IMG/VR virus record: IMGVR_UViG_3300044611_001951
Coordinates: 1 to 52,937 of that record
Direction: 5' to 3' (one strand)
Length of the DNA stretch: 52,937 bases
DNA from: a virus
The notes under the pieces are model-generated. The model did not search any database, had not been told where the DNA came from, and saw nothing but the letters and a program-made list of their open reading frames with translations. Position numbers and translations under genes: made by a program. Below are positions 1 to 52,937 of the stretch, one piece after another; the first letter of the stretch is position 1; every line of letters starts with the position of its first letter.

Positions 1-124
1 AAGGTCCATCTGGCCCTGCGCCATCTGGCCGCGCGCACCAGCGGCGAGCCCGCCAAGCTGCCCCGCGAACTGCATGTTCGCCTGCGGCGTGAAACGCCCG
101 ATGGCCGCCGCCGGGTTCACGCCG
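1..124. repeat. Terminal direct repeat, left copy
   Basis: These 124 bases are identical to 52805-52928. Position 125 (A) differs from 52929 (C), so the match ends there. Because a single reading frame continues through the copy at both ends, the repeat is best read as overlap of a circular assembly. A genuine short terminal repeat of the packaged molecule cannot be excluded. Confidence 0.95.
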
Positions 125-444
125 AGCATGGCGAGTTGATCGCCGAGCTGCCGCTGCGAGTCGCGGAAGATCCCGCCCTGCGTGGCGAGATTCTGGCCGA
201 GCGCGCCCATCGTCGCCTCGCGGATCAGCGGGAGAGCGTCCTGCGCGTACTGCTCCACGCGCTGCGGAGCGCCCGTGGTCAGGAAGTACGGCGTCACGCC
301 CTTCACTGGAGCGCCGGGATGCCCGTAGCTCGAGTACGCGCCCGTGAACTGCCCGGAGCCCGGCGTCACAGTCGGCGCCGGCCCCTTCGGCTTGTTGACG
401 CCGTACGGGTCGAATCCTTGGGAGTAGCCGGGCTGTGCGTACAT
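1..444 (-). CDS. Virion-associated protein, 5' part (gene continues across the circle junction)
   Basis: ATG at 444-442 is preceded by a good GGAGG (about 447-455). The frame runs to base 1 and continues unbroken at 52804 down to a TAG at 52637-52639, giving one 203-aa protein. The N-terminal part is Gly/Pro/Tyr-rich (starts MYAQPGYSQGFDPYG). The middle is Gln/Arg-rich and helical, and the end is Ala/Gly-rich and possibly membrane-interacting (GGFASLAGGLLGAGGAA). It sits in the late unit between a small beta-rich protein and the 572-aa virion protein, a position typical of internal or ejection proteins of podoviruses. The family is not recognised; the role is inferred from context and composition. 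Confidence 0.8.
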   Translation of the reverse strand, partial: MYAQPGYSQGFDPYGVNKPKGPAPTVTPGSGQFTGAYSSYGHPGAPVKGVTPYFLTTGAPQRVEQYAQDALPLIREATMGALGQNLATQGGIFRDSQRQLGDQLAMLGVNPAAAIGRFTPQANMQFAGQLGGLAAGARGQMAQGQMDL

Positions 445-463
445 GGGAACCTCCGGGTGAATC

Positions 464-796
464 CTACACGCTCAGCGGGTACTCCAAGAGCGTCAGCGTG
501 CAGTCGATGGCCGCGGCGGCGGTTGCGATCGCCAAGATCGACGTGTCCGGCTCGAGCACCATGCGCACAGAGCCGAGGTCGTAGCCGTTCGTCGCCGTGC
601 CTACCGCGCCCAACGACTGTCCGGCGATCTGCGTGCTTCCCGCGCGCGTGCGCACGAACACCGAGCCCGTCGCGGTCGAGCCCGACTTGTTCAGCATCCG
701 CAGCGAAACGAGCACGGCCCAGCGATCCGCCGGAGCCCGGTAGAGCACCTGCTCGCCTGCGGTCAGCTCTCCGTTCAGCGTGCGCGGCGTCGGCAT
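464..796 (-). CDS. Small beta-rich structural protein
   Basis: 110 aa from ATG at 796-794, which overlaps the stop of the upstream gene as TGATG. A GTG at 808 would add four residues (MGAL) but would overlap further, so ATG is preferred. The sequence alternates hydrophobic and polar residues (VLYRAPADRWAVLVSLRML, then GSVFVRTRAG), suggesting a small beta-sandwich, and ends with LLEYPLSV. This composition is common in phage head-tail or fibre-attachment proteins. It lies directly downstream of the tail nozzle gene and 19 bp before the next gene. Function unknown; a virion component by position. Confidence 0.75.
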   Translation of the reverse strand: MPTPRTLNGELTAGEQVLYRAPADRWAVLVSLRMLNKSGSTATGSVFVRTRAGSTQIAGQSLGAVGTATNGYDLGSVRMVLEPDTSILAIATAAAAIDCTLTLLEYPLSV

Positions 797-981
797 CAGA
801 GCACCCACGGAAGAGGATCGCTGCTCGCCATGATCGGCGCTGCGGGCGGGGCCTCCATGTTGGAGCGCTCCATCACGCGACGAATCGACGCCTCGAGCAC
901 GCGCTGCACGGCGGCGGCGTCGTACTCACGCGGCACTTGGTCGAGCTGGATGGGCTCAGGTTGGATCGGTGTCGGACACAC
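796..981 (-). CDS. Small hypothetical protein of the late unit
   Basis: 61 aa from a GTG at 981-979, overlapping the end of the tail nozzle gene by 26 bases; its stop overlaps the next ATG. The N-terminus is Pro/Gln-rich (MCPTPIQPEPIQLDQVP), followed by a short basic helix (AAAVQRVLEASIRRVMERS) and a hydrophobic tail. No internal ATG lies before the helix, so GTG is the likely start. Unrecognised. Kept because it fills the gap between two real genes with tight translational coupling at both ends. Confidence 0.55.
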   Translation of the reverse strand: MCPTPIQPEPIQLDQVPREYDAAAVQRVLEASIRRVMERSNMEAPPAAPIMASSDPLPWVL

Positions 982-3900
982 GGAACACGACCTCGATGAT
1001 CTCGAAGGGCGAATCAGACTCGAACCGGAACTTGAAATGCCGGGCGTTCAGGTGCCCGATGTCGAAGCGCGTGACGGCGCGCGCGGCGGTGTCGATCTGG
1101 CTCGCTGGCGGGTTGGATGCGTGCGGGATCAGCGAGCGCGCGGTCGCGTTGAAGTCCAGGAACGCCGACACGGTGATCGCGCCGGTCCCGAGCGTCGTCG
1201 TCACGTCCAGGTAGCGGGCGCGCTTGACGCTCTCGCTGTCCTCGAAGTCGAGCCACCGCGTCTCCCACACGCGCGGAGACACGCCCAGCTTGATCGCGTC
1301 GCCGTTGGCGGGAGGTGCGCTCGCGGGCCGATCGAGGAGGATGAGCCCTGCTTCTCCACCCAGCGCAACACCTCGCTGGTTTCCCCACGAGACAACCGCC
1401 CCGCGCGGACCCGCGAGCGCGAGATCGAGAGTACCACTCGCCACAACGATCTGCGTGGTGGTGCTGCCGACGCCGGCCACGAGCGCCGAAGCGCCGTGCG
1501 TCGCCGCGGCCCCGAGCATGAACAGCCCCGTGTCCTGGCGGTCCAGCCAGACGAAGAAGCCTTCCTCGGTTCCGCCGACGAACTCGCCGACCTCGCCCTC
1601 GTCGGTCGCGTGATCGCACAGCGCCGTGAGGTTGGGGGACTCGTACCGCGAGAAGCGCAGGCCGCCGCCGAACGGCTCCGCGCTCAGCCGGTGGCTCGTG
1701 TCCAGCGCGTCGCGCTCGCGCAGCGTCATCACGATCTGGCTGCGGCGCGGGTTCACGGCCGCCACAGCGCGCAACGCGGCGCCGGGCTCGACGCCGTTCT
1801 CGAACAACTCGCGCACGTTCGCGCCGACCCAGCGCGGGATCCCCGAGCCGTCGTAGGCGTACACGCCGCGCTTGCCCCAGAACAGCAGCACGCCCTCGTG
1901 CTCGATGAGAGCCGCTCCGCTTGACGCCCCGAACGTCTTGCTCACAACTTCGCTCTGTGCGGCCCCCTGGCGCAGCACGGCGCGGTGCATCGTGTCGCGC
2001 TTCGTGATGACCAGTCGGCCGTTGAAGTCGCGCAGGCCCGTGATGCCCTCGCGCGAAGCGTCGGGCACGGCCACGATGTTCTCGGCGGGGAACGCGAGCG
2101 GCCGGTTCGGCTTCGAGAACACGGCCACGTCCGGGAAGTCGGTCGGCTCGCCCTCGTCGCTGTTCACCCAGCGCTTCAAGTTGCCGCACACGAGCGAGCC
2201 CTGAGACACCTCGAGCACGCTGCAATCGGGCGGCGGCCAGTTGTCGAACTCCAGGGGCAACCCGCGCGCGAGCTCGTCCAGCGTCGGCGAGAACGAGGTG
2301 CTTGTCGCGCCCTTGGGAACCTCGGCGACCTTGAAGAACGAGAACGTGCCGGGCAGCGTCGCGTAGACCCACGTTTCGATCTCGCCGCGGTCGGGCGATG
2401 CGGGCAAGTCCAGGAGTTGGACTTCGATCTTGCTGCTCGTGTTGCTGGCGTCGTCGCCCGCCGGGTCGATCTCCAGTTCGGGACCGGGCGCGGACACCTG
2501 GGCCTGGGCCGGGTCGTAGAACGCGCAGCGCACGCGAAACTTCTTGCTGAGCTCGCCGCGTTCGCGCAGGAACTTCCACGTCGGCGTGGTCGCTCGCGCG
2601 CTCGAGGCCGCCGCGGTGATCGCCACCTGCATCTTCTCGTTCGGCTTGGAACTGGCCGCGTCGGCAAGTCCGTAGGGCTGCGTGTCGACCGCGGTGAAGG
2701 CGTCGGCCGCCGACTCGTTCGCGTGCAGTTCTCCGGGGCCGGCGATGCCCGCGGTGAAGATTTCCGTGTTGCCGAACAAATCGCATCCGTCGTCCGCGAG
2801 GTCGGCGTTGAGGCCGCCGCCGGTGGCGCTGTTCGACGGCTCGAAGATCGCCGGTGCCGCGCCCGCTTCCACGGTGTACGCAAACGACGCGAACTCGCCA
2901 ACGAACGGCATCACGCCGCTGGACGCATCCAGCGCAAGGTGCGAGCCGAACAGTTCGATGGGGTAGCTCGACTGGTCGACGTTCTCGCTGTCGGCGAAGC
3001 CCTCGGACTTGATGAGCTTGACGCCGGTGTAGACGCCGCCCGGATCGCTCACGAGCGTCGAAAGGTCCGGCGCCGCGCCCGTGATCGGGTCCACGACGTT
3101 CACCACCGTCGACGAAGTGAAGGCGTTGATGACGAACGACTGGCCCGCGAAGGGTCCGGTCCCTGGGCAGAACAGCATCCCCAGGAAGTCGGCGGTGAAG
3201 CACGCCGCGCTCGCCGTCACCTGGCCCGCTGCGTTGCCCGTGAAAGTGCGGTCGTTGCGCGAGACGAGGCCCGTTCCCGACGAGTCCGCGACGCTCTGCT
3301 CCAAATCGGTCGTGAACCCGACGAACTGGCGCACGCTCGAGCTCGGCTTGTAGTCCCACGTCCGGCGCAGGAAGTTCGACGCCGAGGTCTTGCGGAACCG
3401 GCGCACCAGCAGCACGTCGTTCAGCGTCGATGCCGTGAGCCCAAAGAGCGTGTCTCGCCAGCAGCCAGATCCGAGCGTCTTGCTGGGGTAGCGCTTGCGC
3501 ACATAGACGTAGTGCCAGTGGTGCGGGTCGAACACGGGCACGGAGGTTTCGATCCACACCTCGCGCTTCTGCACCGTGTCGTACCAGCCGACGCGCGCCT
3601 TGCCGTCGAGCATGTCGACGAAAATCCCGCCCGACGCTGCGCTCTCGCCCTTGCTCGAGAACAGCAGGCGTCGCCCGTTGATCGAGTGCGGCTTGACCAG
3701 GCACTTGAACGCGAACACGTCGGCGCTGCCCGGCGTGAGCGCCGTGGGCTCGAACGCCATTTCGGTATCCCACCGCTGGTAGAGGTAGGCGTTCCCGTCG
3801 GTCTGGTAGTGGAAGATCGCGCCGTCGCTCGCCGAGGACGGGCCGATGGGGTCAGCGTCGGGATTGGCGACCGATGCGTCGCGCGCGTTCGGCTTCCACA

Positions 3901-3982
3901 GCGGCGCACCGCGGCGCAGCTTGAAACGCGGCTCCGACACCGGCGGGCGCACTCCCGCGTGCTTGGCGCTAGGGACGGACAT
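956..3982 (-). CDS. Tail nozzle (T7 gp12 / tail tubular B-like) with N-terminal lectin-like region
   Basis: 1008 aa. The C-terminal half carries the pattern of podovirus tail nozzle proteins: a stretch NGRLVITKRDTMHRAV, then EHEGVLLFWGKRGVYAYDG and RWVGANVRELFENG, the usual 'is it the right start screen / what does the panel show' repeats of a beta-propeller. In phages of this type it forms the distal tail tube below the adaptor ring. The first ~180 residues instead look like a concanavalin/LamG-type beta sandwich (FHYQTDG, FAFKCLVKPHSINGRRLLFSS, WHYVYVRKRYPS), making the protein longer than typical nozzles. The start overlaps the stop of the upstream 1408-aa gene by 14 bases. Nozzle identity is fairly sure; the lectin call is an inference from fold-type pattern. 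Confidence 0.72.
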   Translation of the reverse strand: MSVPSAKHAGVRPPVSEPRFKLRRGAPLWKPNARDASVANPDADPIGPSSASDGAIFHYQTDGNAYLYQRWDTEMAFEPTALTPGSADVFAFKCLVKPHSINGRRLLFSSKGESAASGGIFVDMLDGKARVGWYDTVQKREVWIETSVPVFDPHHWHYVYVRKRYPSKTLGSGCWRDTLFGLTASTLNDVLLVRRFRKTSASNFLRRTWDYKPSSSVRQFVGFTTDLEQSVADSSGTGLVSRNDRTFTGNAAGQVTASAACFTADFLGMLFCPGTGPFAGQSFVINAFTSSTVVNVVDPITGAAPDLSTLVSDPGGVYTGVKLIKSEGFADSENVDQSSYPIELFGSHLALDASSGVMPFVGEFASFAYTVEAGAAPAIFEPSNSATGGGLNADLADDGCDLFGNTEIFTAGIAGPGELHANESAADAFTAVDTQPYGLADAASSKPNEKMQVAITAAASSARATTPTWKFLRERGELSKKFRVRCAFYDPAQAQVSAPGPELEIDPAGDDASNTSSKIEVQLLDLPASPDRGEIETWVYATLPGTFSFFKVAEVPKGATSTSFSPTLDELARGLPLEFDNWPPPDCSVLEVSQGSLVCGNLKRWVNSDEGEPTDFPDVAVFSKPNRPLAFPAENIVAVPDASREGITGLRDFNGRLVITKRDTMHRAVLRQGAAQSEVVSKTFGASSGAALIEHEGVLLFWGKRGVYAYDGSGIPRWVGANVRELFENGVEPGAALRAVAAVNPRRSQIVMTLRERDALDTSHRLSAEPFGGGLRFSRYESPNLTALCDHATDEGEVGEFVGGTEEGFFVWLDRQDTGLFMLGAAATHGASALVAGVGSTTTQIVVASGTLDLALAGPRGAVVSWGNQRGVALGGEAGLILLDRPASAPPANGDAIKLGVSPRVWETRWLDFEDSESVKRARYLDVTTTLGTGAITVSAFLDFNATARSLIPHASNPPASQIDTAARAVTRFDIGHLNARHFKFRFESDSPFEIIEVVFRVSDTDPT

Positions 3983-6900
3983 ACACCGGCCTCCCGCCCG
4001 TGGTGACGAACAGAGACGCGCCGTACAGGCCCCAACTCGCCGGGTTGTCGTGCAGGCCCATTTCGTGGAAGAGGCTGATCGCCGGGTGCGATTCGATCAC
4101 TCCGTACTGCGCGCCGCCAGAGTCGAGCGTCTTGTGCCCCACGCCTTCGGGCGCCGCGAGCGCTAGGAACGTCGGGCTTGCGTCCGCGAGCGCCTCCGGC
4201 TGGAACCCCGAGGATGCGGCTCCGGCGCGAGCAGCGACGCGCGCAAGCAGCCCGCCGAGGCCATGCACGCGACCGTGCAAACGGTCAGGCCGAAGAACCT
4301 CGCCGCCGACGGCCCCGTCGGTGAATGTGCGCGCCGAGCGCGGCTCCGCGTAGGACGCCCGCGCGACGCCCAGCAGCACCGAGCAGCCCGTGATGGGCAC
4401 GACGTTCGCCAGGTCCAGCCACGATCCCGCGGCCGCGCCGTTCTCCGTCGCCAGCAGCCGCACCGACACCGGGCGCCCGTTGACGAAGCACAGCACGCCG
4501 CTCGAAATCCAGGAATTGGACTGCGCGCCGACCAGCGTGAATCGAACGTGGGTCCACTCGCCCGGCGTCAGCGCCGCAGCGCCGCGCGCGACGAACAGGC
4601 CGCCGTCGGGACGGTTCGTGCCGTCGAACGTCGCGGTCGATCCGATGGCGAGCTCCGGCGAGCCGTTCGCCAGGCGCAGCCACAGGTGAACCTTGTGCTG
4701 CCCGGCCGAGCCGCTCGCGTTGCGCATCGGGTTCGTCGACAGCGAGCCCACCCAGAGGATCGTCTGGAAGTCGGCCAGGCCGTCGAGCTTGACCCAGGCG
4801 TCGATCGAGAACTGCGTCCCCAACCGCGCCGAGGTGACCTCGAGCCCCGTCGCAGTATCGAAGCGCACGGCGTCGCCCTCGAGCGGAACGTAGGACCCCG
4901 ATTCGCGCACGCGCGTCGCGCGCATGTGCAGGCTGCGCTTGATCGTGTCGGTCGGTCCCTCGATGCGCCAGCGGTCGTCGGCGAGGTACAGAGCCCCGCG
5001 GGTCGCCGCGAACAGGTCGCCGCGGTGCGATCGCATCCCGAGCACCGGATTGCGCCGCGGAATCGAAGGAGCACGCCACCAGCGCGGCGCCGCGTCCAGC
5101 GCCACGACGGCGGGCGAATACGTGCGGATGCGCCACTCGGCGGCGCATGGCGCGATGTTGGCGAACACCTCGCGCGTGAGCGCCGCCTCGCTGGGAACCG
5201 TCACGCCGACCTCGAACGGGTCCGACATCGACGTCTGCACCGTGACGTGCGAGAGATCGTCCTCGAAGGCCGTGTAGCCGATGACTCGGAAGCTCGCCGC
5301 GGCTGCGTTCCGCATCGTCGGGCCGTCAAAGGGCCGCGAGAGCGTGATGCTCGATCCCGACGCCGAGGGCGCGTAGTAGAACTCGTCCAGCACCAGCGGG
5401 GCCGTGTCGTCTTGCCGCACTTCCAGCGTGTCGCGCGAGACGCGCAACAGCGTTTCAGCTACAGCCTCGAGCGTGTCCTCCGGCTGGCCGGCGAAGAACG
5501 CCAGGCCATCCGCCGACGTCACCGTCGCCGAGTCACGCGTCACGTTCACGCCCGGCGCCGAAGGCCCCAGCGGGCGCAGCAGGTCGGCCCGCGTGAGCTT
5601 CCCAGGAGGCAGCGCGCGGCCGCCGGTCAGCTTCCCCGTCCCGGCAGCCGTCACGCCGCCGCTCGCAGCAGGCAGCGCCCCAGGAGCCGCCACGCCGAAC
5701 ACCCGCACGTCCTCGACGATCAGGCGCGCGCTCAGCTCGTCGGCTCGCAGCGAATCCGGGCGCCACGCGCCGCCGATGGTCACGACCGAGCGCAGCAGGT
5801 CGCGCTTGGGGATCGTCAGCGTCGAGAAGTAGGCGAACTCGGCCCCAGCGGGATCACCAGCCGCCGGGCTCAGCACGCTCTTGGGCGTCGCCGCCAGATA
5901 GACGCGGTACTCGTTCGCGTTGCCCGTCGACTGCACGCCGATCTGGATGCGGATGCGCTCGCCGACCCACTCGGCCGTGGTCGAGAAGTTCGCCACCGGC
6001 CCGGTCGACCAAGGCTCGACCGCCACTGCCACCGAGCCCGTCTCGTTGTCGAGCGTGGTGTCGACCTCGAGCGTGAAGCCCTGCGGGAAGAAGAACGGAT
6101 CGGAGCCAAGCGCGAAGTCCACCACGCTCGCGTTCCACAGCCGCAACATGGGACGCGCCGCCACGTCCAGCCCCGTGTTGTCCTCGCGCAATTCCCACGA
6201 GGCCAGGACCGGCGCCCCCTGCGTTCGGCGCTGCGTCGAGCCCACAGGCACCTCGCGCCCGTAGTACGCCTGCGGGATCACGCACGAGAACTCGATGGCG
6301 AACCCCGACGAGCCGGAGCGGAACATTTCGGTCAGCTCGCGCCGGAGAACGCTGTCGTCCTCCATGTCCAGCGTCAGCGCCTCGCCCTCGCCGCTCAGGA
6401 ACAGCTTGCCCGCGCCGCGCCCGAGCGTGTACGGCGCGAGGAACGCCGTGTTCCCCAGCACGAGCTCGCGCAGCGCCGCGCCGCCCGCGTCGTCCAGCGG
6501 CCACGCGCCCACGAGGCTCGACACGTCCTGCTCGGCCAGGTCGTCCGGCAGCGAGTACGACGCCAGCGAGAAGCGCGCCCGCGCCGTCGTCAGGTCGCGC
6601 GCCGTCGTCCAGATGCGGAAGCTCGAGAGCCGCAGCGGGCGCTGATGCCAGCGGAACACGATCACAAAGAACGGCGACGACGTGAATCCCGTGACCGCCG
6701 AGAAGTTGTCGGCGCGGTTCAGCCGGAAGTTGCCCGCGACCTCGGTGTAAGTGCCGATGCGGATGCGCCCGCCGCGGACACTCGCCGGCGTCGCGCCGCT
6801 CTGGTTTCCCCACAGTGCCGCCCAGCAGTTGCGCAGCGCCTCGCTCGTGTTCGCCACAGCCTGACCCGGCACAGCGCCCGTCCCCGTGTTGAACAGGCCC

Positions 6901-8195
6901 GGCCACGGAGCGGCCGCGCTCGCCAAATCCAGCGGGTCGTAGGGGCTCGGCAGGTTCGAGGCCGTCGAGTCGTGCATCCCTCGGAGGTTCAGCCCGAGGA
7001 ACGGCGTCCCAGCCGTGTAGACGCACGTTTGCCCCGCCGGATACGCCACCGGTGGATTGATCGCCGACACGTCCACCATGCGATGTCCGGCCGAGTCCAT
7101 GTGCGCCGAGTCGAGGCCCAGCGGCGCGAACCCCTGCGTCGCCCACGGAGCGAAGCGCATCCCCAGGCCCAAGAACATCGGATCGCGCCCCGAGAACCGC
7201 ACGCCGTAGCGCGTCAGATAGTCGAAGTTGTCGGTCGGACCCTTCCACGAGAACAGGTCGGTCCCGCTCGTCGCGCAGCGCGTCACCGTGCCCGCGTCGT
7301 CGCGCAGCACGATCTCGAACGCGCCATCGCTGTTCCACGCCGCCGTGGGGTTGGAGCTCGTCGCGTCGCCCGGCGTGCCCGTGTCCAAGCGCAGCCGCAC
7401 CGCCACCTGGTACGCGCGCCCCGGCTCGATGAACGCCTTGGCGATGATCGCGCGCAGTCCCATCGTCGCTTGGCGGCCGGACGAACCGACGTTCGCGCCG
7501 CCCGCGCCCACGAGGTAGCGCATCTGGTTGCCGCCGTACGCACCCCACCCCGGAGCGTCGTACCACATGAACACCAGCGCGTAGTTACTCGGCCGGTCGA
7601 ACGCCGCGGCGCCCGTGATCGTCTCGAACTGGTCGCCCGTGTTCACCACGCCCAGCGCCCACGACATCGGCGAAAAAGCGTCCCCGCCCTTCTGCGCGAT
7701 CAGGAAGCACTCTTCGAGCGCCTCGTCGTAGGTGTTGATCTCGCTGTTCGGCGACGCCGGAGCGCCCGACCCCGCGCGCGGCGAGTAGAGCCGCTCGTCT
7801 GCCGGCAACCCGAACCCGATGGAGAACGTGAACGAGCGGCCGCGCCGCCCGTGGAACTCGTGCGTCAATGGCGACAGCGCCGTCCCCGAGAGCGCGAAGT
7901 CGCCGCCAAGATCCTGCTCGCGGCGGTACGGCACGAACACGTAGCCGCGCGACGGCACGCCGCCCAGCGCAGCCTCCGACACCGTGGTCAGCACGCCCGA
8001 GTGCGGCGCCGGCTGGTTGTTGAACTTGATCGCCCCGCCGTGCCCCGACACGCTCTCGCGGTCGAAGTCGATGTTCTCGCAAAACGGAGTCTGCCCGTCC
8101 TCGAGGAGAGCGGGGTTTAGCGCATCGTTCAGGCCGAGCGCCAGCGGCTTGATCGGATAGCGCCGGTAGTGCCGACGCCCCGGCTGGTTCGGCAT
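3969..8195 (-). CDS. Large tail protein with two LamG/lectin-like domains
   Basis: 1408 aa from ATG at 8195, preceded by GAGG at seven bases, the same GAGGCCGCC-ATG leader as the portal gene. Two regions match the LamG pattern: about residues 555-760 (SLVGAWPLDDAGGAALRELV, then EGEALTLDMEDDS) and about 1090-1290 (DAVRFDTATGLEVTS, FSIDAWVKLDG, EWTHVRFTLVG, VLCFVNGRPVS). The remainder is long beta-rich sequence. LamG domains bind glycans or proteins, so a host-surface contacting tail or fibre role is likely. It sits between the adaptor-like and nozzle genes in the order adaptor, small protein, this protein, nozzle. No enzymatic motif seen. Confidence 0.75.
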   Translation of the reverse strand: MPNQPGRRHYRRYPIKPLALGLNDALNPALLEDGQTPFCENIDFDRESVSGHGGAIKFNNQPAPHSGVLTTVSEAALGGVPSRGYVFVPYRREQDLGGDFALSGTALSPLTHEFHGRRGRSFTFSIGFGLPADERLYSPRAGSGAPASPNSEINTYDEALEECFLIAQKGGDAFSPMSWALGVVNTGDQFETITGAAAFDRPSNYALVFMWYDAPGWGAYGGNQMRYLVGAGGANVGSSGRQATMGLRAIIAKAFIEPGRAYQVAVRLRLDTGTPGDATSSNPTAAWNSDGAFEIVLRDDAGTVTRCATSGTDLFSWKGPTDNFDYLTRYGVRFSGRDPMFLGLGMRFAPWATQGFAPLGLDSAHMDSAGHRMVDVSAINPPVAYPAGQTCVYTAGTPFLGLNLRGMHDSTASNLPSPYDPLDLASAAAPWPGLFNTGTGAVPGQAVANTSEALRNCWAALWGNQSGATPASVRGGRIRIGTYTEVAGNFRLNRADNFSAVTGFTSSPFFVIVFRWHQRPLRLSSFRIWTTARDLTTARARFSLASYSLPDDLAEQDVSSLVGAWPLDDAGGAALRELVLGNTAFLAPYTLGRGAGKLFLSGEGEALTLDMEDDSVLRRELTEMFRSGSSGFAIEFSCVIPQAYYGREVPVGSTQRRTQGAPVLASWELREDNTGLDVAARPMLRLWNASVVDFALGSDPFFFPQGFTLEVDTTLDNETGSVAVAVEPWSTGPVANFSTTAEWVGERIRIQIGVQSTGNANEYRVYLAATPKSVLSPAAGDPAGAEFAYFSTLTIPKRDLLRSVVTIGGAWRPDSLRADELSARLIVEDVRVFGVAAPGALPAASGGVTAAGTGKLTGGRALPPGKLTRADLLRPLGPSAPGVNVTRDSATVTSADGLAFFAGQPEDTLEAVAETLLRVSRDTLEVRQDDTAPLVLDEFYYAPSASGSSITLSRPFDGPTMRNAAAASFRVIGYTAFEDDLSHVTVQTSMSDPFEVGVTVPSEAALTREVFANIAPCAAEWRIRTYSPAVVALDAAPRWWRAPSIPRRNPVLGMRSHRGDLFAATRGALYLADDRWRIEGPTDTIKRSLHMRATRVRESGSYVPLEGDAVRFDTATGLEVTSARLGTQFSIDAWVKLDGLADFQTILWVGSLSTNPMRNASGSAGQHKVHLWLRLANGSPELAIGSTATFDGTNRPDGGLFVARGAAALTPGEWTHVRFTLVGAQSNSWISSGVLCFVNGRPVSVRLLATENGAAAGSWLDLANVVPITGCSVLLGVARASYAEPRSARTFTDGAVGGEVLRPDRLHGRVHGLGGLLARVAARAGAASSGFQPEALADASPTFLALAAPEGVGHKTLDSGGAQYGVIESHPAISLFHEMGLHDNPASWGLYGASLFVTTGGRPVYVRP

Positions 8196-8202
8196 GGCGG
8201 CC

Positions 8203-8808
8203 TCAGTTCAGCGTGAACGTAACGGTGCAGTCGAAGTTCGCAATCGTGTCCGTGATGAGCCCGAACGGGCCGCCGAGCTGGATGTCGAGGTCGACCGACC
8301 CAAACTGGCCGACGACGCTCGCCCACGGCAGAACCGGCGTCGCCGTCGCCATGCGGTAGTCGAGGATGTGCGACGCCGCAACGCCCGTGACGGCCTTGGT
8401 GACGATCATGCGCAGCAGGCGCACCTTGGTCGAGCCCGCCAAGCAGGAGCCCGCCGGGAAGAACCGGATCGTCTCGGTCGCAGCGGGGCCACGCCCGGCG
8501 CCGCCGGAGTCGTCTTGCCGAGCGTTGCGCCACTTGTCGACCGTGATGACGCCCGTACCCGCGTTCACGTTGGTCACGGTCCCGAAGAACCCGCCCGACG
8601 TGATGGCGAGCTGGCCGTTGGCGACCGACGTGGTGGCCGTCAAGCGAGCCTGCGTTCGCAGATTCGTCACGTCCGCGTTCGGAGCGACGACCGTGGTGTT
8701 CACGACTTCATTGAGGCGCGAGCCTGCGCCGTCGCCAGGGATGCAGCGAGTGTTGTTGGTCGCGCCCGTGAGATGCACCCACTTCGCGCCGCGTTCGTAG
8801 ATCGACAT
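8203..8808 (-). CDS. Structural protein, unknown (adaptor-adjacent)
   Basis: 201 aa. ATG at 8808-8806 is chosen because GGAGGTGA, a near-perfect anti-SD complement, lies just upstream. The sequence opens MSIYERGAKWVHLTG and contains a repeated small-residue beta pattern (TSVANGQLAITSGGFFG, TNVNAGTGVITVDKW), ending FDCTVTFTLN. This looks like a beta-structured head-completion or head-fibre protein. It is located between the adaptor candidate and the large lectin tail protein. Not assignable to a named family by eye. Confidence 0.75.
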   Translation of the reverse strand: MSIYERGAKWVHLTGATNNTRCIPGDGAGSRLNEVVNTTVVAPNADVTNLRTQARLTATTSVANGQLAITSGGFFGTVTNVNAGTGVITVDKWRNARQDDSGGAGRGPAATETIRFFPAGSCLAGSTKVRLLRMIVTKAVTGVAASHILDYRMATATPVLPWASVVGQFGSVDLDIQLGGPFGLITDTIANFDCTVTFTLN

Positions 8809-8812
8809 GGGC

Positions 8813-9778
8813 TCACCTCCAAAGAGGGTACTGAGTGTCCTCGGTGCGCAGAATACCCTGCGCTCCCGCCGGAAGGATCGTGTGTCGCATGTAGTACGGC
8901 TGCGCGACCTGCCGCGGCGTGATGTGCCGCTGGAAGGACGAGTATTCGTCCGCGAGCACCGCCGCAAACGCCTTCTGCTGCTCGTACTGCCCGCGCGTGC
9001 CCCACAGCGAATTCGCCGCCATGTAGAGCACGAGCTGCATGTGCTGCTCGGGGATCTCGAAGTGCAGCTCGTAGGTGTCGCCAGCCTGCGGCGCGACCGT
9101 CCACGCGCTTTCCATCTGGAGCACCGTGTAGAGCGTGCCCGCCTCGTTCTGGAAGTGCGTCGAGCCAACCACAGCGAGCATCTGGCCCGACCGCGCCGAG
9201 TTGCCCGTGATCTCGACCACCGCGTTCGTGTAGGAGCCCGCCAGCGTCTCGTGCGGGAACACCTGGGCGTCTGTGCTCGTGTCCGCGTCAAGGCGCAGGA
9301 ACGCGCCCGTCGGCGTCGCCGGGAGGTTCGCCTGCGTCGGCAGCGTGCCCTTCGTCACCGCGGCCGGGCGCTTCGCCACGGCGAGCTCGAGGTCCAGCGC
9401 GCCGCGCGTCGTCACGAGGCGCAGCCCGTTCAGTTGGGGCAGCCAGCCGCCGGTCCCGTACTTCGTCGCCAACGGCACAACCGTCGTGCGGCCGATGCCG
9501 GTCGGGTCCGTCGTGCTCGCGTTCTCGCGCACTTCCACGATGCGCTCGGTCCACGACGGCAGCGTGTAGTCGAACACGTCAGCCTTGGCCTGGCGCGCGG
9601 CCGTCTTGGCGAGCCGCACCGTCGCGTTGAAGTAGCCCTCGTCCACCTCGGCCATGCGCCGCGACAGCGACAGCGCGTGGCGGTTCAGGTGCAGGCCGAT
9701 TTGGTTGTCGCTCCAGTGCGTCGCGTCCGGCGCCTGGAGCAACTCCCGTACGGCCTCGATGGCTTTCGAGAGGCGCAT
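8813..9778 (-). CDS. Head-tail adaptor protein (tail tubular A / gp4-like candidate)
   Basis: 321 aa. The first 45 residues (MRLSKAIEAVRELLQAPDA, WSDNQIGLHLNRHALSLSRR) follow the helix pattern of podovirus adaptor proteins: 'x-L-x-D-x-x-x-WSD-x-x-L-x-x-x-L-N-x-A'. A beta-rich body follows (YELHFEIPEQHMQLVLYMA), then a helical C-terminus (YEQQKAFAAVLADEYSSFQR) like the tail arm of adaptor subunits. In the family, twelve copies dock under the portal. Usual adaptors are about 165-200 aa, so an extra beta insertion is present. The gene lies four bases after the holin candidate. Confidence 0.6.
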   Translation of the reverse strand: MRLSKAIEAVRELLQAPDATHWSDNQIGLHLNRHALSLSRRMAEVDEGYFNATVRLAKTAARQAKADVFDYTLPSWTERIVEVRENASTTDPTGIGRTTVVPLATKYGTGGWLPQLNGLRLVTTRGALDLELAVAKRPAAVTKGTLPTQANLPATPTGAFLRLDADTSTDAQVFPHETLAGSYTNAVVEITGNSARSGQMLAVVGSTHFQNEAGTLYTVLQMESAWTVAPQAGDTYELHFEIPEQHMQLVLYMAANSLWGTRGQYEQQKAFAAVLADEYSSFQRHITPRQVAQPYYMRHTILPAGAQGILRTEDTQYPLWR

Positions 9779-9781
9779 GGT

Positions 9782-10078
9782 TCAGGCCCCGCGGCGAGCC
9801 GTTCCGTTCGTGCGCGGGACCCCCATCGAGTCGATCTTGTCGGCCAGGCGATCCATCGCCGCCACGAACAGCTTGTCACGCTCAAGCTGCTCGGTCTGCA
9901 TCAACTGGAGCTGCTTCTGGAACTCGTCCTGCGATTCCTTTTGGCGGCGCAGAAACAGCACCACCACGGCAATCACGGCAGCAACGGACACGCCCTCGGG
10001 GATCATCTTGCCCAGAAGGCTCCAGGCTTCTGCATCTCCGGGGGTTTGCATCACGGCGAGGGAGAAAAGTTGCAACAT
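9782..10078 (-). CDS. Holin candidate (BhlA-like small membrane protein)
   Basis: 98 aa with one clear transmembrane segment at about residues 28-44 (GVSVAAVIAVVVLFLRR), followed by a charged, Gln-rich amphipathic helix (KESQDEFQKQLQLMQTEQL) and a short basic end. One N-terminal membrane span followed by a charged coiled coil resembles BhlA/UviB-type holins. A different explanation is a structural membrane protein needed for DNA entry. It is embedded between a head-completion-like gene and the adaptor gene, not next to an endolysin, which weakens the holin call. Confidence 0.45.
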   Translation of the reverse strand: MLQLFSLAVMQTPGDAEAWSLLGKMIPEGVSVAAVIAVVVLFLRRQKESQDEFQKQLQLMQTEQLERDKLFVAAMDRLADKIDSMGVPRTNGTARRGA

Positions 10079-10081
10079 TCT

Positions 10082-10609
10082 TCACTTTCCTCGTGCGATT
10101 CCACGCAGGCCCAAATCCGTGACTGCTTCGTTTCGCTCGCGCAAGGCGTCCTGAGCGGCAGCGCCGCCCATCTCCATCCGGCGCATGATCGTCGGCATCC
10201 GGCGCCGCGCCCACTGGAGGTATGCCTGCATCTTCCGCGCGATCTCGTAGCGCGTGACGATGGCGGCCTTCGCGCGCTTGCTCGCGCCCTCGGCTTCGAG
10301 GTTCGCCGCGAACTCGCGCAGCCCCACGCTCGAGCGCTGGAGGTCGACCTCGCGGAGCTTCTGGATCAGCGGCTCGGCCGTGAACGGCAGCGGCCGGTAG
10401 ACCGGCGCGTTCCACGGGCCGTCGCACCAGAAGAACACATGCGACCAGCGGCCGCTGCGGCGAAGGTGCTCCTGCACCTCCCAGACGGAGCGGCGCGTGT
10501 TGAACACGCAGCGCAGCCGCGAGTCGAAGTCTCGCAGCCCGTCTTGGATGTTCTTGGGGCACGTCGGCACTTCACCGACGCGCCCCACGCTCACAACGGC
10601 GTCGCTCAC
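10082..10609 (-). CDS. Hypothetical virion-module protein
   Basis: 175 aa from GTG at 10609-10607, overlapping the stop of the upstream gene as GTGA. The N-terminal half is compact and aromatic (VWEVQEHLRRSGRWSHVFFW, then WNAPVYRPLPF). The C-terminal half is a long basic helix (REFAANLEAEGASKRAKAAI, then YLQWARRRMPTIMRRMEMGG). Position after the fibre/decoration-like gene and before the membrane protein suggests a head completion or stopper role. Family not recognised. Confidence 0.65.
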   Translation of the reverse strand: MSDAVVSVGRVGEVPTCPKNIQDGLRDFDSRLRCVFNTRRSVWEVQEHLRRSGRWSHVFFWCDGPWNAPVYRPLPFTAEPLIQKLREVDLQRSSVGLREFAANLEAEGASKRAKAAIVTRYEIARKMQAYLQWARRRMPTIMRRMEMGGAAAQDALRERNEAVTDLGLRGIARGK

Positions 10610-11901
10610 ATGCGCTCCGCGTTTTCGCCGTCCTCGTAGATCAGGCGGGCACGCTCCCACGACGCGCGCGGGCGCAGCACCTCGATCGCCTCGCCGCTGA
10701 CGAAGTTGCCGCCAGTGCCGAGCGCCGCCAACACAACAACGCCCATGCCGGTCGAGTCGGCCGTGAAATCCACGGCGCCGCCGCCGACGGTGCGCTCGAT
10801 CTGAATGTTGTTCGCGTCCACAGCCAGGGCGAAGTAGATCGCAGACGTGGACAGCGCGGTGCCCGAAACGGTCGGGAGCGCCTGCAAGACACTGCCGACG
10901 TTTGCGGGTTGCAGCAAGAGCGGCGTTCCAGCCGCGATGCCGTGATTGGTCAAGCCCACCCGATCGGTGCTGGCCGTGGCCGTGGCCGTGCGCGCCGTCG
11001 CGTCCGCCGCAAGGCGGAAGCTGTTGGCGTCGACTCCGGGCTGCACGTAGTAGTTCGTGTTCAGCGAAAGCCCGGTCGGCAGGCCGTTGTCCAGCGGCCG
11101 CACTCGCACCACGTCGCCCTTGCGCAGCCCGTGCGCGGTGAGGGCTACAGACCGATCCGCGGTCGTGCTCGTGACCGCGCAGGCGCCGAGCGACACGTCG
11201 AAGTTGCGCGCGCGGCCCGGAATGGCCATCCATCCAGCGGCGTTGTCGAACTGGAAGGACGCCTGCGTAGTGCCCTGCACGGCCGCCTCCCCGGTGTCGG
11301 GGAAAAACAGCGCGCGAACCTGACTCGGCAGATTGGGGCGCATCGGCGCCAACATCCGCGACGCCTGCAAGGGCGCCTCGCCGAGCAGCGCGATCCCCGT
11401 GCCGACCCCGATCTGGAGGGCGTTGAGCGTCCCCCAGGTGCCCGTCTTGGTCCCGTGGCTGATGGACGTGATGCGGTCGTAGAAGCGCGAAGTGCGGACG
11501 TGCGAAAGCTGGATGCCGTTCGGCTGCAACAGCGTGCCGATGTTGATGGTCAACGTCTCCACCTGCGGGCTGCCGTTGAGGAAGCCGCTGACCGTAATCG
11601 GGAGCGCGTTGGTCGAGCCGGAAATGTTGGGCGTCGCCTGGACGGCCCCAGGCTTTCCGGTGGGCGACGTGCGGTTGTTCTCCAGAACGATGCTGATTTG
11701 CTGCGGCCACGGCAGCACTTGGCCGCGAGCGACAAAATCAGGGTTCAGCGTCAGATTGCCGTTCGCCGTGTTGCTCGCCAGCGCTTGGAAGAGGCAAATG
11801 TGCTGCGGGTCGCCAGGCGGGCACCAAACGTCCGTCCCGTAGTGGAATTGGCGGCCGAGAAGGCTGGCGGGGTGCAGGTTTTTGAGGCGGATGCCGGACA
11901 T
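10606..11901 (-). CDS. Decoration or fibre-like protein with adhesion-type repeat
   Basis: 431 aa. The centre carries the pattern often seen in phage fibre and decoration proteins: HGLRKGDVVRVRP ... NGLPTGLSLNTNYYV ... VDANSFRLAAD, followed by a partial second copy (NHGIAAGTPLLLQ ... STSAIYFALAVDANNIQIE). The N-terminal 200 residues are beta-rich (DRITSISHGTKTGTWG). It is encoded directly after the major capsid gene, the usual place for capsid decoration or head-fibre proteins. No catalytic motif is seen. AGAGAG lies upstream of the ATG as a weak ribosome site. Confidence 0.65.
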   Translation of the reverse strand: MSGIRLKNLHPASLLGRQFHYGTDVWCPPGDPQHICLFQALASNTANGNLTLNPDFVARGQVLPWPQQISIVLENNRTSPTGKPGAVQATPNISGSTNALPITVSGFLNGSPQVETLTINIGTLLQPNGIQLSHVRTSRFYDRITSISHGTKTGTWGTLNALQIGVGTGIALLGEAPLQASRMLAPMRPNLPSQVRALFFPDTGEAAVQGTTQASFQFDNAAGWMAIPGRARNFDVSLGACAVTSTTADRSVALTAHGLRKGDVVRVRPLDNGLPTGLSLNTNYYVQPGVDANSFRLAADATARTATATASTDRVGLTNHGIAAGTPLLLQPANVGSVLQALPTVSGTALSTSAIYFALAVDANNIQIERTVGGGAVDFTADSTGMGVVVLAALGTGGNFVSGEAIEVLRPRASWERARLIYEDGENAERM

Positions 11902-11953
11902 GACTGCTCTCTTGGGCCGGATGCCACTCGGCTACTCTCGCGGGGCTTGGATG

Positions 11954-11986
11954 GGCGTGCCGGTTGCCCCGCGGCTCCGGCACGCC
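11954..11986 (-). terminator. Strong hairpin in the gap after the major capsid gene
   Basis: A perfect 10-bp inverted repeat, GGCGTGCCGG (11954-11963) and CCGGCACGCC (11977-11986), lies in the 112-bp gap between the capsid stop and the next ATG. No U-tract follows on the minus strand, so it is more likely a partial attenuator or an mRNA-end stabiliser that keeps capsid message abundant than a full terminator. Confidence 0.5.
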
Positions 11987-12013
11987 TTCGTCTCACTCAG
12001 GCGACGAGAGCGA

Positions 12014-13528
12014 TCAGCTCTCCTCGATGTCCATGATTCGGACGCCGCAACGATCGCGGACGCCCACGCCCAGCGTGCACTCTTCGACCGTGCGCGCCTG
12101 GTAGCGGTCCATGTCCTGGAGGTACTGCCAGATGTTGGCGCCCTGCTCCGAAGCCCACGAGAGCGGCTCCGTGACCCAGTTCTGGAACCCGCCCTGCTCG
12201 AGCGACAACCCGTGGATGTTGTTCTTCGGGTGCAGGCGGTCGACCAGCCACGGGATGCCGCCGGGGCCGACCATCGTGCGGTCCCAGCCACCGGGCAGGT
12301 TCACCGTGTTCACGAAGCGCTTCTCGCCCGTGAGCTGCGCGCTGTACACGCGCTTCGGTGCGTAGCTCGAGAGCCACACCTGGATCTCGGCGCTGTTGCG
12401 CTCCTCCACCTCGTCGATGATCTGCATGAGCAGGTTCTCGGTCGGGGTGCGCAGCGAGCCGCTGTTGTGGTTGACGACGCCCTGGTTGAAGGCGAGCTCG
12501 CTGTTCCAGCCGGCCGCGGCCGACGTGCACGCGAGGCCCTGGAAGTAGTTGCCGGTCGTGCTGGTGCGGTCGTCGGTGCCGCCCCACTGCCACGCGCCGT
12601 TGTCCGTGCCTTCGATGCCGCCGCCGGCGAAGTCAGCGCCGACTTCCGCAGCGCGGCCGTTGCCGTCGAGCGGGCCGCCGTAGCCGAGGATGCCCAAGAG
12701 GCCCTGCGGCTCGGCGCGGAACGCCGAGTTCTGGACCATCTGCGCGTTGCTCGAGTTGTCGGTCGAGCCGGTCTTGACGACCCAATCGCCGATCACGATG
12801 GTCGAGAGATCGGTGACGCCGGACGCGCCCGCCAGGAACTCAAACGTGGCCTGCGAGGAGTCGTCGACCGACGTGATGTTGCAGATCGCCTTGGGCACGC
12901 CAGCGCCCGTCAGGACGAGCACGCGCATACCCGCGGTGAGCCACTTGGTCGGCGCTTCGTTCGCCATGCCGGTTGCGCTGGCGCCAGGCGCGTTCAGGCC
13001 CGTGCCGATGTCCTGGTTGATGCGCAGCGTGAACTGCTGCGAGCCCGCGGCCGATCCGGCCTCGGCGATCTCGCACAGGCGGCCCGAGCCGTCGCTGTAG
13101 AGCATCCGCGCGCGGTCGAGCTCGTAGTCGTCGAGGAACTGCTGGATCTCCAGCGCCATCGGCTCGACGTCGCCCGCGCCGTTCGACATGGCGCGCACGA
13201 GCTTGCCGTCGAGGATGAAGCGGCCGAACTGCTGGCGCGAGCGGTAGGCGTACCACGCCATGCGCCGCTGGCCCGGATCGGGGAACTTGCCGTTGTCGCC
13301 GACCGCGTTGAACGCGCGCGGGTTGCGACCGTACATCGCGCGTTCGCGGACGTGGCGGCCCCCGACGTACTTCGTGTTCTCGGGGATCAGGGAGAGGATG
13401 CGCGCGTTGTTGTTGCGCGTGTCGTGCAGCACGTTGCTCACGAAGTCGTGAGTCAGGTAGTGCAGGAACGGGAATTGGCTCGAGGACGAGCCGAAGCCCA
13501 AGCCCAGGTTTGCGTCGGTGGCTGCCAT
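12014..13528 (-). CDS. Major capsid protein (HK97-fold candidate)
   Basis: 504 aa, encoded immediately after the scaffold gene. It shows an N-terminal arm followed by a helical/extended segment (GRFILDGKLVRAMSNGAGD, then ALEIQQFLDDYELDRARMLY), a long beta insertion domain, and a C-terminal part rich in capsid-like turns (VWLSSYAPKRVYSAQLTGEK, LHPKNNIHGLSLEQGG). The pattern resembles podovirus coat proteins with an inserted domain. No Shine-Dalgarno sequence precedes ATG 13528; the upstream bases are pyrimidine-rich, unusual for a gene that should be the most highly translated. Identity rests on size, composition and gene order. Confidence 0.8.
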   Translation of the reverse strand: MAATDANLGLGFGSSSSQFPFLHYLTHDFVSNVLHDTRNNNARILSLIPENTKYVGGRHVRERAMYGRNPRAFNAVGDNGKFPDPGQRRMAWYAYRSRQQFGRFILDGKLVRAMSNGAGDVEPMALEIQQFLDDYELDRARMLYSDGSGRLCEIAEAGSAAGSQQFTLRINQDIGTGLNAPGASATGMANEAPTKWLTAGMRVLVLTGAGVPKAICNITSVDDSSQATFEFLAGASGVTDLSTIVIGDWVVKTGSTDNSSNAQMVQNSAFRAEPQGLLGILGYGGPLDGNGRAAEVGADFAGGGIEGTDNGAWQWGGTDDRTSTTGNYFQGLACTSAAAGWNSELAFNQGVVNHNSGSLRTPTENLLMQIIDEVEERNSAEIQVWLSSYAPKRVYSAQLTGEKRFVNTVNLPGGWDRTMVGPGGIPWLVDRLHPKNNIHGLSLEQGGFQNWVTEPLSWASEQGANIWQYLQDMDRYQARTVEECTLGVGVRDRCGVRIMDIEES

Positions 13529-13577
13529 GTGAGTTGAAGGTGGTTGGGGCAGCCACCGACGTTAGACCGGGGGCCGC

Positions 13578-14576
13578 CTAGACGGATTGATTCGTGCCGT
13601 TCAGCGCTTGGCGGAACGACGACATGAGGCCGCGGAGACCTTGCACCGCCGACCCGTCTTTGAGCGCCTTGCGCGTCGCGTACTTCGGGTCCAGGCGCGG
13701 GATCTGCGGAGCCCCGCTCGGCGTACGAGGCACGGCAGCATCAGCGCGCGATTGACGCGCCTTGCGCTCGACCTCCAGGTGACCCTCGACCAGCCGCTTC
13801 ACTTGTGCGGCGATGATCGGCGCGGCGTCCTCGGGGGTCTCGAACTCGCCAGCGGCGAGAGACGACTCCAGGAGCCTGCGGGCCACGTCCCCAGCTTCGG
13901 GGTTTTCGTTCAGGTACGCCTGGGAGGACAGTGCGCGCTCGACCCTCGTGTGACGGTCCCTCTGGTGGAGGGCCTGCTCGGTCTGGTTGTACCGGGCTTC
14001 GAGGGCGGCGATGCGCCGCTCCCATTCCGTCGGGATTTGAGCCTGCCGCGCCTGCGGCGTCAAGGGCTCATCCAGAGGATCGCCTGCGGGCTCTTCGCGC
14101 CGCGCGGGCTGGACGCCTCGCATCACGTCGAGCGCAGCCTGGAAGCGCTCCGGGTGCGTCTGGCGCAAAAGCTCCAGGTCGCGCACCACGGCGAGGCGCG
14201 CTTCGTTGTCGCGCTGCTCACGCTCGACCTGCTGGCGACGCTCCTCGAGCTTGTCGGCCGCGAGGCCCTTCTGCGCAAACTTCACCAGGTCGTCGTGCGA
14301 GAGCTCGATGTCCTGGTGACGGAACCGCACCTTGGCCTTCGGCGGAAGCGTAGGCGCGGGCGCAGCCGGGGCCGCCGGCTGTTCGGGCGCGGCCGGCTCG
14401 CCGCCTTGCTCCGGCGCCTGCGGGGCCATGCGGTTCAGGATGCTGTTCGGGCGCAGCGTCGGCGCGGCCGCGGGCTGCTCGCCGCCACCGCGACGGATGG
14501 CGTTCAGCACGTCGAACTGCGCTTGCGGCGCGGACGGTTGCCCGTTGGTGGGCTTGATGATCTGGTTCTCGGACAT
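13578..14576 (-). CDS. Capsid scaffolding protein
   Basis: 332 aa, highly charged and low in aromatics. The N-terminal 95 residues are Pro/Ala/Gln-rich and disordered. A central coiled coil follows (KLEERRQQVEREQRDNEARL, then WERRIAALEARYNQTEQALH), and the C-terminus is basic (RKARQSRADAA, YATRKALKDG, SFRQALNGTNQSV), the usual coat-binding end of scaffolds. It is encoded between the portal-side gene and the coat gene, the canonical place. GGAGG lies about 11 bases before ATG, within the previous gene's end. Confidence 0.8.
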   Translation of the reverse strand: MSENQIIKPTNGQPSAPQAQFDVLNAIRRGGGEQPAAAPTLRPNSILNRMAPQAPEQGGEPAAPEQPAAPAAPAPTLPPKAKVRFRHQDIELSHDDLVKFAQKGLAADKLEERRQQVEREQRDNEARLAVVRDLELLRQTHPERFQAALDVMRGVQPARREEPAGDPLDEPLTPQARQAQIPTEWERRIAALEARYNQTEQALHQRDRHTRVERALSSQAYLNENPEAGDVARRLLESSLAAGEFETPEDAAPIIAAQVKRLVEGHLEVERKARQSRADAAVPRTPSGAPQIPRLDPKYATRKALKDGSAVQGLRGLMSSFRQALNGTNQSV

Positions 14577-14579
14577 GGC

Positions 14580-15170
14580 TCAGACGACCTCCTCACCGAC
14601 AGACTCGTTGATCTCACCGGCACGACGCTCGAACTCCTCGCGGGAGCACGAGCCGAGCACGTACTCGCGTTTGACCATCACGTAGAACGTGACGTTTCCC
14701 TCGACATCCCGCTTGGGCGTCAGGTGCGGCGCCCACGGGCGCGAGTCCCCGGACAGCAAGCACTCTTGGCAGGGGATGTGATCCCGCGTCCAAATGTGCG
14801 TCGTCTCCGGCTTGACCAGCGAGAACCACTGATCGGGCCGAATCGCCCCCTCGTAGGGGCCGGTCAGGTAGGCCGCGTGGTGCTCGCGGTTCCGCGGGCA
14901 GTAGAGGAAGTGGATGTTCTCCTCCGCGTCGCGCTGGCGCTCCTCCTTGGCGCGCTGGGCGTCGCGCTCGCGCTTCTTCACGAGAAGCTCGGCGGCGCGG
15001 CCGTACAGCGGCTTGCGCGGGGCCTTGGTGGGTGCAGGCGCTTCCTGCGGGGCGGGTTCAGGCGTGCCCGGTTGGGGCGTCGCCTCGGCCTGCGGCTCCG
15101 TCGTCTGCGGCGTGGTGGCCGCCTGTGCGACGGAAGCCGCGAGGGCCTCCTTGTTGATGGTCTTAGCCAC
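14580..15170 (-). CDS. Hypothetical protein between portal and scaffold
   Basis: 196 aa from GTG at 15170, overlapping the portal stop by eight bases, with AAGGAG seven bases upstream. The N-terminal 65 residues are low-complexity Ala/Pro/Thr/Gln. A charged helix follows (LLVKKRERDAQRAKEERQRD). The C-terminal domain is compact with four cysteines (FLYCPRNREHHAAYL, DHIPCQECLLSGD, YVLGSCSREEFERR), possibly binding zinc. Families at this position in other phages are often scaffold partners or protease remnants, but no protease signature is visible here. Unassigned. Confidence 0.7.
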   Translation of the reverse strand: MAKTINKEALAASVAQAATTPQTTEPQAEATPQPGTPEPAPQEAPAPTKAPRKPLYGRAAELLVKKRERDAQRAKEERQRDAEENIHFLYCPRNREHHAAYLTGPYEGAIRPDQWFSLVKPETTHIWTRDHIPCQECLLSGDSRPWAPHLTPKRDVEGNVTFYVMVKREYVLGSCSREEFERRAGEINESVGEEVV

Positions 15171-17298
15171 GGGTGGCTCCTTGGGATGCCTTCGGTTTCG
15201 GCTTCGAGGGTTGGCCCTTGTTGGCCCTCCCCCCCGGCTGGGTCATCTGCTGCAACTGGAGTTGCTGCAACATGGCCTGCTGGAGTTTCTGCTGGTGCTC
15301 CTGGTAGTGCTGGATCACCAGCTGGCGCGCGATCGGATCGAGCCGGCGGAACTCGTCGGTGCGCATCCGCCGCGACATGACGCGCATGTGCGCATCGTCG
15401 TCGTCGAACGGGTTGGTCTTGTAGTCGAGCATCGGCTCGCCAAGCTGGCTCTGCACGACGAACTTGAGCGGGTCGGCGACCATCTCGTCCCACTCGCGTT
15501 CCTGGTTCTCCTCTTCGACGAGGCGCTGCGCGAGCACGTCCTCGGCGCCGCCGTAGGCCAGCGTCTTGAGCACGCTGAGCTTGTCCTCGGGGTTGTTGAT
15601 CGGGTCGAGCACGCCCGCCTGCACGTACTCGAGGATGCGCGCCCGCTCGACGCTCCGGCTCTGGAAGAAGTCGGGCTCGCCGACGATTCGAATGTCCTCG
15701 CGGATGTCCGCGGCCTCGAAGCGCTGCACGCGGTAGGCGTTGTCGGCGCCCACGTAGGTCATCGTGCGCTGCGTCGTGTAGAACTTCCGCGCCGTGGCGA
15801 GCATGATGCGCCCGCCGAGCAGCGTCGCCCGCAAAGCGCTGCGCGCCGCCGGCGTGAGCGCCTTGTTCTTCTCCTCGATCATCGCGTCGAGGCCGGGCCG
15901 CGAGCGGATCTGCCCCGGCAGCTTGCTCATATCGGGGTCGGCCTGGCTCGAGATCATCTGCATCTCGGCGAGCGCGCGGTTCGCCCCGTCGGCGAGCTCC
16001 TTGGGGATCATCGGCACCGGGCCGGGCATCATCGGCTTGCCGCCGGTTGCGAGCAGGTCGCACTCGTACACGACGCCGGGCTCGATGGCGAGCTGACCCT
16101 TGGGCAGCCCCGAGCGCTTGTCGACGAACATCGGCGGCGTCGAGTGGACGTTGGCGACTTCGGTTTGCTTGCCGCGCGCGTTGTTGTACTGGAACTGCGG
16201 ATTGCGCAGGTCGTCGATGAGCGGGTGCCCCATGAACGAGCCCGGCTTCTTCTGCCAGTCGACCTTGATGAAGGGCAGCGGGTACTTCGTCGCCTGCATC
16301 GGGTTGTCGCGGTTCACCAGCACGGTGTCGCCCGCGATCACGATGTAGCGGCCTTTCCAGTTGTTGCGCCGCATCGGGCGCTCGAAGAAGCGCGTGAGCA
16401 CCGTGCGATGGCGGTTCTTGTCGCGCGGCTGCATGTTCGCGTGCGGCGTGTTCGCGCCGCCCTGCATGAACGAGAGCAGCTCGTCCCACCACAGCGACGT
16501 GGTGCGCGGCTCCGCGGGCTTGATGTCCTTGACCGCGGCGAACCCGTAGGTGTCCTCGAGCGTCGAGAGGTCGACCATCTCGTTCGTGCCGCACCACGAG
16601 CAGGAGTCGTCCTGGAAGTCCGTGCGGGAAGTCCAGTCCCAATGCACGCGCAGCGGCGAGTGAACGCGCGCCGTCACTTCGCCCGGCGGGATGTCCTCGA
16701 AGCGCCCCTCGTCCTCGGCGACGCGTTGCTGGTCGGGCGTCAGGCCCACCACGGTCTCGCCGTTGTCGCCCAGGTAGAAGCGATCCGGCGAGCCCGCCTC
16801 CGGGTTCCAGCCGATCTCGATGAAACCAGAGCCGCACGCGGCCGCCCAGGTGAGCGCTTCCTCGAGAAGCTCGCTCCAGTTGACCACGTTGTCGCGCAGG
16901 TGCTCGAACAGCTTTTCGCTGACGAAAGCCTTGTCGCGCTCGGCCTTGGTGTGGTCCCTGGTCGGCGCCCGGAACACCGACGAACTGGCGAGCACGGTGC
17001 TGATCGCGCGCGTGACCAGCGTGCGCACGAAGTTGGCCCGGTACAGAACCTTGTGCGGCGGAAGCTGCGGCGTGCGGAACGCGATTCCGTCGTCGACGAA
17101 GTGCTGGTTCCCGTTGAGGAACGCGAGGTTTTTCACCCACTCGCGTTCCATCGGGTTGCGGTGCTGATCGTTCAGCTTCGGGCTGATCCGAGAGCGCACG
17201 TACTGCATGGCGTCGCTCTTGGTGAGCTTGCCGCGCGGTACGACCAGCGAGGGGCCGGATCCTTGCGTCTGGGAGTTGCGCGAGAGCTGAAACTGCAT
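15163..17298 (-). CDS. Portal protein
   Basis: 711 aa, a normal size for podovirus portals. It follows the terminase and a small membrane-protein gene. Features include an N-terminal positively charged arm, a wing region (NPMEREWVKNLAFLNGNQHF, then VLYRANFVRTLVTRAIST), a central part with YPLPFIKVDWQKKPGSFMGH and PLIDDLRNPQFQYNNARGKQ, and a long Gln-rich C-terminal helix (HYQEHQQKLQQAMLQQLQLQ) that could form the barrel seen in P22-type portals. It would make the dodecameric DNA channel at one capsid vertex. GAGG lies seven bases before the ATG. Confidence 0.85.
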   Translation of the reverse strand: MQFQLSRNSQTQGSGPSLVVPRGKLTKSDAMQYVRSRISPKLNDQHRNPMEREWVKNLAFLNGNQHFVDDGIAFRTPQLPPHKVLYRANFVRTLVTRAISTVLASSSVFRAPTRDHTKAERDKAFVSEKLFEHLRDNVVNWSELLEEALTWAAACGSGFIEIGWNPEAGSPDRFYLGDNGETVVGLTPDQQRVAEDEGRFEDIPPGEVTARVHSPLRVHWDWTSRTDFQDDSCSWCGTNEMVDLSTLEDTYGFAAVKDIKPAEPRTTSLWWDELLSFMQGGANTPHANMQPRDKNRHRTVLTRFFERPMRRNNWKGRYIVIAGDTVLVNRDNPMQATKYPLPFIKVDWQKKPGSFMGHPLIDDLRNPQFQYNNARGKQTEVANVHSTPPMFVDKRSGLPKGQLAIEPGVVYECDLLATGGKPMMPGPVPMIPKELADGANRALAEMQMISSQADPDMSKLPGQIRSRPGLDAMIEEKNKALTPAARSALRATLLGGRIMLATARKFYTTQRTMTYVGADNAYRVQRFEAADIREDIRIVGEPDFFQSRSVERARILEYVQAGVLDPINNPEDKLSVLKTLAYGGAEDVLAQRLVEEENQEREWDEMVADPLKFVVQSQLGEPMLDYKTNPFDDDDAHMRVMSRRMRTDEFRRLDPIARQLVIQHYQEHQQKLQQAMLQQLQLQQMTQPGGRANKGQPSKPKPKASQGATRG

Positions 17299-17310
17299 GG
17301 CGGCCTCGGG

Positions 17311-17628
17311 TCAGGTCTGGAGGTTGTTCGGCAGGTCGTAGCCGTCCGCATCCTGCTGGTACGTCGGCTGCATCGGAATCCGCGTGAACTGCGGTTGCGC
17401 GGGCTCCTGCGGCTGACCCATCGTAGCAACGAGGGGCGCCTGCGCTCGGATCGCGGGATCGGCGGCGCCGGAGAGGTGCGTCACCACGAGCAGCTTCTCC
17501 ATGTCGGCCTGGCGCCGCATGGCTTCGCGCGCCATGCGCGCCGTGCTCGAGATCGAGTAGATCGCGGCCGCCAGCGCGAGCACCACGACCACCAGGGCGA
17601 ACCAGTCCATCGTTCCGTTCATCGTCAC
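17311..17628 (-). CDS. Small single-span membrane protein between terminase and portal
   Basis: 105 aa. A GTG at 17628-17626 overlaps the TerL stop (GTGA); an ATG two codons later is the alternative. One transmembrane helix lies at about residues 9-26 (WFALVVVVLALAAAIYSI). A charged helix (MAREAMRRQADMEKLLVV) and a Pro/Gln-rich tail follow. Its place between TerL and portal is unusual for a holin but has been seen for small membrane proteins in some podoviruses. Either a second holin/pinholin candidate or a virion membrane protein. Confidence 0.65.
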   Translation of the reverse strand: MTMNGTMDWFALVVVVLALAAAIYSISSTARMAREAMRRQADMEKLLVVTHLSGAADPAIRAQAPLVATMGQPQEPAQPQFTRIPMQPTYQQDADGYDLPNNLQT

Positions 17629-19592
17629 AGTCCTTGCCCGTTCGGGGCGGTGTCCCAGCGCCGTTTGGTGTTGAGCCCGTCGTCGCCGCGGCGCTCGTTG
17701 CGGCGACGCCAGAAATCCTCATCGGAGCCAGTCGGCGGAAGCCGATCGGGCTCCTCGTGCGTGGCCTGTTCCGCGGCCGTCAGCTCGAGCAGCTTGAGCG
17801 CGATGCCGTAGGCCATGATGCAGTCGTTCCTGCACTTGCGGTCGATCTTCTCCTTCTCGTCGAGCTGCGCGTCGAGGCACTCCTGGAGCAGTCGCTTCGA
17901 GGGCGTGTCCGCGTCGGGGTTGGCGAGCGCGATCGCCACGCGGTCGATCACGAGGGCCTTCCCGCTCGTGCTCATGATCCAGCCCTTGCGCGGCACGAAC
18001 TTGCCTTCGCGGTCCTCCCAGCGCTGTTGCACGAACAGGCGTTCGCAGCCCGCGGCCTCGGCGGCTTCGTACACGGCGAGCCCGTGCTGCGAGGGATGCG
18101 TCTCGACTGCGACGGTGGCGCGGTACAGATCACTGAGCAGCTTCACCGTGCGGCCGAACAGGTGCGGAGGCTCCCATCCGTACCACTCCGCGACCACAGC
18201 CTCGGTCTTGCAGTCGATCACGCACGCGACGCACGGGTCGCCGCCGCGCACGCCCGCCGCGGTGTCCACGCCGATCACGTAGTTGCGCCCGGCCGCCGGC
18301 CAGCGCCACACGCTCACCTCGCCGTGGCGGTCCTCGAGGATGCGCGGCTCGCCGGCGTCGTCCACGATGCGCCCCACCTGGATCGGCGGGCGAACGTGCG
18401 CGGTCATTTTGTGCTGGACGTGCTCGAGGTTGAACGCGCTGCGCCCCGACGCGAGCAGCGCCTCCTCGGGGAACGCCGGGCACTGTTCATGGAACGTCTG
18501 GATGTTCCCGTTGCACTTCTCCGCGATGTAGTAGCGGCGCCATGCCAGTTGGTCGTAGTCGACGTTCTTCGGCGGCGCCCCGCGGATGTGCACGCGCTGC
18601 GCGAGCAGGATGCGCTCCTCCGGCGTCAGCGTGCGCTCGATGCGCGCGCGGATGTCGCTCGGCAGCGCGCTCGGGTTCGAGCCGATCTTCGTCCAGCGAT
18701 ACTCCTCGTGGAGAAACCACGGGATGAACATGGCGGCCCAGCCGATGCCGTAGTCGACGCCCGAACCGTCCTCGCGCCGCAGGTCGTCGGGCATCGCCAA
18801 GCCCTGCTGCTTGTACCAAGCGCGCCGGAACTTGTCGGCGAAGTAGCCCGTGTTCCCCTTGGCCTGGGAAACGTCGATGGCGAGCGACTCGGGGACCTCG
18901 GGCAGCGCGAGCTCGATGCCCTTGCCCTTTTCCTCGGCGTCCGGCCACTTCGAGGTTTCCTCCATGTCGACGTAGAGGTTCGTCTCGCCGAAGCCTGGGT
19001 TCGGCGTGTTCGCGCTCACGACCTGGATGCGCGAGTTGAACGGCGGCCCCATGACGATCATGTCGCGGTTCGACTTGTCCGGCGTGAGGCTCCACGACGC
19101 GCCGCTCGACATCCGCAGCCGGGTGAACATCAGCTTCACGCGGCCGAGCAGCGTCTCGCACAGCTCCTCGCGGTCCGTGACCACGCGGAGGTTCAAGTTC
19201 GCCATCGTGAGCATCGCGTGCAGGAACACGGCCAGCGTGTAGGTGCTGATCCCGTTCTGGCGCACCTTGAGGATCACGACGCGCCGCGGGGCGCCGCGCC
19301 GCTCTTGCCTGAGCAGGATGGCCTCGAGGTTGCGCTGCGACTGGTTGTAGACGAACGGAATCGGGCGGGCCTTCTTGTCGACGATCACCACCAGGCGCTC
19401 GATCCACTCGCGGCGCGACATCCGCCACTGGTTGCCCCGCCGGTCGCCGAACACGCCGCGCTCGCGGTTGTAGAGCAGGAAGAAGTGATTGAGCCGCTGT
19501 TGCTCCGGCGAATCGCCGGCCGCCTCGTAGGCGCGGCGCTTGGCGTCCGTGAGCAGCGCCAGCAGGCGCGGATCGTCCTCGCGGAACCGCAC
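17625..19592 (-). CDS. terL: Terminase large subunit
   Basis: 655 aa from GTG at 19592-19590, just after the TerS stop. The ATPase half has the terminase form of Walker A, R-Q-N-G-I-S-T at residues 111-117 (VVILKVRQNGIST), and a Walker B at about 205-212 (LYVDMEET, D209, E211/E212). The nuclease half has the RNase H-type motifs GVDTAAG (D443), TVAVETHPSQHG and RNDCIMAYGIALKLL. It packages DNA into the prohead through the portal and cuts at initiation and termination. Packaging mode (headful, cos or terminal repeat) cannot be decided from sequence alone. Confidence 0.93.
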   Translation of the reverse strand: MRFREDDPRLLALLTDAKRRAYEAAGDSPEQQRLNHFFLLYNRERGVFGDRRGNQWRMSRREWIERLVVIVDKKARPIPFVYNQSQRNLEAILLRQERRGAPRRVVILKVRQNGISTYTLAVFLHAMLTMANLNLRVVTDREELCETLLGRVKLMFTRLRMSSGASWSLTPDKSNRDMIVMGPPFNSRIQVVSANTPNPGFGETNLYVDMEETSKWPDAEEKGKGIELALPEVPESLAIDVSQAKGNTGYFADKFRRAWYKQQGLAMPDDLRREDGSGVDYGIGWAAMFIPWFLHEEYRWTKIGSNPSALPSDIRARIERTLTPEERILLAQRVHIRGAPPKNVDYDQLAWRRYYIAEKCNGNIQTFHEQCPAFPEEALLASGRSAFNLEHVQHKMTAHVRPPIQVGRIVDDAGEPRILEDRHGEVSVWRWPAAGRNYVIGVDTAAGVRGGDPCVACVIDCKTEAVVAEWYGWEPPHLFGRTVKLLSDLYRATVAVETHPSQHGLAVYEAAEAAGCERLFVQQRWEDREGKFVPRKGWIMSTSGKALVIDRVAIALANPDADTPSKRLLQECLDAQLDEKEKIDRKCRNDCIMAYGIALKLLELTAAEQATHEEPDRLPPTGSDEDFWRRRNERRGDDGLNTKRRWDTAPNGQGL

Positions 19593-19593
19593 G

Positions 19594-19989
19594 TCAGACG
19601 GACGCCTTTCGCGTGAGCTTGAGCCGGTTGATGAGGCTCGCCACCGCCCAGGGCTCGATCTCGAGCGCCCGCGCGATCTGCACATGGCTCATGCCCACGT
19701 CGAGCAGCGCCCGCAGCTTCTTCGCCTCGAGCTGCGCCAGGTCGCGCAGGTTCCGGTTCTTGCGGCGGAACGTCTTGTTCCGGTTCCACTGGAATTGGCA
19801 CGCCGGGCACACGCGCACGCGCCGCCCCTCGGGGCCGCCGTCGACGACGAACTTGCCCATGCCGGGATACTCGCCGCACACGAACACGGTCGTTCTCACG
19901 ACCCGCCCCGACGGGTATCGGTACTCCCACGGAGCCCCGCACGCCTCGCACGTCGACGGGACTTCGGCGTCCGGTTTTCGCTTTGCCAT
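19594..19989 (-). CDS. Terminase small subunit candidate: zinc ribbon plus helix-turn-helix
   Basis: 131 aa. Start ATG 19989-19987 is chosen because the predicted late promoter puts its start point there. Longer in-frame extension to 20187 would cross the promoter and the inverted repeat. Two cysteine pairs, CEAC near the N-terminus and CPAC near residue 70, suggest a zinc ribbon. A C-terminal helix-turn-helix (GMSHVQIARALEIEPWAVAS, then LINRLKL) matches DNA-recognition domains of small terminases. It is the first gene of the late unit, with TerL two bases downstream. An alternative role is late transcription regulator. Confidence 0.65.
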   Translation of the reverse strand: MAKRKPDAEVPSTCEACGAPWEYRYPSGRVVRTTVFVCGEYPGMGKFVVDGGPEGRRVRVCPACQFQWNRNKTFRRKNRNLRDLAQLEAKKLRALLDVGMSHVQIARALEIEPWAVASLINRLKLTRKASV

Positions 19990-19995
19990 GCGCGG

Positions 19996-20025
19996 AGCAT
20001 AGAGCCCACGTATCTCTCTGCGCAA
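19996..20025 (-). promoter_or_regulatory. Late promoter, leaderless, sigma70-like
   Basis: On the minus strand, a -35 of TTGCGC (20025-20020) and -10 of TATGCT (20001-19996) are separated by 18 bases. The expected start, seven bases downstream of the -10, is 19989, the A of the TerS ATG. No Shine-Dalgarno sequence fits between them, so the first late cistron looks leaderless. Inference from motif spacing. Confidence 0.5.
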
Positions 20026-20059
20026 GCCCCTGTTTCCGCGCGAGTTGCGGAAAAGGCGC

Positions 20060-20104
20060 GAGCCCCGCCGGTGTGCGATGCAAGACGCACACCGAGCAGG
20101 GCTC
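20060..20104. promoter_or_regulatory. Long inverted repeat between divergent operons
   Basis: A perfect 9-bp stem, CGGTGTGCG (20069-20077) and CGCACACCG (20086-20094), with an 8-base loop. It is enclosed by a second inverted pair GAGCCC (20060-20065) and GGGCTC (20099-20104). It lies just behind the -35 elements of both divergent promoters, so it could be a shared operator or a bidirectional barrier to transcription. No run of T follows on either strand. Confidence 0.7.
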
Positions 20105-20106
20105 GC

Positions 20107-20135
20107 TTGACCCTCACGCGGGCGAGGCGTACAAG
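20107..20135 (+). promoter_or_regulatory. Early promoter, sigma70-like
   Basis: TTGACC (20107-20112), spacer of 17 and TACAAG (20130-20135) predict a start near 20142 for the whole plus-strand unit. The -35 matches consensus in five of six positions and the -10 in four. It lies immediately after the long inverted repeat, 70 bases before the first possible start codon. Confidence 0.5.
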
Positions 20136-20203
20136 GGGCGCTCACGCGCGAGGAGTTGGAGTCTCCCCGGCGGAACTTTTCACCCAACTGGAGTCAGCAG
20201 TCG

Positions 20204-20263
20204 ATGAACGAGACACATCGTAGCCGCTTGGGCGGCCGGCGCAATACCGGGGTTCGCCTATGA
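20204..20263 (+). CDS. 19-residue leader peptide, translationally coupled
   Basis: ATG at 20204, preceded by GGAG at about ten bases, encodes an Arg-rich 19-mer (MNETHRSRLGGRRNTGVRL) whose stop overlaps the ATG of the replication gene (ATGA). The main gene has no Shine-Dalgarno sequence of its own, so coupling through this peptide would explain its translation. It could also be chance; only the ribosome site and overlap support it. Confidence 0.4.
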   Translation: MNETHRSRLGGRRNTGVRL

Positions 20264-21138
20264 GCGCGCCCCAAAGTCGGGAGCCTCTCCCGTGGTTTCG
20301 GTTCGACGTGGCCGAGGTCGCCACAGCCCGCGGCGGGATGCGCGTGCTCGGCGATGACGCCGCGCTCGCCGCGATGATGCGCTTCGCCTGGCGCTCCTGG
20401 CGCGAGGGTCGTCTCACCGAGGACGACGCGCGCCAGACGTGCGGCGCCGGGTTCGAGACGCTGCTCGCCGCCATGCTCGAGCGCGGACCCGACGGGCTGC
20501 TGTCGCTGCCCTGGATGGAGGCCGCTCGGACCGAGGCCGACGCCTACCGGCTCCAGCAGCGGGAATCCGGCCGTAGGGGCGGCATGGCGAAGGCTGCTAA
20601 TGCCAAGCGACCCTCTAGCGACCCTACAGGCTCGCTTAGCGACCCACTAGCGAAGTCTACCCAGGAGAGGAGAGTAGAGGAGAGTAGAGATTCAGCCCTA
20701 CAGAGTGCTTCGCACTCTTCCGGGCTGGAGCCGGCGCCTCGCGGCGCGTCTCCGGGCGAACTCTTCGAGAACCCGAAGAGGCCCAAAACCGAGGCGAAGA
20801 AGGGCGAGCACGTCCAGGCGGTGGAAATGTTCCAGCGGGCTTGGGCTCGCATCCGGCACGGCGACCTCACGGTGACGGTCAAGACCGACCCGAAGGACAT
20901 CCCGCCGGCTGAGCGGTACACGCCGACCGCAGCGGACTTCATCCACGCCGCGAGGCTCTGGAAGCGCATTGGCGGCGACACGGCCCTCCTGCGCGAGCGG
21001 ATGAGCAACTTCTTCCAGAGCGATGCGCCCTGGATTCGGGCGGGCGGCTTTGCGCTGTTCGCCACCAAGTTCGATCTCCTGACCGACCCGATCATGGCGC
21101 TGAACGGCAGCAGCAGCGCCCAACACACCGAGAGCTGA
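20260..21138 (+). CDS. Replication-initiation candidate, DUF1376-like
   Basis: 292 aa. The N-terminal 75 residues (PLPWFRFDVAEVATARGG, then ALAAMMRFAWRSWREGRLT) resemble the winged-helix start of DUF1376 and replisome-organiser proteins. They are followed by the basic, small-residue linker typical of these proteins (SGRRGGMAKAANAKR) and a C-terminal helical domain (RMSNFFQSDAPWIRAGGFAL). Proteins of this build bind phage origins and recruit host helicase. It is the first full gene of the plus unit. No helicase or primase is encoded nearby, which fits recruitment of the host replisome. Assignment is by pattern. Confidence 0.5.
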   Translation: MSAPQSREPLPWFRFDVAEVATARGGMRVLGDDAALAAMMRFAWRSWREGRLTEDDARQTCGAGFETLLAAMLERGPDGLLSLPWMEAARTEADAYRLQQRESGRRGGMAKAANAKRPSSDPTGSLSDPLAKSTQERRVEESRDSALQSASHSSGLEPAPRGASPGELFENPKRPKTEAKKGEHVQAVEMFQRAWARIRHGDLTVTVKTDPKDIPPAERYTPTAADFIHAARLWKRIGGDTALLRERMSNFFQSDAPWIRAGGFALFATKFDLLTDPIMALNGSSSAQHTES

Positions 21139-21141
21139 GCC

Positions 21142-21810
21142 ATGCCCCTTCGCTACTGGACCGAATCCGAAGTCCCCGAGGCCATGCTTCGCGGGCACAA
21201 TCTCCACGCCCACGAAGTCCTGAGCCTTGCGCACATCGCCTGGTTCTGGCTGGTCGGCCCCGGCTCGAGCTCCTTGCTCGGCCCGGTGTTCTACGAGGGC
21301 TCGCGCCATTGGGACGTCGCCGTCGAGCGCAAGAAGTCGCACCTCGACTGCCGCTCGCGGGGCTGGACCGCGGACACCTTGCGCGAGGTTCACACCTTCG
21401 TCGAGCGATTGCGCGCCCGCAAGAAGGCCGTGCAGCCAACGCAGCAGGCCCGCCCCTCGCGTTCGAGGGCTCGACGCGACATCGACGTCGACGGCTCCGA
21501 CGACGTGCAGCAGGCGCTCTCCCAGAGCGATCTGGGGCCAGGGCGGATTTTGCCGACCGTCGAACGTGACTGGCCGGAGACGTTCCACATGACCGACGAG
21601 GAGCGCGCCGAGAAGTGGCGAGCCGTGCAACGCGCATGGTCGCCCCGCGGTGCGCCGCCGCCCGAGCGCAACGACCGAGACCCCGACCAGCCGCGCGAGC
21701 GCATGAGCCACGTCAAGGCGCAAGTGCTATTCGCCGGCGACGACCAAGGCAACGATCCCGTCCGCGAGCCCACGGCCGCGGAAATCCACGCAGACGAGGA
21801 GTACTTCTGA
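21142..21810 (+). CDS. Hypothetical protein
   Basis: 222 aa, four bases after the replication gene. The N-terminal part is compact and aromatic (MPLRYWTESEVPEAMLRGHN, AHIAWFWLVGPG). The rest is charged and likely disordered (ERLRARKKAVQPTQQARPSR). The stop overlaps the next ATG as TGATG. Family not recognised. Partnership with the replication protein is suggested only by adjacency. Confidence 0.75.
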   Translation: MPLRYWTESEVPEAMLRGHNLHAHEVLSLAHIAWFWLVGPGSSSLLGPVFYEGSRHWDVAVERKKSHLDCRSRGWTADTLREVHTFVERLRARKKAVQPTQQARPSRSRARRDIDVDGSDDVQQALSQSDLGPGRILPTVERDWPETFHMTDEERAEKWRAVQRAWSPRGAPPPERNDRDPDQPRERMSHVKAQVLFAGDDQGNDPVREPTAAEIHADEEYF

Positions 21811-22253
21811 TGACACTGAACGAATTGATTTTGAACGCTGACGGAGACGATCCGATGGACAAGTTCATGAAGAGTTCCGACCTGGACGGGCGCGATTTGG
21901 CGTGTCTCGAGCAGGGCGTAAACGACACTTTGCGTCAAGCAGAGTCTCGCTTTGGGATGCTTCCGTTCAGAGTCGACGCCTGGACCGAAGGCGTGGATAT
22001 TTTCGCTGGCGGCAGCGTCTCCGCACGGCATGGACCCGTACCGATTGAGTCTCCGGTCAGAGCGGTGCGCGTGGATCCGGGCGGCGTGATCTTCGCTAGG
22101 GGCCACAGCAACCACTCCCCCGAGATCCGCGTTCTCGATGCGCCGCTGCATTGGCGCATCGCGGCCGTCACCATGCTCCCCGCTCTCGCGCAGGCCCACG
22201 CGGAGAAGATCGCGGCTCTTGTGGCCGCCGCCAAGAAAGCGCTGGGCTCGTGA
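21810..22253 (+). CDS. Hypothetical protein
   Basis: 147 aa from ATG at 21810 (overlap TGATG with the gene before, and again at its end). The first 40 residues are acidic (MTLNELILNADGDDPMDKFM), followed by a beta-rich middle (VDIFAGGSVSARHGPVPIES, RVDPGGVIFARGHSN) and an Ala-rich C-terminal helix. The local sequence is somewhat less GC-biased around 21810-21860 than its surroundings. No known domain seen. Confidence 0.75.
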   Translation: MTLNELILNADGDDPMDKFMKSSDLDGRDLACLEQGVNDTLRQAESRFGMLPFRVDAWTEGVDIFAGGSVSARHGPVPIESPVRAVRVDPGGVIFARGHSNHSPEIRVLDAPLHWRIAAVTMLPALAQAHAEKIAALVAAAKKALGS

Positions 22254-22582
22254 TGGATACCAAGCCCGACCCCACCTACGACAAGCTCCCCAAGGACGAC
22301 GCAATGCCGGATGGCTTCACAGCCTGGCCCAAGTTCCCCGGCGATCCCGCACTGCTCGAGATCAGCCCGCAAGCCACACGTAAGCCGCGGAACATCCGGC
22401 GCCTGCTCGGCGAGAACCCGGTCAGCACCGAGTCTCTGCGGGCCGATATCTACGCCGCCGGGCGCCGCGCGCAGAAGCTCCACCGAGAAGCGCTCGAGCG
22501 TGAGGAACCCGAGCGTCCGGCCGCCCAGGCCCGCGAGAATCTGCACCCGGACGCCTTCGTCGATGACTTCGACGACGAATAG
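22253..22582 (+). CDS. Hypothetical acidic protein
   Basis: 109 aa from ATG at 22253, coupled by TGATG. It is charged and mostly helical (ESLRADIYAAGRRAQKLHRE) with an acidic tail (DAFVDDFDDE). It ends the first plus-strand block. The next gene converges from the other strand 13 bases away, without a visible terminator between. Unknown function. Confidence 0.7.
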   Translation: MDTKPDPTYDKLPKDDAMPDGFTAWPKFPGDPALLEISPQATRKPRNIRRLLGENPVSTESLRADIYAAGRRAQKLHREALEREEPERPAAQARENLHPDAFVDDFDDE

Positions 22583-22595
22583 GCGACTAGGCGCG

Positions 22596-23006
22596 CTACA
22601 TCAGCCCGGCGTTGGCGTCCAGGCCGTTCGCCTTGCGCATCTTCTTCTCGTCGCCCTTGCTCAACAAGAGGCCCTTGAGGCGCAAGTACGCCTCTCGTCC
22701 ACGCTGGGCCACGGTCTGCCGGTCGCTGAGCATCATCTCCAGCACGCACATCAGCGCGAGCTTCTGCTCATCGTCCGGCAGAGCCTCCAGCCTGTCGAGC
22801 TCACGCTCCACCAGCCGCGAAATGCCCTGCACGGCACGCAGCCTTTGAGGATGGGCCGCCCCACGCAGCTCCGCGTTCATCGCCTTCGATGTCTGCGCTC
22901 CGTACGGCCGCGAAGGACGCGAACGCGGAGGCACGTACCGCCCTTCCGCCCGCGCGTCCAGCACCGCGTCGTGGCCGTTCACGCCACCATCGAAGCTCGA
23001 CCCCAC
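22596..23006 (-). CDS. Hypothetical protein, counter-oriented cassette
   Basis: 136 aa from GTG at 23006, preceded by GAGG at about nine bases. The N-terminal 45 residues are basic and disordered. The remainder is a helical bundle (GISRLVERELDRLEALPDD, LALMCVLEMMLSDRQTVAQR, AYLRLKGLLLSKGDEKKMRK). It is the second gene of a short minus-strand unit inside the plus-strand region, following the 64-aa gene by 19 bases. It might be a regulator or a moron-type gene, but no DNA-binding motif is certain. Confidence 0.6.
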   Translation of the reverse strand: MGSSFDGGVNGHDAVLDARAEGRYVPPRSRPSRPYGAQTSKAMNAELRGAAHPQRLRAVQGISRLVERELDRLEALPDDEQKLALMCVLEMMLSDRQTVAQRGREAYLRLKGLLLSKGDEKKMRKANGLDANAGLM

Positions 23007-23025
23007 GAGTCAGCCCTCAGCGACC

Positions 23026-23220
23026 TCAGCGCATCCCCAGGCGCCGGCCCTTGATGCTCGGCACCTTGCACTCCCCGCCAGCCGCAGGGCCGCTCGTCAC
23101 CTTCGTCTTGCCCTTCATCACCACGCCGCCAGCCTCCTTGTGACCGCTCGTCCCCACGATCTTCGCCGGGCTCCGCTGCACGCTCGGGCTGATGACACGC
23201 CGCTGAATCTGCTTCTTCAT
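23026..23220 (-). CDS. Small basic protein, counter-oriented cassette
   Basis: 64 aa. ATG at 23220 is chosen because AGGAGG stands nine bases upstream; longer in-frame reading to 23289 lacks this. It is very basic (MKKQIQRRVISPSVQRSPAK, then GGVVMKGKTKVTSG), consistent with nucleic-acid binding or a virion-associated peptide. Divergent from the 141-aa gene at 23316. Unknown. Confidence 0.6.
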   Translation of the reverse strand: MKKQIQRRVISPSVQRSPAKIVGTSGHKEAGGVVMKGKTKVTSGPAAGGECKVPSIKGRRLGMR

Positions 23221-23276
23221 CTCGAGGAATCCTCCTGCTCCCCAGCTTCGCGCCGCAACTTCTCCCGCGCAAGCCC

Positions 23277-23306
23277 TTGCCACGCGCATAGCACACGCGC
23301 TATTCT
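23277..23306 (+). promoter_or_regulatory. Promoter with near-leaderless start
   Basis: TTGCCA (23277-23282), spacer of 18, and TATTCT (23301-23306). A start seven bases on falls at 23313, three bases before ATG 23316. Same geometry as the late promoter (TTGC-, 18-base spacer, TAT--T, then ATG within ten bases), and again there is no Shine-Dalgarno sequence. Confidence 0.5.
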
Positions 23307-23315
23307 CTGTGCACC

Positions 23316-23741
23316 ATGGAAACCACCAACACCACCGCGCCCAAACCCACCGAACCCTACGACGTGAAGATGCGCACGATCCCTCTGCGCATCAAACCGA
23401 AGGGCCAGCCCGCGCCGCAGAACGCCGACGCCGAGGACCCCTTCGAGGAAGCCGGCGACGCACAAGCGGACAGCCCGCCGCGCGCTCGCGTCCGGGTCCA
23501 CCCTTCGGAGCGCGTCATCCGTGAGCTCGGCAAGTGCTCCGTCGAGGAAATCGACGCCGTGGCGTACCACCTCGCCATCTACCGGCCGGCCCTCGCACAC
23601 TTCCTCCACGCCAGCCTCGAGAACTGCGCCCGCACCATCGCCGCCGAACGCAACCGTCAGCTCGAAGCCAGCGCCCGCGCCGCACAGCGCGCCACGAACG
23701 ACCCGCCCAGCGAGACCAGCGGGCAAGCCCGCGTACACTGA
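23316..23741 (+). CDS. Hypothetical protein with leaderless start
   Basis: 141 aa. The N-terminal 70 residues are Pro/Ala/Asp-rich and disordered. A central helical segment (RVIRELGKCSVEEIDAVAYH) and an Ala/Arg-rich C-terminal helix (NRQLEASARAAQRA) follow. It has its own promoter and is followed after 11 bases by a tRNA-like gene and then a terminator, so gene and tRNA probably form one transcript. Unknown function; could be a small regulator. Confidence 0.65.
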   Translation: METTNTTAPKPTEPYDVKMRTIPLRIKPKGQPAPQNADAEDPFEEAGDAQADSPPRARVRVHPSERVIRELGKCSVEEIDAVAYHLAIYRPALAHFLHASLENCARTIAAERNRQLEASARAAQRATNDPPSETSGQARVH

Positions 23742-23752
23742 CCACCGCACAC

Positions 23753-23825
23753 CGCAGGCGGTCCTGGTGACCCCCGACGGCTCATAACCGACGGGAGCGG
23801 GGTTCGACCCCCCGGCCTGCTACCA
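23753..23825 (+). tRNA. tRNA-like gene, anticodon CAU, initiator-like
   Basis: 73 bases fold as a cloverleaf. Acceptor CGCAGGC pairs with GCCTGCT except for a C1:U72 mismatch. The anticodon loop is CTCATAA with CAT at 23783-23785, on a stem with three G:C pairs nearest the loop and one A:A mismatch. The T arm CGGGG-TTCGACC-CCCCG is perfect, and A73 is followed by encoded CCA (23823-23825) and a second CCA. An unpaired 1:72 end is a hallmark of bacterial initiator tRNA. The D arm is short (GGTC-CTGGT-GACC), and position 8 is G not U, so it may be a divergent or defective tRNA. Confidence 0.6.
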
Positions 23826-23863
23826 CCACAAGCGCCGCGCGCTCCTGACCAGCGCGACGCCCA

Positions 23864-23907
23864 GGCCCGACGCTCGAGACCAACTCCCTCGACGCCGGGC
23901 CTTCTTC
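23864..23907 (+). terminator. Intrinsic terminator after the tRNA
   Basis: GGCCCGACG (23864-23872) pairs with CGCCGGGCC (23893-23901) with one mismatch. TTCTTC (23902-23907) follows. It would end the transcript of the 141-aa gene and tRNA. Confidence 0.55.
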
Positions 23908-24090
23908 GTGCCCATGGGACCCAGCCCAAATTTCCCGGCGCGGGCAAAACGATACGGGACTCCAGCGAGCCTCTGCATGGGACCCAGAGCGGAGGATGGC
24001 GGGAGAGGAGGGATGAGGGATCACCCTACGCCCTCCACCGCCAAAACCCCCCGGCCACCCCTCCCCGCCCCGGTCGCGCGCGCCCCGACG

Positions 24091-24185
24091 GTCCAGGATC
24101 TGGATTCCAACTCTTGGACTCGCTGTCTGGAAGCTGGACGGACGGGCTGTCCAGCGGTTGGACGCGAGCGGTCTGGGGATTGGAC
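24091..24185. repeat. Cluster of YTGGAC/GTCCAG hexamers (iteron-like)
   Basis: Within 95 bases there are TTGGAC at 24114, 24158 and 24180, CTGGAC at 24134, and the reverse form GTCCAG at 24091 and 24149. Spacing is uneven (20-24 bases between several neighbours, close to two helical turns). Six copies in both orientations is well above what the base composition leads one to expect by eye. Confidence 0.55.
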
Positions 24186-24473
24186 GGGTTGCGGGCTGGC
24201 GATGGGCGAGAGGGGAGAGCGGGCGGGCTGGTGGATGATCCGTCCCGCCATCCCGTCCTCCGATCCGATCATCCGCTCCGAGGCTTGCGCACCGGTCGAT
24301 CCGATGCGAGCAGCGGTCCACGCTCCGAGCATCCGTGCGCAGGATGCGAGCGACGGAGCGGCGCAGTGTGCGGAGTGTCGTAGGTGGACACGTTCGGCCA
24401 CGCTGCTTCGCCGTGCCAGCGTGAGGACACCCGGCCTCGCTGCGCTCAGCGCCGCCCGGCTAAGACAGCGCAC

Positions 24474-24496
24474 TGTCAAGAGCCCGTGTCAAGAGC
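24474..24496. repeat. Tandem 10-bp repeat TGTCAAGAGC
   Basis: Two exact copies at 24474-24483 and 24487-24496, period 13 bases, about 200 bases before the gene at 24697. Could be a protein-binding pair. Confidence 0.6.
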
Positions 24497-24696
24497 GGAG
24501 AGAGCGGCTCGCGTGGACGCTCAGGCCCGGCCCGAGGTTACGGATTGTTTGCGGCGTGTAAGACAATGGCGCACTAGCAGAGAATCACAAGAAAGTCTGT
24601 GCGCTCGCGCCTCGTTCGCCGATATACAGGTTGCGCCGCCAGCGGAGCAACCGAGCGACCGAGCGGCGCACCCACCCGAACCCGAAGGATGACTAG

Positions 24697-24933
24697 ATGC
24701 AAACTCTCTCTATCACTGCGCAGACTCTCGCGCAGGCCCGGCGCAACATCGCGCAACGTGTCGCACGGCGGCGCGCTTCTCGCTTCGCTGCGATGGGCGG
24801 AATGATCCGCCGGACGCCCGGCCGCGTGCTCAGCCGACTGTGCGCAACGTGCCTCGCGGCCGAGCTTCCCAGCGTCACGAACGCCGCCGAGGTTTACAGC
24901 CTCGCCTTGAGCCGTCGGAGCGTGCAGCCGTGA
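24697..24933 (+). CDS. Small basic protein
   Basis: 78 aa from ATG at 24697, with AAGGA seven bases upstream. The N-terminal half is a basic amphipathic helix (TLAQARRNIAQRVARRRASR), followed by a Cys pair (LCATCLAAELPS). It overlaps the next gene by GTGA. It opens the block that leads to the MoxR-VWA pair. The coupling of four genes in a row (24697-27918) suggests one functional module. Unknown function. Confidence 0.6.
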   Translation: MQTLSITAQTLAQARRNIAQRVARRRASRFAAMGGMIRRTPGRVLSRLCATCLAAELPSVTNAAEVYSLALSRRSVQP

Positions 24934-25238
24934 AGCTCGACAAGCAAACGCTGGCGTTCACACGCCGCATGGAAGCCGGCCGCGCACGCCGCGCCGCATC
25001 CGCTCGGCTCGAACTTGAAGCCAACTCTTGGATGATCGGCGCGCGCCCGATCGAACGCCAATCGACGGCCGCGCCGAGCGAGTGCGCGAATTGCGCTCGG
25101 CCGCTTCTGGCCGCGCGCGTTGAAGTGACGTACCGCGCCGACAAGGGCCGGGAATGGCGCGAGCACGTATGCCGCCCTTGCTGGAACGCTGACGTGTCCT
25201 TTGAGTTCCGCGCCTCGAACCGGGAGCTTGGACCGTGA
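24930..25238 (+). CDS. Zinc-ribbon-like small protein
   Basis: 102 aa from GTG at 24930 (GTGA overlap at both ends). The N-terminus is a basic helix (TRRMEAGRARRAASARLELE). The C-terminal half has CANC and CRPC pairs about 35 residues apart (SECANCARPLLA ... REHVCRPCWN), a plausible zinc ribbon. It immediately precedes the MoxR-type ATPase, which carries its own N-terminal Cys/His cluster. It may act with that ATPase. Family not recognised. Confidence 0.7.
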   Translation: MKLDKQTLAFTRRMEAGRARRAASARLELEANSWMIGARPIERQSTAAPSECANCARPLLAARVEVTYRADKGREWREHVCRPCWNADVSFEFRASNRELGP

Positions 25239-26701
25239 GCCATCTTCCCTACAGCGCGCAGCCGCGCCGCTACGAGCGCTCGCGCTTCCCTGGCGACTGC
25301 TGGACGTGCGGTCAGAAGTACCCCGAAGGCTCGGACGTTCTCTGTCTTCCCGAAGGCTACGAGTACCCGAAGGGCCACGCCAAAGCAGGCAAGCGCGTCG
25401 GAGTCTACGCGCACCACGCCTGCGGCTTGCCCCTCGTTCCGACGCCGCCGAAGGAACGCGAAACACCTATCAACACCACGCCCACGCCGAGCACGCCCGC
25501 CCCGATGACGACGACCACACACCACGCCCACAACGGCACGCCGCAGCGCGCGCCCGCAGCGCCGAGCACTGGAGGTAACGCGCTCGACGCGCTGGCGCAG
25601 GAGCTAGCGTCGCGCATGGGAGGCTTGCTCCCGCCGCCCGCGCCGAGCACGGACCCGGCGCAGGTTGAAGAGATCGTGCGCCTCGTGAACGCGCCGCTAG
25701 AGTCGCGCCTCGCCGCGGTCGAAGCACGCCCGCAGTACGACAGCGAAGCGCTCGAAATGCACGCGCGCCGCGCCGCGTTCGACGAAGCACGCGCGGCCCT
25801 GGTCGAAGTCACGGCCCGCGCCAAGGGCGGACCCGTCGCGCTGGTTGGCGAGATCCCGACGCCGGACCCGCTCTACCACGACGCGAGCGACACGAGCGCC
25901 GAGATTCGAGCGATGCTTGCGCGCCAATCTCACGCGCTGGTCAGCGGCCCGAGTGGTAGTGGCAAGACCTACCCGATCCTCCAAGAGTGCGCCCGCGCAG
26001 GCCGCCGCGCCGTCCTGGTCAGTTGCGCGGACGGAATCACCTACAGCGCGCTTGCGTGCCGGCCCTCGCAGACAACGCCGAGTCTCGAATACCGCTACGG
26101 CCCGTTGCCCCTCGCCATGAAGGCCGGCGCAGTTCTCGTCTTGGACGAGTGCGACAAGCTAGACCCGTTGCTCGCCGCACTGTTTCACGCGCCGCTCGAG
26201 CCCGACACCACGCGCAGGACTCTGTATCTGCCCGAGACGGGAGAGACAATCACGGCCGCGCCCGGCTTCCAAATCGTCGGCACTTGCAACGGATTGAGAG
26301 ACGAGTCGGGAAGCTACTCTTCGCACCGGATCGACGCTGCGTTTCTGACTCGCTGCCGAGGGATCGCAGCCGACTACCTTTCACAATCGGAAGAGGCTGC
26401 GCTGTTTGAGCGCGCCGGCCTGGACGCTGCCCGCTCGCGCAAGCTCGCCGAGACGCTGGCGAAGCTCCGCGCCGAGCACCTGAAAGGGAACCTCACGATC
26501 CCGCCGAGCACGCGCCTCGGCGTCCAATGGCTGCGGATGGTGCTCGGACGCGATGACGCCGGCCGCGCTGGCGTGGACGCCATCCCGCCCAAGACCGCTT
26601 GGCGCCTCGGCATCCTCAACTTGCTCACGCCGGGACAGGCAACGAACGCGGCCGCCATCATCAAGCCCGAAGATGCAGGCTGGAAGGTAGGCGCCACGTG
26701 A
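25235..26701 (+). CDS. MoxR/CobS-type AAA+ ATPase with N-terminal zinc finger
   Basis: 488 aa. N-terminal Cys/His cluster (C22, C25, C37, H60/H61, C63), then a Thr/Pro-rich linker and a helical spacer. The AAA+ core has Walker A GPSGSGKT at 238-245, Walker B VLVLDECDK with D304/E305, and sensor-1 asparagine N352 (QIVGTCN). The pattern with 'RIDAAFLTRC' as arginine-finger region follows CobS/MoxR ATPases, which remodel targets with a VWA partner. The partner is the next gene, overlapping by GTGA. GTG start at 25235. In cobaltochelatase the pair inserts cobalt; the phage pair probably has another client. Core function is sure, client unknown. Confidence 0.85.
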   Translation: MSHLPYSAQPRRYERSRFPGDCWTCGQKYPEGSDVLCLPEGYEYPKGHAKAGKRVGVYAHHACGLPLVPTPPKERETPINTTPTPSTPAPMTTTTHHAHNGTPQRAPAAPSTGGNALDALAQELASRMGGLLPPPAPSTDPAQVEEIVRLVNAPLESRLAAVEARPQYDSEALEMHARRAAFDEARAALVEVTARAKGGPVALVGEIPTPDPLYHDASDTSAEIRAMLARQSHALVSGPSGSGKTYPILQECARAGRRAVLVSCADGITYSALACRPSQTTPSLEYRYGPLPLAMKAGAVLVLDECDKLDPLLAALFHAPLEPDTTRRTLYLPETGETITAAPGFQIVGTCNGLRDESGSYSSHRIDAAFLTRCRGIAADYLSQSEEAALFERAGLDAARSRKLAETLAKLRAEHLKGNLTIPPSTRLGVQWLRMVLGRDDAGRAGVDAIPPKTAWRLGILNLLTPGQATNAAAIIKPEDAGWKVGAT

Positions 26702-27918
26702 AACTCACGCCCCTACAGCGCCGCCGAACGCTCTACCGTCTCGCAGACCTCTACCAGAAGGCGCAGCGCGAGCACCCGACCGAGACGCCGGCGCAGCACC
26801 ACGCGCGCGCCTTCGCGTGGATCGGCTGCGAGCAAGACTTCGCCAACCACGCCGCGCGGATGCGCCTTAACCAAGCCGACCGACTGGCGAAGTGGACGAA
26901 CGAACAGGCATCGCCCAAGACGTGGAAGAAGCCGAAGAACGGCCGGCCTTTCACACTGCCCGAGTTTCCCGGCCTGGACAGCGCCCCGAAGGGACGCACG
27001 CCCACGGTTCGCGTTGTCGGCCAGATCGACGGCCACGGCCAGACGTTCCAAGCAAGCCCGAACGCGCTGCCCGATGGCGCGAACGTGCTTCAACTCACGA
27101 ACGCGAAGGTCAACGGAACCTCGCCGCCCGCAATCGTGCTCGACCCGCTACAGGCTGGACCGCAGCCCGGCGCAGCCGTGGACTACACCGGAGAGCCGAC
27201 GCTTCGCGCCGCGCTGGTCGATGCACTGCGGGAGCGCCGACGCGGGCGCGAACTGCGCAACCAAGACGCAGGCGAGCTCGACCTGTCACGAATTGCCCCG
27301 ACCGCGCTCGGACTGGACCTTGACCGCGCGTTCGCGCGCCGCATCCGACCCGACGTGCGCGGCGTCGCCGTGCTAGTGCTGGTCGATGCCTCTTCGAGTA
27401 TGCGAAAGGATGGGCGCGGCGTCGCAGCGAAGCGCGGAGCGTGCCTCGCATATCGGGCGCTGACGCGCGAGCGAATCGCCGTTAGCGTTGCTCAGTACGG
27501 CGCGCGCGAAGAGACAAGCGATCCAGCATTTGCAGTAGTCGCCGCGTTCGGCGCTCCACAGTCCCAAGCGATGGCGGATCTACACGATATGCCCGAGTGG
27601 CGTTTTGTGTGGACGCTCGCGCCCAGAGCGACCGAACGCGCCGCCGAGATCCTCGCTCGCCGCAGCGAGCCGAGGCGCGTGCTCATGTTCCTTTGCGACG
27701 AGGACGTGACCGCCGATGATCCCGCATGGAAAGCGGCGCGCGCCGCTGGCCTGGAGCTTTGGCCGATCCTGCTCGGAGTGCAGGCCGCCGCCGGGCGCGA
27801 GAAGATCGACGCGGCCGGATGGTCAAGCATCCCGCCGATTGTCGCCGAAGATCCCGCCGAGCTTGTCCCGACATGGACCCGAGCGATGCGCGCCCACCTG
27901 GGCCGCGTCGCAGTGTGA
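26698..27918 (+). CDS. VWA-domain protein, CobT-like partner of the AAA+ ATPase
   Basis: 406 aa from GTG at 26698, overlapping the ATPase stop. The C-terminal ~190 residues form a von Willebrand A domain with a complete MIDAS start, D230-A-S232-S-S234 (VLVLVDASSSMRKDG). Central strands follow (RIAVSVAQYGA, RVLMFLCDEDVTADD), and a short end. The N-terminal 200 residues are charged, like the acidic/basic region before the VWA domain in CobT. MIDAS metal binding normally mediates contact with the client protein. Encoded as a translationally coupled pair with the MoxR-type ATPase. Confidence 0.85.
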   Translation: MKLTPLQRRRTLYRLADLYQKAQREHPTETPAQHHARAFAWIGCEQDFANHAARMRLNQADRLAKWTNEQASPKTWKKPKNGRPFTLPEFPGLDSAPKGRTPTVRVVGQIDGHGQTFQASPNALPDGANVLQLTNAKVNGTSPPAIVLDPLQAGPQPGAAVDYTGEPTLRAALVDALRERRRGRELRNQDAGELDLSRIAPTALGLDLDRAFARRIRPDVRGVAVLVLVDASSSMRKDGRGVAAKRGACLAYRALTRERIAVSVAQYGAREETSDPAFAVVAAFGAPQSQAMADLHDMPEWRFVWTLAPRATERAAEILARRSEPRRVLMFLCDEDVTADDPAWKAARAAGLELWPILLGVQAAAGREKIDAAGWSSIPPIVAEDPAELVPTWTRAMRAHLGRVAV

Positions 27919-27955
27919 ACCGACCGACCGCACCACCTACCTAACACCCGACACG

Positions 27956-28555
27956 ATGACCACGCAACGCAGCACCACAGGCCCCGACCTCGTGACCGAC
28001 CAGCACGCCTACGAAGTCAAGACCGCCGCCAGCGACGCCGAGAAGCGCGCGAACATGCAAGCCCAGATTGCCCACGCCCGCGCAGTGATCGACGCACAGC
28101 ACGACGAGGAGACAGATGATCGCGGAGTGCCCACAGATGCAGCTTGGGAACGCGAAGAGGCTGCGATGCGCAGCGCCCTTCCGATCGTGGACGCGAACCG
28201 GCTCGCCCGAGAAATTGTTTACTTGCTGGAAGAGAACCAACCCGTGGGCGCCGCCGCCAAACTCGCCGGCCTGCCCGCCTCGCAAGCGCTCAGCGTCGCG
28301 CTCGCGCTGGACTGCGCGCGCCACCAACGCGCCGCGCTCCGAATGGCCTACGACGCCAACGAACGCGAGACGCTGGAGAGCGAGGAAGAGCACGCGGACG
28401 CGCTCGCCGCAATTGCGAACGACATCGCAGACCGACTCGCGCAGGACGATTGCGACGAGGCTCGACTCGTCGAGGACATCGGAGACCAACTCGCGTCGAT
28501 CGGCTACACCGTCACGCCGCCGAGCGATTTCTTCGCCGAACCGCCGAGCGCCTAG
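27956..28555 (+). CDS. Hypothetical acidic helical protein
   Basis: 199 aa from ATG 27956, 37 bases after the VWA gene. It is strongly acidic and helical (EKRANMQAQIAHARAVIDAQ, then ANRLAREIVYLLEENQPVGA, then SEEEHADALAAIANDIADRL). No cysteine cluster or catalytic motif is apparent except one Cys pair region (CARHQ). It ends the MoxR-VWA block, so it may be an accessory or client protein of that pair. Unknown. Confidence 0.7.
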   Translation: MTTQRSTTGPDLVTDQHAYEVKTAASDAEKRANMQAQIAHARAVIDAQHDEETDDRGVPTDAAWEREEAAMRSALPIVDANRLAREIVYLLEENQPVGAAAKLAGLPASQALSVALALDCARHQRAALRMAYDANERETLESEEEHADALAAIANDIADRLAQDDCDEARLVEDIGDQLASIGYTVTPPSDFFAEPPSA

Positions 28556-28557
28556 CG

Positions 28558-28674
28558 ATGCCGCGCGAACCGTTCGACCCGATGGAGCACGTAGCGCGCG
28601 GAGCGCTAGAGCTCGCCGCTTGCGCAGTGCTCGCGCTCGCCTTCGCCGCAATCGTGGGGTGCTGCACGCAGTAG
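28558..28674 (+). CDS. 38-aa membrane peptide
   Basis: ATG at 28558, two bases after the preceding stop. Sequence MPREPFDPMEHVARGALE is followed by a 20-residue hydrophobic span (LAACAVLALAFAAIVGCC). A single-span small membrane protein, last in its block before a terminator. Function unknown. Confidence 0.5.
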   Translation: MPREPFDPMEHVARGALELAACAVLALAFAAIVGCCTQ

Positions 28675-28705
28675 CGTCAGGCTGAATACTTCGCCCTCCC
28701 ACGTT

Positions 28706-28747
28706 GGCCCGTTGCCGTCCGAATCCCGGACCGCAGCGGGCCTTTTT
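28706..28747 (+). terminator. Intrinsic terminator
   Basis: GGCCCGTTGC-CGTCC pairs with GGAC-CGCAGCGGGCC (28706-28742) with two imperfect positions, followed by TTTTT (28743-28747). It closes the block that contains the MoxR-VWA genes. The 300-base gap 28675-28974 holds this, a repeat of its core, and a weak promoter-like TACACT at 28926-28931 before the next gene. Confidence 0.8.
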
Positions 28748-28778
28748 CGTTTGGCCTGGCGCCGTCCAAATCCTGGAC
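28714..28778. repeat. Duplicated palindromic element GCCGTCC-AATCC-GGAC
   Basis: Two 18-base copies at 28714-28731 and 28761-28778 differ at two positions (GTCCGAATCCCGGAC versus GTCCAAATCCTGGAC), period 47. Each is an imperfect palindrome with GTCC/GGAC half-sites. The first is the apex of the terminator hairpin. The second can form its own weaker hairpin with flanking GGCC. May also be an operator pair. Confidence 0.6.
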
Positions 28779-28837
28779 ATCGGGGCCGGCCGCCCCAAAC
28801 CCCAAACCACCAAGCCTCAGACCACAGCCGCGGCGCA

Positions 28838-28850
28838 GCTACCTGTCACA
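28838..28850. repeat. 13-bp direct repeat GCTACCTGTCACA, copy 1
   Basis: An identical 13-mer occurs at 31908-31920. Both copies are in non-coding gaps upstream of a gene start (28975 and 31948) and downstream of a hairpin. Possibly a shared regulatory site. Confidence 0.5.
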
Positions 28851-28974
28851 CATTCCCCCCGCTCGAGAACGACACCGCCGCACAGATTCTCGGTTTTTCT
28901 TGTTCCCTCGGCTGTGCTGCGCGGCTACACTCGCAGAGCGCGATCCAACCCACGCGCCGCCCGAGGATGACCCG

Positions 28975-29241
28975 ATGACGAACACTCCCGCCAGGATTCG
29001 CGCAGGCTTCAAGTACCTGCTGAACGACGGCTTCACAGAAGCTTGGATTGCTGGCCCCGCCAAGTGCGCGCCTTTCGATGGCCTTGCCGTTTTTTACTCC
29101 GTGCAAGGCGACTGGTTCCTAGAAGATGGTCGGCGACTTGGATTGCGCGCTGATTTGGACGGCGCGACAACTCGGATGGTGTTGTCTGCGGACAACTGGC
29201 GCTCGATCAATCTCGCCACCGAATCGGAGCGCGATCAATGA
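28975..29241 (+). CDS. Small hypothetical protein
   Basis: 88 aa from ATG 28975 with GAGGA about eight bases upstream. Sequence features a beta-rich core (RIRAGFKYLLNDGFTEAWIA, LAVFYSVQGDWFLEDGRRLG). First gene of the recombination block. Overlaps the next gene by ATGA. Not recognised. Confidence 0.65.
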   Translation: MTNTPARIRAGFKYLLNDGFTEAWIAGPAKCAPFDGLAVFYSVQGDWFLEDGRRLGLRADLDGATTRMVLSADNWRSINLATESERDQ

Positions 29242-29618
29242 CGACCACCGAACAACGCGACTCCGTTCGCGTCTACGCATTGTGCTGCCTGATCCGCCGC
29301 GCCGACGGCTCAGTCGATGAAGTGATTGGCGCGCTGGCTGGATTCCAAGAGCGTGAGGCTCGCGGCGTCGCCAGCGTCACGCCCGAGTACGCACGCCGGA
29401 TGCTTGCCACCGACGAGAAGCGCGACGAGCAGACTCTCTACTACGGCGTGTGCGAAGTGGATCTGTTCGAGCCGACGCCGGAATCTCCCAGGCTCGAGAT
29501 CGCCTCGCTCCGCGAGCCCTTCGGCCGCGCCCCGCTCGACGTGCTGGCGCACAACCTCGACAAGATCCCCGCACCTTGGCGCGAGTTCACGCTGCGCCGC
29601 ATTGAGACCTCGAACTGA
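29238..29618 (+). CDS. Hypothetical protein
   Basis: 126 aa, coupled to the previous gene by ATGA and one base from the exonuclease gene. The middle (FQEREARGVASVTPEYARRM, then TLYYGVCEVDLFEPTPES) is mixed alpha/beta. Its constant company with the exonuclease would suggest a recombination accessory role, but no motif supports that by itself. Confidence 0.7.
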   Translation: MTTTEQRDSVRVYALCCLIRRADGSVDEVIGALAGFQEREARGVASVTPEYARRMLATDEKRDEQTLYYGVCEVDLFEPTPESPRLEIASLREPFGRAPLDVLAHNLDKIPAPWREFTLRRIETSN

Positions 29619-29619
29619 C

Positions 29620-30576
29620 ATGACGCTGCAAATCTTCAGCACCACCGCAGAGTGGCTCGCTGCGCGCAAGCACTCAATCGGCGCTTCGGAGTCTCCCGCG
29701 CTGATGGGCGCTAACCCGTGGCGCGGATCGTTCGCTGTGTACGCCGGCAAGGTCGGCGAGCACGAAGAGGAAGAGACGAGCAAGATGCGCGCGGGCCAAG
29801 TGTTCGAGCGCGCCATCGCCGAGTTCTACGCCATCGAGCGCGATCTCCAGTTGCTCACTCCGCTGGATCGTGCGCGGCGAGACGATCCCGAGCTTGAGGC
29901 TGCGCCCTACGAGGCGCGCGTGATGTGGCGGGCTCCTGGCTCGGTGCTGGCGTGTACGCCCGACTTCTTCGTCAGCGATGGCGCAGAGGGCGAGTGGCCC
30001 GTCGAAGTGAAGCGCGTGGACCCGGACCAATCCCCGAAGTGGAAGGAAGGCCCGCCGCTGTACTACGTGCTCCAGGTGCAACACCAGCTCGGCGTGCTGC
30101 GCGCGTGCGGTATGCAGTACGACGAGGCTGTGCTTGTTGCGGACTTCGGGGGCGATGACGTGCGGCCGTACTACATCCGCTTCGACGCCGAACTGTGGGA
30201 GCTGATCGTTCGGACGTGCGAGTCGTTCTGGCTCGAGCACGTCGGACCGAAGAACCCGCCGGCGGTCGATCACCTGACGACGCCGGAGGACGTTGGCCGA
30301 CTCTACAAGCGCGCCGTTGTCGGCTCGACGGTCGAAGTACCTCTCACGCTGCTTGCGCGCTACCGCGACCTCAAGGCGCAGGAAAAGGCGCTGAGTGAAG
30401 CGCTGGAGCAAGCCCAGGCTGCGCTCAAGGCCGCCATCGGCGAGCACGAAGGCGCGACAGTCGGCGGCGTGCTGTGCGCAACGTGGAAGGAGCGCGTCGC
30501 CAACATTCCGGCGAAGGCCGCCACGGTATCGAAGTCTCGCCCGCTGCTGCTGACGAAGGCGGCGCAGGGCGTCTAA
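29620..30576 (+). CDS. YqaJ-type viral recombinase exonuclease
   Basis: 318 aa. The N-terminal signature HSIGASESPALMGANPW (G21-A-S23-E24) is typical of YqaJ/lambda-Exo-like nucleases. Catalytic PD-(D/E)XK residues are visible as D115 (ACTPDFFV) and E129-V-K131 (PVEVKRV), followed by the Q-rich helix of the fold (LQVQHQLGVL). It degrades one strand of double-stranded DNA ends to feed the annealing protein encoded next. The C-terminal 90 residues are a helical extension (LKAQEKALSEALEQAQAALK). Confident on fold and role. Confidence 0.88.
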   Translation: MTLQIFSTTAEWLAARKHSIGASESPALMGANPWRGSFAVYAGKVGEHEEEETSKMRAGQVFERAIAEFYAIERDLQLLTPLDRARRDDPELEAAPYEARVMWRAPGSVLACTPDFFVSDGAEGEWPVEVKRVDPDQSPKWKEGPPLYYVLQVQHQLGVLRACGMQYDEAVLVADFGGDDVRPYYIRFDAELWELIVRTCESFWLEHVGPKNPPAVDHLTTPEDVGRLYKRAVVGSTVEVPLTLLARYRDLKAQEKALSEALEQAQAALKAAIGEHEGATVGGVLCATWKERVANIPAKAATVSKSRPLLLTKAAQGV

Positions 30577-30615
30577 CCACCAACCCACCACCACGACACG
30601 AACGAGAATCTCCCG

Positions 30616-31824
30616 ATGGAACAGACCGACAAGATCCAGACCCAACAGGCGCAGGCCCCGCGCGTGGACCTGAGCATGATGGGCTTGCAGCCGACGACCT
30701 TCGACCAGCTTTGGGCGGCGTCGCAGGCGCTCGCCAAGAGCGACGTTGTGCCCGTCGCGTACCGCGGCAAGCCCCACAACGTCCTGGCGGTCGGGATGCG
30801 CGGCGCCGAGATGGGCGTCTCGTTGCTCGTGGCGCTCGGCGAAATGCACGTCATCGACGGCAAGGTCGGGATGAGCGCGGACCTGCTCGTTGCGCGAGTG
30901 CGCGCTTCGGGGAAATGCTCCTACTTCAAGCTGCTCCAGGTCACGGACGAGATCGCCAAGTACGAGGGCAAGCGCTCGGACACGGGCGAAGTCCAGGCGA
31001 TGGACTACACGCTCGCCGAGGCGCAGGCCGCGGGGCTGCTCGGCAAACAGAACTGGAAGGGCAACCGGCGCGCGATGCTGATGGCCCGCGCTTCGGCCCG
31101 CTTGGCGCGCGAGCTCTGGCCGGACGTGTGCGTCGGCCTGTACGTCCGCGACGAGCTCGACGAGATCCGCTCGCAGACGCCCGACGCCGCCGTGCAGGCG
31201 ACCTCGCGCCCGACGACGATCGACGCCGTGAAGGCGCAGGCCCGTGAACGCCTTGGGATCGCTCAGGCTGCGTCTGCGCCGCAGGCGACCTCCGAGCCGC
31301 GTCAGGCAGAGATCGTGCAAGGCGCGCAGGCGCAGGCGTTCCCGCCGCCGCCGGACGACCACGAGGACGCCGAGGCGTTCTTCGGCGACGCGCCGCGCAA
31401 CGAGGAGCCGGATGGCTCCAACGCTGGAGACCTGCCGGATCAGGAGCCGCGCACGCCGGCGCATCCGCTGGTGAGCCCGGCGAACTGGTACGCGCCCGAC
31501 ATGGGCGGCGTGGACGTGAACGACGGCAGCGAGCTCGAGCTTCGCCTTCCCGCGCGCATCGACAACTTCGGCGCGCTGATGCACGAAAACGTCTGGAGTT
31601 CGGGACCGCTCAAGGCGTGGACTCCGGCTCAGGCGCTCCAGGGCGGCGAAGGCGGCGGGCGCCACACTCTGCTGCGCAAGGCCGTGGACTTCGCCGTCTC
31701 CAAGCGCTTCGAGCCTCACCTGATCCCGCGCGGCGCGCTGGTCGCCGACTGGTGCCTCGCGCTGCTCGAGCGGCGCTACGCGCTGATGCGCGCGGCCGGC
31801 CTCGCCACGAGCGACGAAGCCTAG
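30616..31824 (+). CDS. RecT-like single-strand annealing protein with C-terminal extension
   Basis: 402 aa. The first ~180 residues follow the RecT family: VLAVGMRGAEMGVSLLVALG, KVGMSADLLVARVRASG, then YTLAEAQAAGLLGKQNW and RAMLMARASARLARELWPDV with GLYVRDELDE, the signature helix pair before the annealing core ends. An acidic, Pro-rich linker (about 200-290) leads to a further folded domain (ARIDNFGALMHENVWSSG, VDFAVSKRFEPHLIPRGAL). RecT proteins are usually about 270 aa, so the extra domain is noteworthy. It pairs with the exonuclease to give a complete Exo/SSAP recombination system. Confidence 0.82.
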   Translation: MEQTDKIQTQQAQAPRVDLSMMGLQPTTFDQLWAASQALAKSDVVPVAYRGKPHNVLAVGMRGAEMGVSLLVALGEMHVIDGKVGMSADLLVARVRASGKCSYFKLLQVTDEIAKYEGKRSDTGEVQAMDYTLAEAQAAGLLGKQNWKGNRRAMLMARASARLARELWPDVCVGLYVRDELDEIRSQTPDAAVQATSRPTTIDAVKAQARERLGIAQAASAPQATSEPRQAEIVQGAQAQAFPPPPDDHEDAEAFFGDAPRNEEPDGSNAGDLPDQEPRTPAHPLVSPANWYAPDMGGVDVNDGSELELRLPARIDNFGALMHENVWSSGPLKAWTPAQALQGGEGGGRHTLLRKAVDFAVSKRFEPHLIPRGALVADWCLALLERRYALMRAAGLATSDEA

Positions 31825-31848
31825 CCACGACAACTACACCCGCGACAA

Positions 31849-31886
31849 CCCCGGAGCACGGGTTGGCTCGCGCTGCTGCTCCGGGG
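31849..31886 (+). terminator. Hairpin after the annealing-protein gene
   Basis: Perfect 10-bp stem CCCCGGAGCA (31849-31858) with TGCTCCGGGG (31877-31886), loop of 18 bases. No T-tract follows. Could be a rho-dependent or processing signal separating the recombination block from the small-gene array. Confidence 0.5.
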
Positions 31887-31907
31887 GTCATCCATGCAGC
31901 GCGGGCC

Positions 31908-31920
31908 GCTACCTGTCACA
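31908..31920. repeat. 13-bp direct repeat GCTACCTGTCACA, copy 2
   Basis: Exact match to 28838-28850. Lies 27 bases before ATG 31948 and just downstream of the hairpin. A shared operator or activator site is possible; no clear -35/-10 can be assigned around it. Confidence 0.5.
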
Positions 31921-31947
31921 AATCAACACCAACCCGAGGGACATGAC

Positions 31948-33120
31948 ATGAACGGGCACGAAAAGAAACTGCGGGAGGCGTGGGCCGGAGCGAGCGAGAC
32001 GGCGCGTAACTGGTTCGCTGTGGTGGACGAAGGCCGCAACATCTACGGCATTTGCTCCGCAGTCCGCGCCTTCTGCGAGAGCGAGCCGAGCGCCGCCGTG
32101 CTGGTTGCGGGCGACGGCACCTTGTGGGCCGACGATCGCCGCATAACCGCTGCCGCCCCCGCCGTGGTCGAGCCCGAGGCGCTGCGCAAGGTGCGGGAGG
32201 CGTGGGCTGGCCACAGCGCGAAGGCTAAGGCAAGGGCGCTGCGGGGCTTCCGGGGTGCCAGCGGCTACAGGCCGAGCGACGAGCTTTTCCGCGCCCTCGC
32301 CGACCTCCTCGAAAGCGCGCCGGTGGAGGGGGGCGAGACACAGCGCGCCCTGTTCGCCGACTTGCAACGTGCGTTGGTCGCCGAAGATGAGCGCGACAAG
32401 CTGCGCGCCAAGCTCGCCGCCGCCGAGAAGGAGCGGGACGAGGCGCGAAGCGAAACGAACATCATGCGGACGCAGCTTCGCGATCAGTCCGATATGTGCA
32501 ACAAGGCAGCGTCCAGGCGCGACTATCTGCGCGATTGCTTGCAGCGAGCCGAGAACGCCCGCGACGAGGCAATCTCGCACATCGCTCAGTTCCAAGATAT
32601 TGCCCGTCAGCGCGACGCGGCCAAGCGCGAGGCGGAAGCGATGCGCGCGGAGCAGGGCGGAATGCGTGCGATGGCGGACGCTTCCAACCGCAGCTACAAG
32701 GCGCAGCTCGCCGACCTGCAACGCGCGCTGACCGAGGAGAAGAAGGCGCACAACGAGGCGCTGGCCCGCGCCTGGCTCGCCGCGCCGCTGTCCGCGCCCG
32801 ACGCGCCCGACGAGTACACGCGCGCTGCGGTGGAGTTCGCGGAGGCGTCGGTTGACGATCGCGTTAGCTACTCGAACTTCGAGCCGATCGAGGATGCGTG
32901 GAAAGCGCTCTACGATGCCCGCCAACGCGGCGAGCCGAGCGCGCCCGTGTCCTCGCCGCCGCCCGCGCGCGTGCTGGAGTGCTGGGTCTTGCAATATCAC
33001 GGCGCTTCGGCGCGCATTGTCATTGGCGACATTGAGGCCGCGCGCAAGATCGGAACGCACGCTGAATGCTTCCACCGCGTCGCCCTGCCGGTCATCGAGA
33101 CCGTGGAGCGTGGGGCGTGA
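31948..33120 (+). CDS. Coiled-coil protein with internal repeats
   Basis: 390 aa from ATG 31948, with GAGGG about eight bases upstream. Two copies of a short unit open the protein (KLREAWAGASETARNWF, then KVREAWAGHSAKAKARAL). A long coiled coil fills about residues 125-280 (RDKLRAKLAAAEKERDEARS, QRDAAKREAEAMRAEQGGMR). The C-terminal domain is alpha/beta (CWVLQYHGASARIVIGDIEA). The modular, repetitive build is like the large tail-fibre-unrelated 'ead/Ea22-type' phage accessory proteins. No enzyme signature. First gene of the small-gene array. Confidence 0.75.
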   Translation: MNGHEKKLREAWAGASETARNWFAVVDEGRNIYGICSAVRAFCESEPSAAVLVAGDGTLWADDRRITAAAPAVVEPEALRKVREAWAGHSAKAKARALRGFRGASGYRPSDELFRALADLLESAPVEGGETQRALFADLQRALVAEDERDKLRAKLAAAEKERDEARSETNIMRTQLRDQSDMCNKAASRRDYLRDCLQRAENARDEAISHIAQFQDIARQRDAAKREAEAMRAEQGGMRAMADASNRSYKAQLADLQRALTEEKKAHNEALARAWLAAPLSAPDAPDEYTRAAVEFAEASVDDRVSYSNFEPIEDAWKALYDARQRGEPSAPVSSPPPARVLECWVLQYHGASARIVIGDIEAARKIGTHAECFHRVALPVIETVERGA

Positions 33121-33368
33121 GCAAGCACAACGACGGCGGCGCGGCGTATCCGAGCGACGCGCACACTGGATGGACCGACGCGGGAGTGCCTATCCGCACG
33201 CCATGCGACCGTGGCCTCACCAAGCGCGAGCTGTTCGCGGCGATGGCGATGCAGGGGATGCTGGGCAACGCAAATTGCACCTTTGGCGATGCGGCCCGGT
33301 GCGCGTCCGAAGCGACGAGGATCGCCGACGCCCTACTCGCCGAGCTTGCGCGCGAGGTGTCCCAATGA
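33117..33368 (+). CDS. Conserved small phage protein (LTKRE-FAAMAMQG type)
   Basis: 83 aa from GTG 33117 (GTGA overlap). It carries the segment GLTKRELFAAMAMQGMLGNA, known from many small uncharacterised phage proteins. The start of the protein is acidic/neutral with a Pro/Gly-rich lead (GGAAYPSDAHTGW). Function in any phage unknown to me. Confidence 0.75.
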   Translation: MSKHNDGGAAYPSDAHTGWTDAGVPIRTPCDRGLTKRELFAAMAMQGMLGNANCTFGDAARCASEATRIADALLAELAREVSQ

Positions 33369-33688
33369 CCGCGTGGACTAGCGAGCCGCCGCGCGAGGGG
33401 GCGTTCATCGCAAACCCCATCATCGGCACCATCACCGTCGCCGCTCCGTTCGAGCGCGATGGGCGACGCTACGACGCGACCGTCACGTTCGACTTGCACG
33501 CGGACGGCCAGCGCTCGTTGCGCAAGCAGGACGTCACGAGCGGAGTCTACATCGTCAACGACCAAGACTTCGAGGAGGACGCCTACGCGCTCATGCACAA
33601 GTGGAACACGCGCGAGCTTGAGATCGAGGTCGAGCAGTTGAAGGCGGAACTTCGCGCCGTGCGTGCGATGGAGGCGAGCCGTGGCTAG
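33365..33688 (+). CDS. Hypothetical protein of the small-gene array
   Basis: 107 aa, ATGA overlap with its predecessor. Beta-rich N-terminal two thirds (PIIGTITVAAPFERDGRRYD, TVTFDLHADGQRS) and a C-terminal helix (ELEIEVEQLKAELRAVRAME) that can form a coiled coil. Unknown. Confidence 0.65.
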   Translation: MTAWTSEPPREGAFIANPIIGTITVAAPFERDGRRYDATVTFDLHADGQRSLRKQDVTSGVYIVNDQDFEEDAYALMHKWNTRELEIEVEQLKAELRAVRAMEASRG

Positions 33689-33962
33689 CGACTCCGCAGA
33701 CATGTGGCGCGACGTACGCAAGCACGCTCAGGCCAAGCGCGCGAGCAATCGCCAAGGGAGCGCGGACGTACTGCGCCGCGAAGGCATCGCGTTCGAGGCT
33801 CGCAACGACGGCGCGCACCTGATCGTCAGCGTGGGCGAGCGCGTGGCTGATTTCTGGCCGGGCACGGGGCTGTTCCAAGTGCGCGGCGGGAAGCGTGGGC
33901 GTGGCGTGTGCAACCTAGTGAAGCAGCTCCGCGCCCTAGAGCGCGGCGAGGAAATCAAATGA
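33681..33962 (+). CDS. Conserved small phage protein with 'DFWPGTG' motif
   Basis: 93 aa from GTG 33681, overlapping the previous gene by eight bases. The pattern KRASNRQGSADVLRREGIAF, then AHLIVSVGERVADFWPGTGL and GRGVCNLVKQL, recurs in many phage proteins of 80-100 aa of unknown function (short basic helix, beta hairpin ending in 'WPxTG', closing helix). No biochemical role established, to my knowledge. Confidence 0.75.
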   Translation: MASDSADMWRDVRKHAQAKRASNRQGSADVLRREGIAFEARNDGAHLIVSVGERVADFWPGTGLFQVRGGKRGRGVCNLVKQLRALERGEEIK

Positions 33963-34300
33963 AGCACCCGATTGAACGAATCCGCGACGCCTTCGACCGC
34001 GCGCATCGACGCATCATGGGCGGGCCTGGGAGCGTGCACTACATGACGATCCCGCCGAACCGCGAGCGCGACGTGGACCTGATCCTGACGGACGCGATCG
34101 ACGAACTGGAGTCGCTGCGGGCCGACGCGCTCAAGATCAAGCTCGCCGCGTACCGCGCTGGCGTGGAGGCGGCGGCGAAGGCGTGCGATGACGTGTCCGC
34201 AGGCTACTACCCGCACGCGAAGGGACCCTACAACCACTGCATGAGCGCCATCCGCGCCCTGCCCGACCCCACCCCCGAGACACTGGAGCAAATCAAGTGA
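33959..34300 (+). CDS. Hypothetical protein of the small-gene array
   Basis: 113 aa, ATGA overlap. Helical at both ends (HPIERIRDAFDRAHRRIMGG; LAAYRAGVEAAAKACDDVSA). The middle is DVDLILTDAIDELESLRADA. The last part resembles the 'AYRAGVEAAAKACD' stretches of small phage accessory proteins. Unknown. Confidence 0.65.
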   Translation: MKHPIERIRDAFDRAHRRIMGGPGSVHYMTIPPNRERDVDLILTDAIDELESLRADALKIKLAAYRAGVEAAAKACDDVSAGYYPHAKGPYNHCMSAIRALPDPTPETLEQIK

Positions 34301-34770
34301 GCACCGAACTGGACCTGGGCGCGCTGCGGGCGCATGCACACGAGTTGCGCGACTGGTACTTCGACATCGACGAGGGCGACGACTCGATCTACGCGACCAA
34401 CAGCGGTCCGCACGATCACCCGCTCGCAGAGATGCGCCGCAAGCCGAAAGAGGCCGTGTGCGCTGCGCTCAACGCCTTCCCCGCCCTCCTCGCCGCCGCC
34501 GGCGAGCGGGATGCGCTGGCGTCTGTCCGCGATGCGCAAATCAACGTGATCGAAATCGTGCGCGCCGATCTCGAACGCACGCTCGCCCAGACCGCCGCGC
34601 TCCAGGCCGAGGTCGAGCGGCTGCGGGCGGTGCTAATGCGCGCTGGCAGCACGCTCGATTACATCAACGACCCCCATGCGCTCAGCCCCAGCGACTCCAA
34701 TCGCGTCGATGACTCGCTGCGCGTGATCCGCGCCGCCCTCGCCCCCGCCGCAGCGAAGGAGGTGCGGTGA
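34297..34770 (+). CDS. Hypothetical coiled-coil protein
   Basis: 157 aa from GTG 34297 (GTGA overlap). N-terminal acidic domain (HELRDWYFDIDEGDDSIY), then a coiled coil (EIVRADLERTLAQTAALQAE, VERLRAVLM). The C-terminal helix carries a DDSLRVIRAALAPA segment. Unknown. Confidence 0.65.
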   Translation: MSTELDLGALRAHAHELRDWYFDIDEGDDSIYATNSGPHDHPLAEMRRKPKEAVCAALNAFPALLAAAGERDALASVRDAQINVIEIVRADLERTLAQTAALQAEVERLRAVLMRAGSTLDYINDPHALSPSDSNRVDDSLRVIRAALAPAAAKEVR

Positions 34771-34982
34771 TGGCCGGTTCGTACCAGCACTGCATCGACG
34801 AGAGCGGTCAGCTTCTTGAGGAGCCCCTTCTCGACCACATGGGCGACGCGCGCGAGGCGATCGAGCACATGCACTACATGATCCAGGTTCTATCGGAAGG
34901 CGACGGGGCGCGAATCAAGGCTGCGTCCGAGGAAGCCTACGCGCGAATCGCCGCCGCCCAGGAGCCCCACGATGCCCGCTAG
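34770..34982 (+). CDS. Small helical protein
   Basis: 70 aa. ATG 34770 is preferred over GTG 34767 because AGGAGGTG ends five bases before it. The sequence is helical and His/Met-rich (LLDHMGDAREAIEHMHYMIQ). Overlaps the next gene by 11 bases. Unknown. Confidence 0.6.
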   Translation: MAGSYQHCIDESGQLLEEPLLDHMGDAREAIEHMHYMIQVLSEGDGARIKAASEEAYARIAAAQEPHDAR

Positions 34983-35172
34983 GGACTGGGCCGACGAGGA
35001 AGCGGACAAGGTCGTGCGCGCCTACGCTGCGCTGTCGGTGACTCGCCGCGATGTCGCACGAGCCCTTCGCGCGGCCGACGCACGCGGGTACAAGCGCGCG
35101 CAGGACGAGTTCAAGCGCATCACGGACGCGGTGTGGCCGATGGTGGAGGAGGACGACAAGGAGCAGGCATGA
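34972..35172 (+). CDS. Small helical protein
   Basis: 66 aa, starting inside the end of the previous gene. Contains a helix pair (EADKVVRAYAALSVTRRDVA, ADARGYKRAQDEFKRITDAV) that could be a small DNA-binding or protein-binding fold. Overlaps next gene by ATGA. Unknown. Confidence 0.6.
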   Translation: MPARDWADEEADKVVRAYAALSVTRRDVARALRAADARGYKRAQDEFKRITDAVWPMVEEDDKEQA

Positions 35173-35444
35173 AGTTTCGAGCTGGTGACTGGGTACATCA
35201 CGCGCCCACTGGTGAGGACTGGATTCTCGCCACGGACGAAGAGGGCGGCTACGTCAACTGGTGCGGCTGGCCCGATGGCATCGCGCGCGCCGACGAATGC
35301 ACGCTCAAGCAGCGCGCATCGGACGTAGACCGCGCGAACGTGCTGCGCGACGTGGCGAACATGCGCGAGGACAACGGAAGCGTGAGCCGCCGCGCGCTGA
35401 TCGCTCAGCGCCAGCTTGCGCAGTCCGACGGGGGCGCGACGTGA
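35169..35444 (+). CDS. Small SH3-like hypothetical protein
   Basis: 91 aa. The N-terminal 45 residues (MKFRAGDWVHHAPTGEDWIL, then YVNWCGWPDGIARADECTL) have the turn-rich beta pattern of small SH3/KOW-like folds found in phage accessory proteins. The C-terminal helix is Arg/Asp-rich. ATGA overlap. Unknown. Confidence 0.65.
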   Translation: MKFRAGDWVHHAPTGEDWILATDEEGGYVNWCGWPDGIARADECTLKQRASDVDRANVLRDVANMREDNGSVSRRALIAQRQLAQSDGGAT

Positions 35445-35602
35445 GCAGGCGAGCCATCCTGTCGCGCTGGCGTGGCGCCACACTGCACCCGCCCTACTCG
35501 CCATTGCGTCGCCCGCAGTGGGTCGGCGACCTTGGACTCACCCGCGCCTCGATCAATAAAAGGCGACGGCACGCGAAGAAACACGGGAGGAAATCATGTT
35601 GA
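35441..35602 (+). CDS. Small basic protein
   Basis: 53 aa from GTG 35441 (GTGA overlap). Very basic (MSRRAILSRWRGATLHPPYS ... INKRRRHAKKHGRKSC), likely binding nucleic acid. It overlaps the next gene by seven bases. Unknown. Confidence 0.55.
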   Translation: MSRRAILSRWRGATLHPPYSPLRRPQWVGDLGLTRASINKRRRHAKKHGRKSC

Positions 35603-35829
35603 AGGAACTCGACGACTACGACTGGAAGGAAGCGTTCAAGTACGCGCAACCGGATCGCGTCCCTGGGGCCACGGTCTCGGGCGACACGTTCACGCGCGAC
35701 AACGTGGCCGAGATCGCTGGCCTCGCGCTTGGCGACAACGACGGCCCAGATTGGATCGTCTACGGACGGCTCGCCGATGGACGCTGGTTCTCGCTTGCGG
35801 CGGGCTGCGACTACACCGGCTGGGGGTGA
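35596..35829 (+). CDS. Small acidic protein
   Basis: 77 aa (MLKELDDYDWKEAFKYAQPD, then DNDGPDWIVYGRLADGRWFS). Preceded by GGAGG six bases upstream. Beta-rich with conserved-looking aromatic residues, resembling single-domain phage inhibitors in size and charge, but not identifiable. The following gene begins GTGA at its stop (see the frameshifted entry). Confidence 0.65.
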   Translation: MLKELDDYDWKEAFKYAQPDRVPGATVSGDTFTRDNVAEIAGLALGDNDGPDWIVYGRLADGRWFSLAAGCDYTGWG

Positions 35830-35928
35830 CAGGAGGGCGGGCGATCCGCAGTTGCGGATACACGGGAAGCGATCGAACGCTTTGGACTGGACGACGAAGA
35901 ACGCGAGCGACTTGGAGTGAAGCTATGA
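35826..35928 (+). pseudogene. Frameshifted mini-gene
   Basis: GTG at 35826 overlaps the previous stop in the usual GTGA manner, but its frame does not stop before the next gene; it runs into it. In the +1 frame the same DNA reads EAIERFGLDDEERERLGVKL and stops exactly at the ATGA joint with the next gene (35925-35928), which looks like a genuine protein end. Removing one G from the ACGGGAAG run near 35861-35868 would join start and end into a peptide of about 33 aa. An AGGAGG at 35831 has no start codon behind it. Sequencing error, real lesion or programmed shift cannot be told apart here. Confidence 0.5.
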
Positions 35929-36449
35929 CACAGGACCGCATCGAGCAGGCGGCGCGCGAGTGCTTAGACGAGGCCCGCTTCGACGGACCTTCGCTGATGG
36001 TGCGCGCTGAGGCCCGCCAGCGAGCCGTTGAAGCCATCGCCGCCCTGATCCGCCGCGAGCGCGAGGATGCGGCGCGGATGGAGCGGGAGCGCCTACAACT
36101 CGCCGAGCTTGACGCCGAGCAACGGCGCATGTGCGCGCACTGCTACGACGCAGGGAAAACGCCGCCGCACACGCGCGAGCAGGCCGAAGAAAACGCGCCC
36201 GTGATTTGCCACAACCCGATTACGTGGCCGATCGCGGACACGGGCGAGTACGACGTGGACTGCGGATGCGCGCCGGTGCCATGCGAGCACTGCGACAAGG
36301 GGCGCGTGCTGATGCTCCAAGACGAGATCTATCGCCTCCAGTTGCGTTTGACGGCTTGCGGAAAGCGAACCGTAGGTGGATTCCTTTCGGACTCGATAGA
36401 CAACCTTCGCGTTAACCCGCGCGCAGAGGCAGAGCGAGGCCCCCAATGA
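35925..36449 (+). CDS. Putative zinc-binding small-array protein
   Basis: 174 aa from ATG 35925 with GGAG eight bases upstream. N-terminal half helical (DRIEQAARECLDEARF; VRAEARQRAVEAIAALIRRE; ARMERERLQLAELDAEQRRM). The centre has cysteine pairs CAHC and CGCAPVPCEHC, suggesting a zinc ribbon or DnaJ-like zinc finger. The pattern of an N-terminal coiled coil followed by Cys pairs is common in small phage accessory proteins. Unknown role. Confidence 0.7.
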   Translation: MTQDRIEQAARECLDEARFDGPSLMVRAEARQRAVEAIAALIRREREDAARMERERLQLAELDAEQRRMCAHCYDAGKTPPHTREQAEENAPVICHNPITWPIADTGEYDVDCGCAPVPCEHCDKGRVLMLQDEIYRLQLRLTACGKRTVGGFLSDSIDNLRVNPRAEAERGPQ

Positions 36450-36700
36450 CCCCGCGCGACTTGGAGAGGGCGAGGGAGATCGTGGCGAGCGTCTCCGCTG
36501 CGGGCTACGCGATCGAGTTCGGACACTGCGCGAACACGGCGCTCGTTGCCGCCATCGCCAACTTGGTTCACTCTGAAACCTCGATGCTTCAGCGCAAGCT
36601 TTACGACGCGCACGCGGACCTCAGCGCGGACGGAGGCGTAACGGAGCGCGAATGCGAGTGCGACGACTGCCGAGCCTATCGAGGTGGTCGAGGCGAATGA
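36446..36700 (+). CDS. Small protein with RDLERARE motif, copy 1
   Basis: 84 aa, ATGA overlap. Opens MTPRDLERAREIVASVSAAG, the same start as the gene at 37123. The C-terminus has a Cys/Asp/Glu cluster (ERECECDDCRAYRGG). Unknown. Confidence 0.65.
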   Translation: MTPRDLERAREIVASVSAAGYAIEFGHCANTALVAAIANLVHSETSMLQRKLYDAHADLSADGGVTERECECDDCRAYRGGRGE

Positions 36701-36915
36701 CACGCGAGCACACTGATAGCGCCGAGTGCTGGTGCGAACCGTACCTGTACCATCGAAGCGATGTCACGGGACGCGAAGTGTGGGTGCATCGCGCAGCGAA
36801 GCGCATCTCGTCCAACGGCTTACACCTTGGGCTCATGGACAACCCCGCGCCCGAAGTGCTCAGCGCGGCGATCGAGATGGCCGAGAACGACGACGAAAAT
36901 GGAGACCCGCGATGA
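36697..36915 (+). CDS. Small hypothetical protein
   Basis: 72 aa from ATG 36697 (ATGA overlap). Contains AECWCEPYLYHRSDVTGREV and an acidic end (AIEMAENDDENGDPR). One CxC pair. Unknown. Confidence 0.6.
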   Translation: MTREHTDSAECWCEPYLYHRSDVTGREVWVHRAAKRISSNGLHLGLMDNPAPEVLSAAIEMAENDDENGDPR

Positions 36916-37133
36916 ATCTTGACGACAAGCTCGAAGGCTGGGACGCAGGCTTGCTCGCGCTGATATCGAAGCTCGAAGCGTACAAGTCGTCGCAAGCCAA
37001 CCTCACGCCGAAGGAGACTATCGACGGGTGGGGCGACGCCATCCACGCCGCGCGCAAGCTGATCGGCGACGCACGCACGCAGAAGGGCCTCCTTGCTAGG
37101 GCGCGTGGAGTGGAGCACCGTTATGACCTCTAG
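36912..37133 (+). CDS. Small hypothetical helical protein
   Basis: 73 aa, ATGA overlap. Acidic N-terminus (MNLDDKLEGWDAGLLALISK), then DGWGDAIHAARKLIGDARTQ. Overlaps the following gene's start by 11 bases. Unknown. Confidence 0.6.
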   Translation: MNLDDKLEGWDAGLLALISKLEAYKSSQANLTPKETIDGWGDAIHAARKLIGDARTQKGLLARARGVEHRYDL

Positions 37134-37419
37134 GGACTTGGAGAGGGCAAGGGAACTCATGCACGAGTGGCACCAGAGCTATCCCCGCGGTGAAGCCTCG
37201 CTAGAGCGCGCCATCGCCGCCGCCATCGCGGACGAGCGCGAGGCAAATGCAAAGGTGTGCGACGGGCTTGCGCAGCAGGCCATCGACGAACGTGAAAGAA
37301 GCGCGCGCGACCAAGGAGCGAGTGGTTACTCCAACCGCCCGCTGCTTGCGATGCACACAAATCAGGCTGAAGCGCTCACTGAGGCCGCCTCGGCCATCCG
37401 CGCGCGAGGTGAATCATGA
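37123..37419 (+). CDS. Small protein with RDLERARE motif, copy 2
   Basis: 98 aa from ATG 37123, chosen because the match to the 36446 gene begins here (MTSRDLERARELMHEWHQSY). Continues with a helix typical of small phage proteins (AIAAAIADEREANAKVCDGL) and ALTEAASAIRARGES. Evidence of tandem duplication within the array. Confidence 0.65.
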   Translation: MTSRDLERARELMHEWHQSYPRGEASLERAIAAAIADEREANAKVCDGLAQQAIDERERSARDQGASGYSNRPLLAMHTNQAEALTEAASAIRARGES

Positions 37420-37571
37420 TCGCCGCCGTCGCCGTCGTGTGCCTGCTCGCTTGGGCCGCGTTGCTTCTTCGCGCGCGTCTCCAGCGGCGAGAAAGGCAGC
37501 GCGAGCAACTTGCGCAGCTTGACGCGCTATTCCAAGAAGCGAAGCGCGAACGCGCGCGAGGTGGGGCGTGA
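37416..37571 (+). CDS. 51-aa membrane-anchored coiled-coil protein
   Basis: ATG 37416 (ATGA overlap). N-terminal membrane span (IAAVAVVCLLAWAALLLRAR) followed by a basic, Gln-rich helix (LQRRERQREQLAQLDALFQE). N-in topology with charged coil resembles i-spanin anchors but it is too short and not paired with a lipoprotein. Unknown. Confidence 0.6.
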   Translation: MIAAVAVVCLLAWAALLLRARLQRRERQREQLAQLDALFQEAKRERARGGA

Positions 37572-38278
37572 GCAAGCCGCTCGCTGTGGACCTCTTCTGC
37601 GGCCTCGGCGGCTGGTCGGAGGGACTGCTCGCCGAGGGCTACGACGTAGTGGGCTTCGACATCGAGCGCCACGTCTACGGCGAGCACCGCTACCCCGCGC
37701 AGCTTGTGCTGCAGGACGTGGCCACGATTCACGGCGCGCAGTTCAAAGACGCCGCGCTCATCGTCGCAAGCCCGCCGTGCCAGGCGTACAGCTACCGCGC
37801 GATGCCGTGGAGTCGAGCTCGCGCGCTGCCCCCGCCCGACAACACGCTCTTTGAAGCGTGCTTCCGCATCCAACGCGAGGCGTGCGAAGCGGCGGGGCGT
37901 CACATCCCGATGGTCGTCGAGAACGTCCGCGGCGCGCAGAAGTGGGTCGGCCGCGCGCACTGGCACTTCGGCTCGTTCTACCTGTGGGGCGACGTGCCGG
38001 CGCTCATGCCGATTGCTCGCCGCGCCCACAAGAACCCAGGCTTTCGCTTTGACGGCAGCGGCCGATCGTTCCAGTCTGAGAGCGTGAACCGCGCCACGAA
38101 GAACACCGGCGGCTCGTGGTTCAACGTCGCGCACAACACGACGAGCGGCAAGGGGCGGAATCCTGATGGGCGCAAGACTGGAGCGCCCCGCAAGTTCGCC
38201 AGCGCGATGATCGCCAAGATCCCGCTCGTGCTGTCGCGCCACATCGCGCGCACGTACAAGCCCAAGGCGAGCGCGTGA
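37568..38278 (+). CDS. DNA cytosine-5 methyltransferase, compact
   Basis: 236 aa from GTG 37568 (GTGA). Motif I DLFCGLGGWSEG (D8-F10-C11-G12), catalytic motif IV SPPCQ with C71, and motif VI ENV (E118). The C-terminal motif X is degenerate (SAMIAKIPLVLS in place of a GNAVPP-type sequence), and the target-recognition region is short. It would methylate cytosine at C5 using S-adenosylmethionine, probably protecting phage DNA from host restriction. No partner restriction enzyme is encoded. Confidence 0.85.
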   Translation: MSKPLAVDLFCGLGGWSEGLLAEGYDVVGFDIERHVYGEHRYPAQLVLQDVATIHGAQFKDAALIVASPPCQAYSYRAMPWSRARALPPPDNTLFEACFRIQREACEAAGRHIPMVVENVRGAQKWVGRAHWHFGSFYLWGDVPALMPIARRAHKNPGFRFDGSGRSFQSESVNRATKNTGGSWFNVAHNTTSGKGRNPDGRKTGAPRKFASAMIAKIPLVLSRHIARTYKPKASA

Positions 38279-38463
38279 TCACCCTCCTCTACCGCTGGCT
38301 CGACCGCAGAGGCCGCATCCCGCGCTGGGTCCGCTGGATCTACCCGAGCGCGCATTGGTGCGACGCACTGGACTACGCGCTCATTCTCAACGGCGATTGC
38401 TGCTGCGAACTACGCAACGGCGCGCATGACCACGAACCGAAGGACGCGAGGTTTCCGTTTTGA
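38275..38463 (+). CDS. Small hypothetical protein between methyltransferase and resolvase
   Basis: 62 aa, GTGA overlap at the start, TTGA at the end. N-terminus basic and Trp-rich (LLYRWLDRRGRIPRWVRWIY), middle acidic/Cys-rich (LNGDCCCELRNG). Unknown; its preservation between two enzyme genes suggests it is real. Confidence 0.55.
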   Translation: MITLLYRWLDRRGRIPRWVRWIYPSAHWCDALDYALILNGDCCCELRNGAHDHEPKDARFPF

Positions 38464-38936
38464 GTACGTCACCCACCATCATCGGCATCGACCCCGGCCT
38501 CGACGGCGCGCTCGCATGGCGCCACGAAGCGTGCTGGTTTTTCGACGTTGTGCCTGTCATCGGCAGCAGGAAGGGCGGGAGAGCGTACGACCTTGGCGCG
38601 ATCCTCGAACGCTTCCAGCGCTCGCCGTATCCCGTGCGCATCTACATCGAAGGCTTCGCGTCCTTCGGCCTCGGCACTTCGGCGGTTCACTCGCTCGTGC
38701 GCTGCATCACGGCGTTCGAGTGCGCTGCGCTCGTGAGCGGCACGCCCATCGTCGTGGTCCCCTCGCAGACATGGCAAAAGGTCATGCTCGCCAACATCGA
38801 GCCGAAGGACCTCAAGCCCAAGGCGAAGGCGAAGATCGCGTGCGAACGCCTGTGGGGCGCGCAGACAGCGAAATGGAGCGAAGGCCAGCGGGACGCAGCG
38901 CTGATCGCCGAGTACGGGTGCAGTGCGCTACATTGA
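38460..38936 (+). CDS. ruvC: RuvC-type Holliday junction resolvase
   Basis: 158 aa from TTG 38460, overlapping the previous stop as TTGA. RuvC motifs are visible: IIGIDPGLDG with D11, VRIYIEGF with E64, and a C-terminal WSEGQRDAALIAEYG with D145. It cleaves four-way junctions and branched DNA formed in recombination and replication, clearing DNA for packaging. It fits with the exonuclease and RecT-like protein upstream. Length close to bacterial RuvC (about 170 aa). Confidence 0.88.
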   Translation: MSTSPTIIGIDPGLDGALAWRHEACWFFDVVPVIGSRKGGRAYDLGAILERFQRSPYPVRIYIEGFASFGLGTSAVHSLVRCITAFECAALVSGTPIVVVPSQTWQKVMLANIEPKDLKPKAKAKIACERLWGAQTAKWSEGQRDAALIAEYGCSALH

Positions 38937-38941
38937 CCCCC

Positions 38942-40123
38942 ATGAAGCACAAACCCCACCTGCTGCTGTACCTGCTCGCGTCCCTGTCACTTTTCCTCGC
39001 CGGCTGCGGAGCGCCGAAGGACACGAGCACCGCGGAGGAGCCGCCGGGCTCCGTCATCGAGTCGGGCCACGAGGAGCCGCCGCCGTACGACTTCCCCGTC
39101 GAGGAGCTCGAGGTCGAGCCCTCCGACACGCCGCAGGCGATTGCTCGAGCAATGGCGCAGACGCCGGCGTGGCTGCCTGTGTGGGAGCCGCCGAAGCTGC
39201 GGCCGCACACCAAGGTCGTTTCCAGCATCTCGGCACCGAAGGCCGGCGCGCACGGCTGGCTGATCTCGCGGCTCATGGTGGCCTACACCGGCTACTGGGG
39301 TGCGCTGGTCTCGTTTGACCAGCCGCACACGCGGGTCTCGATGGAGGACGTCGAGATCAACTGCATCAACGGCTCCGACAAGTTCACGCAGAGCAAGTGG
39401 ACGGTCCGGTTCTACCAGTGGCTGGGCAGGATCATCCGCTTCGTCGGGCGCGGCGCGTGGTGGGAGCACATCCTCTACGGCAGCTACGGCTCACTGGCTG
39501 ATGCGGTTGGCGAGCTGCTGATTCAGGACGCTTGGCTGGAGGGCGCTGGAGCGCAGGCGTTGCAGATGCGCCACACGCTGAACCGCGCCGACCCGCAGTG
39601 GCTCATGCCACGGCTCATCACGCTGCGCCGCGTCTTTGCCGTCGAGTGTGGGCAGGCGCGCGGCATCGGCCGGGCGGGATCGGCCATCACGCTGTTCGAC
39701 GCAGGCCCCCTCACCGACATCGTGTTCGAGAAGGTCGCTGTCCGCACGATCAACCAGACCGCGACGAAGGTCTACAACGGCAAGACGTTCGACTCGTTCG
39801 GCGGGGTGTGTGTGCAGTACTGCCGGTCCTTCACCTGGAAGGACGGCTGGGTGCAGATGAAGAACCCCGATCGCCCGGCGATCATGCTGTTCGATTTCGG
39901 GCGCAGGGAGCCGACGCGCACCGGCCCCGCCATCATCGACATCGAGGGGCTGCACCTGGAGAGCGGAATCCTGGCGCTGCGTGTCGGCGACGGCGAGCGC
40001 ATCGAGATCAAGGGCTGCACCGGCAACGGCTGGATTCAGTGCTACCGCTGGAACGGGAGCGACTGGAAGCTCGACCCGTCGATGACGGCGCCGATCGGGC
40101 AGGGCTTCTTCTGGGTGAAGTGA
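38942..40123 (+). CDS. Signal-peptide lipoprotein with beta-helix-like body
   Basis: 393 aa. Signal sequence with lipobox LAGC (C22): MKHKPHLLLYLLASLSLFL is the leader. An acidic Pro-rich linker (residues 24-70) is followed by a body with the repetitive short-strand pattern of right-handed beta helices (WGALVSFDQPHTRVSMEDVE, PLTDIVFEKVAVRTIN, IIDIEGLHLESGILALRVGD). No pectate-lyase or glycosidase catalytic motif seen. It lies in the early unit, not next to structural genes, so it is probably made in the infected cell and anchored to a membrane. Superinfection exclusion or receptor masking is a reasonable guess, as is a late spike. Family not recognised. Confidence 0.7.
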   Translation: MKHKPHLLLYLLASLSLFLAGCGAPKDTSTAEEPPGSVIESGHEEPPPYDFPVEELEVEPSDTPQAIARAMAQTPAWLPVWEPPKLRPHTKVVSSISAPKAGAHGWLISRLMVAYTGYWGALVSFDQPHTRVSMEDVEINCINGSDKFTQSKWTVRFYQWLGRIIRFVGRGAWWEHILYGSYGSLADAVGELLIQDAWLEGAGAQALQMRHTLNRADPQWLMPRLITLRRVFAVECGQARGIGRAGSAITLFDAGPLTDIVFEKVAVRTINQTATKVYNGKTFDSFGGVCVQYCRSFTWKDGWVQMKNPDRPAIMLFDFGRREPTRTGPAIIDIEGLHLESGILALRVGDGERIEIKGCTGNGWIQCYRWNGSDWKLDPSMTAPIGQGFFWVK

Positions 40124-40140
40124 GCAGGAGCACAAATCAC

Positions 40141-40416
40141 ATGGCAAAGCGTGGATGCGCGAAGGGCAGTTCCAGAGACAGCTCTGGAGACTGCCGCAAC
40201 TACAAGAAAGAGACCGCCTACGCCGCTCGCCCGGAGCAGGTGAAGAACCGCGTCGAGCGCAACCGCGCGCGGCGTGAGGCCGGGCTCAAGGTCGGCGATC
40301 CTCGGGAGGTCGACCACATCAAGCCGCTGGCGCAGGGCGGCTCGCACGACAAGAGCAACCGGCGCGTCACGTCGCGCGCGTTCAACCGCAAGCGTGCAGC
40401 GCAGGCGCGCGGCTAG
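40141..40416 (+). CDS. HNH endonuclease
   Basis: 91 aa. The C-terminal half has the HNH pattern: D58-H59 (REVDHIKPLAQGG), S68-H69, and N73 (DKSNRR). Basic N-terminal part (ERNRARREAGLK) resembles small HNH proteins of phages. It is last in the plus unit, and its TAG overlaps the minus-strand TAG (CTAG at 40413-40416). HNH proteins beside terminase genes help packaging, but here it is far from terL (though in the circle it is at the end of the late unit). Freestanding homing or packaging role is open. Confidence 0.8.
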   Translation: MAKRGCAKGSSRDSSGDCRNYKKETAYAARPEQVKNRVERNRARREAGLKVGDPREVDHIKPLAQGGSHDKSNRRVTSRAFNRKRAAQARG

Positions 40417-41474
40417 CTGAGCAGCGACTTCCAGCCGAGGCCCCGGACCCAGCGGACGAGATCGAGTTCCGCGTCCGGGACCAAATCGTTGTTGGCCCCC
40501 TGCGGGTTGTCGTCCTTGCCGCCCCAGATGGTGCGGACCTTGACGCCGCGGCTCTTGAGGGCCTTGTCCCAGGGGTCGGCCTGGAAGTAGTGATGCGGGT
40601 CGTAGAACGCGGCCGGTTCCACATTCTGGATCGTGCCGGGCGACCACATCGCGGGCGTGAGATCGCGGCCCTTGCCAGCCGAGGGGCGACGGCCCCACGA
40701 GCCCCAGAAGCGCGTGCGCTCAGGCTCGACGTAGTTGAGCCACCACCAGGGCGACGCGGAGCGCTTCACCTGCTCGGGGAGCGCGGTGTTCGTCAGCGTG
40801 CTGTTGAGGCCAAAGAAGTATTGGCGCGTGTCGAAGCGGAACGGCCCCGAGGTTTCGGTGGGATCGTTGGCGAACTGCGTCCAGTCGATTTGCCCGATGA
40901 ACCCGGCCACGGCGTCGGGGCGGTGGTCCTCGTCGTCGTTGCGCGCGCCGAGCTGCGTGCCACGGCCGAACGGCGTCGCCTGGGGCGGGATGCACGCGGC
41001 GAGCAGGCTCAGCGTGTTGCCGGAGCTCGAGCCCATGAGCACGATGTTCTGCGGCGAGATGGAGCCGTTGGCGCCCCAGAGCGCGGTGTTCTTGCGGTTG
41101 CGCCGCAGGAAGCGCATGGCCTTGATGACGGAGAGGATCTGCCCAGGCCAAGGGCGCTTCCCGAACGGCTCGCGGCGCGGCGACGAGGCGCTGTAGGGCG
41201 GCCGGATCTCGAGGCTGACGATGGGCCAGCCGAGCGTGTCGGAAATCTCGTCGATGGCGTCGCCGAGCGCGGGGCTCGAGGACGTGTGCGGGTCCATCAC
41301 CCGCTCGCCCATGTTGAAGGTGTCGCCCGGCTTGATGTAGACGATCAGCGGCATGTCCTTCTGCGGGTTGACCGAGTTCCACCCGAAGAGGTGCTCGTCC
41401 TCGTTCTCGCCGTAGTAGACGCGGCCGGACGTGCCAGGGAACGAGGACGTTGCTCGAGTCGTGACGACGGGCAT
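40413..41474 (-). CDS. Alpha/beta-hydrolase esterase, last gene of the late unit
   Basis: 353 aa. ATG 41474 is chosen over the frame's longer start because it follows the upstream stop by four bases. Nucleophile elbow G148-S-S150-S-G152 (VLMGSSSGNTLSLL), oxyanion-type strand (MPLIVYIKPGD), and a late strand with IWGGKDD and a DPHHYF segment for the acid/His. The family includes carbohydrate and lipid esterases. A virion-borne deacetylase or lipase that modifies host surface polysaccharide or lipid is likely; a lysis role is possible. It is not like mycobacteriophage LysB by its elbow sequence. Confidence 0.72.
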   Translation of the reverse strand: MPVVTTRATSSFPGTSGRVYYGENEDEHLFGWNSVNPQKDMPLIVYIKPGDTFNMGERVMDPHTSSSPALGDAIDEISDTLGWPIVSLEIRPPYSASSPRREPFGKRPWPGQILSVIKAMRFLRRNRKNTALWGANGSISPQNIVLMGSSSGNTLSLLAACIPPQATPFGRGTQLGARNDDEDHRPDAVAGFIGQIDWTQFANDPTETSGPFRFDTRQYFFGLNSTLTNTALPEQVKRSASPWWWLNYVEPERTRFWGSWGRRPSAGKGRDLTPAMWSPGTIQNVEPAAFYDPHHYFQADPWDKALKSRGVKVRTIWGGKDDNPQGANNDLVPDAELDLVRWVRGLGWKSLLS

Positions 41475-41478
41475 GGGC

Positions 41479-42342
41479 TCAGGCTCCGGGGAACAGGAAG
41501 CAGGACGCGGCGCCGACCTTGACGTAGACCTCGGAGCCGTCCTGCGCGGCGCCGCCGGCGGTTCCGATGGCGTCAACGGCGATGGCGGTGGAGCGGCGCG
41601 CGGCGAACAGGAAGCCGAGCTCGCCGCCCGTCGTGTCCATGTCCGGGCCGGTTGCCGTCAGGTCAAGCTCGAACGGGCCGCGCACGAGGTCGAGCGCCGG
41701 GTTTGATGTTCCGGGGTTGGTCTGCGCCGCGACGCGCAGGCGGGCTTCCCAGAGGCTCCTGCGCGGTCCAATCGGCTGGCCCTCCACGGTCAGAGAGAAT
41801 CCAACCTCGTTCGCGCCCAGGTTGCCCAGGGGCAGGCGGATGGCGACGTGCTTCCCAGCGACGAGCGTGGTGGTCGGTAGCGCCGTCACGAGGTCGACGG
41901 GCAGGATCAGGTCGAGGACGTTGGCGGCGTTGGTCGCCTTGAGGCGGCCGAACAGGCGGAACGCCAGCAGGCGGCCGTCGGAGCCGAACATGCGCGGCGC
42001 GAGGCGCACGCAGCGGCGGTAGTGGTTGATCCCTTCCTTCGAGCGGCAGGCGGGGAAGTACCCGGCCGGGCTCAGGTTCGAGCGCATCGTCGCGCCCAGG
42101 TTCATGAACGGCCAGACGTGGCCGGGCTCGGTGTCCAGCGGGTCGCCGGTCGCGTGGTACGCGCCGCCGTCGACGTTCGTGCCATCCGGCGCGGCGCTCG
42201 TCTCCCCGGCGATCTGCCAAGGATCGTGCGGGTCGCTGCCGACGGTCAGCGGGATCTCGGCGCAGGTCTTGACGCCGAGGACGTAGAGCCGTCGGTCGAC
42301 CGGATCGAAGCCGTCGTTCGGCTCCAGTCCAATGACGCTCAC
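41479..42342 (-). CDS. Hypothetical virion protein
   Basis: 287 aa, ATGA-type overlap with the lipoprotein gene upstream. Beta-rich throughout with alternating strands and turns (RLYVLGVKTCAEIPLTVGSD, LLAFRLFGRLKATNAANVLD, VGFSLTVEGQPIGPRRSLWE) and a small-residue C-terminus. Likely a tail or decoration component by place between polyvalent protein/lipoprotein and esterase. Not recognised. Confidence 0.65.
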   Translation of the reverse strand: MSVIGLEPNDGFDPVDRRLYVLGVKTCAEIPLTVGSDPHDPWQIAGETSAAPDGTNVDGGAYHATGDPLDTEPGHVWPFMNLGATMRSNLSPAGYFPACRSKEGINHYRRCVRLAPRMFGSDGRLLAFRLFGRLKATNAANVLDLILPVDLVTALPTTTLVAGKHVAIRLPLGNLGANEVGFSLTVEGQPIGPRRSLWEARLRVAAQTNPGTSNPALDLVRGPFELDLTATGPDMDTTGGELGFLFAARRSTAIAVDAIGTAGGAAQDGSEVYVKVGAASCFLFPGA

Positions 42343-42800
42343 TGAGCGGCTCCCGCGGGCACCGTGTCGCCGGGGCCGGGGTTGCCCGGAGGAGCCTGGA
42401 ACTGGAGACCCCAGGCCGCTTTCTCGTTCTCGGTGAAGAGTTGCGCCGCTCGAGCGGGGAGCGCCTCACCGGGGAACGTCCCGCTCCACTTGAAGTCCTG
42501 CGAGCGCTGGAACACGACGGCGCGGCCGGCCGGCATCACGGCCTGGTAGAAGGGCACGCCGCCGATCTTCGGCTCGATGCTGGCGACGGCGTTCGTGCTC
42601 GCCCAGCCGACGAACAGGTCGCCGTCGAAGCGCGCCAGGATCGGAGGCGTTTCGGTGCTGCCGAGCACGGTGGTCGCGTGGAACTTCGCCACGGCGAAGC
42701 TCTGGCTCGACTTGCAGCCCGTGACGGCCAGGGCCAGCAGGGCGAGGGCGACGGCGTAGACGATGGTGCGGGCGCAGCGCTGGAATCGAACGATGGTCAT
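42339..42800 (-). CDS. Late lipoprotein
   Basis: 153 aa. N-terminal signal with lipobox VTGC (C29): basic start, then a hydrophobic segment AVALALLALAVTGC. The mature part is mixed (HATTVLGSTETPPILARFDG, SIEPKIGGVPFYQAVMPAGR) with a Gly/Pro-rich C-terminus (PPGNPGPGDTVPAGAAQ). As a lipid-anchored protein of the late unit it may be an outer-membrane lysis protein or a virion-linked entry protein. It lacks the short Pro-rich o-spanin shape. Five bases after the polyvalent gene. Confidence 0.65.
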   Translation of the reverse strand: MTIVRFQRCARTIVYAVALALLALAVTGCKSSQSFAVAKFHATTVLGSTETPPILARFDGDLFVGWASTNAVASIEPKIGGVPFYQAVMPAGRAVVFQRSQDFKWSGTFPGEALPARAAQLFTENEKAAWGLQFQAPPGNPGPGDTVPAGAAQ

Positions 42801-42804
42801 GGGT

Positions 42805-45800
42805 TCACCTGCGGAGAAGGGCTTGGTTGAGTGCGGGACCGCCAGACAGCTCCGGCTTGATGCCTCGGCGGCGCAGCGCGGCGGCTGCGTCGTCGGTCAG
42901 GACGCCCGGCTTGTAGCCGTAATCGTACAGTCGGCGTAGCACCTGCTCCCACTGCTGGAAGCGCACCGTCCCAACAGTGGGTTGCTGCACGGCGCCGAAG
43001 AAGATCGCGGCGTAGTCGTGGACGGCCTCGCGGTCAGGGGTCTTGCGAACGACCTCGCGGTCAAGCCAGTTCAGCATGGCCTGGCCGGACGGGTCGCGCA
43101 TGGCGTTGGTGATCGCCTGGCGGAAGAAGTCGGGCCGCATCGCCCGGCGACGCGCGAGCTCGAGCGACGTGCTGGCGACGCGCGACCACTCGTCAGAGCC
43201 GACGAAGCGCGTGAAATACTCGCTCATGCGCTGGCGCTTCTCGGGGTCCGGCTCGCGGCGGATCAAGGTCTGCATCGCGCCCTGCTCGCTGAACATTTGC
43301 GGCAACAGCCAGGCGTCGAACGTGGACATGGAGCGTCCACCGCGCAGCCACGAGTCGTAGGCCCCGGAGAGAACCTCGCTCATCTGGTAGTGGATGTCGG
43401 CCTGCGCCGCTTTGAGCTTGTCCCAGAACGGGCCATCGGAGCGCGTGCTCTCGGGGAACAGGCGACCGACGATGGCCTCGAGGGCTTCGCGCTCGGTCAC
43501 GCCGCCCATCTGCGGCTGCACGAGGCGCTGCGAGCGCCACAGCGACGAGAACAGCAGTTCGCCGACGTTGCGCGCCGGGTCCGGCTGGTCGACCTGCACG
43601 ATGCCGCGCGCGTACTCCTCGATCTTCTGCCCGTTGAGCGCCGCCACTTCGATCATGCGCTGGCCGTCGCGCGAGGCGAGGAAGAACGGCGAGATCGCCG
43701 GCAGCGCGTCGCTCGCGGCGTCGCGCACGTTCTTGAGCGAGTCGAGCCACGCCTGCGGCCCTTCGCTCGTCAGCAGCTTGAGCCCGCCGAACGCGCCGTG
43801 AGCCATCGCAATCGAGAGCTCGCCGGCGCGAAGGCTCATGGCGTCGAACAGCGAGGACGCGATCTGCTCGGGCGACTTCGACGCCGCGCTTTGCAGTGCG
43901 TGGCCGGCGCCGATCCAGTTGCCCCAGCCGGGCGCGAGATCCTCGAGCGAGGACACGCGGGTCTCGTCGCCACGCGACGGCGCTTGGAAGATCAGCGAGC
44001 TTCCGCCGAGCATCGCCTTGTAGGTCTCGTTCAGCAGCGAGCGCGCCTCGTGCGGCACCATCGCGCCGCCGGTGACGTTGGGCCAGACCATCCCGATCTT
44101 GGACGCGGCCTCGAGCGTCGCCGAGTCGATGATGGGCGTCCCAGCGCGCGCCATCGAGCCGCGGAGCGCCTCCTGGAAAGACGCATCCTCTTCGGGGTCT
44201 TGCGTGCTCAGACGGTGCAAGAGGCCCGCCATCGTCGCCATGACGGCGGCCGAGCCGGCGGCGCGGATCGGGTGAGCCCCGACGCTCGCCATGAGCGGCC
44301 CGGTCATCGTGCTGGTGTACATCCAGAACCGGCCCTTGAGCGCCTCGCGCATCAGCGCGCGCGACCAGCGGCCGCCCTCGCCTTCGGCCTTCTTGAACAG
44401 CGGGTTCGAGAAGCTTGAGTAGCTCGAATTGAAGGACCGCATCAGCGGGCTGGTGTTCGCGTAGTCCGCGGTGCCGACGGCGGCGTAGCGAACGGCGTGC
44501 TCCAGCGAGATCGCCTCGGGCTGCGTGTCGATGGTGCGCAGCGTGGCGGCCCATTTGAAGGCCATTTCCCAGAGCTGGTAGAAGCCCGTGAAGTTCGCCA
44601 TCGCGCGGGCGCGCTCGTTCGCGTCGTGCGACCCGCCCAGCTTGGCGAGCGTGCGGTCGAACTCGGTGAGCCCGCCGGTCATGCGGCGCACGGTGTCGAC
44701 AGCGGCGACGCGCCAGGCCGCTTGCGACTCGACGGGCACGCCGGAGTTGCGGAGATCGCGCAGGAGCCCCGCCGTCGTGATGTCGGGCGTGACGGCTGCG
44801 CTCATCGCGTCTGTGACGACGCTCGCCTCGATGCCGACGCCGGTGAACGTCGTGCCGTTCAGCGTGCGGAAAGCCTCTTGGAGAAGCTGCACGCGCTCCC
44901 ACTGCTCGTTTGTCCACTTCTCCGGCTTCACGTTGAGGTTGCCGGTCTTGACCAGATCCAGCAGCCCCTTGATGTCGCGCTGAGCGTCCGCGAAATACCC
45001 GCGCCCGGTGAGCACCGACTTCGCCACGTCCCACATCGGCAGCCGGTTGAGCGCGTGGTTCGACATCACGCTCGTCGTCAGGTTCAGCGTCCAGTGCTTC
45101 GGGCGCCCGATGGTGAGCCCGCGGCGGAACCCGCGCGTCGCCTGCTCGTAGGCGTACACCGCCTTGTCGACGATGGTGTCCATCTCCGGCGCGTTGAACG
45201 TCTGCCGGGTAAGCCCGTCCAATTCCCAGACGAGTTGTCGGGGCAGGTACAGCTTGCCGTCCTGCGACGGCTTCATGTCCTGGTCAAGACCCAAGTACGC
45301 GAGCAACGTGTCGGTGACTTGCTTGCTCTTGGGGCGGCCGCTCGCGGGGTCGAGTTGCTCCTTGAGCAAGTTCCCCATGACGATCGACTGAGCGCGCGCC
45401 GGACCGTTGCTGAGGTTGGCCTCGGACGGGCTCGCGCCGACCACCTCGAGCGTCACGGGCTCGTAGACGTTCTGCGAGTACGGGTCGAGCTTGCTCCACT
45501 GGCGCTCGGTGATCGCGTAGCCGCCGTTCTTGAGGTCTTGCAGCACTCCGAGGTACTGAATCGCCTTGGCCTCCTGGTGCGTCACCACAGAGAGCCACAC
45601 GAACGGATCTTCGATTTGGACGCGCGTGATCCCGTCTTTGGACTCGGGGCCGCGCGCCATATTGCGGCCGGCGAACGAGGGCAAACGACCCTCGCGCAGT
45701 TCCTTCACGATGTCCTGGTTCTCCAGCGACAAGTAGAGGTGCGGGACGTAGCGCCCGGCGTTCTTCTCGATCTGCTTGGGGTCGAGGTAGCCGAAGCGCG

Positions 45801-48800
45801 CGGCGGCCTGGCCGAGCCGCGTCATGACGTCGCTGACGTCGCGCGCGAGATCGAAGAGGTAACCCGAGCCCTTGCGGTAGCGCTCGAAGTCCTGCGGCCC
45901 CTTCATTTCGGCGAAGCGCCCACTCTCGATGGCCCACTGGAGCAGCTTCATGTCGGCCGACGGCGGCGCACGGAACCCGAAGCGCTCGGACAGCGCCGCA
46001 AGTGCATCCTCGCCGCGGGCGCGAAGCATGTCGGAGAACTGTTCGCGCGAGCCGAACACGCGCATCGCCGCGGACTGGATCGTCGCGTTGTTCACGCGGC
46101 CGACGAAGTTGCCGCTCCACATTTGCCCGTAGAGCGCGCCGACCTTGAGCAGCGCCTTGTCGAACGCGGGCGAGATCCACTTCTTCTCGCGCAGTCCGTC
46201 CATGCGGCGCTGCAAGCTGAACGCGCGTTCGAGCGGCGTCTGGCGGAACTCCCACGGCGAGCGGTTGAAAGCGATCCACGGCAGCGCGGCGCCCTGCGGC
46301 GCGTTGAGGCGATGCTCGCCGACGTGCTCCAGGGCGCGCAGCGCCATCTCGTTCTGCGCGTGCGAGCCCAGCGCCGCCGACGCGAGCAGGTCCATGCGGC
46401 CCTTCGCGTCCGTGAGTCCGGCGGCCTTCATCCGCTTGAGAAGCTCAGGCGAGATCGGCTCGGTCCCCTGGCGCGCGTCGGCGTACTCGAACGCCAGCGG
46501 CATCCGCTCGCGGATCTTGCCCTCGGGCAGCGAAGAGAGGATCGCGTCACGCGTCTGCGCCTTGGCGCGCTGCGCGGCCTCCACGGCGAAGGTGAACGCC
46601 TCCAGCGATCCACGCGCCTCGAAGTGCTGGCGGTACGACTCGCCTCCACGCGCCAGCTCGATGACGGCGTTGTGCACGTCCGGGCTGTCGTAGGGGATCT
46701 GCGACTCGAGCGCGCCGTGCAGCTTCATCACGTCGACGGCGGTGCGCACCGAATCGCCGGCCTGCGCGATCTTGATGGCGGGCGTGATCCGTGCGGGCGT
46801 CGGCAATCCGCCGCGCAACTCGTGCGCAACGACCTCGGGCTCGGACAGGCCGACGTACTGCGGCTTGTTGCGGTTGGCGGCGAAGATCGCGCCGCGCTCC
46901 TTGGGGCCGAGCCGCGCGAGCCGAGCCTGGAGCGCCACGTCCTCGCCGATCGGGCCGGCGTCGAAGAGGCCCTCGAGCGCCTTGCGCACGTCGGCGGGAA
47001 TCTCCACGTCGAGCCCGGTCCCACGGATGCGGCGGTAGAGCGAGCGCATCCACTGGCCCATCTGCTCGAACACGCCCTTGAGGCCCGGCGTCGGCGCGCG
47101 GCCCTGGCGGAACCAACGCTCGGCCGCATTGGCCCACTTCTCTTCCGCTCCGCGCGTCCAGTTCCCGCCGGCGGCGCCGGCCCACTTCTCGACCGCCTCC
47201 AGCGCCTTGCCTTGCAGGTCGCGTCGCCAGACGTGCGCGAGCTCGTGCACGATGTCGGAGATACGCGGCTTGTTCAGCGCGTGCAGTACGGCGCGGCCGT
47301 CGTTCAGGAACGTGACCGCGGAGCGCGCACCCTCGGGCGGCGGCAGCGGCGTCGTCGTGTTCGTGAAGCCCGCGATGCGCTGCGCGTACCAGTCCTCGGG
47401 CTTCGCTCCGCGCGACCTCGCCCAGACCTCGGCGTGCGCCTCCATGAGCTGCACGGCGGCCTCGGCTTCCTTCGACGGGAGGCCCGCCTTCGTGACGAGC
47501 TGCTCGACCAGCGCCTTGACGCGCTCGTTCCGGTACTCGCTCGGCGGGAACAGCGCCCCCTGGAGCTTGCCGAGCCACGCGCGCTCGACCTCCGGCGTCA
47601 GCGGCTCGACGGGGCGGCGGTCCTCGGGGAACCCGATTCTCTGCTGGCCTCGGCTGTAGGCGTTGGGGTCGGAGAAGAGGCTGGGGCCGGTCGGCTGAGC
47701 AGGAGCTTGAGGCCCTGCGCCACTGTCGCCAAAAAGACGGCCCTGTTGCGCGAGGGCTTCGAGTTCGCGGAGGGCGGATTCGGCGATCCGCTTGCGCTCG
47801 CCGGGGAGCTTGCCGAGTTCATCTGCGTGTCGGTTGAGGAGTTCATTGATGAGTGTCCCGCGTTTGCCTGCCTGCATCTCGATTGCCGAGAGCAAGGCTC
47901 CTTGGTCGTTCGCCAGCGTGCGCGCCGTCTCCGCGTCGAGCTCGCCGATGTTCTTCTCGCGCGCCACGTCGGCGTTCTTGGCGAGCGCCTTCATGGCGCT
48001 GGCGAGGCGCTTCACCTGCGGCCGGAGCTCGCTGACGATTTCCGTGCGCAGCTCGAGCATGGTTTTCACGTCGGAGCCGCCGAACAGGTCGGTCTGGCGT
48101 CCCGCGAAAACGTCCTCCGTGGCGACGCCGCGCGCGATGCTCTCGGCCATCTCGACGTTCTTCGCCGTGCGCTGGATCATCTGCGCCGCGGCAAGCTGAC
48201 GGGCCTCGTCGCCGCGCGGCACGAACCGCCCGATCTCGGCCGCAAAGTTCGCCGGGATCTGTTCGTTCACGACCTGCGCGAACACGGGATCAGAGAGCTG
48301 CGAGAGGCCGATCGCCTGCTTGGCGAAGGCGCCGCGCGCCCCAAGCTGCTCGACCTGCTCGGCCGTCCATCCCAGGTCTCGGATGACCTTCGCCACGTCG
48401 AGCGCCTTGCCGGTTCCGGCCCGCGTGTTGAGGATCGCGCCGAGCGCGCGCGCCTGGCCCGCCGTGATGCCGTCCGACTCGCGCACGACAAAGGCGTTCA
48501 GTTCGATCGGCTCGCCGCCCTGGCTGAGCCGCTTGGCTGCGTTCGTGCGCTGGTGCCCGTCGACGACCACGCGCTCACCGCTTGCGCGTTCGTAGACGAG
48601 GACCGTGCCTGCGGAGATTTCCGACCACTCGTCGCGGGACTTGAGCTTGCTGAGCGCGCCCTCGGGATCGCGGCCCGTCTTGGGGTCCGTGCCCGACTTG
48701 TACTGCATCTCCTCGGGGGCGAGCACGAGCTCGGTGGCGGGGATGCGCTCGAGCTCGGCGACGCGCTCGATGGAGCGCATGAGGTCCGGCCCCTCGCCTG

Positions 48801-50934
48801 CGACCTGGCGCGGCTCGCGTGCGCGCGGCGCCGGAGCCTGGACTCCAAGGCGTCCCAGCGCGGCCTCCGGGTTGCTGAGGATGTCGCCAGCGAGAGCCTC
48901 GGCCCATTCCGCTTGCGAGAAGCCCTGCGGCGCGCGCGCGGCGGGCTCGCCCTGGCTCTCGGGTCGAACCGCGCCCGGCGCTGCGCCAGGCCCTCCTGCG
49001 GGCTCCAGCGGGCCAGGGTCCGGGAACGCCGCCGGACCGGCCGGGGGCTCGGTGTCGGGCGGCCGCTGCTGACGCGGGCCGTTGAGCGACTCGGCGCGAG
49101 CCTCCCAGCCCGCCATGAGCGCGTCGCGCTCGTAGGGCGTCTCGAAGGTCTGGTAGTCGGCCCACTCCTTCGGCGACGCCTTGCGGTACTCGTCGAACGC
49201 CTTGCGGAACGCCTCAACGTTCTCGTAGTTGCGTGGCTGCGCGATCTCGCGCGTGTAGGTGGCGATCTGCTTGTCGATCTGCGCTCGAGCTGCGGGCGGG
49301 GCCTTCTCCCACTCCTTGCCCCACTGGAACTTGTGGGCGTAGCCCGTGGCGAGGACGTGGCCGGCAAACGCGACCGCGCCGCCGATGGCCTCGGGGCTCG
49401 TGAGCCCGTCGATCATGCGCTTGGTCTTTTCCCACGGGTGCAGGTCGTCGTAGCCGGGGCTCGCAATCGCGCTGTGGTACGCGCCGAACACGATGCCGAG
49501 CGCGGCCGAGTCCATCGTGTTCTCGACCATCTTCGCGGCTTCGGTGCTCCAGCCTTGCCGCGCCAGCGTCTCGCGCAGCCCGCGCCCGCCCGCCGACAGC
49601 GCCGCCACGCGAGCCGTCATCTCGTCGACGCCCAGGGGCATCCCGATCTTGGGATCGGCGCCGCGAGCCGTGTGGTAGATCCCCGCCGCAGCGCGACCGA
49701 GCGGGCCAAGCTTCGACGCCGCGCGCCCCGTCACCGGGTCGTACTCGCCAGCGAGCTTGCGCATGAGGTTCGAGCGCACCAGGCGCACGACCTGGCTAGC
49801 GCCGGCCATCACGGCGCCGTCCTTCGCGCCCGTGAGTGCGCTTCCCGCCAGGTCCGAAGCGGAACCGATGCGCCCGTAGACGGCATCGTTCATCACCTGG
49901 TAGCCCACGAAGTCGCGGATGGTCTGGAAGCCCTGCGCGAACGGCGTCGCCGTCACAGCGCCGGCCGCGTCCGTGCGCGTCACGTTCTCGGCGGCCTTGA
50001 GCGTCTCGCCGACGTTCGAGCCCAACGCGCCAGTCACGCGCAGCGCCCCGGCCTTCGCCAGTGTCCCGGCCGCCTTGAGGTAGCCGCCCGTCGCCGCGAA
50101 GTCGGCCAGGAACCCAGCCGTGCGAACGATGTGCCCGCCGATGCCGATGTCGAGCGCGCCCTCGGCGTTCGCCTGCGCGAGCACCTCCTGCATGGCGCGG
50201 AGCTCCACCGGGTCCTGGAGCAGCGCGTAGGCTTCCTCGCGGTCGGCCGCGCTCAGCGCCGAGTCCCCGTCCGGCGAGAACGACGGCAGCGTCGCAAACG
50301 GCATGTCGGGGTCGGCCGTCGGCACGTCGAAGATCGGCGTCGTGTCCTCCCACGCGCCATCGCCGAGCGCCCACTCCGCGGTGCGCAGCACGGCCTCGCC
50401 AGCCTTCGCCATCGTCGAGATCGAGCCGAGCGGGATGCCCGTCGTCGGCAGTTCGCCGCGGTAGGCGCGCACCAGGCGCTCCTTGAAGGGCTCGTACTTC
50501 TCGACCGGGATACGCACCGGCACGCCGCCAGCGTCTACGTACAGCCCGCCGTCGGGGCCGCGGTAGCTCTCGCGGCGCGAGCGCCCCAGGAGATCCACGC
50601 GCCGCTCGCCCTCGTAGGCGCTCGAGTCCAGGTCGAAGTCGCCGAACTCAGGCGCAAGCTGCACCTGCGGAACCGGCACCATTTCGCCGCGGTTGCGCGC
50701 GTCGTAGTAGCCCTGGAACTGCTGACGTACCTGTCGCGCTTGCACGCCGACCGCATCCGGTCGCATCGCAGCGGCTTCCAGCCTGCGCGAGAGTTGCAGC
50801 CCTGCGGGGCCAGCCTCCGGCACGCCGCGCTCGTGGTCCTGAATGGCGAGGCTCAGCGCCTCAACCAGCTTGCGTCCGGTTCGTCGATTACCGGCGTCCG
50901 CGCCGCTTTGCGCGATCCCGTTGGGCTCGTTCAT
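42805..50934 (-). CDS. Giant polyvalent protein: ParB-like domain, metallopeptidase, LPD38-like region
   Basis: 2709 aa, the largest gene. The N-terminal ~450 residues contain long helical stretches (VRTAGFLADFAATGGYLKAA) that could form an ejection channel. Residues about 700-900 hold a ParB/DdrB-like nuclease-fold domain (VVVDGHQRTNAAKRL, D792-G-H-Q-R796). At 1230-1236 is HELAHVW (H1230, E1231, H1234), a zincin metallopeptidase motif. About 1,900-2,300 resembles the LPD38 domain of large polyvalent phage proteins (FRRGLTIGRPKHWTLN). Such proteins are packed in virions and delivered with DNA to counter host defences. It overlaps the upstream virion gene by 47 bases. Confidence 0.8.
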   Translation of the reverse strand: MNEPNGIAQSGADAGNRRTGRKLVEALSLAIQDHERGVPEAGPAGLQLSRRLEAAAMRPDAVGVQARQVRQQFQGYYDARNRGEMVPVPQVQLAPEFGDFDLDSSAYEGERRVDLLGRSRRESYRGPDGGLYVDAGGVPVRIPVEKYEPFKERLVRAYRGELPTTGIPLGSISTMAKAGEAVLRTAEWALGDGAWEDTTPIFDVPTADPDMPFATLPSFSPDGDSALSAADREEAYALLQDPVELRAMQEVLAQANAEGALDIGIGGHIVRTAGFLADFAATGGYLKAAGTLAKAGALRVTGALGSNVGETLKAAENVTRTDAAGAVTATPFAQGFQTIRDFVGYQVMNDAVYGRIGSASDLAGSALTGAKDGAVMAGASQVVRLVRSNLMRKLAGEYDPVTGRAASKLGPLGRAAAGIYHTARGADPKIGMPLGVDEMTARVAALSAGGRGLRETLARQGWSTEAAKMVENTMDSAALGIVFGAYHSAIASPGYDDLHPWEKTKRMIDGLTSPEAIGGAVAFAGHVLATGYAHKFQWGKEWEKAPPAARAQIDKQIATYTREIAQPRNYENVEAFRKAFDEYRKASPKEWADYQTFETPYERDALMAGWEARAESLNGPRQQRPPDTEPPAGPAAFPDPGPLEPAGGPGAAPGAVRPESQGEPAARAPQGFSQAEWAEALAGDILSNPEAALGRLGVQAPAPRAREPRQVAGEGPDLMRSIERVAELERIPATELVLAPEEMQYKSGTDPKTGRDPEGALSKLKSRDEWSEISAGTVLVYERASGERVVVDGHQRTNAAKRLSQGGEPIELNAFVVRESDGITAGQARALGAILNTRAGTGKALDVAKVIRDLGWTAEQVEQLGARGAFAKQAIGLSQLSDPVFAQVVNEQIPANFAAEIGRFVPRGDEARQLAAAQMIQRTAKNVEMAESIARGVATEDVFAGRQTDLFGGSDVKTMLELRTEIVSELRPQVKRLASAMKALAKNADVAREKNIGELDAETARTLANDQGALLSAIEMQAGKRGTLINELLNRHADELGKLPGERKRIAESALRELEALAQQGRLFGDSGAGPQAPAQPTGPSLFSDPNAYSRGQQRIGFPEDRRPVEPLTPEVERAWLGKLQGALFPPSEYRNERVKALVEQLVTKAGLPSKEAEAAVQLMEAHAEVWARSRGAKPEDWYAQRIAGFTNTTTPLPPPEGARSAVTFLNDGRAVLHALNKPRISDIVHELAHVWRRDLQGKALEAVEKWAGAAGGNWTRGAEEKWANAAERWFRQGRAPTPGLKGVFEQMGQWMRSLYRRIRGTGLDVEIPADVRKALEGLFDAGPIGEDVALQARLARLGPKERGAIFAANRNKPQYVGLSEPEVVAHELRGGLPTPARITPAIKIAQAGDSVRTAVDVMKLHGALESQIPYDSPDVHNAVIELARGGESYRQHFEARGSLEAFTFAVEAAQRAKAQTRDAILSSLPEGKIRERMPLAFEYADARQGTEPISPELLKRMKAAGLTDAKGRMDLLASAALGSHAQNEMALRALEHVGEHRLNAPQGAALPWIAFNRSPWEFRQTPLERAFSLQRRMDGLREKKWISPAFDKALLKVGALYGQMWSGNFVGRVNNATIQSAAMRVFGSREQFSDMLRARGEDALAALSERFGFRAPPSADMKLLQWAIESGRFAEMKGPQDFERYRKGSGYLFDLARDVSDVMTRLGQAAARFGYLDPKQIEKNAGRYVPHLYLSLENQDIVKELREGRLPSFAGRNMARGPESKDGITRVQIEDPFVWLSVVTHQEAKAIQYLGVLQDLKNGGYAITERQWSKLDPYSQNVYEPVTLEVVGASPSEANLSNGPARAQSIVMGNLLKEQLDPASGRPKSKQVTDTLLAYLGLDQDMKPSQDGKLYLPRQLVWELDGLTRQTFNAPEMDTIVDKAVYAYEQATRGFRRGLTIGRPKHWTLNLTTSVMSNHALNRLPMWDVAKSVLTGRGYFADAQRDIKGLLDLVKTGNLNVKPEKWTNEQWERVQLLQEAFRTLNGTTFTGVGIEASVVTDAMSAAVTPDITTAGLLRDLRNSGVPVESQAAWRVAAVDTVRRMTGGLTEFDRTLAKLGGSHDANERARAMANFTGFYQLWEMAFKWAATLRTIDTQPEAISLEHAVRYAAVGTADYANTSPLMRSFNSSYSSFSNPLFKKAEGEGGRWSRALMREALKGRFWMYTSTMTGPLMASVGAHPIRAAGSAAVMATMAGLLHRLSTQDPEEDASFQEALRGSMARAGTPIIDSATLEAASKIGMVWPNVTGGAMVPHEARSLLNETYKAMLGGSSLIFQAPSRGDETRVSSLEDLAPGWGNWIGAGHALQSAASKSPEQIASSLFDAMSLRAGELSIAMAHGAFGGLKLLTSEGPQAWLDSLKNVRDAASDALPAISPFFLASRDGQRMIEVAALNGQKIEEYARGIVQVDQPDPARNVGELLFSSLWRSQRLVQPQMGGVTEREALEAIVGRLFPESTRSDGPFWDKLKAAQADIHYQMSEVLSGAYDSWLRGGRSMSTFDAWLLPQMFSEQGAMQTLIRREPDPEKRQRMSEYFTRFVGSDEWSRVASTSLELARRRAMRPDFFRQAITNAMRDPSGQAMLNWLDREVVRKTPDREAVHDYAAIFFGAVQQPTVGTVRFQQWEQVLRRLYDYGYKPGVLTDDAAAALRRRGIKPELSGGPALNQALLRR

Positions 50935-52606
50935 TGGCTTGCGTCTCGCGCAGAGGTTTCACCGCCGCTTCGGAGATGAGACCCTGCGAGATCGCCAAGG
51001 TAGCGATCCGCTCGAAGTCCGACGAGCCGCGACTCGCGTGCTCCCGCAACTTCTCGCGGATCATCGCGCGGCCCTGCGGCGAGTTGAGCGTCTCGGAGCC
51101 GCCGCCGTTGACGCCGCCCACCAGCTTGTGCAGTTCGTCGACCGGACGCACGACGCGCGCGGCGGGGGCCTGCGGACGCGCCGGAGCCTGCGGCTGCGGG
51201 CGAGCGCCACGCATGGACTGCGGAGCCTCCTGCATCCCGCCGCGCTGCGGTGCGGCCTGCGGTTCAGCTTGCGGGGGAGCCTCGACGGGAGCGGAGCCCG
51301 CGCCGACGCGGCCGAAGTACGCCTGCTCGGCCGCCTGCGGTTCCATCACCGGCTGCGCTTGCTGCGCGCCCGGAGCCGTCGGTTCCTTCATCGTGAGGAA
51401 CGACATCGACGACGCGAGATCGGGCGGCGGCGGGGGCGGCGGCGGGGCCGACGCGGCGCCGGGACCGGACATCCCGGACATCAACGCTTGCCCGGCCTCG
51501 CGCTGCTCCGTTGGAAGCCCGTAGGCAAGCGCGCTTGCGCCCGAGAACGCTGCGCCGAGCCGCTGATCGCCAGCGATGGCGGCCTCGATGCGCGAGCGGA
51601 CGTCAGGCGTGAGATTGCCACCCACGATGCGGCCGCGCCTGGCGTCCCACATGACCGGCACGCCGTTCGTCGACGCGGCCTCGAGGTCGGCCTTGAACGC
51701 CGAGCGATCCGACGCCGAAACCGTGTAGGTCTTACCGAGCGCGTCAAGCGCGCCGGGAGACACGGGAAACACGGGCTCGCCTTGCAGCATGAAGCCGCCA
51801 TCGCCCTGTATCGCGCCGACCGCGCGCATCCGATCCGTCTCGGCCCCAGCGGCGCCCGTTGCCATCTGCTGCTGCTGCTGGACTTGGCCCATGAACGCCT
51901 CGGTCGCGCCAGCCTGGAACCCGTCGCCCGGCTGGAACTGGCCCGGACCCGGAGGCCCGACCTGCGGCCCCTGCATCGACTGGAGCGTCTGCTGGAACGC
52001 CTGGAACTTCTCGGGGTCGAACCGCCCGAAGGCGTCGACGGGGCTGCCCATCGAAGCTACGAAGCGCGTCGCGGCGTCCCGGCCCGCGCGAATCTGGCGC
52101 TGGTAGCTGTCGTTCTCCCGCGCACGCGCCATGTCGTCGGCCATCTTCTGGCGCGACGCCTGGCTATCTGCCTGCATGATGCCGAGCTGCTCGCGCTGGA
52201 GCCCCTCCATCACGCCGCGATAGCGCACGTCCTCGCCGAACTGGCGTTCGTTCAGGCCAAACGCGCGGTCCGCGTTCGCCTGGTCCATCGTGCGGCCTTC
52301 ACGCCGGAACGAGAGATCGGCCCCGAACTCCGTACGTCGCTGCTCGAGCTCCGCGTTCGCGCGCCGATCCGCCGCCGCCTGCCGGATCTGCTCGAGCGTG
52401 CTCTGCGCTTCGATCTCGCGGAGCTGCTCGTCCTTGCGCTGCCGGATCTGGAGGCCGAACTGCAAGCCCTGCACGGCCTGCGCGACGGCTCCCTGGATCG
52501 CCGCAAGCTGCGACTCGGCCGCACGCGACTGCGCGCCGATCAACGACGACATCGCGCCGCCGGTGTCCTGCGGGTTGGGAGCGCCGAAGAGTTGCGGAGT
52601 CGCCAT
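50888..52606 (-). CDS. Internal virion/ejection-type protein
   Basis: 572 aa. Residues about 20-190 are long Gln/Arg-rich helices (GLQFGLQIRQRKDEQLREIE, MQADSQASRQKMADDMARAR), typical of internal head or ejection proteins. A Pro run of eight to nine residues near 388 separates a helical N-terminal half from a Gln/Pro/Ala-rich tail. The end is helical and charged (IREKLREHASRGSSDFERIA). It follows the junction-spanning gene and overlaps the polyvalent gene. Function inferred from composition and order; no enzyme motif. Confidence 0.7.
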   Translation of the reverse strand: MATPQLFGAPNPQDTGGAMSSLIGAQSRAAESQLAAIQGAVAQAVQGLQFGLQIRQRKDEQLREIEAQSTLEQIRQAAADRRANAELEQRRTEFGADLSFRREGRTMDQANADRAFGLNERQFGEDVRYRGVMEGLQREQLGIMQADSQASRQKMADDMARARENDSYQRQIRAGRDAATRFVASMGSPVDAFGRFDPEKFQAFQQTLQSMQGPQVGPPGPGQFQPGDGFQAGATEAFMGQVQQQQQMATGAAGAETDRMRAVGAIQGDGGFMLQGEPVFPVSPGALDALGKTYTVSASDRSAFKADLEAASTNGVPVMWDARRGRIVGGNLTPDVRSRIEAAIAGDQRLGAAFSGASALAYGLPTEQREAGQALMSGMSGPGAASAPPPPPPPPDLASSMSFLTMKEPTAPGAQQAQPVMEPQAAEQAYFGRVGAGSAPVEAPPQAEPQAAPQRGGMQEAPQSMRGARPQPQAPARPQAPAARVVRPVDELHKLVGGVNGGGSETLNSPQGRAMIREKLREHASRGSSDFERIATLAISQGLISEAAVKPLRETQANERAQRDRAKRRGRR

Positions 52607-52636
52607 GACGGATCAGGAGAAGAGGTTGCCGAATCC

Positions 52637-52928
52637 CTACGCTGCGCCGCCCGCGCCAAGCAGGCCGCCCGCCAGCGAAGCGAAGCCGCCGATCCCGGCC
52701 GCCTTGCTCGACGCCTTCGCCGCCTTGTCGGCCGCCCACTTCTGCATCCCCACCGAGTCGTAGTACGCCTCGATCTGGTTGAGCGCGTTGAGCACCTGCG
52801 CCGAAAGGTCCATCTGGCCCTGCGCCATCTGGCCGCGCGCACCAGCGGCGAGCCCGCCAAGCTGCCCCGCGAACTGCATGTTCGCCTGCGGCGTGAAACG
52901 CCCGATGGCCGCCGCCGGGTTCACGCCG
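52637..52928 (-). CDS. 3' part of the junction-spanning virion protein
   Basis: Continuation of the gene that starts at 444; bases 52805-52928 duplicate 1-124, so the unique 3' portion is 52637-52804 (55 codons plus TAG). The reading frame is the same on both sides of the joint. The visible segment starts NPAAAIGRFTPQANMQFAG and ends in an Ala/Gly-rich helix (SLAGGLLGAGGAA). Confidence 0.85.
52805..52928. repeat. Terminal direct repeat, right copy
   Basis: Identical to 1-124. Joining the copies gives a circle of 52,804 bp and restores a complete 203-codon gene. Confidence 0.95.
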
Positions 52929-52937
52929 CAGGCGAAC
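52880..52937. repeat. Fold-back inverted repeat at the contig end
   Basis: GTTCGCCTGCGGCGTGAA (52880-52897) is the exact reverse complement of 52920-52937. In the left copy of the terminal repeat only the inner nine bases of this pairing exist (85-93 with 116-124) and the sequence then goes on differently. So the last nine bases (52929-52937) were copied from the opposite strand: an artefact of amplification or assembly, not phage sequence. Confidence 0.85.

Follow-up and report, generated by a model that had tools for sequence, protein, structure and literature searches.

A phage AAA+ ATPase/VWA pair upstream of recombination genes and its affinity to the CobS-CobT-like proteins of viruses and plasmids

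On which client does a phage-encoded pair of a MoxR-type AAA+ ATPase and a VWA protein act? The question is raised by the window, i.e., the whole stretch of 52,937 nucleotides of the virus record IMGVR_UViG_3300044611_001951 that was analysed. The phage carries a two-gene ATP-driven protein-remodelling machine, which is encoded as follows:

25235–26701, plus strand: AAA+ ATPase of the MoxR/CbbQ/NorQ/CobS group, GTG start, 488 aa (AAA_5, phrog_249, invariant motifs)
25298–25423, plus strand: N-terminal motif C22-x2-C25...H60-x2-C63 of the ATPase, then a variable linker
25904–26545, plus strand: AAA+ core, residues 224–437 (97% identity to the relative over residues 199–464)
26698–27918, plus strand: VWA protein, GTG start, 406 aa, GTGA overlap with the ATPase gene (profile match to CobT-like VWA proteins)
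26698–27057, plus strand: helical N-terminal segment of the VWA protein, residues 1–120 (94% identical to the relative)
27346–27906, plus strand: VWA domain with a complete MIDAS (Foldseek, VIA-align, MIDAS residues)

The coordinates, motifs and GTGA overlaps of this coupled pair proved to be as described in the earlier note. Successive genes overlap by GTGA at positions 24930, 25235 and 26698, and the ATPase and VWA genes overlap both in the window phage and in its only close relative found among 2.9 million viral contigs of IMG/VR (IMGVR_UViG_3300042452_000717). The ATPase contains Walker A (G238–T245), Walker B (D304/E305) and sensor-1 (N352) motifs, a candidate arginine finger (R373) and an arginine at the sensor-2 position (R427). 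In an alignment of eight AAA+ proteins, namely the window protein, the relative and six others from mobile elements, the Walker A glycines and lysine, E305, N352, R373 and R427 were invariant. The ATPase matched Pfam AAA_5 above the cut-off (1e-10) and phrog_249 (1.9e-27); comparison with named families gave 5e-14 for NorQ, 1.5e-11 for CbbQ and 9e-7 for CobS. The best tblastn matches were plasmid-borne AAA+ proteins from Cupriavidus (1e-22) and Pseudomonas (1e-14).

Comparison with the relative yielded a dN of 0.029 and a dS of 0.48 over ATPase residues 199–464. Thus, purifying selection on the AAA core is strong in this comparison, with a dN/dS of about 0.06. For residues 1–120 of the VWA protein, dN was 0.032 and dS was 0.27 (dN/dS 0.12). 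Because of these ratios, the two genes are not chance ORFs. Residues 1–198 of the ATPase are only 55% identical, though C22, C25, H60 and C63 are all kept; the Cys/His cluster, called unusual in the earlier note, is thus present and conserved, and it is probably a zinc-binding module.

Profile comparison using hhalign related the VWA protein to the CobT-like VWA proteins of mobile elements (probability 98, E 1e-13, columns 171–408), and a match to phrog_5298 was found (2.4e-4), so that both proteins of the pair match viral CobS-CobT-like PHROGs. With the VWA protein as the query, tblastn retrieved nothing from phages or plasmids, and residues 84–406 had no match among phages even at E 10. The MIDAS residues D230, S232, S234, T306 and D334 are conserved in both phages, and D230, S232, S234 and D334 are invariant across a 14-member VWA alignment. 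Foldseek placed the NorD VWA domain bound to NorQ first among the matches of the predicted structure (E 2.3e-7), and VIA-align gave Z of about 15 over 163–177 residues. With a model confidence of about 65–77 in the VWA domain and lower elsewhere in the protein, the prediction supports the VWA (Rossmann-like) fold claimed previously. Residues 1–216 are poorly modelled and barely covered by the fold search, and no new fold is claimed for them. With a dN/dS of about 0.3, evolution of the VWA domain is faster than that of the protein's N-terminus or of the AAA core.

To judge from the sequences, the pair is a divergent, shortened member of the viral and plasmid "CobS-CobT-like" group and is not new in kind. 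The group profile spans residues 25–617 of PDB CobT, but alignment of the window protein is confined to the pre-VWA and VWA part. Residues 1–120 occupy the place of the HExxH domain of CobT, and no HExxH was present in the alignment. Nor does the description as an undescribed system hold, as AAA+/VWA pairs of tailed viruses have been published as CobS/CobT (PMC8651126), as MoxR-vWA chaperones (PMC7824862) and, in haloviruses, as AAA/vWA (PMC7911831).

In PMC8651126, viral cobST is read as a cobalamin auxiliary metabolic pair that would work with the host CobN and raise B12 levels, and a strong match to true CobS (E 1e-44) is seen in some phage relatives (Rhizobium). For the window pair, this is highly improbable. 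The ATPase scored 26.1 bits with the CobS model TIGR01650, whose cut-off is 558.55, and the VWA protein had neither a CobT model match nor the CobT N-terminal domain. CobN (PF02514) was missing from the window record, consistent with the earlier statement that no cobalamin gene accompanies the pair, and from the 23 other records (24/24 in total), whereas 5 of 14 control genomes contained it; a host CobN could in principle serve.

The genes and regulatory features around the pair are listed below:

23979–24300, plus strand: conserved non-coding region upstream of the unit (identity to the relative, palindromes, RNA fold)
24697–24933, plus strand: basic protein, 78 aa, first gene of the unit (13 K+R, 2 D+E)
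24930–25238, plus strand: CxxC...CxxC zinc-ribbon-like protein, 102 aa, found in the window phage only
27956–28555, plus strand: acidic protein, 199 aa, predicted helical (39 D+E, 17 K+R)
28706–28747, plus strand: predicted intrinsic terminator at the end of the ATPase/VWA transcription unit
28765–28777, plus strand: palindrome TCCAAATCCTGGA ahead of the exonuclease/RecT unit, identical in the relative

A 70% identical homologue of the basic protein is encoded directly upstream of the ATPase in the relative, and no family match was found for this protein in Pfam and PHROG searches. The CxxC gene is lacking there, and the ATPase start overlaps the 78-aa gene instead. The 102-aa protein showed a weak Pfam match to DUF7479 (0.067), and no homologue was detected, including in the search of the 2.9 million viral contigs; on this distribution, the CxxC gene is not a conserved component of the unit. 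Hence, of the four GTGA-coupled genes reported earlier, the overlaps exist but the conserved four-gene module does not, and the separate CxxC protein is not supported as a module component. The proposed co-occurrence of neighbours fails for the 24930 gene and stands for the acidic 27956 gene, which at 85% identity between the two phages is better conserved than any other neighbour of the pair. The acidic protein lacked a family match in Pfam and PHROG, and its fold model (pLDDT 53) was uninformative.

The first 143 bp of the non-coding region are 86% identical to the relative, and RNA folding gave a z of −4.1. It contains three palindromes TCCAN5TGGA (24092, 24106 and 24150), the same three being conserved in the relative; the window holds 10 copies against 0.36 expected. 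In both phages, one palindrome motif stands ahead of the ATPase unit and again ahead of the exonuclease/RecT unit. Those upstream of the ATPase unit are candidates for an operator or RNA hairpins. The long G+C-rich hairpin at 28706–28747, followed by TTTTT (z −3.8 over 28695–28760), is probably an intrinsic terminator closing the ATPase/VWA unit. A simple terminator scan, the stem/loop limits of which this hairpin does not fit, did not list it. A sigma-70 scan revealed no promoter, and Rfam gave only a chance-level match over 22.5–30 kb.

In order to find relatives, the ATPase, the VWA protein, two ATPase alignments, the acidic protein, the CxxC protein and the exonuclease were used as queries. 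Among genome contigs, there were only two AAA matches, both weak. Eight diverse AAA cores, once aligned, proved too divergent to serve as a search query, and the exonuclease scan missed even the known relative. Relatives of about 67% identity thus escape the pattern-based scans, which makes the number of relatives a lower bound. For the window's own lineage, co-occurrence is based on two genomes.

The VWA gene is followed, after 1.7 to 3 kb, by two recombination genes, and the relative shows the same synteny:

29620–30576, plus strand: RecE/YqaJ-type recombination exonuclease (YqaJ 1.6e-15, phrog_434 7e-57)
30616–31824, plus strand: RecT-like single-strand annealing protein (phrog_561 1.3e-36, phrog_4171 1.5e-22)

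The exonuclease is related to that of the plasmid pMAQU02 (hhalign, 90.8%), in which the order is ssb-RecT-exonuclease-AAA-DUF3150-VWA; pPvSC3 has RecT-YqaJ-AAA-DUF3150-VWA, and a Salmonella genomic island has AAA-ssb-bet-exo-DUF3150-VWA. YqaJ occurred in 6 of the 24 whole records and lay less than 3 kb from the ATPase in 5; no more than 3 kb separate the ATPase from an exonuclease, with an annealing recombinase nearby, in the window, the relative and the ICE/plasmid lineages. Elsewhere, such pairs are adjoined by DnaE and ligase (SSU5, nickie, ANB28 and Rhizobium phages) or by primase, DnaB and polymerase (Zobellviridae), and gp46/47, clamp and clamp loader are near them in T4-like phages. 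In a Listeria phage, an Acinetobacter plasmid and a Cupriavidus plasmid, no annotated recombination or replication gene was close to the pair, and Pfam recognised none of the genes beside the AAA modules of IncHI and Vibrio plasmids, which neither shows nor excludes a hidden annealase there. A rough distance test gave P = 0.0006 with lineages taken as independent and P = 0.06 once three related plasmid/ICE lineages were collapsed into one. Within phages, adjacency to replication genes is weak evidence, because phage early genes cluster anyway. Since such pairs repeatedly adjoin replication or recombination genes and never occur with CobN in the 24 records, the pair is more likely DNA machinery than a vitamin gene. 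It is quite possible, if somewhat short of probable, that its client belongs, as a protein or nucleoprotein, to the apparatus with which the phage recombines or replicates its own DNA. The client suggested in the earlier note, a host or phage macromolecule, is less specific than these neighbours point to; the exonuclease/RecT operon immediately downstream and the recurrent neighbours elsewhere were omitted from that account.

The same layout bears on a role as a virion-assembly chaperone pair remodelling structural proteins, as was proposed for the MoxR-vWA pairs of group 2.2 jumbo phages and reported for Acidianus two-tailed virus (PMC7824862; cited in PMC7911831). This is unlikely here, as the pair is in the plus-strand early unit with the exonuclease and RecT, whereas the minus strand encodes capsid, portal and terminase, and conjugative plasmids and an ICE-like island, which make no virion, also have related pairs. 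A rather unlikely alternative is a host-directed or conflict device, in which the pair would remodel a host complex or act in defence or counter-defence between elements. The faster evolution of the VWA domain would fit a changing client, one survey member matched the Pfam family bpMoxR, and MoxR-vWA ternary conflict systems are described in PMC7159879. However, PADLOC returned only a weak mad8 match (0.0065) over the P-loop region of the ATPase, and the unit showed neither an effector domain nor a third component known from the ternary systems.

As a MoxR-type remodelling machine on the pattern of NorQ-NorD (PMC13036017), the ATPase would form a hexamer as NorQ does and use the VWA/MIDAS domain to dock the VWA partner dedicated to it, pulling or twisting this partner or a client held by it. 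The most likely client would be the downstream exonuclease/RecT complex or a replication complex and not a corrin or host metalloenzyme. A NorQD- or RavA-ViaA-like maturation factor, which would insert metal into a host enzyme or tune it during infection, agrees with NorD as the closest VWA fold and with an ATPase sequence nearer to NorQ and CbbQ than to CobS. Sequence proximity within MoxR-type AAA+ proteins is uninformative on the client, however, and no metalloenzyme gene was recognised nearby, which makes this role improbable.

More tentatively than for the window alone, it is proposed that the mobile-element "CobS-CobT-like" pairs may be widespread, unrecognised recombination/replication remodelling machines mislabelled as B12 genes, the window pair being a pared-down form from a phage, in which the adaptor domain is different. 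Conceivable tasks would be the loading, recycling or disassembly of annealase-exonuclease or replisome complexes. No proposal of a recombination role for such pairs was found in the open-access literature. Related AAA+ genes are present in hundreds of phage and thousands of plasmid records. Many of the phage genes bear the annotation cobalt chelatase or "porphyrin biosynthesis" and enter the tally of B12 auxiliary metabolic genes. Should their recurring position with exonuclease/annealase and replisome genes reflect function, the B12 annotation is wrong for many phage copies, and a new, directly testable remodelling step exists in phage and plasmid DNA metabolism. As a minimal form without the HExxH domain and DUF3150, the window pair would help to define the essential core.

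A comparison with known systems indicated that the viral and plasmid CobS-CobT-like pairs (phrog_249 with phrog_5298/1576/17276; cyanophage cobST, SSU5, ICP2 and Rhizobium phages) likewise encode an AAA_5 ATPase next to a VWA protein and share with the window pair the pre-VWA segment, the MIDAS and the early/replication location. However, core identity is only about 25–32%, the window VWA protein has a different N-terminus without the HExxH domain, and the window ATPase has the N-terminal CxxC/HxxC motif. The AAA-DUF3150-VWA modules of plasmids and ICEs (SXT/IncC-like Salmonella genomic island, pMAQU02, pPvSC3, IncHI1) are likewise found inside a recombination/replication block, with a YqaJ exonuclease and an annealase adjacent in three lineages; DUF3150 (PF11348), present in 9 plasmid/ICE records, is lacking in the window and the relative, and the gene order also differs. 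The jumbo-phage pair (PMC7824862) is also a phage-encoded MoxR-vWA pair, but its VWA protein has an N-terminal metallopeptidase domain that is absent in the window, and virion assembly was proposed for it. NorQ-NorD shares with the window pair a MoxR-type AAA+ protein with a VWA partner, NorD being the top structural match; the window differs in having no nitric oxide reductase and in a VWA protein in which the N-terminal part of NorD was undetected.

The ATPase/VWA unit lies in the central part of the window, which comes from IMG/VR as a virus record (52,937 bases, about 68% G+C), and includes the following features:

24697-24933, 78-aa basic gene
24930-25238, CxxC gene
25235-26701, MoxR-type AAA+ ATPase (488 aa)
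26698-27918, VWA protein (406 aa)
27956-28555, acidic protein gene
28706-28747, strong hairpin and T run resembling an intrinsic terminator (z -3.8), closing the unit that begins near 24.7 kb

An earlier note had described the ATPase and VWA protein as a coupled pair, and its positions for both genes were borne out by the sequence, as were the GTGA overlaps at 24930, 25235 and 26698 and the key residues of the ATPase (Walker A 238-245, D304/E305, N352) and of the VWA protein (D230/S232/S234). In addition, alignment showed that R373 and R427 complete the MoxR-type set in the ATPase, and T306 and D334 were found in the VWA protein. Family search matched the ATPase to AAA_5 (1e-10) and phrog_249 (1.9e-27) and the VWA protein to phrog_5298 (2.4e-4).

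The VWA fold, whose absence the same note had named as refuting the pair, was upheld. The AlphaFold model had low overall confidence (pLDDT 51), with values of about 65-77 at residues ~221-270 and 311-400. Its best Foldseek matches were NorD VWA domains from structures in complex with NorQ (E 2.3e-7), and VIA-align gave Z ~15 across 163-177 residues with several VWA domains. The N-terminal half of the model was too poor to interpret.

The VWA part was aligned with a profile of 12 CobT-like VWA proteins from mobile elements (hhalign 98%, E 1e-13, columns 171-408), including the pre-VWA segment; the profile of this group matched almost the whole of PDB CobT (E 1.7e-52). By tblastn the ATPase came closest to AAA+ proteins encoded on plasmids (Cupriavidus, 1e-22; Pseudomonas, 1e-14). 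Among PDB structures Midasin was the best match, followed by NorQ and CbbQ, all better than CobS. Action of the pair on a host metalloenzyme is considered improbable. Identification of the ATPase as CobS was rejected, its CobS model score being far too low (26 vs 559 bits). Taken together, these comparisons make the pair a shortened and divergent representative of the CobS-CobT-like group of viruses and plasmids, not a cobaltochelatase. A cobalamin role is highly improbable; CobN was found in none of the 24 records in whole-record searches.

A single close relative, IMGVR_UViG_3300042452_000717, was found. The order of the 78-aa gene, ATPase, VWA protein, acidic protein, 29238 gene, exonuclease and RecT is common to both records, the identities between window and relative being 80% (ATPase), 72% (VWA protein), 85% (acidic protein), 67% (exonuclease) and 56% (RecT). 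The CxxC gene is missing from the relative, where the ATPase start directly overlaps the 78-aa gene; in the window it thus sits between two genes that overlap each other there. No relative of this orphan protein was found in any collection searched.

Selection along the pair was uneven:

Substitution rates, window versus relative
AAA core: dN 0.03, dS 0.48
VWA protein residues 1-120: dN 0.03, dS 0.27
ATPase N-terminus: dN 0.44, dS 0.77
VWA domain: dN 0.41, dS 1.27

Despite the variable N-terminus, C22, C25, H60 and C63 of the ATPase are retained in the relative. Because the N-terminus of the VWA protein is conserved while its VWA domain evolves faster, these rates suggest that the former may contact a constant partner and the latter a changing one.

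The palindrome TCCAN5TGGA occurs ahead of both this unit and the next one, which encodes the YqaJ-type exonuclease and RecT:

24092, 24106 and 24150 (24092-24162), three copies upstream of the ATPase/VWA unit
28765-28777, one copy ahead of the exonuclease/RecT unit

Both sets are kept in the relative (positions 141-200 and 4475-4509 of its stretch L011). The palindrome was counted 10 times in the window (0.36 expected) and five times in L011 (0.07 expected); further copies fall within genes. The sites are candidate operators bound by a regulator of the phage, or could form RNA hairpins, and it is a reasonable inference that one common regulator would control both units. A C-rich non-coding stretch at 23979-24121, better conserved than the first gene that follows it, is 86% identical to the relative, and the strongest GC skew in the window (-0.18) is at 22-24 kb; this region could possibly be an origin or early promoter.

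Neighbourhoods of AAA+/VWA modules were surveyed in about twenty lineages, a non-random sample:

pMAQU02 (L019): ssb, RecT, exonuclease, AAA, DUF3150, VWA, toprim
pPvSC3 (L028): RecT (7e-19), YqaJ (4.5e-21), AAA, DUF3150, VWA
Salmonella genomic island (L007): AAA, ssb, bet, exo, DUF3150, VWA
Vibrio, IncHI1 and Klebsiella plasmids: AAA, DUF3150, VWA, toprim; upstream ssb or helicase in some
Pseudomonas plasmid: UvrD-like gene, AAA, DUF3150, VWA
SSU5, nickie, ANB28 and Rhizobium phages: CobT, CobS, then DnaE; often ligase
Zobellviridae: primase, DnaB, polymerase
T4-like phages: gp46/47, CobT, CobS, clamp, clamp loader
Less clear or negative: Listeria, Gordonia, Acinetobacter, Cupriavidus, Roseobacter, Microcystis

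Annealase and exonuclease share one block with AAA, DUF3150 and VWA in L007, L019 and L028, with ssb in two; no paper giving the AAA, DUF3150 and VWA genes a function was found. Whole-record searches located YqaJ in 6 of the 24 records, less than 3 kb from the ATPase in five, and restricted DUF3150 to plasmid/ICE records. A rough distance test gave P = 0.0006 with lineages taken as independent and P = 0.06 once related plasmid lineages were collapsed. The pattern of placement near recombination/replication genes is suggestive, not proven; early genes of phages cluster anyway. The best-supported client class of the pair would, tentatively, be the phage's own recombination/replication machinery; a conflict or host-directed role and a part in virion assembly are both regarded as unlikely.

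Proteins just upstream of the modules in Vibrio, E. coli and Klebsiella plasmids (L021 6930-7751, L022 5472-7830, L029 4301-6664) are mutually related, unannotated and without a Pfam match; they are candidate divergent recombination proteins. Three other genes of the window were also considered:

42805-50934 (-), ORF of 2709 aa in which one segment is weakly ParB-like, also matching phage proteins of very large size whose function is unknown; possibly a polyvalent protein
20260-21138 (+), 292-aa gene resembling phage replication-initiator proteins by eye, with no significant match in Pfam or PHROGs
37568-38278 (+), DNA methyltransferase-like gene (phrog_363, 6.9e-15, match limited to residues 2-126)

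AAA+/VWA pairs of tailed viruses are already known and were interpreted as B12 genes (PMC8651126) or virion chaperones (PMC7824862), or reported without an assigned role (PMC7911831). Nearly all of the 12 CobT-like VWA proteins compared above carry the HE-x2-H motif at the N-terminus, whereas that of the window does not. The new features are the architecture of the pair (no HExxH, no DUF3150, a Cys/His module on the ATPase and a distinct conserved VWA N-terminus) and the link to exonuclease/annealase genes across different elements.
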